NCBI GenBank assembly: GCA_023053575.1
Contig: JAKZAP010000009.1
Location: 20,627,869-20,691,868 of the forward strand
Direction: 5' to 3'
DNA from: Branchinecta lynchi
Lineage: Eukaryota; Arthropoda; Branchiopoda; Anostraca; Branchinectidae
Length of the DNA stretch: 64,000 bases
Part shown: positions 1-64,000 of the stretch, piece after piece
Layout of the letters: every line of letters starts with the position of its first letter
Position numbering within the stretch: position 1 is the first letter of the stretch
Position numbers and translations under genes: made by a program
The notes under the pieces: model-generated
Databases searched by the model: none
What the model saw: the letters and a program-made list of their open reading frames with translations, nothing else
What the model was told of the DNA's origin: nothing

Positions 1-1
1 A

Positions 2-190
2 GGAAGACGTCGAAGGGGACGACCGAGAAATACGATCCGTCGCACCTACCAGAGGGACCTTGCAAACGTCCACGCAAGTCTGCAACCTGAGTGGGAAGAT
101 GTCCTGGCGGCAGCCCACCAGAGGGAAGACTGGCGCCTATTCGTGGATGCCCTGGGTGCCTCTGGTGGCACAGGAGGATCTAAGGTAAGG
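2..190 (+). pseudogene. 3' end of a non-LTR retrotransposon ORF (partial, enters from the left edge)
   Basis: Frame 2 stays open from the window edge for about 60 codons and reads like the extreme C terminus of a LINE reverse-transcriptase protein: a basic stretch, a helix with YQRDLANVH, then WRLFVDALGAS, resembling the 'W..FV.ALC' tail of many LINE ORFs. The coding stretch ends near GGTAAGG, which also looks like a splice donor, so a host exon is possible. No upstream sequence is available. The family assignment is inference from the tail alone. Confidence 0.35.
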
Positions 191-261
191 TTATTTAGTG
201 TATTTGGATAAAAATAATTTTTATGGGTGGGCAATGTCGCAGAATTTACCAGCGAATGATT

Positions 262-1459
262 TATATAAGGGGGTCTGGAGTCCGTAAGCCCTACCCTTAG
301 AACTTACAAAACAACAGGCAGGTAAACACAACCGTACAAGACATAAATTGATCATCCCATCAGAATAACCAATCATTGGTTTAATAAGTTTATTTAACCC
401 TTAGGGTCGAGCAATGTTGTAAAACCAATGAGTCAGGAACCATCCCGACTAAGGTCGAGGCATAAGGTGGTTTGGACATTTAAAAGCTTTCAAGGTGGCA
501 AACAAATAAGCACAGTCATGTACGACAGTTTGCGGCTGATCCGATTCGTTGGTTAACCAATATTTTGGTTTCTGTTATTTTGATAACGGTATCTTTTCAT
601 AAAGCATTTCTAGTTATCTTTTTACTTACTTGATAAGTACATATTTGCACAGCTGATAAGTCAGCTCGACATGATATCGTTTGTATTTATACGAAATTAA
701 ATATCACAATACCATATATAAAAAACAAAGCAAATTTGAGGGCAAATAAGTGGGCAGGGGAGGATGTCGGGAATTAATCTAATTTTAGTTGACGTCACTA
801 GCTTTAGAATCATCAGTTGTTCCTCCACATTACTATAAGTAACAAAAAATAACTAAGGTCATTTGGGGTGTGGTAGCTGATTTGTCAGCTCCGTTCGGAT
901 CGGCCCGTTTTCGACCCTTAAACAAGAACGGGCTATGGCTAAAAAACCTATGAATGTGGAGGTGGGTCAGCTTAGCCTGTGAAGGTCTAAACTATCTAAA
1001 GCTAGACTACCCGACTCAGATTTGTAATAAACTAAGGTTTACTCAAATCGAAGGTTTATGGGTAGCATCCTATTAACCGGGAAATGTGGGAATTAATATC
1101 AAATTTTCAATTATATCAAAAAGGGGGACAAATCTTAACATGCTTAAATTCAATAAAATAATGAATTTATAATTAAATCAAATTAAAATACATATTCAAA
1201 ATTAAAAATAACAGACCTTCACTTTAGGGTTTACTATTTACTCCATAACTACACATTAAGCCTTGTAAGGTGAAAGTGTTCTAAAGTTTTTGATAGTAAA
1301 CTATCTAGTTTCTTGTTTGAGAGACAATATGGTGGGTTCAAGAAAATCCATGGTCCATAGTCAATAGCAGGGATAAGTCCCTGTTCCTTACTTAGTAAGT
1401 TTAATCTTTCCAAATCTGGGTTACCTAAGTTCTTCAGGGGGTGTATGTGTGTGACTGTT
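262..1459. repeat. Block A, copy 1 (about 1.2 kb segmental repeat)
   Basis: The sequence starting TATATAAGGGGGTCTGGAG recurs almost unchanged at 3391 and 4590. It is AT-rich, has no convincing ORF, and contains a paired motif around GTTCGGATC / TTGTCAGCTC. It is followed directly by block B. Near-identity of the three copies indicates recent duplication. I do not recognise the family; no TG..CA ends or primer-binding site are evident, so an LTR identity is not supported. Confidence 0.85.
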
Positions 1460-3345
1460 TCGGCTCTAAGGAGCTGTTAGTCATCAGATGTCTACCCTAA
1501 GGGGCAGTATTATAATCTTAGTTCCAGCTTTTATTTCAGACTAGAGGTGCTTAATTCCCGCCTTGTCTCATTTAAAATAACGCATGTTTGCGAACAATTC
1601 GTCACCTCTCGAATCTCAATACAATACTGGGGCTAAAGCCACTGAATTGATTGCGTTCGGAGCTTATGGTTACTCCGATTACGTAATTGCGCCGGCATGT
1701 CTATGCCTGCACGGCAACAACTTTACCCTCATGCAAACCGTGATTAAAACGGTTTTTAATTTGTATTATTAAATATATGTTAATTTATATATAAACTAAA
1801 TTTACATAAAAAAATGTGTAAACGAATTACTAGACTCCTTAGGGAGCAATATGTGGTTTTCAGTATATAGTGCTGAGTAGGTTATAATAGTTCAAATCAC
1901 CAATTATATAATCTTAGAGAAACCTGAGGGTTCTAAGGGTATTTCACTACGCTCTAAGGAGTGCCAAACTATCGTCTAATAATTAATTTTATATTTTCGC
2001 GTCGATAATGAGCAATTTTTTGCGTGCAATTTTCTCCTTAGGGAGATAACTTATGAAGTTCAGAAATGTACTGAAGTCAGTGAACGTAAGCGCTCAGTTT
2101 TTGGTGCACGTTACTGCTCTGTTAGGAGTGCTTTAACGCATTACATCCACCATCATATCAAATTAACTGAGAGTTAGTGCTCGTTTTGTTGATCACGCAG
2201 TGCGCTCTAAGGAGTGCCCTACTATGATCCAATATACAATTACATATCAACATACCACAAAATATATAAAAAAGTGATCCTATTTTTTACATAATAATTA
2301 AATGATTTAATAATAATATTAAGATAATTCCGATTATTTGTGTATATACATAATTTCATCCTCCTTAAGGAGTTAATATGCGTTTTCTCAATAGAACGCT
2401 AAGCGTAACAACTCGATTTTCGGTGCTTAGGCAAAGACTGTACTTCATCACCGCACTATGGTCAAAAAGCGTAAGCGCTCGGTTTTTGGTGCTTATCATG
2501 CAAAGCCACGTCACTGCGCTCTTAGGAGTGCTTTAACAATAAGTTCAGTATTATATCAAGTTCACCAAGCGTTAGCGCTCGGTTTTTGGATGGTTACTAA
2601 AGGGCATCTCACTACGCTCTTAGGAGTGCTTTAACATATATTTCAATATATATCAAGGTGATTGAGCGTTAACGCTCGGTTTTGTTGCTTACGCAAGGGT
2701 AGGTCACTACGCTCTTAGGAGTGCTTTAACAATAAATTCAGTATTGTATCAAGGTAATCGAGCGTTAGCGCTCGGTTTTTGTGATTACTCAAGGGCATGT
2801 CACTGCGGTCTTAATTGCTTTAACACGGTAAATTCAGTTTATTTCAAAATCGTTGAGCGTTAGCACTCTGTTTCGGGTGGCGATGCAAAGGTATGTCATT
2901 GCGCTCTAAGGAGTGCCTTACTATAGTCGGATAATAAGGTTATAACATGCCAAAAACGGTATATAAATGTGATCCAAATTTTACATAATCATCCAAATTA
3001 ATTAATTATATAAATATATCTAAAATAATTCCAATTCTTTGTATGTATACATTTATTCAATCTCCTTAAGGAGTTGATATGCGTTTTATCCTCGGTTTTA
3101 TCATGAAAATGTTGAGCGCAATTTCTCCATTTGCAGTGTTTACGTAAGGGCTGTACTCTTAGGAGTCCCTTACTATCTCACTATAAGGGCGTGTCACTTG
3201 AATGCCCAAGTTGCCTTCTTTATGTGGCTAAATTTGCTGTTCTTCTTAAGAAGGTAGCATTCTGTGCCATTCGTATAAGCTGTTTGTAAGCTTATTTTCT
3301 TTCTTGCCAATTAACTTTTGAAATTATGGGTGTATCAAAGAATAT
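1460..3345. repeat. Block B, copy 1: palindrome-rich non-coding repeat
   Basis: This block is non-coding and dense in short palindromes: CTCCTTAAGGAG near 2361 and 3061, GCTCTAAGGAGTGCC near 2205, and repeated GAGCGTTAGCGCTC. It follows block A copy 1 directly and is repeated after block A copy 3 (5790-9318). The small ORF at 1584-1772 recurs at 5877-6101 only because the repeat does; it has no recognisable domain. Confidence 0.75.
2465..2930. repeat. Tandem ~97-bp repeats with a GAGCGTTAGCGCTC palindrome
   Basis: Palindromic cores begin at about 2469, 2569, 2666, 2762 and 2857, a 95-100 bp spacing. Each unit also carries CTCTTAGGAGTGCTTTAAC. The equivalent array in block B copy 2 runs from 6785 and is split by the LINE insertion at 6974-8616. 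Diverged units lie upstream near 2085 and 2175. Confidence 0.75.
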
Positions 3346-3390
3346 CGAGCCAGAATGGCCGAAACCATCGGTTTACCAGAACAAATGGTA

Positions 3391-4588
3391 TATATAAGGG
3401 GGTCTGGAGTCCGTAAGCCCTACCCTTAGAACTTACAAAACAACAGGCAGGTAAACACAACCGTACAAGACATAAATTGATCATCCCATCAGAATAACCA
3501 ATCATTGGTTTAATAAGTTTATTTAACCCTTAGGGTCGAGCAATGTTGTAAAACCAATGAGTCAGGAACCATCCCGACTAAGGTCGAGGCATAAGGTGGT
3601 TTGGACATTTAAAAGCTTTCAAGGTGGCAAACAAATAAGCACAGTCATGTACGACAGTTTGCGGCTGATCCGATTCGTTGGTTAACCAATATTTTGGTTT
3701 CTGTTATTTTGATAACGGTATCTTTTCATAAAGCATTTCTAGTTATCTTTTTACTTACTTGATAAGTACATATTTGCACAGCTGATAAGTCAGCTCGACA
3801 TGATATCGTTTGTATTTATACGAAATTAAATATCACAATACCATATATAAAAAACAAAGCAAATTTGGGGGCAAATAAGTGGGCAGGGGAGGATGTCGGG
3901 AATTAATCTAATTTTAGTTGACGTCACTAGCTTTAGAATCATCAGTTGTTCCTCCACATTACTATAAGTAACAAAAAATAACTAAGGTCATTTGGGGTGT
4001 GGTAGCTGATTTGTCAGCTCCGTTCGGATCGGCCCGTTTTCGACCCTTAAACAAGAACGGGCTATGGCTAAAAAACCTATGAATGTGGAGGTGGGTCAGC
4101 TTAGCCTGTGAAGGTCTAAACTATCTAAAGCTAGACTACCCGACTCAGATTTGTAATAAACTAAGGTTTACTCAAATCGAAGGTTTATGGGTAGCATCCT
4201 ATTAACCGGGAAATGTGGGAATTAATATCAAATTTTCAATTATATCAAAAAAGGGGACAAATCTTAACATGCTTAAATTCAATAAAATAATGAATTTATA
4301 ATTAAATCAGATTAAAATACATATTCAAAATTAAAAATAACAGACCTTCACTTTAGGGTTTACTATTTACTCCATAACTACACATTAAACCTTGTAAGGT
4401 GAAAGTGTTCTAAAGTTTTTGATAGTAAACTATCTAGTTTCTTGTTTGAGAGACAATATGGTGGGTTCAAGAAAATCCATGGTCCATAGTCAATAGCAGG
4501 GATAAGTCCCTGTTCCTTACTTAGTAAGTTTAATCTTTCCAAATCTGGGTTACCTAAGTTCTTCAGGGGGTGTATGTGTGTGACTGTT
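3391..4588. repeat. Block A, copy 2
   Basis: Near-identical to 262-1459. It ends at GACTGTT and abuts copy 3 directly, without a block B between them. The minus-strand ORF at 4378-4704 lies across the copy 2/copy 3 junction and is a by-product of the repeat. Confidence 0.85.
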
Positions 4589-4589
4589 A

Positions 4590-5789
4590 TATATAAGGGG
4601 GTCTGGAGTCCGTAAGCCCTACCCTTAGAACTTACAAAACAACAGGCAGGTAAACACAACCGTACAAGACATAAATTGATCATCCCATCAGAATAACCAA
4701 TCATTGGTTTAATAAGTTTATTTAACCCTTAGGGTCGAACAATGTTGTAAAGCCTATGAGTCAGGAACCAACCCGACTAAGATCGAGGCATAAGGTGGTT
4801 TACACATTTAAAAGCTTTCAAGGTGGCAAACAAATAAGCACAGTCATGTACGATAGTTTGCAGCTGATCCGATTCGTTGGTTAACCAATATTTTGGTTTC
4901 TGTTATTTTGATAACGGTATCTTTTCATAAAGCATTTCTAGTTATCTTTTTACTTACTTGATAAGTACATATTTGCACAGCTGATAAGTCAGCTCGACAT
5001 GATATCGTTTGTATTTATACGAAATTAAATATCACAATACCATATACAAAAAAAACAAAGCAAATTTGGGGGCAAGTAAGTGGGCAGGGGAGGATGTCGG
5101 GAATTAATCTAATTTTAGTTGACGTCACTAGCTTTAGAATCATCAGTTGTTCCTCCACATTACTATAGGTAACAAAAAATAACTAAGGTCATTTGGGGTG
5201 TGGTAGCTGATTTGTCAGCTCCGGTCAGATCGGCCCGTTTTCGACCCTTAAACAAGAACGGGCTGTGGCTAAAAAACCTATGAATGTGGAGGTGGGTCAG
5301 CTTAGCCTGTGAAGGTCTAAACTATCTAAAGCTAGACTACCCGACTCAGATTTGTAATAAACTAAGGTTTACTCAAATCGAAGGTTTATGGGTAGCATCC
5401 TATTAACCGGGAAATGTGGGAATTAATATCAAATTTTCAATTATATCAAAAAGGGGACATATCTTAACATGCTTAAATTCAATAAAATAATGAATTTATA
5501 ATTAAATCAAATTAAAATACATATTCAAAATTGAAAATAACAGACCTTCACTTTAGGGTTTACTGTTTACTCCATAACTACACATTAAACCTTGTAAGGT
5601 GAAAGTGTTCTAAAGTTTTTGATAGTAAACTATCTAGTTTCTTGTTTAAGAGACAATATGGTGGGTTCAAGAAAATCCATGGTCCATAGTCAATAGCAGG
5701 GATAAGTCCCTGTTCCTTACTTAGGTAAGTTTAATCTTTCCAAATCTGGGTTACCTAAGTTCTTCAGGGGGTGTATGTTTGTGACTGTT
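4590..5789. repeat. Block A, copy 3
   Basis: Third copy of the 1.2-kb block, slightly more diverged than copies 1 and 2 (scattered substitutions at 4740-4770 and 5226). It is followed by block B copy 2. Confidence 0.85.
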
Positions 5790-6973
5790 TCGGCTCTAAG
5801 GAGCTGTTAGTCATCAGATGTCTACCCTAAGGGGCAGTATTATAATCTTAGTTCCAGCTTTTATTTCAGACTAGAGGTGCTTAATTCCCGCCTTGTCTCA
5901 TTTAAAATAACGCATGTTTGCGAACAATTCGTCACCTCTCGAATCTCAAACAATACTGGGGCTAAAGCCACTGAATTGAACGCGTTCGGAGCTTATGGTT
6001 ACTCCGATTACGTAATTGCGCGGGCATGTCTATGCCTGCCCGGCAACAACTTTACCCTCATGCAAACCGCGATTAAAACGGTTTTTAATTTGTATTATTA
6101 AATATATGTTAATTTATATATAAACTAAATTTACATAAAAAAAATGTGTAAACGAATTACTAGACTCCTTAGGGAGCAATATGTGGTTTTCAGTATATAG
6201 TGCTGAGTAGGTTATAATAGTTCAAATCACCAATTATATAATCTTAGAGAAACCTGAGGGTTCTAAGGGTATTTCACTACGCTCTAAGGAGTGCCAAACT
6301 ATCGTCTAATAATTAATTTTATATTTTCGCGTCGATAATGAGCAATTTTTACGTGCAATTTTCTCCTTAGGGAGATAACTTATGAAGTTCAGAAATGTAC
6401 TGAAGTCAGTGAACGTAAGCGCTCAGTTTTTGGTGCACGTTACTGCTCTGTTAGGAGTGCTTTAACGCATTACATCCACCATCATATCAAATTAACTGAG
6501 CGTTAGTGCTCATTTTGTTGATCACGCAGTGCGCTCTAAGGAGTGCCCTACTATGATCCGATATACAATTACATATCAACATACCACAAAGTATATAAAA
6601 AAAGTGATCCTATTTTTTACATAATAATTAAATGATTTAATAATAATATTAAGATAATTCCGATTATTTGTATATATACATAATTACATCCTCCTTAAGG
6701 AGTTAATATGCGTTTTCTCATTAGAGCGCTAAGCGTAACAACTCGATTTTCGGTGCTTAGGCAAAGACTGTACTTCATCACCGCACTATGGTCAAAAAGC
6801 GTAAGCGCTCGGTTTTTGGTGCTTATCATGCAAAGCCACGTCACTGCGCTCTTAGGAGTGCTTTAACAATAAGTTCAGTATTATATCAAGTTCACCAAGC
6901 GTTAGCGCTCGGTTTTTGGATGGTTACTAAAGGGCATCTCACTACGCTCTTAGGAGTGCTTTAACATATATTT

Positions 6974-8616
6974 GTACATATATGTGTGAGGTAGTGACCA
7001 GGCAAGAGTGCACTACAGTCCTGCTACGAGGATGGGTATTACCTGTAATAAATGAAGACGATGATGAACGGGTAAAGGAAAAACTTAAAACGGTACCAAA
7101 GGAAATCCAAAAAGCAGCTTTGACACTGCGGGACCTCAAGAATTCGGGAATTTTTAAGGATGATATTGATAACAAGGAAAGGAAAAAATTGGTGGATTCA
7201 TTTTTAAAAGGTAAAAGTGAGACCGAGATTGATTTCCAAACAAAACGGAATGAACCATTTGTGAATTATGAAAAAGCATTTGAAAACTGGAATGCATCAA
7301 AAAACCGCCCCCAAGAAAAAGAAACCATGTTTATGGTAATTCATGGGATTTTACCGTACAGAAACCGGGTAAGCCGTTTCTTGAGTAGCGAAAATCCGCT
7401 ATGTCAGCTGTGCAAGATTGAGGTAGTTGACGGTATGAAGCATGAGTTCCTGGAGTGCCAGTTTAATGGTGAAATTTTTAAAAATATTTTTGAAATTTTT
7501 AAAAGGGAGGGTGTAAAAATTGAAAGTTTAGAAGAAAAGAAAATGGCTCTGAAATTGTGTTTTGAAATTGGTGCTGCAAAAGAGAAAGAACAGGCTATGG
7601 TCTTCTTGATGACTGCAGTCTGTGTCCACGTGTGGAAAATGAGGAAGAAAGGTAAAAGTATAAATTTCCCGAGGTTCTACAGTTGGATCCACAGTATGGT
7701 TGAAATAAATTCGCAGAGTGAGTTATGGAATAGATCCGTGGATGTGGGATGGTTGAATGATGCGTTAAAAATTTTATGATTGAAGTGTAGGTAACCGGTA
7801 TTTTTTAAAAATTATATAATAAAAATTCAAATTTTGGTTGGTTTTGTTGTTTATGTTTTGGGCAGTCAAAGTTTCAACCTGATGTTTTTTAAGGAACTGA
7901 AGTGATATTTAGAATCTACTTGCTAGTTTTCCTTTGTTGTAAAGGAAGGAGATTTTAAATCGGGAGTTTGGTTGTTGGTTTTTGGTTGTTTTTTTGTAGG
8001 TGAGTGAAGGAATAAGTTTTAAGGTTTTTTGTTGTTTCTCTAAGGACGGTAGAGCATCTTGAAACAGGTAGTGCGTGATTTAAAATTTTTCGTTTTTTGG
8101 TGGTTGTTTTATTCCTGATCGATCCTATAAAATTTGACTGCTTGATTCGAAGTGGAAAAAATTGTACATATTTTGGGTTTTTGCCAGGTTTTAAAAATAT
8201 GAGTAGATTAATGGTAAAGAAGAAAATATATTTAATGGTTGTAAAATATGGTAGATAAAATTCAATATTGTTAGAAAAAATGAAAAAAGGGTAGATTTAG
8301 GTTGTAGGTTTAGATTTTATGGAGAAAGGGTTTTTGAATGAGAGAGTGAGTTTTGATGAGAATATTTAATATAAAAATTAAATTTTGAAAGGAGAAGTTA
8401 AAATTTAGAGTTGATAAATTACAAAGATAATAGGTTTAAGATGAAAGTGTAGGTGACGTTAAAGTAGGGTAAATTTTTACGTAAATTTTGTAGTAACGTC
8501 ACTGAGTTGGAGGTGGAGACGTAGCCACTTGTTTTGGTTCAATCCAAAGCAAGAAAAAATGAAAAAGAAGCTACGCGGGAATAAAAAAAAAAAAAAATAA
8601 AAAAAAAAAAAAAAAA
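6974..8616 (+). mobile_element. 5'-truncated non-LTR retrotransposon with poly(A) tail and target-site duplication
   Basis: The element is bounded by AACATATATTT on both sides (6963-6973 and 8617-8627), and the same sequence occurs once, uninterrupted, at 2633-2643 in the paralogous block. It ends in an A-rich tail (about 8581-8616). The body has one ORF (6982-7779) and about 800 bp of 3' UTR. Target duplication, A-tail and 5' truncation are classical signs of target-primed reverse transcription. The exact 3' edge is ambiguous because the tail and the target duplication both contain A. Confidence 0.88.
6982..7779 (+). CDS. C-terminal part of a LINE reverse-transcriptase protein (truncated)
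   Basis: An uninterrupted reading frame of about 265 residues is the only coding content of the inserted LINE. At about residues 119-160 it contains LHG-like 'IHGILPYRNRVSRF' followed by CQLC ... KHEFLEC, a CCHC arrangement like the zf-RVT zinc-binding motif found after the RT domain in many LINEs. The N-terminal 110 residues are charged and unrecognised. No RT catalytic YADD box is present because the 5' part was never copied. The absence of stops suggests a young insertion. The ATG used is arbitrary; the native start is lost. The clade cannot be fixed from this tail. Confidence 0.6.
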   Translation: MCEVVTRQECTTVLLRGWVLPVINEDDDERVKEKLKTVPKEIQKAALTLRDLKNSGIFKDDIDNKERKKLVDSFLKGKSETEIDFQTKRNEPFVNYEKAFENWNASKNRPQEKETMFMVIHGILPYRNRVSRFLSSENPLCQLCKIEVVDGMKHEFLECQFNGEIFKNIFEIFKREGVKIESLEEKKMALKLCFEIGAAKEKEQAMVFLMTAVCVHVWKMRKKGKSINFPRFYSWIHSMVEINSQSELWNRSVDVGWLNDALKIL

Positions 8617-8957
8617 AACATATATTTCAATATATATCAAAGTAATTGAGCGTTAATGCTCGGTTTTGGTGCTTACGCAAGGGTAGGTCACTACGCTCTT
8701 AGGAGTGCTTTAACATTAAATTCAATATTATATCAAGGTAATCGAGCGTTAGCGCTCGGTTTTGGTGATTACTCAAGGGCATGTCACTGCGGTCTTAAGT
8801 GCTTTAACACGGTAAATTCAATTTATTTCAAAATCGTTGAGCGTTAGCACTCTGTTTCGGGTGGCTATGCAAAGGTATGTCATTGCGCTCTAAGGAGTGC
8901 CATACTGTAATCGGATAATAACGTTATAACATGCCAAAAAAGGTATATAAATGTGAT

Positions 8958-9858
8958 CCAAATTTTACATGATCATCCAAATTAATTAATTATATAAATA
9001 TATCTAAAATAGTTACAAATCTTTGTATGTATACATTTATTCAATCTCCTTAAGGAGTTGATATGCGTTTTATCCTCGGTTTTATCATGAAAATGTTGAG
9101 CGCAATTTCTCCATTTGCAGTGTTTACGTAAGGGCTGTACTCTTAGGAGTCCCTTACTATCTCACTGTAAGGGCGTGTCACTTGAATGCCCAAGTTGCCT
9201 TCTTTATGTGGCTAAATTTGCTGTTCTTCTTAAGAAGGTAGCATTCTGTGCCATTCGTATAAGCTGTTTGTAAGCTTATTTTCTTTCTTGCCAATTAACT
9301 TTTGAAATTATGGGTGTATGAAAGAAAGGAATGAATACAAATCATTCGAGTATTACAACCATCTAAAAACTCATATCAATTCGATAATGAAATTACAGAA
9401 TGTAGGTGTCCAAATTTTACATAATCATCCAAATTAATTAATTATATAAATATATCTAAAATAGTTACAAATCTTTGTATGTATACATTTATTCAATCTC
9501 CTTAAGGAGTTGATATGCGTTTTATCCTCGGTTTTATCATGAAAATGTTGAGCGCAATTTCTCCATTTGCAGTGTTTACGTAAGGGCTGTACTCTTAGGA
9601 GTCCCTTACTATCTCACTGTAAGGGCGTGTCACTTGAATGCCCAAGTTGCCTTCTTTATGTGGCTAAATTTGCTGTTCTTCTTAAGAAGTTAGCATTCTG
9701 TGCCTTTCGTATAAGCTGTTTGTAAGCTTATTTTCTTTCTTGCCAATTAACTTTTGAAATTATGGGTGTATGAAAGAAAGGAATGAATACAAATCATTCG
9801 AGTATTACAACCATCTAAAAACTCATATCAATTCGATAATGAAATTACAGAATCTAGG
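8958..9858 (+). repeat. 452-bp tandem duplication spanning the block B / PolB junction
   Basis: The sequence from CCAAATTTTAC at 8958 repeats from 9410. Both copies contain the end of block B and the beginning of the PolB-like reading frame (from about 9317 and 9770). The first copy stops at AATGTAGGTG; the second continues into PolB. The junction of block B with PolB therefore predates the duplication. Confidence 0.8.
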
Positions 9859-12800
9859 TGCTATATATGAGGTAGATTTAGAATATCCAAAAGAACTACA
9901 TGAATTACACAAGGATTTACCATTAGCACCGGAACACTTTAACGGTAAGCTATGTACCACAGTATTAGATAAAACCAACTATGTAGTTCACCACAGGAAT
10001 CTAGAATTTTATTTACAACAAGAGCTACGAGCTCATGTGGCACTTGTACGAGTAGGCTGTACAAGAAAGTAGATGAGAACGTCACAAAATACACCCGTCA
10101 TCCAAAAATGCGGTTCGGAAATAGAAATAGGATATTTAGTTTCACTCATTTCTGAGCAGTTCCGGCATCGTCTCGATTGTCTGTAGCAAATGCACATGAC
10201 TGTTCAAACTTTCATCCCAATAAATCCATTTGTTTGATCCCTAGACGTGCTACAAGATTTCCGGTACTCACTCTATCTCCACCTACCGTGGCCGAATCTG
10301 GTTCGGAATAAAAAAAATCGACCACCAAAAGCATCTTCGTTTATACCATGTATCAAGTTTCACTCGAATCTGAGCATTTTTGGAAAGTTCCGGTACCCCA
10401 CCAATGTTGTCGGAGCCGGTTAGGGCCCAATCTCTTAATTCCCTGTTCCTGTCCATCAAGTTTGACTGAAATTGGAGCAAAGCCTATCTGCAAGTTTCCA
10501 GTAACCCCCCCCCCTACCTTGGCCGAATCCGGCCCGGACGCCAAATAACAAATCTAGGCCTCATAAACTCGGCCACTGTCGAATTTGCATCTCATTCGGT
10601 CCATCTGTTTGGTTTTTGTGCATGTCAAAAGCCCCCCATCCCCAATTCCCCTAATCTTGGTCGCATATGGTTCGAACACATTTTTTACATGTCGAGGCCA
10701 TCGATTCGTATCACCCATTAAGTTTCACTCAAACCAGACCACTCGTTCGCAATTTATAGAAGTCAATTTCCATATTTCTCTTCTCTTGCTCCCCAAAAAT
10801 GCTCGGATCTAGGAACGGAAGTTTCCGGGGGTATGTTGTGTCAGGTTCTTAAGTCAAGATAATTCGGGTCGCTAATATGCAAGCAAATTTTCGTTGTCGT
10901 TTAACATCTGGAACTATTCTAACTCACGACTACCGGAATTCCAGGAAACCCCCTCCAACTCCCCCCACAGAGCCCCGAAACCGTCTGGCTCCGTCAATTT
11001 CATCTAGGCCTAATGCTTGTTCCATCCATTAAGTTTCGTCCCAATACCTCTGCTTTTAGAGTTACTTGAGTTTTCTACCCCCCCCCCCCCCCATCCCCAC
11101 AGGTATCGGACCCGACCCGGACGTGACAGTGAACGTCCGAGGCGATAGCTCACCAGACAAGTTTTATTCAAATCCGATCACCCGTTCAAAAGTTATGCAC
11201 GCCACTAGATTCCGGACTCCCCATCCACCCACTCACCCCACGATGGTCGGGTCGGGGAAACGGCTGTTCTCAAGTCAATCTGATCGGATCCCTGACATAC
11301 CTGCCAAGTTTCATCGCCCTAGGACATCAGGAAGTATGCCGAACTCGCGAGGTCGCTGCGGTTATGTCAATGACGTGTCTAGGACCTGTGCTTGTTTTTC
11401 TCACCAAGTTTCATCCCGATCCCTCCACTTAAAGCGTTTCTCAGAATTTCCGGTTCCCTCCTCCAACTCCCCCCCGTCTCATCGGATCCGGCCTGGATTT
11501 AAAGTGAGATGTCTGAGACACGAGGTCATCCTAAATATCAATTTTCATCAAGATACGATCACCCGTTCGCAAATTTTGGCTTCACCCTCCCTCCACTCCC
11601 TCCCCCCGATGGTCGAATCGGGGAATTGACGATTTCCTGTTTAATCTGGTCGGGTCCCAGACATGTCTGTCAATTTCCATCGTCCCAGCACATCAGGAAG
11701 CACGGAACTCGCAGGATCACTACAAATTCGGACTTCTCCCCCCCCCCCCAACTCCCCCAAAGTGAGCGGATCCGTTCCGGTTATATCAGTCACGTATCTA
11801 GAACTTTTGCTTGTACTCCCCACCAAGTTTCATCCGGATCCCTCCACTCTAAGTGTTTTCCAAGATTTCCGGATTCCCCCTCCAACTCCCCCCAGTGTCA
11901 CCAGATCCGGTCTGGATTTAAAATGGAGGGTCTGAGACACGAAGTCCTTCCAGATACCAAGTTTCATTAAGATCCGATCACCCGTTCGTAAGCTAAAAAT
12001 ATCTCATTTTTCCTATTTTTTCCGGATTCCCCCTCCCTGCACTCCCCTCCAGATGGTCGGATCGAGGAAGCGACAATTTCTAATTTAATCTGGTCCAGTT
12101 CCTGATATGCCTGTCAAGTTTCATCGTCTTAGCTTATCTGGAAGTGCCCGAACGAGCAAAACCGGGACCGACAGACCGACTGACGGACAGAAATTACAAA
12201 CGCTATATGGCACTTGAGTAAGCTCAAGTGCCATAAAAAGGTTTGATATTGAAAAGAGTACACAGAATACTAGGATTCACTGAAAGTGCTTACTTAAAAG
12301 GAGACATAGACCATAACACAGCCCTTAGAACTAAGGGTACAAATGACTTTGAAAACGACTTCTTTAAACTGATGAATAATGCTTGCTTTGGAAAAACTAT
12401 GGAAAACGTAAGGAAGCGAGCGGATATGGAAATAATAACGGATGATACAAGAGAAAAAATAATAAAGAAACCCAACTTTAAATCTGAAATAATTTTTAGT
12501 GAAAACTTTTCAGTAGCAAGAATGTCAAAGGAAAAGCTAAAATTAGACAAACCAATGTATATCGGCTTTGCTGTATTGGAACTATCCAAGTTATTGATGT
12601 ATGAATTCCATTACGATTATATGAAGCCTAAATATGGAGATAAAATTGATTTGTGTTATATGGACACTGATTCTTTCATATATGATATTAGAATTGAAGA
12701 TTTTTTATCAAGATATCAAACAGGATTTGAATGAGAGGTTCGATACATCTGATTATGCGAAAGATAATCCATATGGGTTTCCTAATGTAAATAAGAAAGT

Positions 12801-13149
12801 TATAGGAATGATGAAAGATGAATTAGGTGGACAGGTTATGACAGAATTTGTTGGATTACGATCAAAAGTATATGATTATTTAAAGAACAACCAAGACCCT
12901 TCAAAAGCTAGCAAAAAACTGAAAGGAATAAAAACCAATATAGTTAAAGATAAAATTACGATTCAAAACTATAAGGATGTACTGTTTGGTAAAACTGAAA
13001 ACCTTTCTGTGACCCAGTACAACTTAAGATCATACAAGCACAATATGATTCTAGAAGAACAGAATAAAAAAGCGTTAGATCCTAAGGATGATAAAGGGAT
13101 AGTAATAAGCGATAAAATACACACTTTACCTTTAGGTTATAAACATTAA
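9770..13149 (+). pseudogene. Polinton 1 protein-primed family B DNA polymerase, C-terminal half, interrupted and frameshifted
   Basis: Three pieces belong to one Polinton/Maverick-type PolB. 9770-10036 encodes the palm region with the signature VDLEYPKELHELH and a following YVVHHRNLEFYL. 12241-12734 resumes with FFKLMNNACFGKTMENV (the K..N..YG-type motif) and YMDTDS (catalytic motif C). A frame change near 12720 leads into 12740-13149, which carries the C-terminal hallmark MTEFVGLRSKVYDY and a terminal LPLGYKH. The exonuclease domain and motif A are missing on the left, where block B begins. A 2.2-kb insertion (10037-12240) separates pieces one and two. The gene cannot make a polymerase. In intact elements this enzyme replicates the transposon or virus genome by protein priming. 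Confidence 0.85.
10037..12240. mobile_element. 2.2-kb non-autonomous insertion in PolB, possibly Helentron-like
   Basis: PolB coding similarity stops near 10036 and resumes at 12241. The left edge starts GGCACTTGTACGAG (10039); the right edge is a perfect hairpin, TATGGCACTTGAG-TAAG-CTCAAGTGCCATA (12206-12235), sharing GGCACTTG with the left edge. No target duplication is obvious. The inside is C-rich and pyrimidine-rich with long internal repeats at roughly 370-420 bp spacing (ACCAAGTTTCATCC...CTCCAACTCCCCCC near 11400 and 11820) and ends in a GACAGACCGACTGACGGACAG stretch. A terminal hairpin and internal minisatellites are seen in Helentrons, but this identification is weak. The small ORFs inside have no domain content. 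Confidence 0.55.
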
Positions 13150-13350
13150 ATTCAAGTACCTACTTAAAAACTTCAAGTATCTACTTAAAAAATTTAAGTC
13201 CCTACTTAAAAAAATCAAGTACCCACTTAAAAAATTCAAGTACCTACTTAAAAAATTCAAGTACCTACTTCAAAACTTCAAGTACCCACTTCAAAAATTC
13301 AAGTACGTACTTAAACAATTCAAGTATATACTTAAAATACTCAAGTAAAT
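13150..13350. repeat. ~21-bp minisatellite, about nine copies, unit near-palindromic
   Basis: The unit is close to TTCAAGTACCTACTTAAAAAA. AAGTA..TACTT makes each unit an imperfect palindrome. The array lies between the stop of PolB and the next reading frame of Polinton 1. Copies vary mainly at the central CC. Confidence 0.85.
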
Positions 13351-13378
13351 CTTATAATGAAAAATTCTTCCTAAATAA

Positions 13379-13890
13379 ATGAATGGGGATCCGAAAGCTG
13401 ACCAGGATGCTATTAGTTTCAGATCTATGACTATTATTTTGAATCAATTTAAAGAAGAAATTACCGCACAACAAGTGGGGTCAAATCAGTATTTAGCGAA
13501 GATATCAACAGATTAACTTCGGTATATGATTCTCCTGATAATTGATTGGTAAGGATTAAAGATAAAGGGTTATTTGTAAAAGAAATAATTCGAGTTAATG
13601 AGAAAGAAATTGACGCTGGGAACAAATTGATAACAAATGTTCAAAACCCTAGAAACAAAAATGATGCTGTTAATTTAGCTACGTTAACTACGAATCTTTT
13701 AGATTATGACAAAAAGCTTCTTGGGCAACACACCCATAACAGTACAATTGAAGGAAAGATTGCTGACCAAAAAACCCGTATCGATAATATTGAAAGAGAA
13801 GTAGTAAATATTTTAAAAAGGCTTCTAGAGCTAAAACCTGTTGACAAACCATTCGTTACCAGAATAGAAAAAATGATGGCTGGTAAATAA
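13379..13890 (+). pseudogene. Polinton 1 coiled-coil / fibre-like protein, broken
   Basis: A frame opens at ATG 13379 (MNGDPKADQDAI) and stops near 13516; an overlapping frame resumes as a 114-residue reading (13546-13890). The gene therefore carries at least a frameshift and a stop near 13520-13545. The second part contains AGNKLITNVQNP...DAVNLATL, a motif style common in phage and viral tail-fibre proteins (GN.I.NV..P....DAVN), followed by a heptad-like helix (about residues 60-100). It lies between PolB and the pX-like gene in the same orientation, so a structural role in the Polinton capsid is plausible. This role is inference from motif style and position. Confidence 0.5.
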
Positions 13891-14113
13891 ATTTTATAAG
13901 ATAAATTAATTCCCTAATAAATAGTTGAAACAATGGAGTATACAGTTTATTTGTCAAAGCTTCAGAAAGGAAAGCTGAAGAAATATGCTGAAGAAATATT
14001 TTGTTGCTAAACAAAAATGTCAGATACGTGTTAGTTGTAGTAGACAAAATGAACGAGAACCAGTAAAGTTACTTTAAAATAAACGACAAATTAATAAAAT
14101 TGAAACATGTAAA

Positions 14114-14452
14114 ATGAATAATAAGGGCTGTGATATTGATGTATCATACAAACAGATGAAAGAAGCGATTCAAAAGGGTGGATTACTTCCTTTCCTAATA
14201 CCGTTAGCAATTACACTTGGTAAGGCAGCTTTAACAAGTGGTGCTGCTGCTTTGGGTACATTCGCTGGTAAGAAAATTGTGGATAAAATGATCAACACAG
14301 GTGGAGCGCTTAAACTTCCTGGAACACGAAAAGTTGTGGGTAATGGGGTACGTGGGAAGGAAACGGATTATGTCAACATAGGTGGAGCGCTTACACTTCC
14401 TGGAACACAAAGAGTAGTCGGTCATGGGGTACGTGGAAGGCCTAGGAAGTAA
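14114..14452 (+). CDS. Polinton 1 pX/pVI-like minor structural protein
   Basis: A 112-residue reading frame has a hydrophobic, glycine-containing segment GGLLPFLIPLAITLGKAAL at residues 22-40, followed by GAAALGTFAGKKIVDKM. This resembles the conserved hydrophobic part of adenovirus pX-type core proteins and Polinton/adintovirus membrane-active minor proteins. The C-terminal half is an internal tandem duplication of about 26 residues (GGAL.LPGT..VVG.GVRG twice), ending in a basic GRPRK tail. The frame is open and could be functional, though its neighbours are broken. It sits between the coiled-coil gene and the protease. Confidence 0.6.
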   Translation: MNNKGCDIDVSYKQMKEAIQKGGLLPFLIPLAITLGKAALTSGAAALGTFAGKKIVDKMINTGGALKLPGTRKVVGNGVRGKETDYVNIGGALTLPGTQRVVGHGVRGRPRK

Positions 14453-14514
14453 AAAAACGGGGACATAAAAAAAGAAGCAAAAGTAAAGTAGGACCTCTAA
14501 CCAATTTTGATACT

Positions 14515-14858
14515 ATGGATGCATTGGGGGATATACCACAGTTTAGAGGTGTTTTCTCTATAGATACGCTACCCAAACAGATAAATAGTATAGAATCTGG
14601 TGTCATTAATTATGATAAACTCGGAATGCCTGGAACTCACTGGGTTGCCTATTATAATCTACCTGAATGCCTCCATGTAGAATTTTTGATTCTTTCGTTA
14701 TTCCCCCAGGAAAAGAAATAATTAAATATCTAAGAACTTCAAAGAAAGAAATAGCTTATGAAAATCTTGCTGTTCAAAATATAGATGAATTAAACTGTGG
14801 ACTTCACTGTATTTCCTACATTAAGCGCAAAATGAAGTTGGTAGCTTTTCGTTTATAA
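14515..14858 (+). pseudogene. Polinton 1 adenain-like cysteine maturation protease, frameshifted and shortened
   Basis: The first frame contains MPGTHWVAYYN (about 14628-14660), with the catalytic His-Trp of the adenovirus protease / ULP1 clan. A second overlapping frame (from 14667) contains FDSFVIPPGKEIIKYL and then NCGLHCISYI (about 14790-14820), the block with the catalytic Cys in NCGxxC context. A frame change at about 14670-14690 separates them, so one protein cannot be made without a shift. The frame ends soon after the Cys block, about where such proteases end. In intact elements it cleaves capsid precursors. Confidence 0.8.
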
Positions 14859-14939
14859 AAATTGTTTTCTAATAAATGGAGATTTATTGTATGAAATGTA
14901 AAAAGAAAACTGATACTGAATCAATGTTTAATGCAGTGT

Positions 14940-16680
14940 CACAGTGTAAAACATGTTTCTAGCAAACCAAGCATCGGATGTTGTTCAACAGCATCTCATT
15001 CGATCCGGAAGAGCCTTCTTTATATTCTATTAAACTTTCAAGACGGTCAGTTTATATTTGTTGACTTTGCTTCGGAAGCCGCAACTTAAATACCAATATT
15101 TTCTTGATTCTGCCGCCATTTCGGCGGGTGAACAACATATTTCTAGCGAACCAAGCATCGGATGTTGTTCAACAGCATCTCATTCGATCCGGAAGAGCCT
15201 TCTTTATATTCTATTAAACTTTCAAGACGGTCAGTTTATATTTGTTGACTTTGCGTCGGAAGCCGCAACCTAACTCTCAAAATTTTCTTGATTCTGCCGC
15301 CATTTCGGCGGGTGAACAACATGTTTCTAGCGAACCAAGCATCGGATGTTGTTCAACAGCATCTCATTCGATCCGGAAGACCTTCTTTATAATCTATTAA
15401 ACTTTCAAGACGGTCAGTTTATATTTGCTGACTTTGCTTCGGAAGCCGCAACATAATTACCAATATTTTCTTGATTCTGCCGCCATTTTGGCGGGTGTAA
15501 AACATGTTTCTAGCAAACCAAGCATCGGATGTTGTTCAACAGCATCTCATTCGATCCGGAAGAGCCTTCTTTATATTCTATTAAACTTTCAAGACGGTCA
15601 GTTTATATTTGTTGACTTTGCTTCGGAAGCCGCAACTTAATTACCAATATTTTCTTGATTCTGCCGCCATTTTGGCGGGTGTAAAACATGTTTATAGCAA
15701 ACCAAGCATCGGATGTTGTTCAACAGCATCTCATTCGATCCGGAAGAGCCTTTTTTATATTCTATTAAACTTTCAAGACGGTCAGTTTATATTTGTGGAC
15801 TTTGCGTCGGAAGCCGCAACCTAACTTTCAAAATTTTCTTGATTCTGCCGCCATTTCGGCGGGTGAACAACATGTTTCTAGCGAACCAAGCATCGGATGT
15901 TGTTCAACAGCATCTCATTCGATCCGGAAGAGCCTTCTTTATATTCTATTAAACTTTCAAGACGGTCAGTTTATATTTGTGGACTTTGCGTCGGAAGCCG
16001 CAGCCTAACTCTCAAAATTTTCTTGATTCTGCCGCCATTTCGGCGGGTGAACAACATGTTTCTAGCGAACAAAGCATCGGATGTTGTTCAACAGCATCTC
16101 ATTCGATCCGGAAGAGCCTTCTTTATATTCTATTAAACTTTCAAGGCGGTCAGTTTATATTTGTTGACTTTGCGTCGGAAGCCGCAACCTAACTATCAAA
16201 ATTTTCTTGATTCTGCCGCCATTTTGTAGGGGAAGAATACAGATTTAGAGAACCGAATAACGGATCCTATCCGGCTATATCTCATTCGATGCGCGATATT
16301 GAGTTTAGTCTACCCAGAAATTTTAAAGACAATCAGCATCTAACTTTGGACTTGAATGTATAAACCGTTTCAGTTGCGGTTGCGGACTCTATTTTTGCGG
16401 TGCGGTTCAATTGAACCGCAAAAAAAATGCAAAAAGAGTAGCTTAAGTCGTAGCTTAATCAGCTATGCATAAATCTATTCGCATTAGCCAGCTTATTCTA
16501 TGCTATTATTTCCAAAGCGATCGGCCCATAACTTTGAACTGTATTGAAGGAACCGCAAATTATGCTAATTTTTTTAAATGCGGATTTCCCAGTAGCAAGG
16601 CGATTCTTACTTTAAATTTAGACGACGATCGGCCTATAACTTTAGACTCTTTAGCTTAAACATTATTGGTATTATCAATA
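14940..16680. repeat. 184-bp satellite, array 1
   Basis: About seven close copies with a 184-bp period (for example units starting 15425, 15609, 15793 and 15977), then two diverged units to about 16680. The unit includes GCGAACCAAGCATCGGATG, TTCAACAGCATCTCATTCGAT, a GATTCTGCCGCCATTT segment and AGCCGCAAC. Recurrent ORFs of 71 residues arise only because the unit is open in one frame for most of its length; they are not genes. Confidence 0.93.
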
Positions 16681-17100
16681 GTTTCTTGATTCTGTCGCCA
16701 GATTACTGGATGAACAAGACCAAAGGTGTCGATGGGATCCCAAAAATCTAATATTTGATTCAGACAATCGAGTCTTGTCTTCGCCAGATCCAGTCTTGGA
16801 CAGGCTAATTATCAGAGAAAACCAAGTTGAGATATACCTCTATAAACCATATCTATTTTGACGATACTGACCGGGACTTCCTGCCGATTTCCGAGCGAAC
16901 TACTAGCCCAGCGAACAAAAAAAATACAGAAACAAAACCAGCGAATCTCCTTATCCCTATAAAGAACATCTAATCAACTTTGAATAAAAGTTTGACTTAA
17001 AAAAAAATCCGGTTACAACCGGATTCCGGAAAAATTATATGTCCGGGTAAAAAAACATCGTCATAAACCGACTCAGCCTCCATTCTTACCCCTTAATCTG
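16681..17100. repeat. Low-information spacer with a dispersed GACCAAAGG..CGATGGGATCCCA repeat
   Basis: No gene seen. Positions about 16709-16800 (AAGACCAAAGGTGTCGATGGG, then CAGACAATCGAGTCTTGTC) recur at 50983-51070, with partial copies at about 45960 and 46230-46275. The rest is AT-rich and unremarkable. Confidence 0.6.
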
Positions 17101-17640
17101 TCATCTACTCGAACTTTTGCTTTTAACAAATTTTCCGGTTTTGGCCGGATTCCGGGCGAACTACTTGTCCGTCAAGAAAATGATTTTCACCATCGTCTTC
17201 ACCATGTCTTCCTACCCCTAAATCGAACATCTAATCAACTTCAAATAAAACTTTCACTTTTAACAAACTTTCCGGTTTTGGCCGGATTCCGGGCTAACTA
17301 CTCGTCCGATGACAAAATGATTTTCTCCATCGTGCTCAGCATGTCTTCTTACCCCATAATCGACTATCAAACTATCAACTCGAAATAAAACTTCTAATTT
17401 TAACAAACTTTCCGGTTTCGGCCGGATTCCGGGCGTACTACTTATCCTTCGAGAAAATGGTTTTCACCATCGTCTTCAGCATGTCTTCCTACCCCTAAAT
17501 CGAACATCTAATCAACTTCAAATAAAATTTTTACTTTTAACAAACTTTCCGGTTTTGGCCGGATTCCGGGCGAACTACTCGTCCGATGACAAAATAGTTT
17601 TCACCATCGTGCTCAGCATGTCTTCTTACCCCATAATCGA
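17101..17640. repeat. ~138-bp tandem repeat, about four copies
   Basis: CCGGTTTTGGCCGGATTCCG recurs at 17135, 17272, 17412 (one change) and 17549, a period of 137-140 bp. Units include CTTCAAATAAAACTTTCAC and CACCATCGT. A single unit is found again at about 49985-50110. Confidence 0.85.
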
Positions 17641-17689
17641 CTATCACATTAGCTGTTTCAAAATATTTTGTTTGCCCCTTAATTTAAAC

Positions 17690-17935
17690 CCCCTCCCCCA
17701 CCCCTAAATGTAGTGCTACATAGCCCATCTACGAACTTGACTGGTCCGACGACCCAACGAATCCTCACACCAAGTTTCATCAAAATATCTCACTCCCTTC
17801 GAGAGTTATCGTGCTTACAGACGGACGGACAGACGGACGGACGGACGGACGGACGGACGGACGGACGGACGGACAGACGGACAACTTTTGCGATGTCATA
17901 GGTATCCCTCCACTTACGTTTTGGGATCCCAAAAA
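17690..17935. repeat. Dispersed repeat with a (GGAC)n microsatellite
   Basis: The segment CACACCAAGTTTCATCAAAA ... GAGAGTTATCGTGC, then a GGAC tetranucleotide run (about 17821-17882), then TTTTGCGATGTCATAGGTAT and GTTTTGGGATCCCAAAAACT. A second copy at 50155-50355 has the same order but lacks the GGAC expansion, so the microsatellite grew inside an existing repeat. Confidence 0.85.
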
Positions 17936-20160
17936 CTTATATTGACCGAACCTGGTATCGGATTTTGTTCAACAGCATCTCATTCGATGGGGAACAGTCA
18001 GTTTAATGTTCTATTAAAATATGAAAACGATCAGTTATTATTTGTTGAGTTCAGAGATTAAACCGCAACTTAATTTTAATTATTTTCTTGATTCTGTTGC
18101 CAGATTAGTGGGTGAAAGACTTATATTGAGCGAACCTGGAATCGGATTTTGTTCAACAGCATCTCATTTGATGGGGAACAGTCAGTTTAATGTTCTATTA
18201 AAATATGAAGACGATCAGTTATTATGTGTTGACTTCAGAGATTAAACCGCAACTTAATTTTAATTATATTCATGATTCTATGGCCAGATTAGTGGGTGAA
18301 AGACTTATATTGAGCAAACCTGGTATCGGATTTTGTTCAACAGCATTTCATTCGATGGGGAACAGTCAGTTTAATGTTCTATTAAAATATGAATACGAAC
18401 AGTTATTATTTGTGGACTCCAGAATTTAAACCGCAACTTAATTTTAATTATTTTCTTGATTCTTTTGCAAGATTAGTGGGTGAAAGACTTATATTGAGCA
18501 AACCTGGTATCGGATTTTGTTCAACAGCATCTCATTCGATGGGGAACAGTCAGTTTAATGTTCTATTAAAATATGAATACGAACAGATATTATTTGTGGA
18601 CTCCAGAATTTAAACCGCAACTTAATTTTAATTATTTTCTTGATTCTTTTGCAAGATTAGTAGGTGAAAGACTCATATTGAGCGAACCTGGTATCGGATT
18701 TTGTTCAACAGCATCTCATTTGATTGGGAACAGTCAGTTTAATGTTCTATTAAAATATGAAGACGATCAGTTATTATTTGTTGACTTCAGAGATTAAACC
18801 GCAACTTAATTTTAATTATTTTCTTGATTCTATGGCCAGATTAGTGGGTGAAAGACTTATATTGAGCAAACCTGGTATCGGATTTTGTTCAACAGCATCT
18901 CATTCGATGGGGAACAGTCAGTTTAATGTTCTATTAAAATATGAATACGAACAGTTATTATTTGTGGACTCCAGAATTTAAACCGCAACTTAATTTTAAT
19001 TATTTTCTTGATTCTTTTGCAAGATTAGTAGGTGAAAGAATCATATTGAGCGAACCTGGTATCGGATTTTGTTCAACAGCATCTCATTCGATGGGGAACA
19101 GTCAGTTTAATGTTCTATTAAAATATGAAGACGATCAGTTATTATATGTTGACTTAAGAGATTAAACCGCAGCTTAATTTTAATTCTTATCTTGGTTCTG
19201 TCGCCAGATTAGTGGGTGAAAGACTTATATTGAGCGAACCTGGTATTGGATTTTGTTGAGCAGCATCTCATTCGATGGGGAACAGTCAGTTTAATGTTCT
19301 ATTAAAATATGAAGACGATCAGTTATTATTTGTTGACTTCAGAGATTAAACCGCAACCTAGTTTTAATTATTTTCTTGATTCTGTCGCCAGATTCGTGGC
19401 TGAAAGACTTATATTGAGCGAACCCGGTATGGATTTTGTTCAATAATATCTCATTCGATGGGGAACAGTCAGTTTAATGTTCTATTAAAATATGAAGACG
19501 ATCAGTTATTATTTGTTGACTTCAGAGACTGAACCGCAACTTCAAGTATTTTCTTGATTCTTACGCCAGATTACTGGGTGGAAAACTTAGATTGAGCGAA
19601 CCAGGTATCGGATTATGTTCAATAACACCTGATTCGATGGGGAATAGTCACCTTAATTTTCTATTAAAATATGAAGACGATCAGTTTATATTTATTGACT
19701 TTACATCGTAAACCGCAACAATAACTAATTTATTGATACTGTCACCATACTGCTGGCTAAAATACTTCTATCTAGCGAACCCGGTATCAGATTTTGTTCA
19801 GTAGCATTTAATTCAGTGGGGAATAGTTATTTTATTGTTCTATTAAAATATGAAAACGATCAGTTTATATTTGTTGACTTTACATCGTAAGTCGCAACAT
19901 AATAATCAATAGTTTCTTGACTCTGTCACCATAAAGCTGGCTAAAATACTTCTATCTAGAGAACTAGGTATCGGATTTTGTTCAATAACATCTCATTCGA
20001 TGAGGAATAGTTATTTTAATGATCCATTAAAATATGAAGACAATCAGTTTATAATTGTTTATTTTACATCCTCAGCCGCAACATATTTATGAATGGGGGA
20101 AATATTCTGGGGAAATAGCATTATCTAGCGAGCCGAGTGTCGAATCTTTTCTGTTAGATT
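17936..20160. repeat. 184-bp satellite, array 2
   Basis: About twelve units at a 184-bp period (for example 18021, 18205, 18389, 18573, 18757, 18941). The unit shares GCGAACC, TCGGAT.TTGTTCAACAGC, ATCTCATTCGATG and AACCGCAACT with array 1 but is a separate subfamily, with GGGGAACAGTCAGTTTAATG. Units decay towards the right end, where element copy A begins. Recurrent 74-residue ORFs are an effect of the repeat. Confidence 0.93.
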
Positions 20161-20206
20161 GGAAACCCTCTAGCACTGTCGAGAACTTCGTCACTGGATT
20201 AGTCAG

Positions 20207-20558
20207 GTAAGGCTATGTTCACTTTTTCGTGCTTTTTACATGGCTGGAATGGTGATGTTGCATGAAACCGCAATTCCGGGTGTTTTATTGTCAAGACAAG
20301 ACACTGGCAAAAATTTTAAGATTCCCGTTTCTCCATTAGTCTTTAGGAAGAACCGTCACATAATTGTAAATTATTTCTGCAAAATTGATCTTTTTTAGGC
20401 ATCAAATGTCGTTTGTTGATAAAAGTTATTAGCTTTGTATTAGCCGCAGTAAACTTTGTCTCAGCTATAATCTTTCGCTTTTAACATATTGGGAGTAAAT
20501 CCTTGTAGAACTTCTGAATTCAGACTTCATTTCTTCTTCTAATGTTAAGATTCTTTAG
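20207..20558 (+). other. Predicted 5'-leader intron of copy A
   Basis: Donor AGTCAG|GTAAGG at 20206/20207 and acceptor TTCTTTAG|GATG at 20558/20559 are matched by the same donor and acceptor in copy B (35689/35690 and 36363/36364). The acceptor lies one base before the start ATG, so the intron would place the promoter and first exon at the very 5' end of the element. Confidence 0.65.
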
Positions 20559-20559
20559 G

Positions 20560-23500
20560 ATGCCCAAATCAACTAACAAACAAACGACGATGCCTGCCTC
20601 CAAACCCCTGACGACCCTGCCTGCCCCCCAAGATGACCCTGCACAACTCCTAACGACCCTGCCTGCCCCCGGATTTCCTTCTGACATTCCCACGACCGTG
20701 CCTTCCGACACACCACCAACAAACCTGCCTGCCCCCGGAATTGTCAATAACCTCCCATCGAACCTGACTGCTGCCCTGCCTGAACCGGAAAACGACGCTG
20801 GAAAAGCAAAGGCCATCCGAGACCCCAAGATAGTTTACTGGAAGACGTGCCAATTTTGCCATCACTCGTTCGAATACCTCGAAAAGCATCTGGCGGAAAG
20901 AAGAACAAGTGCAGCAAAGATCCACAAGGCCAACCATGGTCAGCTGCACAAATCAAAGGGCTGGTAAACATCTCAAAACAGACAATGGAGACTAATCAGA
21001 AGTCGAAACAGTACTATTCGGCATTCAGGCTGAAAGCGGCGATAAGAGAGGCCAGAACTTTACACAAGCTCTGTACATCACTGTTTGAGCTTACCGGCGT
21101 CTTCTTCGACACCGCTGAAGTTGAAGACTGCAGAGTCCTTCTGCAAGACCAACCGGCAACAACATCTGGACAAAACGCAGCCCCATGTAGCTCTCCAGTT
21201 TCGACGTAGAGCTTTTTCTCGTCCATCAGCATCAGTCCATCCTCAGGCAACAACATCTGTGCCACAAGCATCGGAGCCTGCAGCGCCATCAGCAGCGCCA
21301 TCGCCGACGACACTAGCAGCAGCTTCCACCGACCAAGAGCCCGCTGTTCCTCCAAAGCAGATCGCCCGTCCCACAAAGAAAAGACCCGTTAGGGCAAGCC
21401 GGTCCGCGGCAAGAGTTGATTCGCCGGACCAAAACGATGTCCAAGATCTGAGTGCAGAATCAGAGGGATCACAGTACGATCCAGGCTCGGAACCATCAAC
21501 TAACGAAGAAAGTGACCATCAAATGCAAGAGCAATTTGAACACGTTCGCCAAGCCAGGGAGAGAAACTATAAGGATAAGCTGAGAATTGAAATGAACAAG
21601 CGGGGACTGTACCAAGAGTACAGCTTCGAAAAATGCAGGCCAGAAGAGCGTGTGGCCATGAGGCAAGGGGTCGAAATGATGAAAACCTTCAAAGCTTGGT
21701 CGGCCAAGTGCGGCGATGCTGCCTCTAAGCGGGTCAAAAACCCTCATGGCTGCGCACAGAAAGTTGTGTTTTTTGTCCTCGAAGGGACAAAATACAAATG
21801 GTCGAACTTGCAATCTGCCGTCCGTGCAGAGCGTTTTTTCGACCTCTGTGCCGAGGCTGGAATGCAGCCAAGTACTAGATCCAAGTACGTCAAAGCTTAC
21901 CAACGGTTCCTGAATTACGTTGGCAGCCGCGGGGTTGATGGCCCATGTAAAATTGCAGCTGACAACCTTGCCCAGGTTCTGAAGGCCCTCGACCATCTTG
22001 ACTCAAAGCATATCTCGCATGCAACTGCCCACAAACGAAAGCGAGAGAGAGAAAGGGCTTTCGACCCGGCAAACTTCACAACTGAAGACTACCGGCGAAT
22101 GAAAAAGAGGTAGAAACCTTCGTGGAGCCAGTACTACAACGACTCGCAAAAAACCGACTCATTGGGGACGACAGACAGGTCCTGACGGCCTACGTGTTAC
22201 TTCATCTCTCAGGAGTGGCGTTGGACGAACGCGAGGAGAAAATCTGCCAGCAATACCTCTCCTTCGTTCGTCCCTCCCTCGTAAACCATGGGGAGACCAG
22301 CCCATCCAACTTTCTTTTGAACGCGAATGGGAACAAGATTTAGAACGGTTCCCAGAATGTCAAACGCGTTCTGGAGAAAGTCTTCCCCAACCAGATGAGG
22401 CCAGGGCGACAATCAACCTGAATGGGTTTTGTTCCCCTGAATGGGAACAAGATTGAGAACGGTTCCCAGAATGTCAAACGCGTTCTGGAGAAAGTCTTCC
22501 CCAACCAGATGAGGCCAGGGCGACAATCAACCTGATAGCGACAATCAATGACCGCGACGAAAAATCGACAAGGGAGGAAAAGGAGATCATGGGAGATTAC
22601 CTCTGTCATACAGGTAAAATAAAATTCCTATGTTTCATTTTATCTTTCAGTTCATATTGATATCTGCCATGCTATCATCATGAATCGACCATTTCTGCTA
22701 TATATTATATTCATTCTGAAAGATAATGAAACCGGAAGTTCAAAACTGATATCATAAAACAAACTTAATGTAATTATCAACTTTTAAAGAAAATTCCTTC
22801 GATCGTCTAGTTTAAACCGAAAAGTCCATTAATTTATTCTGTTTTCTTTGGCAGAGAAGACAGCCAAAAATCATTACCATTATGAGCATTTCGAGAAGGT
22901 CGCGAAAGCTCGAGTGTGCATAGAGGGAACCACTTCACGAGCAACTGGAGTTCCCGTCGACCCAAACCTCCAGGAGACTGAGATCCACAAATCCAAGGCC
23001 TCTCCGATCGACGAAGCCCTCCGCAAGAGGATGGTCAATGACGTAAGTATTTCTGAAACGTTTATTCTAACCATTTCTTTCTAACTAGTTTTCAAACGTC
23101 ATGAAGTTGGAGCGGAACACCTGTTAGTGCGATGACTAACACTCTAATGCACTCTGTACTTCTAGTTTCCTAGTGACTAGATGACTATAAATTGAGCTGT
23201 GGTACTTTGGGTTGGTTTGTCGGCGAGAGATATGAATTCTCTGATTCCTGAAATCCGTCACTCCTCTCTACTGTTTTGTAGTTTAGAGTATTAGCGCCCG
23301 GCAATCCATTGCTCATGGTCGTGCGTGGACCGTAAACGGGCCAATCCCTTTCTGTGTGTTCAGCTTGCGGTAAGGCGTTCATCCATCTTAATAGAGGTTG
23401 AACAGCCATATTTGTTGGATGCCAGTCGACAAGCAGATACCTTTCTGTGCTGGTCTTCGTCTATCTAAAATATAGCAGAATCGACTTATTCAAAACATTA

Positions 23501-24614
23501 TTAATTTGTTCTCCAGGCGCTGAACAAGGTGGTCTCAGCTCATCCAGTGAGCTCTTCAGCAGAACTGAAAACCATCACCCTCAAAATCATCAGAGCCATT
23601 AACCCGGAGATGACCGACCCCGGCTTGGTCAAGTCTGTAAAGGACTTATATGCAAAGCACGTGAAGCACGTCCGTGCTGCAGAAGTTCTGAAGACAATCG
23701 CCGAGAAAAGGGAACTCGGAACCGACATAGCTGATTCGATCAACCAAGAAAATCTGGGGAAAGCGATAAAAAAGCTCGGCTACTCGGACACATTCCCCAC
23801 CTTGGAGCAAGTGAAGGCCATCCATCGGAGTGCAAATCTGGGGAAAGCGATAAAAAAGCTCGGCTACTCGGACACATTCCCCACCTTGGAGCAAGTGAAG
23901 GCCATCCATCGGAGTGCAATAAGCCCAAGGATATATCCCGCTGAGCCGGTAGTCTACGACCACTTGATGAAAGCAGTGATGACGCAGACTTGGATCGGCC
24001 TGACCAAGGCTACAAGCAATTCTGCAGGAGCAGGAGACGGCGTCTTCACCACTCTCCCGTTCTGGGAAAATCAAGTGGTCGTCGAGTACCACGGCCGCCG
24101 TATGCAAACATCAGCAGCGAATGCCCTCATACCAACTCTCAAGGGAGAAGAAGACGGAGCAAATTACTTCCTCCAGGCCGGCGAGCTGACAATCGACGCC
24201 CGACTACCAAACTGCGAATGCCATCACCAGATTTGCTACGGACGCCTCATCAACCATCAGGCGAAGGAAGACATGCCTAATCTTCGTCTCAGACTCCTCA
24301 ACATTAGTGGGGTAAAATCACCGTTCTTGGTCGCCACCCGCGACATAAAAGCCGGCGAAGAATTAAAATTCGACTACGGCGTCCGACCAGGGGATTTTAA
24401 CGAAGGGCATGATGAGACATTCCTGCTTCCAGAGAGCAAGCGCCGGAAGCTGAAAAAAGACGAGATGAAACCAACATCCCATCCGAGGAAGCCCGAAGAC
24501 AGCGACTCGTCCATCGAAGGGGCGAGGATCCTCTCTCTCTTCTTGAGGAAAAAAGAGCTTCTGAAAAAGAAGCGGAAGGAAGAGGAAGAGTGGAGACTCT
24601 CCCATCCTTCTTGA
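20560..24614 (+). pseudogene. Tyrosine recombinase-SET fusion gene, copy A (broken)
   Basis: Start ATG 20560 (MPKSTNK) matches copy B. Exon 1 is 20560-22613, exon 2 22855-23042, exon 3 23517-24614, with the same intron positions as copy B. Domains: LTTLPAP repeats, C2HC finger (CQFC...H), recombinase core-binding region (PSTRSKYVKAYQRFL), an active-site end LCHT / NHY split by intron 1, then SET with GRLINHQ and ELKFDYG. Lesions in exon 1: frame changes near 20900, near 21170-21200 and at about 22105 (an A-run), a deletion removing the box with the first catalytic Arg and Lys, a 114-bp tandem duplication (22325-22438 and 22439-22552) with a stop, and loss of the second Arg-His. Exon 3 is open but has an 84-bp in-frame tandem duplication (23751-23834, 23835-23918). 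The recombinase must be inactive; the SET exon is not visibly damaged. Confidence 0.85.
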
Positions 24615-24778
24615 GCACCTACCATCTAGATGCCTTCCCCTGAACCCCTTACGACCCTGCCTACCCCCGGATTCGCTACTGTCTTAACAGAGGATGTGAC
24701 CTACTGGGGAACCTCTATAAAAAAATACGCCTATAGCCTTGACCCCTTGGGTGGTGTGGAACAAAGGCCATGCGTCAA

Positions 24779-24862
24779 AATCTGTCCGTACTAGCCAACC
24801 TAGTTCTAGGAAACCGTAGTAAGGCATTAGTTAGTAAATGTTTCCTCTATTTAACGCACCGG
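24779..24862. other. Short spacer between element copy A and 28S fragment
   Basis: Unassigned sequence; similarity to copy B ends at 24778 and rDNA similarity begins at about 24863. Confidence 0.5.
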
Positions 24863-25655
24863 AGATCGGAGCGCCCGTGAAGGCTTCCAAGCCCGACTCT
24901 GTAGCCAGCCGCTTCATGCTACCAAGCCCGACACTCTCGACCTTCAGAGCCAATCCTTATCCCGAAGTTAAGGATCCAATTTGCCGATTTCCCTTACCTA
25001 CATTCGTCTATCGCCTAGAGGCTGTTCACCTTGGGGACCTGATGCGGATATCGGTACGGTCTGGTGGGATCGTTCACGTGGCCCTCCCCTTGGTTTTCAA
25101 GGGCCGGTAGAAACGCACGGACGTCGGACAAATGCGACGCTCTTCGGAAACATATCCCTATCTCTCCACGACAGAATTCCAGGGACGTTGCTACCTTAAG
25201 CAGAAAAAAAAACTCTTCCCGGCGTCTCCACCAGCGTCCCAAGGATTATTCGTGTTGCCACGACGAGCACGAGAGCTCAAACGGTTCCCCAACCAGGCTC
25301 CCGAATGAGAACGGGATTCCCTTTCGCCTATCCACGAGCTCGCACGTCTACGCCCTAGGGAGATGCGCTCGTCATGGACCCATTTCAGGTTCGGCTTAGG
25401 ACCGACTGACCCATGTCCAACCACTGTTCACATGGAAACCTTCCCCACGTCAGGCCTCAAGGATCCCTCTTGTACTACCACCAAGATCTGCGCCACCGAC
25501 CGCTCCATGCAGGCCCACGCCAAAACCCTTCTACGCGATCGGTGCGACCTCCCTACTCACCGGCGTGTCAGCGCCAGCCACAAGGGCCGACGAGCTTCAC
25601 GTCCGGCGGTCCGGTATAAGCACAACGCTATAGCGCCTCCCATTTTAAGGGCTAG

Positions 25656-25687
<32 letters not shown>

Positions 25688-25845
25688 AAGCGGGTTCCGA
25701 CCTCCATGGCCACCGTCCTGCTGTCTGGAGCAACCAACTTCTTTTCGTGGGATCCGGAATATGCGTTGTTTAGGCGCTTTAACCGAACGTTTGGTTCATC
25801 CCATAGCGCCAGTTCTGCTTACCAAAAGTGGCCCACTGGGCACTC
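24863..25845 (-). rRNA. 28S rRNA fragment 1 (internal piece, not functional)
   Basis: Reverse-complement 28S sequence, collinear with 27015-28003 of the larger copy at a few substitutions (for example the missing GAGTATTTG-type bases near 25472). It has ends inside the 28S gene on both sides: ATCGGAGCGCCCGT on the left and GGCCCACTGGGCACTCG on the right. The many ORFs in this stretch are chance frames in rRNA. Confidence 0.93.
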
Positions 25846-26490
25846 GTCTGGTGACAGCACAGACAATTTACCACGACGGCAATGAGAACCCGTTATTTGA
25901 ATATTTATCTTCAAAAATTGTCGTGAGAACCTGATGAATAACAAGTTCACACGATAAATTTGAAGATATGTCAGACAAAGAACGGGTTCTCACTACTTTT
26001 TTGAAGATATATCTGAAAATCCCCTGTTCGTCACGCACTGGAAATTTCAAAGTCTCTTTTCTCGTCCTAATATATTTTCTAAAATTCTATAACTCCTTCA
26101 GATGATTCCCTACGTAGGTATTTACTATATTCCAGAAGCACAAGCCTAAATGAGCTATATTTTTTTTACATTGAGCTAGCCTTCAATATCTACGTGCATT
26201 CCATAGCTGCTAGTCCACTCTTGTTATCGTCAGAGTCGAAACAAAAATTGAGACTAATTAATTGTTCCACTCGCCAAACAAGCTGAAGAGCAATTAATTG
26301 TTCGTAAATAAGGCTATAAACACTTAGTGCGATAGCCCCTGACCGTCTGGTGCACTTATAGACTATTTACAACGAAGGCAGTGAGAACCTGTTATTTGAA
26401 GATATATCTTCAAAAACTGTAGTGAGAACCTGATTGAAGAATCCCATTCTGACATGTCAGAACGAACTACCAGTGCCGAACCCGTTATAA
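25846..26490. repeat. Diverged GTGAGAACC-type satellite between 28S fragments
   Basis: Contains GTGAGAACCTG, GAACGGGTTCTCAC, CTAAAATTCTATAACTCCTTC and AGAAGCACAAGC, all diverged matches to the satellite at 41810-45238. About two to three degenerate units; no gene. Confidence 0.7.
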
Positions 26491-26596
26491 CCTCAACAGG
26501 GTCTTCTTTCCCCGCAGACGTAACCAGGCCCGTTCCCCTGGCAGTGGGTTCGCTAGACAGTAGATAGGGACAGTGGGAATCTCGTTAATCCATTCG

Positions 26597-26632
<36 letters not shown>

Positions 26633-26806
26633 TGCGACATATGTATTCTTTGGCCCCGACTAAGGTGGGGGGCTCTCACCGTACAACAATGCGGCCATCC
26701 GCGGTGCCGTGCAGTGGGATCAAGCCCTGGCAAATCCGCGAATGACCCAACCACATATAAATTTAGTCCCCCGCCGTTTACCCGCGCTTCGTTGAATTTC
26801 TTCACT

Positions 26807-26840
<34 letters not shown>

Positions 26841-26864
26841 CGTCAACACGCGATGGCGCCTTCG

Positions 26865-26898
<34 letters not shown>

Positions 26899-27814
26899 CT
26901 GGATCGTGCCAGTTCTGAGTTGGTCGTTCGTTGAGGGCCGAGGCGATCGGCAGACGCTCTTGCGAGATCCACCGCCGCAACTGCGAGGGCCATCCACGGC
27001 CGGCTTGAGAAGGGATCGGAGCGCCCGTTAAGGCGCCCAAGCCCGACTCTGTAGCCAGCCGCTTCCTGCTACCAAGCCCGACCCTCTCGACCTTCAGAGC
27101 CAATCCTTATCCCGAAGTTAAGGATCCAATTTGCCGATTTCCCTTACCTACATTCGTCTATCGCCTAGAGGCTGTTCACCTTGGGGACCTGATGCGGATA
27201 TCGGTACGGTCTGGTGGGATCGTTCACGTGGCCCTCCCCTTGGTTTTCAAGGGCCGGTAGAAACGCACGGACGTCGCACAAATGCGACGCTCTTCGGAAA
27301 CATATCCCTATCTCTCCACGACAGAATTCCAGGGACGTTGCTCCCTTAAGCAGAAAAGAAAACTCTTCCCGGCGTCTCCACCAGCGTCCCAAGGATTATT
27401 CGTGTTGCCACGACGAGCACGAGAGCTCGAACGGTTCCCCAACCAGGCTCCCGAATGAGAACGGGATTCCCTTTCGCCTATCCACGAGCTCGCACGTCTG
27501 CGCCTGAGGGAGATGCGCTCGTCATGGACCCATTTCAGGTTCGGCTTAGGACCGACTGACCCATGTCCAACCACTGTTCACATGGAAACCTTCCCCACGT
27601 CAGGCCTCAAGGATCCCTCTTGAGTATTTGCTACTACCACCAAGATCTGCGCCACCGACCGCTCCAGGCAGGCCCACGCCCAAACCCTTCTACGCGATCG
27701 GTGCGACCTCCCTACTCACCGGCGTGTCAGCGCCAGCCACAAGGGCCGACGAGATTCACGTCCGGCGGTCCGGTATAAGCACAACGCTATAGCGCCTCCC
27801 ATTTTAAGGGCTAG

Positions 27815-27846
<32 letters not shown>

Positions 27847-29290
27847 AAGCGGGTTCCGACCTCCATGGCCACCGTCCTGCTGTCTGGAGCAACCAACTCC
27901 TTTTCGTGGGATCCGGAATATGCGTTGTTTAGGCGCTTTAACCGAACGTTTGGTTCATCCCACAGCGCCAGTTCTGCTTACCAAAAGTGGCCCACTGGGC
28001 ACTCGGATCCGAAATCCCCGCCGCACATCAAGTTCGGCTGGGCTTCTCACCCATTGAAAGTTTGAGAATAGGTTGAGGCCGTTACGGCCCCAAGGCCTCT
28101 AATCATTCGCTTTACCGGATGAGACTCCGTCTCCTTGCATTGAGCGCCAGCTATCCTGAGGGAAACTTCGGGAGGAACCAGCTACTAGACGGTTCGATTA
28201 GTCTTTCGCCCCTATACCAAGCTCCGACGATCGATTTGCACGTCAGAATCGCTGCGGTCCTCCATCAGGGTTTCCCCTGACTTCGACCTGGCCAGGCATA
28301 GGTCACCATCTTTCGGGTCCCAACGTGTACGCTCTTGGTGCGTCGCATCCGCAACGGGATCGCGACGCCCCGGGGATGCGCCCGAGCCACCGAGGTGAAA
28401 CGGGATCTCCCCTCAGCACCGCAAGCAGTGCCTTCACTTTCATTTCGCCTTCGGTCTTTATCAACCTACGACTCGCGCACATGTTAGACTCCTTGGTCCG
28501 TGTTTCAAGACGGGTCGGATGGGTCCCGCCTACTTCCTGCGCGTCCGCGGGCATGGGCCCCGTGGCCGACAGTCTTGCGACTCGCCACGATTGCCCCGCG
28601 GACTCTAGAAACGAACCGAGCCAGCGCCGGGAGACGAGCCCTCGGAGCCGAAGCCCCTCGAAACAAGTTCCGTCTGACGCCGCCCCAGTCACGTGCAGGA
28701 TACGAATCCGCCCGGGAGTACACGCCCGCACAGAGGCACCGCCCCAGCCACGCGATCCACGGCAAGCCGCAACCGCGCTACCGAGACAGACATTGCACGA
28801 ACGCTGATCCCGAAACGGCTCGAGCTTCGAAGGTCCATCCGTTTAACCCCCTGGAGGATTTCACGCACTATTGAACTCTCTCTTCAAAGTTCTTTTCAAC
28901 TTTCCCTCGCGGTACTTGTCCACTATCGGTCTCGTATCCATATTTAGCCTTAGATGGAGTTTACCACCTGCTTAGGGCTGCACGCTCAAGCAACCCGACT
29001 CTAAGGAGACTCCCATGAGCCTTCGAACACCAGTCCTAAGGGCCTGACACCCGCTTTGGGCAATCGAGCCACATTCATGAGGACTTTAGACTTGGTGAAC
29101 GAGGGTTCAAGGAGCTCCTAAACACCGCATCGGCCGAGCCGCGGCCGTGAGGCTACGACCGGCCCTTGGTGCTGGGCTCTTCCCTCTTCGCTCGCCGCTA
29201 CTAGGGGAATCCTTGTTAGTTTCTTTTCCTCCGCTGACTAATATGCTTAAGTCAAGCGGGTCGCCTCACCTGAGCTGAGGTCAGAGAATA
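26491..29290 (-). rRNA. 28S rRNA, 5' two thirds (3'-truncated, interrupted)
   Basis: Reverse-complement 28S from its 5' start (GACCTCAGCTCAGGTGAGGC followed by the AAGCATATTAGTCAGCGG landmark near 29230-29280) to the conserved GAAGACCCTGTTGAG, where similarity stops at 26491. About 2.8 kb is collinear except for an insertion at 26633-26769. Because the 3' part is missing and there is an insertion in the conserved core, this copy is probably not a working gene. Confidence 0.93.
26633..26769 (-). mobile_element. 137-bp insert at the R2 target site in 28S
   Basis: On the minus strand, conserved 28S reads ...GGTAAACGGCGGG, then 137 bp of foreign sequence, then TAGCCAAATGCCTCGTCATC. In the universal 28S gene these are separated only by about 22 bases ending TTAAGG. 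The right edge is exactly the point after which R2-family elements insert (TTAAGG^TAGCC), so this looks like a heavily 5'-truncated R2-type copy, with a 22-bp target deletion at its 5' side. Sequence family itself is unproven. Confidence 0.65.
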
Positions 29291-29810
29291 GGTTTGGTTG
29301 AGGTCTCACGACTGAGAACACTCGCCGGCAACGATAAGTTCCATCGAGCATCGACGTAACCCGTGAATAGACAGTTCCAGCGTATCGGGACCATCGTCCA
29401 CAAGACTCGCCGCGTCCGGTACCGTACGTTTATGTGCCCATCCCTTCCGTCTCACTCTCTAGTGCCATGTTCAAGACTTGCCCTCTCGTCTCCTGATCAT
29501 TCACCTTTCCTTCCTCTTAGTGACAACGAAATGAATTATTCAAAGCACATCCCGGCTACCGCGTATTTTCGCGCCACGTGCGCTACTCTGCGGTGACCAG
29601 GCGTACGCCCCAGCGGCAAACCTCACGAACGACGTTCCCCAGCTAGCCTGCGAACAGGTGCCGGATCTCGTCGGACATTGCCATACATTTAAGAAGGTTG
29701 CCCTGAACGGCAGCGAGGCCATCGGGAATCCTCCCAGATTACGAACCCAGGGAGCGTTAGGTTTCACCCCACCGCGTACCAACTCCCAGTCGTATGTATA
29801 TAATAAACCG
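29291..29810 (-). other. ITS2
   Basis: Spacer between the 5.8S and 28S landmarks, about 520 bp, with no recognisable repeats. Confidence 0.8.
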
Positions 29811-29966
29811 ACCCTCAGCCAGGTGTAGTCCAAGCCAGAGGCTGGACTGCCATGTGCGTTCGAAGGATAGACGTTCCATGTGTCCTGCAGTTCGCATGGA
29901 ATCACGCGTCTAGCTGCGTTCGTCTTCGTGATACGAGCCGAGTGATCCATCCCCCAGGGTCATTTC
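29811..29966 (-). rRNA. 5.8S rRNA, divergent
   Basis: Reverse complement contains GGATCACTCGGCTCGT, GAACGCAGCTAG, CTGCAGGACACA and CGAACGCACATGGCAG, the conserved order of 5.8S. It has unusual changes, for example GAAGACGAACGCAGC where most animals have GATGAAGAACGCAGC, and CATGGCAG where most have CATTGCGG. Its length (about 156) is normal. Either a fast-evolving lineage or a decaying copy. Confidence 0.85.
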
Positions 29967-31020
29967 TAGGTTTTCTCATCGGATTTTCACCCGAATAAGA
30001 AGAGTCCACAAGCAACGGTTCAACAATAAAACGAGTGTTTCTCACAAAACAACAAACTCCGAGGCGAGAAATTAATCTCTCCTCCAATCCAAAGGACTGC
30101 GGCGGATACTGCGGTAATTGCTGGTTCAATTGCGACTCGATCCCGGCGGGCCTTCGTCCTCGGCACGCAACAAGGGGGCCACTCAACTCCGTCCGTCGAC
30201 ACGGGAGATTCGCAAAATCACCAACGCTCTTTGCAGCCGGTTCCAATCGTATAGCGCGATCCACTCCTAGCGGGTCTTCTTCCCTTGGCGCACGACAGGG
30301 GGGCCAAAGGAATTCTTCCCGCGGCAACGGAGTTGCACACAACGACAAACGCCCCGCAACATCGCCTCCAGTTCGATCGTCAAGTGCGCTTCGATCCTAG
30401 CGGGCCTTCGTCCTCGACACGCAACAAGGGGGCCGCTCGAACTCGAGTCCCGCGACAACGGAGATGCGCACGAGGTCAAACTTTCGGCAACTCACAGTCT
30501 GCTCGGCTGTATAGCGAGATTTTCTCCTAGCGGGCCTTGGTCCTCGACACGCAACAAGGGGGCCACTCAACCCGAGTCCCGCGACAACGGAGATTCGCAC
30601 AACATCAAAACAGACTGCTTTACACAACCCTCTGGTTGTCTGGAAGCAAACAGCTCGTGTCCGACACGATTCCACCTCCTAGCGGGCTTCCTTCCTTTGG
30701 CACGCAACAAGAGGGCCAAAAGGAATTCTACCCGCGGCAACGGAAGCTGCGCGTCATCTACTCGCCATTCGCGTCTCAGACGAACACGCCGGTGCAGAGT
30801 CCTCGGTCATGCGCTCTTCGGCCGGCGGGTTTCTCTTTGGGCGCGCGCTACAGGGGGTAGCCCAGTGGAATCCCGCTACTCAAAGATTCGTGCTCTGACT
30901 TTGGTCTCCGATTCAGCGTGCCCTTTTCCCCGTCCGCGGAAGCCAGCAAAGCCGCAAGGCTTCACCCGACATCCCGCGTCCGAGTACTTTCATCACAATG
31001 CGCACGGTTAGTGCAGCACT

Positions 31021-31023
<3 letters not shown>
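29967..31023 (-). other. ITS1 with about six internal repeats
   Basis: About 1.06 kb between 5.8S and 18S. A unit with CTAGCGGGCCTTCGTCCTCG and CACGCAACAAGGGGGCC recurs at about 30146, 30268, 30398, 30528, 30680 and 30823, at 115-150 bp spacing, each followed by a CGCGACAACGGAGAT-type segment. Reading frames here are by-products. Confidence 0.85.
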
Positions 31024-31081
<58 letters not shown>

Positions 31082-31169
31082 AAGGATCAAGTTTGAACAT
31101 CTTTCAATCAACACCGAAGCCATCCAGAGGACGGCCCGGCGGATCGTCCGAAGTTCTCACTAAATCATT

Positions 31170-31215
<46 letters not shown>

Positions 31216-31646
31216 ATCGACGCAAGCTAATGACTTGCACCTACTAGGGATTCCTGGTTCATGGGGATCCTTGCAGTCCCCAATCCCAACCACGAAAGAG
31301 GTTCAGCGGTTACCCGGTCCTCTCGGACAGGGAAGACGCGCTGATTCTTTCAGTGTAGCGCGCGTGCGGCCCAGGACATCTAAGGGCATCACAGACCTGT
31401 TATTGCTCACTTTCATATGGCTAGACGCCACTTGTCCCTCTAAGAAGAGTAACGTACCCGAAGATACGTCATCTATTTAGCAGGCTAGAGTCTCGTTCGT
31501 TATCGGAATTAACCAGACAAATCGCTCCACCAACTAAGAACGGCCATGCACCACCACCCACCGAATCAAGAAAGAGCTCTCAATCTGTCAATCCTTCCAG
31601 TGTCCGGGCCTGGTGAGGTTTCCCGTGTTGAGTCAAATTAAGCCGC

Positions 31647-31695
<49 letters not shown>

Positions 31696-31868
31696 TTTGC
31701 AACCATACTTCCCCCGGAACCCAAAAACTTTGGTTTCCCGGAAGCTGCCCGCAGAGTCATTGAAGTAACGTCTGCGGATCGCTGGTTGGCATCGTTTATA
31801 GTTAGAACTAGGGCGGTATCTGATCGCCTTCGAACCTCTAACTTTCGTTCTTGATTAATGAAAACATT

Positions 31869-31899
<31 letters not shown>

Positions 31900-32432
31900 G
31901 CGACGGTCCAAGAATTTCACCTCTAGCGTCGCAGTACGAATGCCCCCGTCTGTCTCTATTAACCATTACCTCAAGTCCGGAAAACCAACAAAATAAGACC
32001 GAGGTCCTATTCCATCATTCCATGCTGTGATATTCAGGCGCGGAGCACCTGCTTTAAGCACTCTAATTTGTTCAAAGTAAACGTACCGGCCACCCAGGAC
32101 ACTCGGTTAAGAGCACCCCGGACAGTCCGGTGGATTGTCCAATCAAGGCAGTGCACACCGCGAGGCGGCACCACCTGATCGCGACCGATATCCAACTACG
32201 AGCTTTTTAACCGCAGCAACTTTAATATACGCTATTGGAGCTGGAGTTACCGCGGCTGCTGGCACCAGACTTGCCCTCCAATAGGTCCTCGTTAAAGGAT
32301 TTAAAGTGTACTCATTCCAATCACAGGGCCTCGGATGAGTCCTGCATCGTTATTTTTCGTCACTACCTCCCCGTGCCGGGAGTGGGTAATTTGCGCGCCT
32401 GCTGCCTTCCTTGGATGTGGTAGCTGCGTAAA
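31024..32432 (-). rRNA. 18S rRNA, 3' three quarters (5'-truncated)
   Basis: Reverse-complement 18S from its 3' end (CTTCCGCAGGTTCACCTACG, TAATGATCC at 31024) up to GCTACCACATCCAAGGAAGG at about 32432. There the sequence changes directly into the 184-bp satellite (TGCGTAAACACTATTGTAAA), so roughly the first 380 bases of 18S are absent. Not functional as it stands. Confidence 0.95.
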
Positions 32433-33374
32433 CACTATTGTAAACATTAATAACTTCGTTATTTTTTCGTCATTTTGCTGGGGGAAATACATTTATCTTG
32501 CGAACCAAACATCGTATGTGATTGGACAAGAGCTCATTGGATGGAGAACAGCCGGCCTAATCTAAAGACAAAATTTGAAGGCGATCGGCCTATAATGTCG
32601 GACTCGCCTGCAGAAACACTATTGTAAATATTAATAATTTCGTGAATTTGTCGCCATTTTGCTGGGGGAAATACATTTATCTTGCGAACCAAACATCAAA
32701 TTTGATTCGACAAGAGCTCATTGGATGGAGAACAGCCAGCTTAATCTACTGACAAAATTTGAAAGCGATCGGCCTATAATCTCGGACTCGCCTGCAAAAA
32801 CACTATTGTAAATATTAATAATTTCGTGAATTTTTCGCCATTTTGCTGGGGGAAATACAGTTATCTTGCGAACCAAGCATCATATGTGATTCGACAAGAG
32901 CTCATTGGATGGAGAACAGCCGGTTTAGTCTAGTGATAAACTTTGAAGGCGATCGGCCTATAATTTCGGACTAGGCTGCGTAAACACTATTGTAAATATC
33001 CGTAATTTCGTGAATTTTTCGCCATTTTGCGGGGGGAAACACATTTATCTAAGGATCCAATGATCGAATGTTATTCGGGGATATCTCATTCGATGCGCAA
33101 TTTTAAGCTTAATATACTATTAAAGTTTCAAGGTTATCCGCTATCACCTTGTGAATTTACAGCTTACAGCTTAAGGATTAAGGCCGCCAGTGCAGCTTCC
33201 CGACTGTTTAGCTCCTCCCACAAAAGACATACCCAGCTTACAAAGTACCGTGTTGGATGGAAAAAGGTCGGATGTTATTCGGGAATATTTTATCCGGTTG
33301 CACATAGGACAATTAATCTACTATTAAAGTTTCAGGTTGATCAGCCTGTAACTTTTGACTCTACAGCTTAAGCC
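32433..33374. repeat. 184-bp satellite, array 3a
   Basis: Units with GATTCGACAAGAGCTCATTGG, GATCGGCCTATAAT and CATTTTGCTGGGGGAAATAC at 184-bp spacing (GGCCTATAAT at 32587, 32771, 32955). It begins immediately at the broken 18S end. The last two units (33040-33370) are strongly diverged. Confidence 0.92.
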
Positions 33375-33815
33375 GCAACATAAATTTATTTATTTATTTA
33401 CTTTTTCGCTATGAGGCCCCTGATTGGCCGGATTTGCCGACAAGATTTCGGATAGTTGCAGTTCAGGTCCTATTTTGGGAAATTCAAATATAAAAGGGAG
33501 AATTGAGTCAGTGTAGCTTTGAGTCTTGAAGAAGGTTGGTGTGAATTGTGGTTACTTATAAGTTTATTTGTTTGTTTAGTTGTTTCAAAGGTAAAACTAT
33601 TTATATGAGTACTAGCACCTGGGGAGTTCTATGAAAAATGGATCGAGCATTTTCTAATTAGGAAATGACATCTATATAGGTTCATAGAGTGAAACCAGAG
33701 TAGGAGTGTAGGAACCGTTTGTACCAGGAATTATTCGGTACAGCGGGCAATATACATAGAGTGCATATATAAATTAAATAACACGATTATCTTAATTAAA
33801 TTTAATTAACACTAA
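33375..33815. other. Non-satellite interruption with a TATA-like box
   Basis: About 440 bp unlike the flanking satellite. It has ATTTATTTATTT near 33383, TATAAAAG at 33489-33496 followed by GAATTGAGTCAGTG, and then AT-rich sequence. This could be a promoter-bearing fragment or solo end of another element; no ORF follows. Confidence 0.4.
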
Positions 33816-35646
33816 CCATTTTGCTGGGGGAAATGCATGTATCTAGCGAACCAATCATAGAATGTGATTCAACAAGAGCTCATTGGATGGGGAACATCCG
33901 GCTTAATCTAGTGAGAAACTTTGAAGGCGATCGGCCTATAATATCGGACTAGGCTGCGTAAATACTATTGTAAATATCAATAATTTCGTGAATTTGTCAC
34001 CATTTTGCTGGGGAAAATGCATGTAAATAGCGAACCAAGCATCGTATGTGATTCGACAAGAGCTCATTGGATGGAAAACAGCAGGCTTAATCTAGTGATA
34101 AACTTTGAATGCAATCGGCCTATAATTTCAGACTAGGCTGCGTAAAAACTATTGTAAATATCAATAATTTCGTGAATTTGTCGCCATTTTGCTGGGGGAA
34201 ATGCATGTATCTAGTGTACCAATCATCGAATGTGATTCAACAAGAGCTCATTGGATGGAGAACAGCCGGCTTAATCTAGTGAGAAACTTTGAAGGCGATC
34301 GGCTTATAATATCGGACTAGGCTGCGTAAATACTATTGTAAATATCAATAATTTCTTGAATTTGTCACCATTTTGCTGGGGAAAATGCATGTAAATAGCG
34401 AACCAAGCATCGTATGTAATTCGACAAGAGCTCATTGGATGGAAAACAGCAGGCTTAATCTAGTGAGAAACTTTGAAGGCGATCGGCCTATAATCTCGGA
34501 CTAGGCTGCGTAAACACTATTGTAAATATCAATAATTTCGTGAATTTGTCGCCATTTTGCTGGGGGAAATACATTTATCTTGCGAACCAAACATCGTATG
34601 TGATTCGACAAGAGCTCATTGGATGGAGAACAGCCTGCCTAATCTACTGACAAAATTTGAAGGCGATCGGCCTATAATCTCGGACTCGCCTGCAGAAACA
34701 CTATTGTAAATATTAATAATTTCGTGAATTTTTCGCCATTTTGCTGGGGGAAATACATTTATCTTGCGAACCAAACATCGTATGTTATTGGACAAGAGCT
34801 CATTGGATGGAGAACAGCCGGCCTAATCTAAAGACAAAATTTGAAAGCGATCGGCCTATAATGCCGGACTCGCCTGCAGAAACACTATTGTAAATATTAA
34901 TAATTTCGTGAATTTGTCGCCATTTTGCTGGGGGAAATACATTTATCTTGCGAACCAAACATCGTATGTGATTCGACAAGAGCTCATTGGATGGAGAACA
35001 GCCAGCTTAATCTACTGACAAAATTTGAAAGCGATCGGCTTATAATCTCGGACTCGCCTGCAAAAACACTATTGTAAATATTAATAATTTCGTGAATTTT
35101 TCGCCATTTTGCTGGGGGAAATACATTTATCTTGCGAACCAAGCATCGTATGTGATTCGACAAGAGCTCATTGGTTGGAGAACAGCCGGTTTAGTATAGT
35201 GATAAACTTTGAAGGCGATCGGCCTATAATTTCGGACTAGGCTGCGTAAACACTACAGTAAATATAAATAATTTCGTGAATTTGTCGCCATTTTGCTGGG
35301 GGAAATGCATGTATCTAGCGAACCAATCATCGACTGTGATTCGACAAGAGCTCATAAGATGGAGAACAGCCGGCTAAATCTAGTGATAAACTTTGAAGTC
35401 GATCGGCCTATAATTTCAGACTAGGCTGCGTAAACACTATAGTAAATATACAATAATTTCGTGAATTTGTCACCATTTTACTGGGAGAAATGCATGTATC
35501 TAGCGAACCAAGCATCGTATGTGATTCGAAAAGAGCTCATTGGATGGCTTAATCTAGTGATAAACTTTGAATACGATCGGCCTATAATTTCAGACTAGGC
35601 TGCGTAAACACTATTGTAAATATCAATAATTTCGTGAATTTGTGTG
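33816..35646. repeat. 184-bp satellite, array 3b
   Basis: About ten units of the array 3 subfamily, up to the left edge of element copy B, where the last unit breaks at GTGAATTTGTGT. Confidence 0.92.
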
Positions 35647-35689
35647 AACCCTCTAGCACTGTCGAGAACTTCGTCACTGGATTAGTCAG

Positions 35690-36363
35690 GTAAGGTCTTC
35701 ACTTTTTCTTGCTTTTTACATGGCTGGAATGGAGATGTTTTTGTCAAGACAAGATACTGGACAAATTTTTCAGATACCCGTTTCTCCATTATTCTTTAGG
35801 GAGAACCGCCACATAATTGTAAATCGTTTCTGCAGAATTGATCTTTTTTTACGGATCAAATGTCGTTCGTTGATAAAAGTTATTAGGTTTGTATTAGCCA
35901 CAGTAAACTTTGTTTTAGCTATAATCTTTCGCTTTTAACATATTGGGAGTAAATCCCTGTAGAACTTTTGAATTCAGATTTCATTTCTTCCAACACGGAC
36001 TTCCACGGACACGGACTTTCTTCCACAGCTCTAGGCACCCCTCGAATTTTCAGTTTAATTGGCTCATAAATACATAAATACTCAATCTATTAGTAAATCC
36101 GAGACCTAACGAGAATTTATGTGGAAGCCACAGCTAACATGCGGCAAACTTTATATTTTGTTATCCTTTCATTTGTTTGTTATGACAATTTTTAATCAAT
36201 ATCTCTACTGGAACCCGTTATCTGATGTTATTCAACAGCCTTCTTATCTTACTGTAAACTGTGTTTTTAGCTATATATTTAGTTTTTTACATGTCGGAAG
36301 TAAATCGTTAAAGACGATTTTGAAATCAAAATTCATTCTTTTTCTAATTTTAATATTCTTTAG
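35690..36363 (+). other. Predicted 5'-leader intron of copy B
   Basis: Donor AGTCAG|GTAAGG (35689/35690) and acceptor ATTCTTTAG|AATG (36363/36364), both shared with copy A. About 320 bp longer than in A because B carries extra sequence at about 35995-36330 (repeated ACACGGACTT near 35994). The open frame that reaches upstream to 36119 lies inside this intron. Confidence 0.65.
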
Positions 36364-36364
36364 A

Positions 36365-39300
36365 ATGCCAAAATCAGCTAGTGAACCACCAACCATATCT
36401 GCCCCCGAACCCCTGACGACCCTGCCTGCCCCCCAAGATGACCCTCAACAACCCCTTACGACCCTGCCTGCCCCCGGACTAGCCACTGTACCCAGCACGA
36501 CTGAACTTGCCCAAGGCGATCAGAACGGAAACGAACCGCCAACCCTGATTGCTCCAGATGGAAAGAAGAATGTCATAAGAGACACAAGACGAATCTACTG
36601 GAAGATATGCCAACAATGTCACAGAACTTTCGAGTATCTCGACAAACACCTGAAAGCCAAGAGAAATGAATGCGGGAAAGACCCGCAAGGGAATCCGTGG
36701 ACGGATGCAGCCATTAAAGAAATGGTTGAGAAGGCGAAGGACATCATGGAGCAGAACCTGAAGTCAAAGATGTTTTTCTCTGGCTATCAGCTAAAAGATG
36801 TAATCCGTCGATCGGGAACCCTTCACAAGCTGTGTGACAGCCTCTATGAGATGACCGGCGTTTATTTCGACAAGACAGAGGTCGAAGACTGCGCGGTTTC
36901 GGTTGAGACCCATACTATACAACAAGGTACGACAGCAGCTCTTCAGAAGGCACCCACAGCAGCTCCTCAGCACGCCCCAACCACAGCTCTTCAGCAGGCA
37001 CCCACAGCAGCTTCTCAGCACGCCTCAACCACAGCTCCTCAAACTTCCTCAACAGCAGCACTTCAACCCCGTCCATCAACTCCATCAGCAGCACCAACTC
37101 CCTCCCAAGCTTCCCCCGTCCCTGGTTGCTCACACTTCCCAGATTCCAGCCCATCTCGACCCCAAATACCGAAAAAAGTCATGCGAGATCAGCCTATCAG
37201 GGCCGTCCGAAGTTTCTCGAAGAAGTTTGTACCATACATGTTCCCCAGCGACCCGGAAGACATCCTAGATAGTGACAATGAAGGGAGCGTCTACAGCCCC
37301 AAGACAAATAGAGAGCCAGATTCGACAGAGGAGGAGAGCGACTCGGCAATCCTAAATGTGCAAGCCGGAACAAAGAAATCAATGAAGTACACCAATCCCA
37401 TTCGCAGTGCCATGCACAAAAAAGGGCTTTATGAGGTGTACAGCCTCACAAAATGTGCACCAGAGGATCGGGAGAAAATGAAGCTGGGAGTTCAAATGAT
37501 GGAAGAGTTTAAGGCCTGGTCTTCGAGATGTGGTGACGGACTATTGAAAAAATTCAACAACCCATTTGGCTGTGCCGAGAAAATCGTCTTCTATGTCCTA
37601 GAGGGGACAAAATATAACTGGTCAAACCTACAATCAGCCCCAAGGGTTGAGTCCTTTTTTGACCAGTTGGCAGAGTGCAAGATCGCCGCGAGCACTAGGA
37701 GCAAATACGTGCAGGCCTACGAGAAGTTTGTAAGCTACATTGGATCCCGAGGATCGGCAGCGCCCTGCCAAATAAACGCGGAACATCTGGCCCAGGTTTT
37801 AAAGGCGCTTGGACACCTGGATAAGATGCAGGTTGCTCTTGCCACCACCAACAAGAGGCGCCGTGAGAGAGAGAGGGTGTTTGACCCTTCGACATTCACG
37901 TGCGATGACTTCAAAACGATGAAGACAGAAGTGGATCTGTATATGGAACCGATTCTCAAGAGGTTGGCCAAAAACAGAATGATCGAGTCAGACAGGCTGG
38001 CGGTGTCTTCCTACCTCCTTTACATGGTGAGCTATCTCTACGGTCACAGAATTGGAGTAATGCCCAACATGACCACGAAGGAGTTTTTGGAGCGACGAGA
38101 AGTCGTGGAAGCCGGACAAACATTTTTCGTGGTGCTAGTGGAAAAGCACAAAACCGCTAGCATCAAATGCGCTGGCGTAGCATTCTCCGCAAAAGAAGTG
38201 AAAGCTTGCATGGACTATCTAGCATTCGTCCGCCCATCCCTCGTTGAGAAAGAGGAGCCAGAATTCTTTCTGCTGTCGACCAGTGGTCAGAAAATCGAAA
38301 ACGCATCCCAAACATCAAGGCGATTTCTTCAGAAGATTTTCCCGGAAGGAATACGACCGGGAGTTTCCGTGCCAACACAATTAAGCATTCGTCACCTCAT
38401 CTCAACCATGAATGACCATTCGGAGGTCAGGACGCCGGATGAGAAGAAGCGAATGACTGAATACCTCTGTCACTCAGGTAAAATTTTCTTTTTGCTCTCT
38501 TCCAGGCGAAGTAATGCCTTTGTAGTCAAGTAATGCCATCGTCTGCAATTGATCTAGAAATACTTAAGCTACAGTCTATTACTTGACAAATATCATAGCC
38601 AATGCAATCATAGCCGATGTAAGACCAAGATGCAAAGAACAATTCATGCTATTATCACATATAGAAAAGGTTCCTCTAGTATCAAACACTTACAGGTAAA
38701 AGAAAATTTCTGAAACAAGTCTATATCTCTGATTTTTTCTGTTGCAGTTGAGACTGAAGAAAATCATTATAATGCGGCTCACTTTAAGAAAATAGCAGCC
38801 GGTCGACGATTGATCGATGAGACTGCCGCCGCAGCGACAAACTTTTCGGTTGGTACCAATGAACCGGAGTCCGACGAAGGAAAGAAGAAGGCGAAGCGGG
38901 TCATGTTTGATGAAGCATCGCGAAAAAGATCCGTCAATGACGTAAGTTTTTTTTCCTTAAACCTACAAGTAAACGAAATCATTTTTCTTTACACATTCAC
39001 AGTTCTCCGTTGTATCATTTCTAAACGCTTCTGTAAGACTCGATGTTATGATTGCACATAGATGCACTCATATGGATGCACATATGAATCCGTCTTTAAA
39101 AGTATTTTAGATGGTAACCTTTTGATCCTTTGTATTAACACAACTACGAGTTTTTGCTCCGCGACAACTCAGTTAACATGAAAAGTAACTCATTTTCCGC
39201 AAACTAACATAAATGCACTTACCGATTAATTTAAATTTCCTTAAGTGACTGATTTTTCTCCAGGCACTCAACAAAGTCCTGGCTGTGCGGCCAATAAACC

Positions 39301-40316
39301 CCTCGGCTGATTTCCGAACCGCCACAGTGAAGTTGGTCCGCCATTGCAACCCGGGATTAAAAGACGAGGCCCTTGTTAAGTCTGTCAAAGACTTATACAG
39401 TAAACAAATGAAGCACATCCGGGCCACTGAAGTGCTGAAGTGCATTACAGAAAAGAGAGGTCTCGGCACCAATATTGCGGATTCCCTGAATCTGGACACC
39501 TTCGGTGCAACAATCCGAAAACTGAAATATTCGGACACCGTCCCCACACTTGAACAAGTGAAGCAGCTATACCAAAACTCTATGAGCCCGAGGACGTATC
39601 CGTCAGAGCCGGTGGTTGACGAAAGACTGACGAGATGTGTACTACAGCAGACCTGGATGGGTCTCACCAAAGCCAGAAGCAACACCACCGGAGCAGGAAT
39701 TGGCGTTTTTGCCAGTTTACCTTTTTGGAAAAACCAAATAGTAGCCGAATACCATGGCAAGCGATTACCGACAAGCGTCGCCAATCCCATCATCGCTTCG
39801 CTGAGAGGCGAAGAAGATGGTGGGAATTATTTCCTACAGGCAGGAGAAATCACAATTGATGCCAGGGACGAAGTCTGCCAGTGCCACCCAGAACAAGTGT
39901 CATTCGGCCGATTGATAAACCATCAAGCGAAAGAAGATGATCCGAACCTGAAGCTCAAGCTTGTCACGATCACCTCGGAGAAATACCCAATGTTGGTGGC
40001 CACCCGGGACATAGCGGCTGGCGAAGAACTTAAGTTCGACTATGGCGTTCGTCCCGGGCAGTCCAATGAAGGCCATGACGAAACCTTTCTCTATCCTGAA
40101 AAAAAGCGTAAACAGCTGAAGGATAAGGTTGCTGCAGAGCCAGATGACGGCCGAGACTCAGGTGACGACCAAGAAGAAAGAACGAGAAAAGAAAATGAAG
40201 ACCAAGAAGAGCCAAATGAGGAAGAACAGCAAGAAAATCAAGATGAAGACGCAGAGGACGCAGAAAAAAAGAAGAAACGAAAGAAGAAGCGTAGGAAGGA
40301 CAAGAGAGATCACTAG
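36365..40316 (+). CDS. Tyrosine recombinase-SET lysine methyltransferase fusion protein (three exons, 1119 residues)
   Basis: Exons 36365-38477, 38748-38941 and 39264-40316, all joined by GT-AG introns in frame. Seen in order: Pro-rich N terminus with two LTTLPAP repeats (about 15-40); C2HC finger C82, C85, H95, C103; low-complexity linker (about 180-270); core-binding helix STRSKYVQAYEKF from residue 443; recombinase domain with R562 (GHRIGVMPN), K594/K596 (VEKHKT), R676-H677, H703 and Y712 (LCHS...NHY). The H703-Y712 spacing of nine equals that in Cre, lambda Int and XerD; the residue three before R676 is Leu, not the usual His. Exon 3: conserved linker, then SET (about 895-1040) with GAGIGVF, GRLINHQ (984-990) and GEELKFDYG (1022-1030), nearest in style to KMT5A-type SET domains, then an acidic/basic nuclear-type tail. 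Predicted role: mobilises the element and methylates a lysine on histone or another protein. The start is the ATG shared with copy A. Confidence 0.85.
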
Positions 40317-40438
40317 AGACTAGACAGAGATCATCTAGTAACTAGACAGAGGATGTGACCTACTGGGGAACCTCTATAAAAAAAATGCGCCCATAGCCTT
40401 GACCCCTTGGGTGGTGTGGAACTAAGGCTTCTTTTTCA

Positions 40439-40678
40439 GGTTTTATTTTAAGGTATATAAGGCAATATTTTATATTCTGCTATCAAACCAGGCAACAAAG
40501 AGTGAGGTGGTGCCTCATGATACCCTATGAGGTTAGAGGTGAAGTTTACCTCTGAAACAACGGAGGGGGACCTGGAACCAGGCAATTCTTTTTTTTTTAA
40601 ATAAACAATGTCTTCAGCTCATTGTTTTATCCTTCCCTAGCTATACTCGTCTATCAAAAAGAAGCGCCTACAGATCTT
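40439..40678. other. Unassigned spacer right of element copy B
   Basis: 240 bp with no ORF. It holds a poly(T) run and the small inverted motif GAGGTGAAGTTTACCTC (about 40536-40553). No similarity to the corresponding flank of copy A. Confidence 0.5.
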
Positions 40679-41043
40679 TCGTCTATCGCCTAGAGACTGT
40701 TCACCTGATGTGTATATCGGTACGGTCGGATGGGGTCGCTCATGAACTCGTCATGGACCCATTTCAGGTTCGGCTTAGGACCGACTGACCCATGTCCAAC
40801 CACTGTTCACATGGAAACCTTCCCCACGTCAGGCCTCAAGGATCCCTCTTGAGTATTTGCTACTACCACCAAGATCTGCGCCACCGACCGCTCCAGGCAG
40901 GCCCGCGCCCAAACCCTTCTACGCGATCTGTGCGACCTCCCTACTCACCGGCGTGTCAGCGCCGACCACAAGGGCCGACGAGCTTCACGTCCGGCGGTCC
41001 GGTATAAGCACAACGCTATAGCGCCTCCCATTTTAAGGGCTAG

Positions 41044-41075
<32 letters not shown>

Positions 41076-41809
41076 AAGCGGGTTCCGACCTCCATGGCCA
41101 CCGTCCTGCTGTCTGGAGCAACCAACTCCTTTTCGTGGGATCCGGAATATGCGTTGTTTAGGCGCTTTAACCGAACGTTTGGTTCATCCCACAGCGCCAG
41201 TTCTGCTTACCAAAAGTGGCCCACTGGGCACTCGGATCCGAAATCCCCGCCGCACATCAAGTTCGGCTGGGCTTCTCACCCATTGAAAGTTTGAAAATAG
41301 GTTGAGGCCGTTACGGCCCCAAGGCCTCTAATCATTCGCTTTACCGGATGAGACTCCGTCTCCTTGCATTGAGCGCCAGCTATCCTGAGGGAAACTTCGG
41401 GAGGAACCAGCTACTAGATGGTTCGATTAGTCTTTCGCCCCTATACCAAGCTCCGACGATCGATTTGCACGTCAGAATCGCTGCGGTCCTCCATCAGGGT
41501 TTCCCCTGACTTCGACCTGGCCAGGCATAGGTCACCATCTTTCGGGTCCCAACGTGTACGCTCTTGGTGCGTCGCATCCGCAACGGGATCGCGACGCCCC
41601 GGGGATGCGCCCGAGCCACCGAGGTGAAACGGGATCTCCCCTCAGCACCGCAAGCAGTGCCTTTACTTTCATTTCGCCTTCGGTCTTTATCAACCTACGA
41701 CTCGCGCACATGTTAGACTCCTTGGTCCGTGTTTCAAGACGGGTCGGATGGGTCCCGCCTACTTCCTGCGCGTCCGCGGACATGGGCCCCGTGGCCGACT
41801 GCCTTGCGA
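40679..41809 (-). rRNA. 28S rRNA fragment 2 (with internal deletion)
   Basis: Starts at GTCTATCGCCTAGAGACTG, loses about 280 bp relative to the larger copy near 40745-40755, then is collinear with 27516-28580 at very high identity and ends at GTGGCCGACTGCCTTGCGAC. Adjacent to the satellite at 41810. Confidence 0.93.
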
Positions 41810-44800
41810 CTACTAATCTCTACGTGCAGTATCTAACTCCAAGTCCATTCTTCTTATCGCTAAAGTTTAAGGACGATCGTGAGAACTGGTTATTTTCACA
41901 TATATGAGAAGAACCTGGGCAAATAACCAGTTCTCACGCTTTTTTTCTCATAGGTGAGAAAATAACCGGTTCTCACGCATTTTTTTTTCCAAGTACAATT
42001 TTTCACAGTACAATCTGTTCTAAAACTCTCTAACTCCTTAAGATGGTACCCTGTATAGTTGGCAACCTAATTCTAGGAGTACAGAGCAAATCTACGTGAA
42101 TATCTTTCTAACTGAATATTTACGAGCAGTATATAGCTCCGTCTCTATAATTAGTCCTGAATCACAATATAAACACAAGACGGGATAGCCACCGAGTTTC
42201 TGATACTGGTATAGAAGATTTCTAAGGATGACCGTGTTATTTTCTCATATACGAGAAAAAAATATCGTGAGAACCTCAGCAAATAACCAGTTCTCACGCT
42301 TTTTTTTCTCATAGGTGAGAAAATAACCAGTTCTCACGCATTTTATTTTCCAAGTACAATTTTTCACAGTGCAATCTGTTCTAAAACTCTCTAACTCCTT
42401 AAGATGATACCCTGTATAGTTGGCAACCTAATTCTAGGAGTACAGAGCAAATCTACGTGAATATCTTTCTAACTGAATATTTACGAGCAGTATATAGCTC
42501 CGTCCCTATAATTAGTCATGAATCACAATATAAACACCAGACGGGATAGCCACCGACTTTCTGATACTGGTATAGAAGATTTCTAAGGATGACCGTGAGA
42601 ACTGGTTATTTTCTCATATACGAGAAAAAAATATCGTGAGAACCTGAGCAAATAACCAGTTCTCACGCTTTATTTTCTGATAGGTGAGAAAATAACCAGT
42701 TCTCACGCATTTTATTTTCCAAGTATAATTTTTCATAGTGCAATCAATCCTAAAATTCTATAACTCCTTCAGATTGTTCTCTATATAGTTGGTAACCTAA
42801 TTCCAGGAGCACAGAGCAAACGGAAGATTTTTATTTTTAGGTTGTTCTAGCTTTGAATCTCTACGTGCAGTATATAACTCCAAGTCCATTCTTCTTATCG
42901 CTAAAGTTTAAGGACGATCGTGAGAACTGGTTATTTTCACATATATGAGAAAAAAATATCATGAGAACCTGGGCAAATAACCAGTTCTCACGCTTTTTTT
43001 TTCTCATAGGTGAGAAAATAACCGGTTCTCACGCAATTTATTTTCCAAGTACAATTTTTCACAGTGCAAACTGTTCTAAAACTCTCTAACTCCGTAAGAT
43101 GGTACCCTGTATAGTTGGCAACCTAATTCTAGGAGTACAGAGCAAATCTACGTGAATATCTTTCTAACTGAATATTTACGAGCAGTATATAGCTCCGTCC
43201 CTAGAATTAGTCCTGAATCACAATATAAACACAAGACGGGATAGCCACCGAGTTTCTGATACTGGTATAGAAGATTTCTAAGGATGACCGTGAGAACTGG
43301 TTATTTTCTCATATACGAGAAAAAAATATCGTGAGAACCTGAGCAAATAACCAGTTCTCACGCTTTTTTTTCTCATAGGTGAGAAAATAACCAGTTCTCA
43401 CGCATTTTATTTTCCAAGTACAATTTTTCACAGTGCAATCTGTTCTAAAACTCTCTAACTCCTTAAGATGATACCCTGTATAGTTGGCAACCTAATTCTA
43501 GGAGTACAGAGCAAATCTACGTGAATATCTTTCTAACTGAATATTTACGAGCAGTATATAGCTCCGTCCCTATAATTAGTCATGAATCACAATATAAACA
43601 CCAGACGGGATAGCCACCGACTTTCTGATACTGGTATAGAAGATTTCTAAGGATGACCGTGAGAACTGGTTATTTTCTCATATACGAGAAAAAAATATCG
43701 TGAGAACCTGAGCAAATAACCAGTTCTCACGCTTTATTTTCTGATAGGTGAGAAAATAACCAGTTCTCACGCATTTTATTTTCCAAGTATAATTTTTCAT
43801 AGTGCAATCAATCCTAAAATTCTATAACTCCTTCAGATGGTTCTCTATATAGTTGGTAACCTAATTCCAGGAGCACAGAGCAAACGGACGATTTTTATTT
43901 TTAGGTTGTTCTAGCTTTGAATCTCTACGTGCAGTATATAACTCCAAGTCCATTCTTCTTATCGCTAAAGTTTAAGGACGATCGTGAGAACTGGTTATTT
44001 TCACATATATGAGAAAAAAATATCATGAGAACCTGGGCAAATAACCAGTTCTCACGCTTTTTTTTTCTCATAGGTGAGAAAATAACCGGTTCTCACGCAA
44101 TTTATTTTCCAAGTACAATTTTTCACAGTGCAATCTGTTCTAAAACTCTTTAACTCCGTAAGATGGTACCCTGTATAGTTGGCAACCTAATTCTAGGAGT
44201 ACAGAGCAAATCTACGTGAATATCTTTCTAACTGAATATTTACGAGCAGTATATAGCTCCGTCCCTATAATTAGTCATGAATCACAATATAAACACCAGA
44301 CGGGATAGCCACCGACTTTCTGATACTGGTATAGAAGATTTCTAAGGATGACCGTGAGAACTGGTTATTTTCTCATATACGAGAAAAAAAATATCGTGAG
44401 AACCTGGGCAAATAACCAGTTCTCACGCTTTTTTTTCTCATAGGTGAGAAAATAACCAGTTCTCACGCATTTTATTTTCCAAGTATAATTTTTCATAGTG
44501 CAATCAATCCTAAAATTCTATAACTCCTTCAGATGGTTCTCTATATAGTTCGTAACCAAATTCCAGGAGCACAGAGCAAACGGACGATTTTTATTTTTTG
44601 GTTGTTCTAGCTTTGAATCTCTACGTGCAGTATATAACTCCAAGTCCATTCTTCTTATCGCTAAAGTTTAAGGACGATCGTGAGAACTGGTTATTTTCAC
44701 ATATATGAGAAAAAAAATATCATGAGAACCTGGGCAAATAACCAGATCTCACGTTTTTTTTCTCATAGGTGAGAAAATAACCGGTTCTCACGCATTTTAT

Positions 44801-45238
44801 TTTCCAAGTACAATTTTTCACAGTGCAATCTGTTCTAAAACTCTCTAACCCCTTAAGATGGTACCCTGTATAGTTGGCAACCTAATTCTAGGAGTACAGA
44901 GCAAATCTACTTGAATATATTTCTAACTGAATATTTACGAGCAGTATATAGGTCCGTCCCTATAATTAGTCCTGAATCATAATATAAACACCAGACGGGA
45001 TAGCCACCGACTTTCTGATACTGGTATAGAAGATTTCTAAGGATGACCGTGAGAACTGGTTATTTTCTCATATACGAGAAAAAAATATCGTGAGAACCTG
45101 AGCAAATAACCAGTTCTCACGCTTTATTTTCTCATAGGTGAGCAAATAACCAGTTCTCACGCATTTTATTTTCCAAGTATAATTTTTCATAGTGCAATCA
45201 ATCCTAAAATTCTATAACTCCTTCAGATGGTTCTCTAT
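41810..45238. repeat. Higher-order satellite with long inverted repeats (GTGAGAACTGGTTATTTTCTC)
   Basis: Basic units of about 320-376 bp occur as two types: one with TCTAAAACTCTCTAACTCC and CTGTATAGTTGGCAACC, the other with CCTAAAATTCTATAACTCC and CTCTATATAGTTGGTAACC. The types alternate in a higher-order pattern of about 1.06 kb (GTTGTTCTAGCTTTGAATCT at about 42842, 43906 and 44602). Within units, a 23-bp arm starting CGTGAGAACTGGTTATTTTC (for example 42594-42616) is perfectly inverted 68 bp downstream (42685-42707), with a further partial arm between. No gene. Confidence 0.93.
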
Positions 45239-45289
45239 TACTATTAACACCCCTAGCCTACCCAATTCCCATTCCCCTCCCGAATCCTG

Positions 45290-45720
45290 ACCCAATCTTC
45301 ATTAAACAACCAACTTAATTACCCAACAAATATTTTTTTTAATCTGTTCTTAAACAATAAATGATTATGGTACTCCCTAATGCTTGCCGGTAGATTATTC
45401 CAAACATTCACACCACTATTTCTAATTATAAATGACGCTCTACTACTCTAAAACAAGCCTATCATTATTCCTCATATCATAATCATGGTAATCTGAATTC
45501 AGACTAAACTAAAAAAATTACTAAAATACGACGGAGAAAATTTATTTAATTCACTGTACACAAAATTACCAATTTGCTGATCTCTTACATGTTTAACTTT
45601 CAACACATATAAATCTCGATAACAATCTTCTGTATGGCGACAATTTTTTAACTCACCCAAAACACGGAGAGCTTTATTTGCAGACTTTCCACACGTTTAA
45701 AATTAGAATTAAAGTTACTG
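45290..45720 (-). pseudogene. LINE reverse-transcriptase C-terminal fragment
   Basis: On the minus strand the reading includes SANKALRVLGELKNCRHTED, then LYVLKVKHVRDQQIGNFVY, then a frame change, then SGVNVWNNLPASIREYHNHL. This is the order typical of the end of CR1/Jockey-type LINE ORF2 (LQKRA.R.I..., '..WN.LP..IR......FK..LK'). Several stops and a shift are present; it is a dead fragment without RT core. Confidence 0.75.
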
Positions 45721-46307
<587 letters not shown>

Positions 46308-46606
46308 AAGAGCGTGTTCCATCCTACTTACCGTAGTTACTACGCATGACGTCACGAATTCTGGTTTTTTGCCGTCGAGGCTGGAACGATTTTTCTATTT
46401 TCCACCAGGATCTCACGCCAGGGCGAAGCCGACCTATCACGTTACAGAGATGCGTAGTTACTACGCTCCCGAGCATGGTAAGCAAATAGTTACTATTAGT
46501 TACTGTTTCGAGAAGGTTGGAACGGTCAGCGTAGTAACTTTTAGTGAGTTTGGAACGGAAATAGTAACTAATAGTTACTATTGGTACGAGGGTGGAACAC
46601 GCTCTT
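46308..46606. mobile_element. MITE 1 (299 bp, terminal inverted repeats)
   Basis: Left end AAGAGCGTGTTCCA at 46308 is the exact inverse of the right end TGGAACACGCTCTT ending 46606; similarity continues weakly inward (CCTACTTACCGTAGTTACTA versus CCTCGTACCAATAGTAACTA). The inside has several AGTTACTA/TAGTAACT motifs. No ORF. Target duplication not clear. Confidence 0.7.
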
Positions 46607-46683
46607 AAGAGGCGGCATTGGGGATGCAGCTGCTTCCCCCTGGCTTTCCAAGGAGTGCCCAAAGCTACTCGTGAAAAATAATA

Positions 46684-47042
46684 GTTGCGTTTTTTATCCG
46701 AATTCTCCTCGCAATTCTCCTACTTCGCGTTTTTGGACTGTTCAGATAAAGCGAATTCTCCTTTTCTTGCTGTTTTTGTCAGAATCGAGAACGGGGAAAG
46801 CCTCACGATTCTGCAGAACCGAGAAGTTATTCCGAGAATTCTCGATTCTTCTCTCTACGTTCTCCTCCCTGATTGGTCAACAGAGTGGGGTGTTCAATAT
46901 GCATAAACACCGGGGTGCAGACGAGTTGTCAAATTAGTGTTTTGTAGAAAGCGAGAGTGGAGGAGCGACAGGAGCAAAAACGGTAATTTGAACGAGAATC
47001 GAGAATTCAGAAGCAAGAACGGAGAATTCAGATAAGAACAAC
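46684..47042. mobile_element. MITE 2 (Tc1/mariner-like, TA target duplication)
   Basis: Left end GTTGCGTTTTTTATCCGAAT and right end ATTCAGATAAGAACAAC (inverse GTTGTTCTTATCTGAAT) are related inverted repeats, and both are bordered by TA (46682-46683, 47043-47044). The interior is dense in GAATTCTC/GAGAATTC motifs. No transposase. Confidence 0.65.
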
Positions 47043-47044
47043 TA

Positions 47045-47950
47045 ATGAAACCAGCAAGTGATTTGACAGATTATGATTGTCGAGATGGGTTTCAGCCTAA
47101 TTCGGTTTGAGGTCAGACTGTGGCAGAAGAGAAATGATATGAAACTTTCATTATGTCCAAGTCTAAGTTGCAAGAAACCAAGTCTGGATTTAGTTAGTAT
47201 AGCGGTATGGAAATTTTTACGATGCTGTGACACAACTTGGAAAAAATTACGTGATTTTTACTCAATTCATACGAGTCATTGAGATAAAAAAAAAAAAAAA
47301 ACGAAGAAGAGACCCAACACAAAACTGAAGAGTTTCGTAGAAACCCCCAGTATGACAGACACTGGACTCTTAAGACCCCCTCAAACCCCGCCTTGTGTTC
47401 CCACTCCCACACACCTGTCAGTTGTTTCAAATATTCCTTCCAGGAATTAAAACTCAACCGACTAGATACAGGGTTGCCACATCAGACAAATTTGGAGAGT
47501 GACTTTTGGCCGGAACAAAGAGTGATATTTGTTTTCATGAAAACACGTGAAATGGTAATTTTTGGTCCGAATTACTGATGCAGGAATGTATTTCAGCGGA
47601 ATCTCAATCTGTTTGTCATCCTCTGAGCTTTATGAGTACGAAAAATTACATTTGGTGTTCAGACCTCGAGATATTTGTAACTGCTGAGTCATATAAATGA
47701 TAGACTGTCCAGTACCATCAGGCTAGGATGATTCATTACAAGAGAAGAGAGGTAGGCCAAAGCGTGTCCAAACAAAAAGTAAGTGTGAGATTACTTAACT
47801 TCGATGTGCTTCCAGTTCACATAGTACGTATCACGCTATCAGCCCAGGTTACGGTAAGAATCAGCGATTCGGGTGCGTTTGATCAATGCAAAACGTGTAA
47901 CTACCCCGCTGACACGCTTCAAATCTTTTGGACACTCTTGCCCATGGGAT
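47045..47950. other. No gene recognised
   Basis: Short chance ORFs only. A poly(A) run lies at about 47286-47302, possibly the end of an old retroposon. Nothing else stands out. Confidence 0.5.
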
Positions 47951-47958
47951 AGCACTTC

Positions 47959-49742
47959 GGGGGGGGGGGGGGGGGCGGTTCAGAGGACTTGGACATGGGG
48001 GGGGGGGAGGACTTCAAACTATATGACTGGCTAAAATCGCAGCACAGGCAGCCTCAAGGTATATTAGCGTTATAAGTTCTAAAACGTTACTAAAAATGAC
48101 ATTGTAGTAATAAAATAATAAACAAATAAGTACAGGAATCAGACGATGCCGTTCATATCAAACTGAGCTGGAGAGAAGACAAGGCTCGGTACCAGCTTCT
48201 GACATTCAAGACAAAATGAAGTAAGCGCCGCAGGCGAAATTTTTTAAACCCGAGAAAAATTCACTTACTCCTTTACAACTTCTATCTTTTAATTTAGCTT
48301 AGACCCAAATCTCAAGCTTAAAACCGCACATAAATGATGCACACTTCCACTAAATAGAAACAGGTTAGGACTACGAAAGAGCCGTAGGCAAAATTTGTTA
48401 AATCGGCCTTCCTTCGGCAATATTCGACTACTTCCTACACAAACTCTTGCTTTTAACGTGGCTCAGATCCCAAGCAGCAGCTTTTACAGTATGTACCCAA
48501 GACAAATTTAAACACAGCGCCGCAGGCGATTTTTTTGTAATCCGACTTTTTTCTGGCATTTCTAGCCTATAAGGTGGCTAAAATCTTATACCTAAAATTT
48601 CACCTAAATTATGGGTCATTCAACCAGATAGCTAGTAGGCTACTATGAAAGACGGCGCAGGTAAAGTTTTGCGAAACATTTTAAAGGCTGCCTACGATAA
48701 CACATATCTGTCCGTGCCCGATAACTGGCAAACGGATTGGGATATTTTAGACAACAACAAAAATTAGTGCAATCATCGCCATTTTAAAAAAAAAATAAAC
48801 CTGTTTCTTTTTAAAATATGGAGATTTTTGCAGAAACCCAGATAGGATAATGTTGAAACGTAGCGCCGCATGCGAAATCTTCGAAAATCAGCCTCTTTTC
48901 AGCACCATAGAGTGAAAATCAAGATTTAGTAATGGCATTTATACTCGCTCTGGCAAGTTCGAAACATACGACTGTCATTCTAACAAGCTGATATTTCGCA
49001 TATACTAGTAAAAAATCTCTAACCATACGACCAGAAATAGGTCATTTACTGTCGAAATTCACCTAACTGCCTCATATGGTAAGCTCAAAACTTACGACTG
49101 TCTCCAATATACGGCTAGAAAATCTCTTCGTAATATACGACAAGAAACGGGTCATTTTTAGGTAAATTCGCGGTTGATGTCATTCTGGCAAGTTCCATAG
49201 GACCGTGATTCTGACAAACTGAGAACACAAAACTGTGAATCTGACAAGCTTAAACATACTACTAAAATCACCGTGGCACAATACGACCAGAGACAGGTGA
49301 TTTGAAGGCAAAGTTCACGATTAGCTAACTGCTTTGTCTGCCTTTATCTGGCAAGGTCAAAACTTACTACTGTCTCTAATTTACGACTAGAAAATCCCTT
49401 CGTAAAGTACGACAAAAAACAGGTCTTTTCAGGCAAAATTCGTGGTTGGTGTCATTCTGACAAGCTCAAACGTACGACTTTAATTCTGGAAAACTCAGAA
49501 CACACAACTTTGAATCTGAAAACTTGCGAATAGACATTTCTTCGTAGCCATACGACTAAATATGTGATTTGTGGGTGAAATTCACGTTTGGTAACTGCCA
49601 GTATGTTAGTCTGAAAAGCTCAAAAACATACGACTGTCATACAGACAAGCTCAAAACATACGACTGAGAATAGATTCTCTGGAGAATGGAGAGGGGGGGG
49701 GGGTGAGTCACCCCTCCACGCCTCCCCTTCGAACCGCCCCTG
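47959..49742. mobile_element. Non-autonomous hAT-type element with 8-bp target duplication
   Basis: The 8-bp sequence AGCACTTC occurs at 47951-47958 and at 49743-49750, exactly bordering the element. The right end, read inverted, is CAGGGGCGGTTCGAAGGGG, a classic hAT start; the left end has GGGGCGGTTCAGAGG inside an expanded poly(G) tract (47959-47976), with a second G tract near 47998. The interior has no ORF but two sets of degenerate repeats: GCGCCGCAGGCGAAAT every 130-200 bp (about 48227-48870) and CATACGACTGTCATTCTGAC (about 48965-49670). Confidence 0.85.
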
Positions 49743-49949
49743 AGCACTTCTCTTCTCTCCCACTGAAAGTAAAAACTAACTCTTTGTGTGGTAGAGACAG
49801 AGTGGAATGCCTTAAAATTACTTCTATTGAGTTGAATTCCGCATTTTATTTTTGTATTGCACTATTGTGCGACAAATGTGTTTATTTCGCAAATAGAGTG
49901 AATTTTATTTCCTACGTAGGACATGGTGAGAAACAAAAAGTAGAGGGAC

Positions 49950-50355
49950 AATTCACACTATATTTTTACCCCTATATCAAACATCTAATCAACTTCAAGT
50001 AAACTTTTACTTTTAACAAACTTTCCGGTTTTGGCCGGATAACTACTTGTCCGGCGTAAAAATGGTTATCACCGTCGTGTTCAACACGTCTTCTCACTCC
50101 ATAATCGACTATCACAATTAGCTGTTTAAAAATATTTTGCTTTCTCCTTTAAACCCCCTCCCCCACCCCTAAATGTTGGGCTACAGAGGCCATCTACGAA
50201 CTCGACCTTACTCTTGACCCACAGAATCCTCACACCAAGTTTCATCAAAATATCTCATTCCCTTCGAGAGTTATCGTGCCTACGGACGTAGAGACGGACA
50301 ATTTTTGCGATGTCATAGGTATCCCTCCACGTACGTTTTGGGATCCCAAAAACTG
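49950..50355. repeat. Second copy of the 17.1/17.7-kb dispersed repeats
   Basis: One unit of the ~138-bp repeat (AACAAACTTTCCGGTTTTGG) followed by the same CACCAAGTTTCATCAAAATA ... GTTTTGGGATCCCAAAAACT segment as at 17690-17935, in the same order. The GGAC run is not expanded here. Confidence 0.85.
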
Positions 50356-50689
50356 GTATCCAGTCACACCACTAACTGCCAAACTTCTTTCCCACCGATT
50401 TTACCAAATCCGTCCGTTGGTGGTGATGATGAAAATGGGATGACTTTTTCAGATACGATGATCAGTTCCATTTCGGAGCGTGGTATCTGAATATCAGATA
50501 ACTGCAAAAATACCTTTTGACCTGCAAAACCGATTTTGGACCGTGGATATGCAAAATATACCATGGTATCTGCAAAAACCCTACTACTGCTTTTAAATAC
50601 TCATGCTTGCTTCGTGAAATTAATGTTTCTCTTGTTAGCGCTAGTTGCATGTCGTTTTGTGGTTTCTTGGTTTCACAGGGCCGCGTCAC

Positions 50690-50945
50690 AAGACCCAAAA
50701 AATCCGTCGATTCGTCTACCGTCGATTCGCCCAACCTCAGTTTCATGAAGCGTCGATTCACCCACTTCTAAAATCCGTCGATTTGTCCACCCGTCGATTC
50801 GGCCACCCGTAATAAGACCCACTTTTTCCGACATTTCGCCTACAAGACCCAAAAAATCCAACGATTCGCCCAAGAAAAACCGTCACAAAAACACTTTTTC
50901 CGAAAGTTCACCTACCCGTCACACGACGGACTGACAGGAGAGTAA
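50690..50945. repeat. Degenerate CCGTCGATTCGYCCACC short repeats
   Basis: AAAATCCGTCGATTYGTCCACC-like motifs recur about eight times at irregular 20-40 bp spacing, next to ACAAGACCCA motifs. Overlapping small ORFs on both strands are explained by this. Confidence 0.6.
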
Positions 50946-50974
50946 ATAAGAAGGTTACGATACCGCCCCATGTA

Positions 50975-51080
50975 AAACAAGACCAAAGGTTTCGATGGGA
51001 TCCCAACATTTTTAATGTTATCAGACTTCTTGATCCAGACAATCGAATCTTGTACATTTCCAAGTCTTCGCTAGAAGCCT
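50975..51080. repeat. Dispersed GACCAAAGG..GGGATCCCA repeat
   Basis: Matches 16709-16800 over most of its length (AAGACCAAAGG, CGATGGGATCCCA, CAGACAATCGA.TCTTG). Confidence 0.7.
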
Positions 51081-51309
51081 TTAGCATTTTTGCTATTTAT
51101 CCATAATCAACCGCTTGAATATATAGCCTACAACAAAAATGTTACCATTTTGAAGTTTTTTGCTTAAGGGCAAACAACTAATCAAATGCAGAAACCAAGT
51201 TCAGATACGGATTCAACAAGCACGTTCACTCCAATATCTCGTATCTAATCGACCTCAAAAAGGTATTTTAGAATTCTGTTGTTGTTTTTCTACCAAATTC
51301 CTCGTATTT

Positions 51310-51490
51310 TAATTCTTTCCTGAACCGATCGCAAACAACAACAGCACCATCTGAGTTGCGAGATTTAAATGGACATGTAATAAATAATGAAAAGGATATT
51401 GCTGATCGTTTGAATTCGCATTTTACTTGCATTGGTAAGTCTGTAGCAGATAAGCTGCAACACGATCAGAACAATATGAAATGCGAGTAG
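51310..51490 (+). pseudogene. LINE ORF2 fragment upstream of the RT domain
   Basis: Reads SELRDLNGHVINNEKDIADR followed by LNSHFTCIGKSVADKL, the segment that precedes the RT domain in many LINEs ('..NG..I.....IA..FN..F..IG..L'). It stops at TAG at about 51488; no RT follows. Confidence 0.65.
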
Positions 51491-51949
51491 TATATGGCAT
51501 AATGTCCCATGGAGTCGCATTGGTACGGAGTCGCCTCTGACGTCATAGCCTATTTACGTCATGACTGTGACGTCCTGAAATGACTGTGTGTGACGTCAGA
51601 GACAAGTCTGAACCAGTTTAAACTCCGTGGGATTATGCCAACATGTATGACGTAGTAACCAGTCTGAAGTTTGGATGGGTACTGGGGGTTTGGCTGGAGT
51701 CACCCTGCCTGTCTGAGTGACGTAATATCGGGGGGGGGGGGGTCGGAGAAGTACTTGACTGTTGAGTCAAGGACCTTTGAGGTTATTAACCTAGATTTTC
51801 CTGAACGAAAGAAAGGTACTGTCTGAACTTGTTTGAATTGTGGGATTTCCGTGACCTCGTTTCGTGAACTAGGAAATAGGTAAACGTTTGAACTGTGTTG
51901 ACTGGTTGTGGGTACTTAAGGTGGGCTAGTGTTGAGCAAAGAGTCAATT
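51491..51949. other. Spacer rich in TGACGTCA-like motifs
   Basis: GACGTCA/TGACGTC motifs recur at about 51538, 51570, 51590 and 51718 (CRE-like palindromes), with a G10 tract near 51730. It lies upstream of the spliced gene at 51950-52892 and could be its promoter or the end of Polinton 2. No ORF. Confidence 0.4.
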
Positions 51950-52210
51950 CACGAATCAAATAAGTTGTGATACCAGCTGGTTCAGTGGTGATTCCAAAGG
52001 AACAAGAAAAAGGTAAGACTTTTTATATCGTCTCTAGGTTACCTTATTCTGACGTTTCAGTCCGTGATACATTTGGATATTGCTTTATCTATTGTTCTGT
52101 AATCAGATGACTTCGTAACTGTCTCATGAATATGCAGATATTAGCTACTTTACAAAATGATCGCTTAAATCAGGATTGGTGATTTTTTTTCTTACATACT
52201 TTTATTTCAG

Positions 52211-52892
52211 ATGTTCTGGGTCTGCCCCTTTTGCTGTTTTGTGCTGGGTGGAAGCAGTTGCGAGCGATGTGACAACATTGATGGCGCAGAATTCACACCC
52301 GACTGTAAGCTTTGTCAACCGTGTCCTATCCATAAGAATCTGAATTCGAAGAACTGTCGCTACTGCAAAGTCAAAGTTTGTAAACTACACCTTTATTTTC
52401 TCTACTTGTCACTATGACTTCTGTCAGCAGTGGCAAGGAACATTCCCTGGCCTTGTCGTCCGCAACTATATGGCAGAAGCTGGAATTCACCTTCGCGAGT
52501 GGGCCAGAAAAGGTTTTACAGTTCTATATGAAGATGTGGATGCGTCACGATTCAATTGTTTCAAACAGAAGAGGATGTGGTTCCTGCGACACGGATGTGA
52601 CATGCAAAATGATTTAAACAGGAAACCCGCGGACTTTGTCATTGATGTAACAAGTGTCAAGGAAAATTCTGCTGAGTATGTGCTTAAAAACTTTGTGTAC
52701 AAAAATTTCCTTGAAACAAAGGAATTCAACAATATGAATGCCCATAGCAACATAGACTTTACTAGACGTTTAATTCGAAGCGAACAATCGATTTATTGTA
52801 AAATCTGTGATCCAGATTTTATTTTGTTTGACCAGTTATGGTCTGAAAGTGATCATAGACTTGAAATCGATGACAGTGATGAGGAGCAGTGA
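52211..52892 (+). CDS. Cys-rich protein of unknown function, spliced, beside Polinton 2
   Basis: A leader intron is likely: donor AAAAAG|GTAAGAC (about 52013) and acceptor TTTATTTCAG|ATG (52210/52211). A second, 52-bp intron (52376-52427, GTTTGT...TGTCAG) joins the first coding exon in frame to 52428-52892. The predicted product is about 209 residues: a Cys-rich N terminus with CPFC, CERC, CKLCQPC and CRYC pairs, likely zinc-binding, then a mixed domain with WQGTFPGLVVRNYMAEAG and CKICDPDF and an acidic DDSDEEQ end. A polyadenylation signal AATAAA is at 53052. I do not recognise the family. It converges on the minus-strand Polinton capsid genes, the position where adintoviruses and Polintons carry accessory genes, so it may be cargo. 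Confidence 0.55.
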
Positions 52893-53316
52893 AAATTATA
52901 GATTTCTTTTGTTTAGTATAGACAGTTATTGTGCAAGAAACGAGTAAGAAATCTTATGCTTGATTTCTTTTGTTCTTTTATCTGAAGTTGTTTCAGTGTG
53001 TGTGTGTTTTTTTTTTGTTTTTTCTTTTCTTTACTGTAGACAGTTGTTGTAAATAAAATTTGTATTCTTAATCCCTATAACAAAAATCTATTCTACAACA
53101 GTTAGGACCTACGTTGTTGCTCTTCACTGTCTGTAGATAATCCGCCGGCAAACAGAAAAATGTATACCGCTTTATGTATGGGTTAGCTTCACAATACAGC
53201 AATAATCTGGTCCGTATTCATGGTGTCAGGTCCAACAAGACACTACCATCAGGAGTAACTTCCCAGTAGGTCTCAAATTGACTTACTGATATAATAGTAA
53301 TACTCTCGGTGAGAGG

Positions 53317-54096
53317 TCATGCGAAAGTACACTCTAATCGAATCGTTCCAGTCCTTATAATGGTCATATCTTGAGTTCCAGACAAGCCAAGCACAAACAT
53401 GCCGTGATTGGAGCCAAACATATTCGGTGTTATTCCATTTTCATGGAGTTGATTGTCACGATCCAAGGCCTGAAGGGTCAACTCGTACAGGGATGAATTT
53501 ATGAAAGTTAGGTTATACAAAGGTATTCCATTCACTCTGCAAGATAAGCTAGTAAGACCAAAAAGCTCAAAGTGATGAGGGGATGCAGTAAACGATCTAA
53601 CAGCACTCGCGCTTCGAACAAATGCGATTGCAATTTTTGATGGAATTTCACACACTAATCATTGTCCGGTAAGTAATAATACCCAAATGCAGCTCCTCTC
53701 GTAGTTTTATATTCTCTGGGAGTCATGAGCATAAACTGAATATAACTGGAATAATGGGAGAGATTGTTGCTGGTACGTTCCATTGATATAGACGCTTATC
53801 TGCCTGAAGAGATTATGAAGGATGTTTTTCTCATAGCCGAGATTATCAGTTGCCGTTGGAAAGTGCCCGTCGTTCTTTTTAGCAACTATCCTTCACTCGA
53901 TGAACGATGAAGAAAGATCAATAAAGTAGTCTTCATTTGAAAATATTTTAAAGTCAATGTTATCACCCAGAGGTTGCACTGGGAAAAACTGTTTGTAATA
54001 ACCATGCTTTACACTAACGTCCACGTTTTCGGGGTTGAAAAGATTCAGACAAGAATTGATAGATGGTTGCGCTTCCTTGTGTGAAAGAAAGGCCAT
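53317..54096 (-). pseudogene. Polinton 2 major capsid protein (double jelly-roll), internally deleted
   Basis: Begins at 54096 with an N-terminal segment containing FNPENVDVSV, a QPLGDNIDFKI stretch and DYFIDLSSSF, matching the start of Polinton major capsid proteins ('DLF..PP..TSI..... IEF.I.....DYIDL'). The C-terminal part (53655-53317) has IPSKIAIAFVRS, FELFGL, NGIPLYNLTF and a terminal GTIRLECTFA, also as in the family. The middle (about 53660-53890) holds stops and is far too short: roughly 260 codons in total against 450-600 for intact proteins. Last structural gene of the minus-strand array. Confidence 0.75.
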
Positions 54097-54099
54097 CTT

Positions 54100-54568
54100 A
54101 ATTACGAAAAGAAGTCTTCCTTGGAAAGTCTGACTTTATTTGTCCTATGAGCAGACTTCTTTCCCTTTTTATTCGTCCTACGAACTGTTTTCTTCTGAGT
54201 TGTTCGCTGTTTCTTGGCTGGATAGAGACTGATCAGCTTTTTAGTCCTTCCCCCTGTTGCTGAAGATGAGTTTCAACTGTTTTTGCAGCTGTCCTAGGAT
54301 TATCTGCCATGCTCTCCTTAAAGTCCTTGCCAGAACCCCAATCCTGCAGAGTAGATCCTGAAAAGTGTGCTGCAGCTGGAGCCAAATATTTTTTAGCCAA
54401 CGGAAGAGCAGATCGGAAAAGTTTAGCAAACCAACTGCCAAGTCCATAACCTGACATGGTAGTTCGTCCTTTGTAAAATTCCAGCCCATCGCCATTTTGT
54501 CTTGGGCACAAAGAAGCAATATAGCAATCAATGTTAGGACATTGAAAAGGAATTCGACTGTTAGGCAT
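54100..54568 (-). pseudogene. Polinton 2 pVI-like minor capsid protein with a frame change
   Basis: A Gly-rich amphipathic segment YGLGSWFAKLFRSALPLAKK (about 54470-54410) is the hallmark of the pVI-like / membrane-active minor protein of Polintons. It continues to KDFKESMADNPRTAAK. The frame then ends in a short G-run near 54248; the adjacent frame continues with a Lys/Arg-rich tail ending KEDFFS at about 54110, as typical of the family. One base in the run would explain the break, so it could be an assembly error. Adjacent to the capsid gene. Confidence 0.65.
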
Positions 54569-55402
54569 TCCTCAAAGGTCGGAAGTGACATGTAAAAGCA
54601 GCAAGTCCCTTAGAAATAGGTAGTGGATCTCCAAACTCGTTTCTCAATGTAATCTGACCGAGTTCTAAATACGAACTGTTGATGGGAACGTACTGCAGAT
54701 GCCTTATATCATAGTGATGAACACTGTCTAATAAGGCTTTTTTATCAGGTATACGTAAAAGAGGGGCGTTCGTGTTTCCAACTCTTGAGTTTTCGACAAA
54801 GGACGCATAAACAAAGATGCAGTAATATGAGGAAAAAAAATCCAGGTTCATATTCTCCATAGACACCATTTGCCTTTTCGGAAGACGTTTTTACCATAAT
54901 GTTTTGATCATTAAAACCAAGCAATTCACGCAGGTCTTCACTTAACCATAAACGTTCATTTTCTTTTAAATTATTTACCAGAACTCTATTGAATTGAGGG
55001 ACGTAAGTCAAAGTCCCAGCATCATTTACCTTACTGGCAATGTGTAGGTTTATGTCCTTACACAGTTCATCGATGGTTCGAAATTGTCGGTAAGGAATAC
55101 TATAACGCGGGTATTTGTCTTTCCCTGGGACTACATTTCCGGGCCAGTTAAAGGGCTTCAACTGTACCTCATATGTTTTATCTTTTCTGATTATATCATA
55201 ACTATTTTTGTATCATGCAGTCCACTAAAGCAACTTCATATTTACCGTCCAATTTAATTGGCGGAGAAAGTTTTGTCCAAAACTCTGTAGTCTTATTCAG
55301 ATCGTTGCATATGGGATCAGAAGTGTTGGATATAAAATTCACTTGGAAACTTTCATGGTTATCCCACATTCTTAACTGTTGAGGCAGGGATCCAAGAATC
55401 AA
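54561..55402 (-). pseudogene. Polinton 2 minor capsid (penton) protein, two frame changes
   Basis: Piece 1 (55402-55202) has FWTKLSPPIKLDGKYEVALV, the conserved penton N terminus. Piece 2 (55161-54745) covers the middle with LWLSEDLRELLGF. Piece 3 (54869-54561) has IFVYASFVENSRVGNTNAPL, YVPINSSYLELGQITLRNEF and GDPLPISKGLAAFTCHFRP, matching the well-conserved C terminus ('..VGD..APLLR...Y.PV......I.I.I.D..G..I.F'). The shifts are near 55215 and 54840; the second is in an eight-base homopolymer. Together the pieces are about full length. Confidence 0.75.
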
Positions 55403-55480
55403 AACTCGAGTTATACCCGAGCCAGCGAATCAAATACTGCTTCTCCCCTCCGATTGTTCTGGTCTTAAAGCACAATGGAC
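55376..55480 (-). pseudogene. Chromodomain remnant, probably the C terminus of the Polinton 2 integrase
   Basis: The minus strand reads TRTIGGEKQYLIRWLGYNSS followed by FDSWIPA. This matches the chromodomain core ('..YLV.WKGY....SW.P'), and Polinton integrases carry a chromodomain C-terminally with F.SW. Upstream the frame stops (TAG near 55486) and no DDE core is recognisable. It ends just inside the start of the penton frame. Confidence 0.55.
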
Positions 55481-55499
55481 ACTTCTAATGCTTTACTTT

Positions 55500-56149
55500 G
55501 TATTAAATGCTTCACAACTAAACATTTCCGACTTCCTTTAGAAGGCGCTACGAAAATCGGCCGTTTTCTTGTTATCCCTTGTCTTTACCTCTCTGGCATT
55601 TCGGCGATCCAAATCTTAGGAGCTGGGATATCGTGGCAGGAAATTTAAAAACTCCCGGCAATGCTTGATAGAAAAAGATATATTTGAGATGTTACCAAAG
55701 TCAAGCCGCAGTTGCAGTTTACCTGATTGTTCTAGCGTTTCATCAGAAGTTCCATGTCTTAAATTGCCTATTAAAAGTTTTTCTTTGTGGAATAGTGTTG
55801 TGAAGCTTGATTATCTTGCTTTATAAAATGTACCAGAATATGCAATAAGCTTATAAAAATAACAGAGGTACAAAAATCATTCAAAAACAAATAATCTATT
55901 CAAATCTGAATTATACAAGCTGATTTATGTATAAAATAAAGACCTACTAAGTATTATAAGAAACATCACTTATATCTTTGTCCAAGCTAGTAAATTGAGC
56001 ATGTACTGGGCTAAAAAATTACGCTTTGAAATATCACAGAGAGGAAATTGTTGAAAAAGCTGCTGATCTAGGGGGTAAGCATTGTTCCTAGGTTGTTACA
56101 GAGTGGGATTGGGGTAGTTTGATTTGCCCATTGAACTTTAAGTATCTTT
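55500..56149. other. Decayed Polinton 2 spacer
   Basis: No supportable gene. Integrase core and maturation protease, expected in a complete Polinton, are not recognisable here and appear lost. A short + strand frame near 56010-56085 has no recognisable domain. Confidence 0.45.
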
Positions 56150-56410
56150 TCAATCTGATATACGACAGGCTCGGTAACCTTTTGGTGTTCGTTTAGTCAG
56201 ACCACGTACAATAGACTGATGTTTTCTCGTCTGTTGCTTAAAAGCATCTGGCATCGTTATGTTGCCTTTCAATATATTATACGATAGTTCGGAAATACTT
56301 TTCACAAAATCGTTAGCAATATGATGTAAGATTGCTCGCCGTAGTTTCGGTTTGGCTTTTGCTAAAACACTAAAAAGCGCTCCTTGTTCATGTAACCTCT
56401 TCAACGTCAT
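56150..56410 (-). CDS. Polinton-conserved small basic protein of unknown function
   Basis: An 86-residue frame with LAKAKPKLRRAILHHIANDF and SYNILKGNITMPDAFKQQTR followed by KHQSIVRGL. A small protein with the order 'L..A.P.LR.AII......LV..I.E...N.L.GNI.L.....K.LKKHK..LR.L' is repeatedly found in Polintons beside capsid genes. Its start overlaps the end of the ATPase frame by four bases (56407-56410). Function unknown. Confidence 0.6.
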   Translation of the reverse strand: MTLKRLHEQGALFSVLAKAKPKLRRAILHHIANDFVKSISELSYNILKGNITMPDAFKQQTRKHQSIVRGLTKRTPKGYRACRISD

Positions 56411-57060
56411 TTTCGAAACTGAAACTTTTTCTTCTCGTCAACTGGCAAATACACTGTTAGCTCATGATCGAACAGATCGGTAAACACACGCAATTCATCC
56501 GGTGTATTTTGATTAAGATCGATAACAACGTACCCGAATGCTTTTGAAGTAGCATGATCATATGCAGAAAAAAGAAAACCAGGTCTTCCAGGGAAAACTT
56601 GCTTATTGAGCGTAATAAGAGAACTTGAATCTCTTACAACACGATATACGATATAATAAGAACAGTTAAGTGCTAGTGTTCTCATACTACGGCTTTGCTG
56701 GAACAAGTTATGCAAAACAAGAGTGACTGAAATGTTTTCATGATGTGAGCGGACCGTAAACAGCTCAAGTATATCCACACACCATTTTTTAATCGATTCT
56801 GCAAGATCTTCTATAATCAAACATGTTGATGGCAACAACATAGAGAACACATCAAGACCTTTAATGAATTTCGTTCGAGGTGCAGTTTCTAGAATCTTAT
56901 CATAAGAAGATTGCCAGGTACTATAGCAGTATGTGATTTGTTTTGGTTCTTCCCGCAGCATATGTGAACGATTCTTAATAATACGCGTTAGCAAAGTTGT
57001 TTTTCCTGAAGAACTAGGACCAACGAGCATGCAGCGAAAAGGTGTCAAAAACTGATACAT
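56407..57060 (-). CDS. Polinton 2 FtsK/HerA-type genome-packaging ATPase
   Basis: An open frame of 217 residues starting MYQFLTPFR. Walker A GPSSSGKTTLL at residues 14-24; Walker B-type CLIIEDLA at about 80-87; then VTLVLHNLFQQSRSMRTLAL and ALNCSYYIVYRVVRD with LNKQVFPG, the conserved motifs of A32-like packaging ATPases of Polintons and adintoviruses. Length is normal for the family (200-260). It would translocate the element's DNA into capsids. The only clearly undamaged enzyme gene in this Polinton. It sits between PolB and the small protein in the same orientation. Confidence 0.88.
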   Translation of the reverse strand: MYQFLTPFRCMLVGPSSSGKTTLLTRIIKNRSHMLREEPKQITYCYSTWQSSYDKILETAPRTKFIKGLDVFSMLLPSTCLIIEDLAESIKKWCVDILELFTVRSHHENISVTLVLHNLFQQSRSMRTLALNCSYYIVYRVVRDSSSLITLNKQVFPGRPGFLFSAYDHATSKAFGYVVIDLNQNTPDELRVFTDLFDHELTVYLPVDEKKKFQFRK

Positions 57061-57333
57061 GTTTGCAGTGACGAAACCAGGAAAGCATTGGGATCGTCGA
57101 GAGGCAGGCTAGTACATTTATATGATCCACAGTCCCTATCTGATAAGACATATTTATGAACAAGAATAAATTTTAATGACAAACAGAATTAGAACAAAAA
57201 TAAAGAGAAAAACGAAAACAAACATAAAAGTAATAGAAAAATAAGCGTGAACTAAGAACTGTACAGACACTGAAAAAAAACAACAACAACAACAACCTAC
57301 GAACTCAACACGACTAGCGCACTCTATCCAACT
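57061..57333. other. ATPase-PolB intergenic spacer
   Basis: AT-rich, no ORF; a (CAA)n run lies at about 57281-57297. Probably holds the ATPase promoter and PolB 3' end. Confidence 0.5.
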
Positions 57334-60300
57334 CTAATTTCTTTCTATACTCTTGACATTCATCTCGGTCATCGACGAGGTAAAGGTAAGAAACACTGAA
57401 GGTAAAACACTGATGCCATCGCCCAGTACATATACTTTACTGGAAATTGTTGTCAACGCATTCTTAACTATGGACACCGTGTAATTCTGTTGACCAACAG
57501 ATTGAATACCAAGTGTCCTACAAATAGGAACCTTGGCACTCTTTACACATTCTTCATATGCTGTGTAATCAATGAACCTTCGTGCATAGCGGACTGGAAT
57601 TCCTTTACACTTTCGCTTGAAGTCGTTGTTGTGTGTTACAACATTATACGATTTTGGTCCACAAAAAAACCGTCTGACTCTAAAAATGAAGTCTGACTCT
57701 GTTTCCGATTTACAGAACCCAAGCTGATTGGGTAGACGGTGACTCCCGAGATCAGGGTGATCGACGGGACTCCAGTTCGTGCAGTCCATATGTGAAATCA
57801 GCGGAGGTGTTGTAAGATCCCATTTTAAATCTGCAGTTTTTATTCTTGAGAAGGAGACTATCGGTATCGCTGTATACAAGTGTAACATTTTCCCTCCCCC
57901 ACCTTGGTATGGCAACATCGTAAAAGAAACTCAAGACTATTTTCTTACTTATGTCCAAAATTGCGGACCCCGCAGCAATATTCTTGTTTAAAAGGACAGA
58001 GCGTCTTTTTCTCGTAAGAAGAACCATATCTGGTGTGATGATGTTGAACTCACGAAAGTTTGCATCAGACAGAATTCGCTGGACCTCTTCCTCCGAGAAA
58101 ACTACGTCGCACCTTCTTCTTTTCCGAACACTTTCACAGCACTTGCCGAATGCTGAATTCAAGATCAGTTTGTAACATTCTTTCTCACATTTAGTTTTTG
58201 CCTGAGACCGTTTTTCGACATATTTATCTACAAAGGGCATGAGAAATTTCTTTTGTTGAAATTGAAGTGCACGATGCAACTTGGTAATTTTGAATCCATG
58301 CTTTACAATCCACCTGAGTAAAACAAAATTCATGACTAGATTCTTTTTTGGAAGGAGGTCTGCTACCAGCTTTTGCTTTGAAGGACACCACCGTGTACCT
58401 CCCTCTACCAAACATCGATTATGCCAACTGAGCATATCCAGGGTAATCGCTTTATTTTCCGCTGGGAATGGGAAATCTTTGACGTAATCGTGAAGCTCAA
58501 CTGGGATCCCCCCGTCTACTTCAATGAACCAACCAAGCGGACCGTCTTCTTCTACTGTGTTCAAGTCCGGAAAATCTTTCTGCCCTGGATATACCCAGTT
58601 GTAGTTACCTACTGGTAGGGCATACTCTCGCATCGCAGTCGGGTAGAGGGAGTTTACATCCAAGAAAATAGCATCAGATGGTGACCCATTTGAGCCGGAA
58701 GGATCAGTCTCGAGTAAAGGGTCGCCATGAAAAACAAGGCCACCACGCATAGCTCTTTCCACAAAGAGGTGTTGGTCAATGTCAGTTATGAGTCCGATGC
58801 TAATCCCATCATGTTTCAACATCAAATCGGAAACAAGATGTGGTGTTGTGAAATAATACCCGATATCTAATCCTTCCGACTCATAGACACGATCAGTATG
58901 ACGACAAATAATGTCAAGTAGAGTCAAAATGTCGCTTGACATGTACGTAAGACAGTAGTCTTTACCGTCTCTGCAACCTGCAAGACTCCAAACACGTAAA
59001 GCTCGCTCATAGTTCTTGGGACTGCGCGGCTCGTCATGGAGACTGTTATAAAAGTCTTCAATTTTGGGTGGTGCAGTCTCCGAGAACTTTTCGTCACAGT
59101 CGTAGTAGTCATAGGGATAAACTCCCTTCTGAGTAAGTAAGTCATAGAGCTCGGCATTGTCAAAAGTCGAAAACTCTCGCAAAAGTCGAAAAGAAGAAGG
59201 ATCGTCAGATCGTTGTGCCTGGATGAGATCTTCAAGTGACTTTGGTAGGAAAGCATAGCTGTCAAGGAACCTAACCTTATTCGTCTCAATACTTCCGTTT
59301 CGTGAAACTTTCCATGCAAGTTCAAGGACCACTTCTTTTTCTGAGGATCTTGGGACGATGTTCACTTCAAAGGTGTCTTTGACAAAAAGTGAATCATTTT
59401 CAGTTCTACGAATAGCTGCTATGGCTGGCAAAAGCAATTTTATATCATAGTTCGAATTATGTCATAAATAAATAAATAAATAAATAAAATTATGAATATA
59501 AACTGGAACGAAGTGTTCAGCTCGGAAGGAGAGGCTACAGTGATTGTGTGCCAATCAACGAAAATTGGTCAGCACTTCAGCAGGGTCAGCATTGTGATCA
59601 TGGTCCCTGACAGCTATGGACTTGTCTACAATCTTCTCTTGACAAATCCAGCACATGTCCCCTTTTCTTATTTCTTCTTTGTCCTCATCTGAAAGTTGCA
59701 TGGGATGGTTCGTCTTTCGTAAGTCGGAAAGCGTGTCATTTGTTAGTTTCATTAGTTCAGTCAGTGCCCGGTCCATGCAGTCATTCCCGAATAAATCGTG
59801 AATGATCCTTCAGCTGCCAGCAATTGTGACTGTCACGTTGTGCATGAGCAAAACCTACGGCTTGTACAACATGCTTTTTCACAATTTTTGGCCGCACTGG
59901 ATCGACCACTTCAACAAGTTTGGCCTCACAGTCAAGAGTCACTTTGTCCCGTTGAAGAAACTTGTTGTGGTGGTTCTTAAAAGTCTGTCTAGCCTTCTCA
60001 CCAGACGGCATGTCGACTACTTGTATTCCAGTTCTCCTACAGTCCTTGCGATGTATAAGTAGGATGTCGTTGTCTAGGAACGCTTGGAGGCAGTAAGGAC
60101 AAAAGTAGCGAAATCTTCGCTTTTTTCCTTCGGAAAGAAGTGCACTAGGGTCTGTTACGGGAAAGAAATGACCAAAGGATTCATCATTTTTCGGTGGCTG
60201 GTAAACTACAAACACCCAATGCTGAATGTTTTCAATAACCGGTACCCGTACTGGGATAAAATTCCCTTTGATTTGTTTTTTAGATTCGTCCTTACTGTCT

Positions 60301-60491
60301 CCAGCGTTGTCGTCCGGTCGAAAGTACTCAAGTACAACAACACCCACCCCCAGATTCTCGTTCGATTTCTCGAACACGGTAATGTCCTTCGGTTTAACTG
60401 GGTAGCATCCTTCGAGACAAGAAAAATCAACGACTGGAAAAGTTTCATTACCTTTAGACAAACCTCTCTGTAGATGAGTGAGAAATGACAA
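57334..60491 (-). pseudogene. Polinton 2 protein-primed family B DNA polymerase, near full length, several frame changes
   Basis: Four minus-strand pieces. 60491-59781: N-terminal region with a FCPYCLQAF...H...C zinc-finger-like motif and MPSGEKARQTFKNHHNKF. 59776-59555: CWICQEKI and VRDHDH, the Cys/His insert typical of Polinton PolB. 59437-57752: exonuclease motifs RFLDSYAFLPKSL and YMSSDILTLL; polymerase motif A DVNSLYP (about 58643-58662), motif B NSAFG (about 58150), motif C YSDTDS (about 57860). 57918-57334: C terminus with LGFCKSETESDFIF and a GP-SYN region. Frame breaks fall near 59800, 59555-59440 (beside a TAAA microsatellite at 59462-59488) and 57780. All catalytic motifs survive. 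Replicates the element by protein priming when intact. Confidence 0.88.
59462..59488. repeat. (TAAA)n microsatellite inside PolB
   Basis: Six ATAAA-type units in a row within the broken stretch between the VRDHDH insert and the exonuclease motif. Confidence 0.9.
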
Positions 60492-60499
60492 ATGAGCAT

Positions 60500-60945
60500 C
60501 TCTTTGGTTTGGCTTATGTGCAGCTACTAGAAACGCAGATTTAAAGCACTGAGTTCCCGCGTCAAACCGAAAACTCTGGAGTCCCTTCTACCCTCTCAGA
60601 TCCTCGGACGGATATACATTTACTCTTTTCCCTCCATCCCCTCTAAGTTGAAATTCTTGTCTATAACGCCCAACATGAAGTTCAATGGCAGAAGCATAAA
60701 GGAATTCTACTCCACTACCTTTATTGTTCATACTCTCAGACGTCGTATTTAGTTTTTCGGTTATCTCACTTATAATCTCCTCAAAATAAAAAAGCCCAGG
60801 GCGCAGTGTGGTTTTTGTATGTATTTATTTATAACCCATCTACAACAGCTACAAAAGCATGAAACGGAGTACAGAACAAAGAAAAGAAAAAAGAAGGAAC
60901 TAATAAACTCATACCCAAATACATAAACAACAACAAATTCGATAA
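60500..60945. other. Spacer between Polinton 2 and LINE
   Basis: No gene. 60492-60540 may include the PolB leader, and TTTTCTCACTCATCTACAG-like sequence on the minus strand near 60470 resembles a splice acceptor. 60780-60945 is probably 3' UTR of the LINE to its right. Confidence 0.4.
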
Positions 60946-60948
60946 ATA

Positions 60949-62400
60949 CTAAAATACAATGCCGCTCCAGGGGTGGTGATACGGCTTGTCTGCAGTCATC
61001 CGCTTGAAGTGTTCGGCCATTTCAGTTACCGGTTCCCGCAGACCGTATTTTCGCACTAGAGGTCTATTTCTTGACCAGGACGGGATTCCAAGGAGATATT
61101 TCCCATATTTAAAATGAATTTTTCGGAGGTCAGCTTTATCACTGTCACTTAATATGTCCCAGAAGGGAACGATGTACAGAAAATGGCCCATGACTGAGCT
61201 GTTGAATATTCGAGTAAGTAGTTTCCTACCCAAATTTAGCTGGGATACAACTACTGAAACGTAAGAATTCGCACTTTATTCTCAATGTGCTGTACCAGAA
61301 GCTTCCGCGTAGCAGCAATAGTCCGACCGACTGGGATACCCAAGTACTTGAAGTGATCGACTGGAGTAGCAACAATATCTCCCAAATTAACCGGAGCTTC
61401 AATAGGATCTTTGCAATTAAACAAAAGCACTTGGGATTTATCTGGATTCAAAGACATACCAATCTTATCATAATTAGTACTTACATCCCGGAAATACCGT
61501 TCAAGACCAGCAACAGTTCGACTTATGTTAAAAGATCATCCGCATAACAAAACTTCGAAACATCTAAACCGTGGAATATACAAGACGTATCAATGTTACT
61601 CTGGGCAGGCAGAAGCGCATTGTTAAATACAATAGGGGACGTTATCGACCCTTGTTTGATACCCTTTTCTACCGGGATATCAATAGTTAGCTTTTGTGAA
61701 TGAGGCAATTTAACCTGCACTTTAAGTTGACGATACATGTCGTAAAGTGGGGCTACCACATCTATTTTAACTCCCGATTTTATAAGTTCTAGCATAGCTT
61801 GGGGATGAATAATCGAGTCAAAAGCACGGTGCACATCATAAGTACCAATAGCAAGCATTTCATCGCTTTCATGTGCATCTTTCAAAACATTACCTTTATG
61901 AAACCAAATTGAAAACCGGGCATTTTACATTTCGTTTTTATCCTTGAAATAATAAGTAACTCAAATAACTTACACAGACCACTTGAAACTGTGATGGGTC
62001 TATACGATGAACAAAAACCGCTCGGTTTTCCCTTTTTTTTAAATAGGAGAAATAATTCCAACGCAAAAAGAGTCCGGAACAAAACCGACATTGAAAATTA
62101 TTTGGAAAAGAACCGATAGTTGGGACACAAGTAAACGGCCTCCATGTTCCAGATGTTTACCACAAATGCCATCAGCACCCGAACTTCGGGTGCTTACTTC
62201 AAATTACGCCCATGAAGACTTCACCATTTTTCGGGTTATTGAAAACAGCATGGACAGCTACATACAGAACTACAATACAGTTGTTCCAGTTGGTTATTAC
62301 CCCAGAAACAACACCTCTTAAACGTTCTTTCAACCACAACACCAGATCCCCCGGCATACCAGATGGAACATCTTCCAACCGTTCCAAGTCCATTTTGAAT
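60949..62400 (-). pseudogene. Non-LTR retrotransposon ORF2 (reverse transcriptase), frameshifted
   Basis: From right to left on the minus strand: a pre-RT segment (62393-62199); KKKGKPSGFCSSYRPITVSS and LCKLFELLI (about 62050-61980); YDVHRAFDSIIHPQAM (RT motif A region) and IPVEKGIKQGSITSPIVF; then FCYADDLL, the catalytic YADD box (about 61540); then MSLNPDKSQVLLFN with FKYLGIPVG, and a C-terminal segment ending WSGIVF at 60949. Frame changes at about 62190, 61885, 61520 and 61240. The order and motifs are those of a LINE RT; clade not determined. Confidence 0.85.
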
Positions 62401-62712
62401 ACTTGACAATGTTCATTCGTGCTGACTGCATCTTGAATAAAAAATGGAAGGTCAGTACCTGCGTCCGTAGCGGATGGTGTGTTTGAAGCTGCGGACTGGG
62501 AACTGCCTGAAGATTGGGAACTACTTGACGATGATGATTCGGAAGTCTGCGAGCTGCTAGATGATGCCAGTTTGGAGCTGCTAGAAGATGATGATGCCGA
62601 CTTGGAGCTGCTGAAAGATGATGATGTTTGCGAACTGCTTGAAGTGGACGTTGTAGATTCTGCTTCCTGGGACTGGGCAGGAGCTCCTTCGTCTTTCCCG
62701 ATTACAGACTGA
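62400..62712 (-). pseudogene. Ser-rich coding stretch fused to the LINE reading frame
   Basis: The minus strand is open from a strong acceptor-like pyrimidine tract (TTTTTTTCAG|TCTGTAATCGGG at 62713/62712) through a Ser-rich region (long runs of Ser, SSSSSQTSSS-like) and directly into the LINE pre-RT segment at 62393, without a stop. It may be LINE N-terminal sequence or a host exon that captured the LINE. A partial duplicate of its first 40 bases is at 62960-63001. The + strand acidic ORF here is its shadow. Confidence 0.45.
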
Positions 62713-62912
62713 AAAAAAGAGAAAAAAAGTTAACTTTATATAACAAATAGTGGGGTTGATTGAGTTGATGATGAGATAGTATAGTGTGTGACTAACTGGT
62801 GACAGACCTACACAATTTGGTTTTGTCTGGGATTTTTATAAGAAAAGAGCTGAGCTTCGCGGGAGGGGGGCTAATGCGATCGTACGGCATATTGATAAGT
62901 ATATCTTACCTC

Positions 62913-63001
62913 AGACGACAAATTTTCTAGCATAGAGGATGTTGTAGAGGGGTTCAGCTTCCTGGGACTGGGCTCCATCGTCTTTCCCAATGACAGACTG
63001 A
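62913..63001 (-). other. Possible exon (duplicate of the Ser-rich exon start)
   Basis: Acceptor-like TTTTTTTTTGTTTCAG ends at 63002 and donor-like GAG|GTAAGATAT lies at about 62912. It reads SVIGKDDGAQSQEAEP, nearly the same as the start of the 62712 exon, then an in-frame stop just before the donor. Confidence 0.35.
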
Positions 63002-63152
63002 AACAAAAAAAAAACATTTAGACTACAAACAGTGGTGTTAATTGAGGGGGTGATGAGACCATCGAATATGATGACTAAGCAGTGACAGACTGACAATTTG
63101 GATTCTAATCTAATTAATTTAAGTATATTTACTTAATTTAAGTATATCTTAC

Positions 63153-63331
63153 CTCGGACGAGACATTTTCAGTAGTTGTGCGGCGAGCCCTGCGTCAAAC
63201 GAACATGGTATCTGCATTAAGTCCATCCCCAATGACCCCACACTGCTTCATCTTCTGTTGTCGCAGCAACTGGGACTTCAACGTCTGCTGTGGTTTGGGT
63301 ACGAAAGTCTAGGTCAGGACTTTCCTGGAAA
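63153..63331 (-). other. Possible exon
   Basis: Acceptor-like TTTCTTTCCAG and donor-like CCGAG|GTAAGATATAC. One frame reads ESPDLDFRTQTTADVEVPVA and then stops after about 36 codons. In the phase carried from the exon at 63472 it stops after four codons. Confidence 0.3.
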
Positions 63332-63471
63332 GAAATCTATTATCAGTATATCGAATTTGTGGAATTATTTGGCCAATAGACTGCATTCAACTCCTTCTTG
63401 TAGCCTTTTCAGTTCTATGATTATAAAGTTGAACTCACCTACACTATACGAAAATAAGAAAAAAACTTACC

Positions 63472-63558
63472 TAAACTTTCGAAGATACGGAAATCTTCCG
63501 GGAAAGAAGCGGGCGTTGTTGTTTTTCATTGCACGTCGTTGATTCACGGCTTTCCTGG
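63472..63558 (-). other. Possible exon with RFP repeat
   Basis: Bounded by ...CGTTCCAG and TTTAG|GTAAG. In phase with the next exon to the right it reads KAVNQRRAMKNNNARFFPGR. The segment resembles the end of the neighbouring exon (SARLLHRRFPDFL), suggesting exon duplication. Confidence 0.35.
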
Positions 63559-63755
63559 AACGAAACGATATATGTAGCAAAAATAGTAGCATATGATCCG
63601 GTCACTCTCATTATGCCATATACAGCATAGTAGCATATGATACGGTCAACAATAATTATATTAACCTGATACAGCTCTAAATACTCTATCAATAGTTGCC
63701 CGTTTCCGTGAGACAAAGGCTTTATCAAATATTTTTTAGTATAAAAGAACTCACC

Positions 63756-63902
63756 AAGAATTTAGAAAATCCGGGAATCTCCTGTGGAGGAGACGGGCAC
63801 TTTGTTGCATTGCCACTCTTTCCAGCTGTAACATCTTGCCGAATGTTTTTGTGACGTCGACGTTTTTTAGGTCGAAGATCAAAAGGTCTTTGTCATCACA
63901 CT
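63756..63902 (-). other. Possible exon at the right edge
   Basis: Acceptor-like CTATTTTTAG, then CDDKDLLIFDLKNVDVTKTF and LQLERVAMQQSARLLHRRFP, then donor CTTG|GTGAGTTC. With the exon at 63472 it would form an open coding segment. Family not recognised; the gene would continue beyond the window. Confidence 0.35.
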
Positions 63903-64000
63903 AAAAATAGAGAAAAAACATTAGCGGACTGAGGAAGGCTTATTATATTTATACGATTGTCCTTAGTTTATATTAAAAAAAAAGAATAAACACTGCTGGT

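Follow-up and report, generated by a model that had tools for sequence, protein, structure and literature searches.

The window, the whole 64,000-nucleotide stretch of Branchinecta lynchi DNA that was analysed, contains two related genes, element B and copy A, both of which lie among ribosomal DNA (rDNA) sequences. The predicted protein of element B comprises a likely tyrosine recombinase (YR) and a SET domain. The features, in window coordinates, are as follows.

17931..20049, forward: 184-bp tandem repeats 5' of copy A (repeat search)
20164..24858, forward: copy A, of a diverged family, reading frame broken (frame and match analysis)
24865..25846, reverse: truncated 28S copy just 3' of copy A (similarity search)
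26522..32512, reverse: degenerate rDNA unit (28S, 5.8S, 18S) between copies A and B (rRNA annotation)
33816..35643, forward: 184-bp tandem repeats directly 5' of element B (repeat search)
35649..35690, forward: predicted non-coding 5' exon ending in a splice donor (A/B identity)
36365..38477, forward: coding exon 1, with the finger, the core-binding domain and most of the YR catalytic domain (open frame, translation)
36608..36673, forward: C2HC finger, C82, C85, H95 and C103 (translation)
37478..37864, forward: putative YR core-binding domain, about residues 372-500 (predicted-structure matches of a low-confidence model)
38048..38392, forward: putative catalytic residues R562 (38048-38050), K596 (38150-38152) and R676 (38390-38392) (row conservation)
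38471..38473, forward: putative catalytic H703 (row conservation)
38748..38941, forward: coding exon 2, bearing the putative catalytic Y712 at 38768-38770 (open frame, residue conservation)
39264..40316, forward: coding exon 3, with the KMT5A-like SET domain, a lysine-rich tail and the stop codon (open frame, Pfam and KMT5A matches)
39696..40046, forward: SET domain, residues 914-1030, with INHQ and FDYG (Pfam and KMT5A matches)
40346..40438, forward: 3' conserved motif 1 (31 genome matches, 82-100% identity)
40484..40584, forward: predicted structured RNA motif 2, with an internal gap that makes it shorter than in sister copy L002 (alignment, RNAalifold)
40678..41811, reverse: truncated 28S rRNA sequence just 3' of element B (98.97% over 1065 bases to 27518-28582)

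Element B spans 35649 to about 40640. Its three coding exons, described as open throughout in the first-pass annotation, splice via GT/AG sites into a 3360-nt frame without an internal stop and encode a protein of 1119 amino acids. The limits given there, 35647-40438, are revised, as 40438 is not the 3' end and the sequence shared between copies continues to about 40640. The coding exons are probably preceded by a non-coding 5' exon (about 35649-35690), since A and B share identical sequence over this stretch and diverge afterwards; the approximately 45 identical bases end in CAG/GTAAGG. A splice acceptor, read by eye, lies immediately 5' of the ATG. The genome searched comprises 575.7 Mb in 216 contigs, and 35647-35860 used as a query has only five matches in it. 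COX1-like fragments were also found, and they read under the invertebrate mitochondrial code.

The protein consists, in order, of a C2HC finger, a low-complexity linker, a helical region, the residues R562, K596, R676, H703 and Y712, a linker, and the SET domain. The finger, already recognized at first pass, has the pattern C82-x2-C85-x9-H95-x7-C103 and no match above cut-off in a Pfam scan of the protein, in which SET alone passes. No reverse transcriptase or RNase H domain is present in the protein, and the non-exon frames between the element ends are too short; in the list of open reading frames, the longest of those touching 35647-40640 has 217 amino acids and lies on the minus strand.

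The helical region is likely a divergent tyrosine recombinase, as suggested by residue conservation across families and by core-binding structural matches. R562, K594, K596, R676, H703 and Y712 are where they were first placed, with the H-to-Y spacing of nine. Among aligned rows, which overlap and are not all independent copies, R562 is kept in 32 of 36, R676 in 38 of 38, and H703 in 32 of 32. The first-pass annotation offered K594/K596 as the recombinase lysine; in overlapping rows K596 is kept in 28 of 33, with Arg in the other 5, and K594 in 13 of 33, which favours K596 and not K594. Y712 is replaced by Asp in L013, L014, L015, L021, and L040. The residues R, R, H, and Tyr that mark YR membership are present in order, and this order is the same across three families, the most distant at 28-31% identity. 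A strand pair around K596 occurs in both low-confidence models. In the structural search with the low-confidence core-binding model, the top 8 matches are YRs, and 26 of the 50 matches listed have the YR core-binding fold. Foldseek places XerA chains at ranks 1-3, with E values of only 0.28-0.41. The YR model has a pLDDT of 44, and the catalytic part is not resolved in it.

Sequence profiles scarcely detect the YR region. No curated integrase profile matches it above cut-off (Phage_int_SAM_1, E=0.093). RecX was the sole PDB-sequence match of a four-row YR profile and was taken as chance.

The C-terminal SET domain reported at first pass is recovered by profile search (Pfam PF00856, E=3.2e-12). 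Its closest solved structure is KMT5A/SET8 (E=6.7e-11), a host enzyme without a recombinase, and the GRLINH and RDIAAGEEL-DYG block is common to both. The catalytic Tyr and the NH motif of KMT5A-like SET domains are present, and among overlapping rows Y1029 is found in 43 of 43, N988 in 47 of 52, and H989 in 49 of 52. The SET match to SETMAR, the transposase part of which is mariner, is far weaker (E=0.11 vs 7e-11 for KMT5A). The best NCBIfam match, well short of cut-off, is to a bacterial effector profile and was taken as general SET similarity.

The SET exon is under purifying selection in most comparisons. Pairwise Nei-Gojobori dN/dS was obtained for at least 60 codons at a synonymous difference of 0.08-0.62, where many rows duplicate a copy that is listed twice, as two loci, and certain codon sets combine more than one match. 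The values are 0.13-0.20 for A-type copies vs L016, 0.09-0.18 for L005 and L006 types vs L023, 0.10-0.23 for L013-L015, L018, and L021 types vs L022 or L025, and 0.21-0.27 for L005 and L006 types vs L019. Higher values are found for A-type copies vs L048 (0.21-0.33), L022-L025 and L023-L019 (0.51 each), most pairs with L061 (0.43-0.64), L016-L048 (0.72), and L057-L061 (0.88), and the full range printed is 0.09-0.88. YR pairs have values of 0.11-1.14, many at low synonymous distance.

Judged from an independent metagenome relative and from SET copies with an upstream YR exon, the fusion is more than a chance local event. The metagenome protein P0001, with 1180 amino acids on a 3936-base JGI contig, has 49% identity to element B over 1047 alignment columns, and this alignment of protein sequences is unbroken across both predicted joins. 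It is the only relative (found twice) among about 8,000 scored candidates sharing most words in the protein collection, and no relatives of it were found in viral contigs. Family C, on contig C17, has an intronless YR-SET frame with 31% identity over 743 columns, two stops in the copy read, and two C2HC-type fingers in translation. In the genome, a YR exon lies at most 4 kb upstream on the same strand for 14 of the 20 best SET matches; 26 of 101 YR rows entered this pairing, and the six misses were compared by eye with the full list of best-scored YR candidates. Among the six, the copy at C20:25429777 no longer has its YR part. YR and SET matches are spread over more than 10 contigs, and in them the A-type and B proteins are 57-66% identical. 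Near-identical copies have flanks in common, so part of the spread may be segmental duplication. Between the two conserved element ends, the exact positions of which are provisional, no terminal direct repeats were found above chance.

Copy A, first reported as a second, diverged copy at 20164-24778, has the same layout as element B, but its first coding exon is split over several frames and it contains 114-bp and 84-bp tandem duplications. The proposal of a mobile element with a YR-SET fusion is partly supported, as a YR-like protein is fused in frame to SET and occurs in many copies and several diverged families.

These copies are possibly, though not probably, a decayed family that is no longer mobile and persists as heterochromatin repeats at the rDNA edge, with element B and its C17 twin as recent duplicates of one relict. 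The stops in many copies, the frameshifts in copy A, the single stop in the YR region of the C17 twin, and the loss of both R562 and Y712 in one family are consistent with such decay. They are opposed by the fully open frame of element B, the SET dN/dS values well below 1 for most pairs printed, and the open relative in the metagenome.

The rDNA around both window copies is absent from the first-pass annotation. The 28S of the window is 97.4% identical to the piece beside copy A and 99.0% identical to the piece beside element B. Genome-wide, 14 of 49 28S matches lie at most 3 kb from an element, against 0.04 expected under an even spread, and all 14 are on the opposite strand; within 10 kb there are 23 of 49, 18 of these on the opposite strand. 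Both counts draw on 82 of the 101 SET rows and 49 of the 101 YR rows, and the 49 28S rows include fragments from a single location. Measured from motif 1, a listed 28S match is present at most 3 kb downstream in 8 of 31 cases, on either side in 13, and on neither side in 18. Short 28S pieces, absent from the 28S list, adjoin L004, L005, and L019.

The 3' flank joins 28S at several different 28S positions. Within the 28S stretch used as a query, which excludes the 3' part of 28S, no copy had 28S on both sides as in a simple insertion. Elements of the R2/Pokey type occupy one precise rDNA site with rDNA on both sides; with this query, the copies here showed several 28S positions on the 3' side and the 184-bp repeats 5' of A and B. 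Repeats similar to these have at least 154 genome matches, and the majority of those listed lie on C17, C18, and C22, contigs that also carry elements. Others are present on C126, C92, C180, and at one place on C11, where no elements were seen. Based on the 28S junctions and the repeat and 28S counts, the association of the elements with rDNA is firm, and the arrangement of the copies is not universal.

Such a setting also suits an unlikely explanation in which the gene is lodged in the rDNA spacer and is inherited or duplicated with rDNA units rather than moving itself. In that case the recombinase might expand or rearrange the rDNA, and the SET domain might set its chromatin. The antisense 28S 3' of several copies of diverged families (A, B, L020, L024, and L059), the 184-bp-like repeats 5' of A and B and near L035, L038, L040, L042, and L043, and the flanks common to near-identical copies are in line with it, as is the precedent of R2, which helps to maintain Drosophila rDNA (PMC10266012). 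However, the divergence of the A-type and B proteins, set against adjoining 28S pieces at 97.4% and 99.0%, indicates that gene and 28S do not have one common history. The spread over many contigs and the large number of broken copies also argue against this explanation.

It is very improbable that the putative YR is in fact some other helical DNA-binding domain with R, K, R, H, and Y spaced by chance: significant YR sequence matches are lacking, model confidence is low, and profile alignments to Cre (E 0.44) and lambda Int (E 0.32) are no better than decoys, but the conserved residue order, the strand pair around K596, the first ranks of YRs in the core-binding search, and the XerD profile alignment in the right place, with E=0.0023 (probability 13%) and, in a second run, 0.011 (4%) against 0.12-0.37 for three decoys, speak for a recombinase.

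Downstream of the gene lies a predicted conserved structured RNA, motif 2, of about 112 bases, with 40 genome matches when its relative in L053 is the query. RNAalifold gives 30 pairs, 8 of which have both-sided changes, in 14 of the 22 extracted copies; the 8 copies left out of the alignment comprise near-duplicates, truncated copies, and the shortened copy from the window itself. In two helices alone, 95.5% of cells are paired (reached by 0 of 500 shuffles), 4 of 11 pairs have a both-sided change (5 of 500), and the covariation score is likewise reached by 0 of 500. Further pair types in these helices are not above shuffles (443 of 500). A separate repeat family, with 17 matches of at least 95% across 201 bases, also has motif 2, and two of its copies share 99.2-99.7% identity along more than 4.5 kb. 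Neither YR nor SET was found in the roughly 3.1 kb upstream of a C19 copy or the roughly 2.9 kb upstream of a more distant C2 copy. Rfam has nothing above cut-off for motif 2, and its weak matches (E 1.8-9.8) were regarded as chance hits. An origin of the RNA as a host spliced-leader gene was considered and dropped, as the putative leader, judged by eye, is unconserved between copies, and many motif 2 copies without YR are near-identical dispersed repeats. A speculative and decidedly unlikely extension is an rDNA-dwelling recombinase element equipped with both a histone methyltransferase and a structured RNA of its own. Here the motif 2 RNA would be a trans-acting or recognition RNA, and the SET mark would license or protect the rDNA site of recombinase action.

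HarbingerS and MuDR are DDE transposons. In Phytophthora, both have taken up SET histone methyltransferase genes (PMC12730594, 2025), and element B is similar in being a possible mobile element that carries such a domain. It differs from these oomycete elements in its YR, its animal host, and its single fused protein. SETMAR/Metnase also has SET fused to a mobile-element enzyme, but it is a chimeric SET-transposase host gene (PMC4593633), and the SET domain of element B is nearer to KMT5A. By features, Cryptons are the nearest element class. They have a YR gene and no reverse transcriptase, and short terminal direct repeats occur in fungal and oomycete groups but were not found by the authors in animal members, which also lack a C-terminal domain (PMC3212892). 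Element B is similarly a putative YR without a detected reverse transcriptase, but it has a C-terminal SET domain and an rDNA association, and the word "methyltransferase" is absent from the main text of PMC3212892. DIRS and Ngaro elements differ in needing reverse transcriptase and RNase H beside the YR, neither of which was found in element B. Like the putative YR gene of element B, endogenous nimavirus YRs are multi-exon genes tied to animal 28S rDNA, into which they insert, and the related majaniviral YRs typically have a zinc-binding and a SAM-like N-terminal domain (PMC10871703). In contrast to element B, the nimaviral genes belong to large DNA viruses and have an 11-mer target duplication, and SET is not noted in the consulted part of PMC10871703. 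The portion of PMC4157794 on nematode YR elements mentions a methyltransferase domain in YR retrotransposons but does not contain the phrase "SET domain". SET genes in transposons and YRs in 28S rDNA are therefore already known, and no YR element with a SET domain, and so no precedent for a YR-SET fusion element, is present among the literature matches listed, some represented by parts of their text. The first-pass claim that no described Crypton has its own SET is uncontradicted there, and the wider idea has its precedent in the Phytophthora transposons (PMC12730594).

The explanation that is on balance probable is a family of tyrosine-recombinase elements without reverse transcriptase, in or beside animal rDNA, the protein of which combines a zinc finger, a core-binding domain, a YR catalytic domain, and a KMT5A-like SET domain and would both recombine and methylate. 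The finger and YR would bind and recombine the element ends and rDNA-linked sites, probably via a circular form such as that proposed for Cryptons. Once at the same nucleosomes, the SET domain would methylate a histone lysine, with H4K20 as a first guess from the KMT5A match. The methylated rDNA chromatin would then suit integration or the expression of the element itself.

A mobile element may thus bring its own chromatin writer. The printed examples of SET-carrying elements in the part of PMC12730594 consulted are other kinds of DNA transposon. Should the fused protein act on rDNA-linked DNA as a recombinase and on histones as a methyltransferase, it would represent a selfish element able to write a chromatin mark for itself, and it could be used as a natural model for a DNA-targeted histone writer. 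The long co-conservation of YR and SET offers a direct route to asking why mobile elements recruit chromatin enzymes.

One family of loci coding for the YR-SET protein (a predicted tyrosine recombinase fused to a SET domain) on contig C17 of the same genome has altered catalytic residues. The catalytic tyrosine (Y712 in the numbering of element B, the window's copy from 35649 to about 40640) is replaced by aspartic acid in all five loci (L013, L014, L015, L021, and L040), of which L021 and L040 are one copy. The catalytic arginine R562 is replaced by methionine in all four readable loci. The SET exon is still recognisable, and contains stops in L013–L015 and L021.

The window comprises the following additional features:

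22325-22535 and 23750-23919, (+) strand gene: two near-perfect tandem duplications of 114 and 84 bp within the coding region of copy A, the second YR-SET copy
26522-32512: degenerate rDNA unit, the only one in the window
42909-43884: 369-bp tandem repeats with the sequences GTGAGAACC and GGTTCTCAC, alongside the rDNA fragments

The 18S of the rDNA unit lacks its 5′ part where the 184-bp tandem repeats adjoin, and its 28S seems to end early and to be followed by unrelated repeats, both partly as judged by eye.

Structured RNA motif 2, of about 112 bases and located 3′ of the YR-SET gene, is also present in a dispersed repeat family (L069, L070, L086, and L088–L090, on contigs C19 and C9). L053, which has a relative of the motif, shows at 582-653 a weak match to the CPEB3 family of HDV-like ribozymes (E = 0.05, under the curated cut-off). 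The dispersed family has 17 genome matches of at least 95% over 201 bases. In the stretches read, two near-identical copies contain no frame longer than 158 amino acids; they share >99% identity across >4.5 kb, with tandem repeats downstream.
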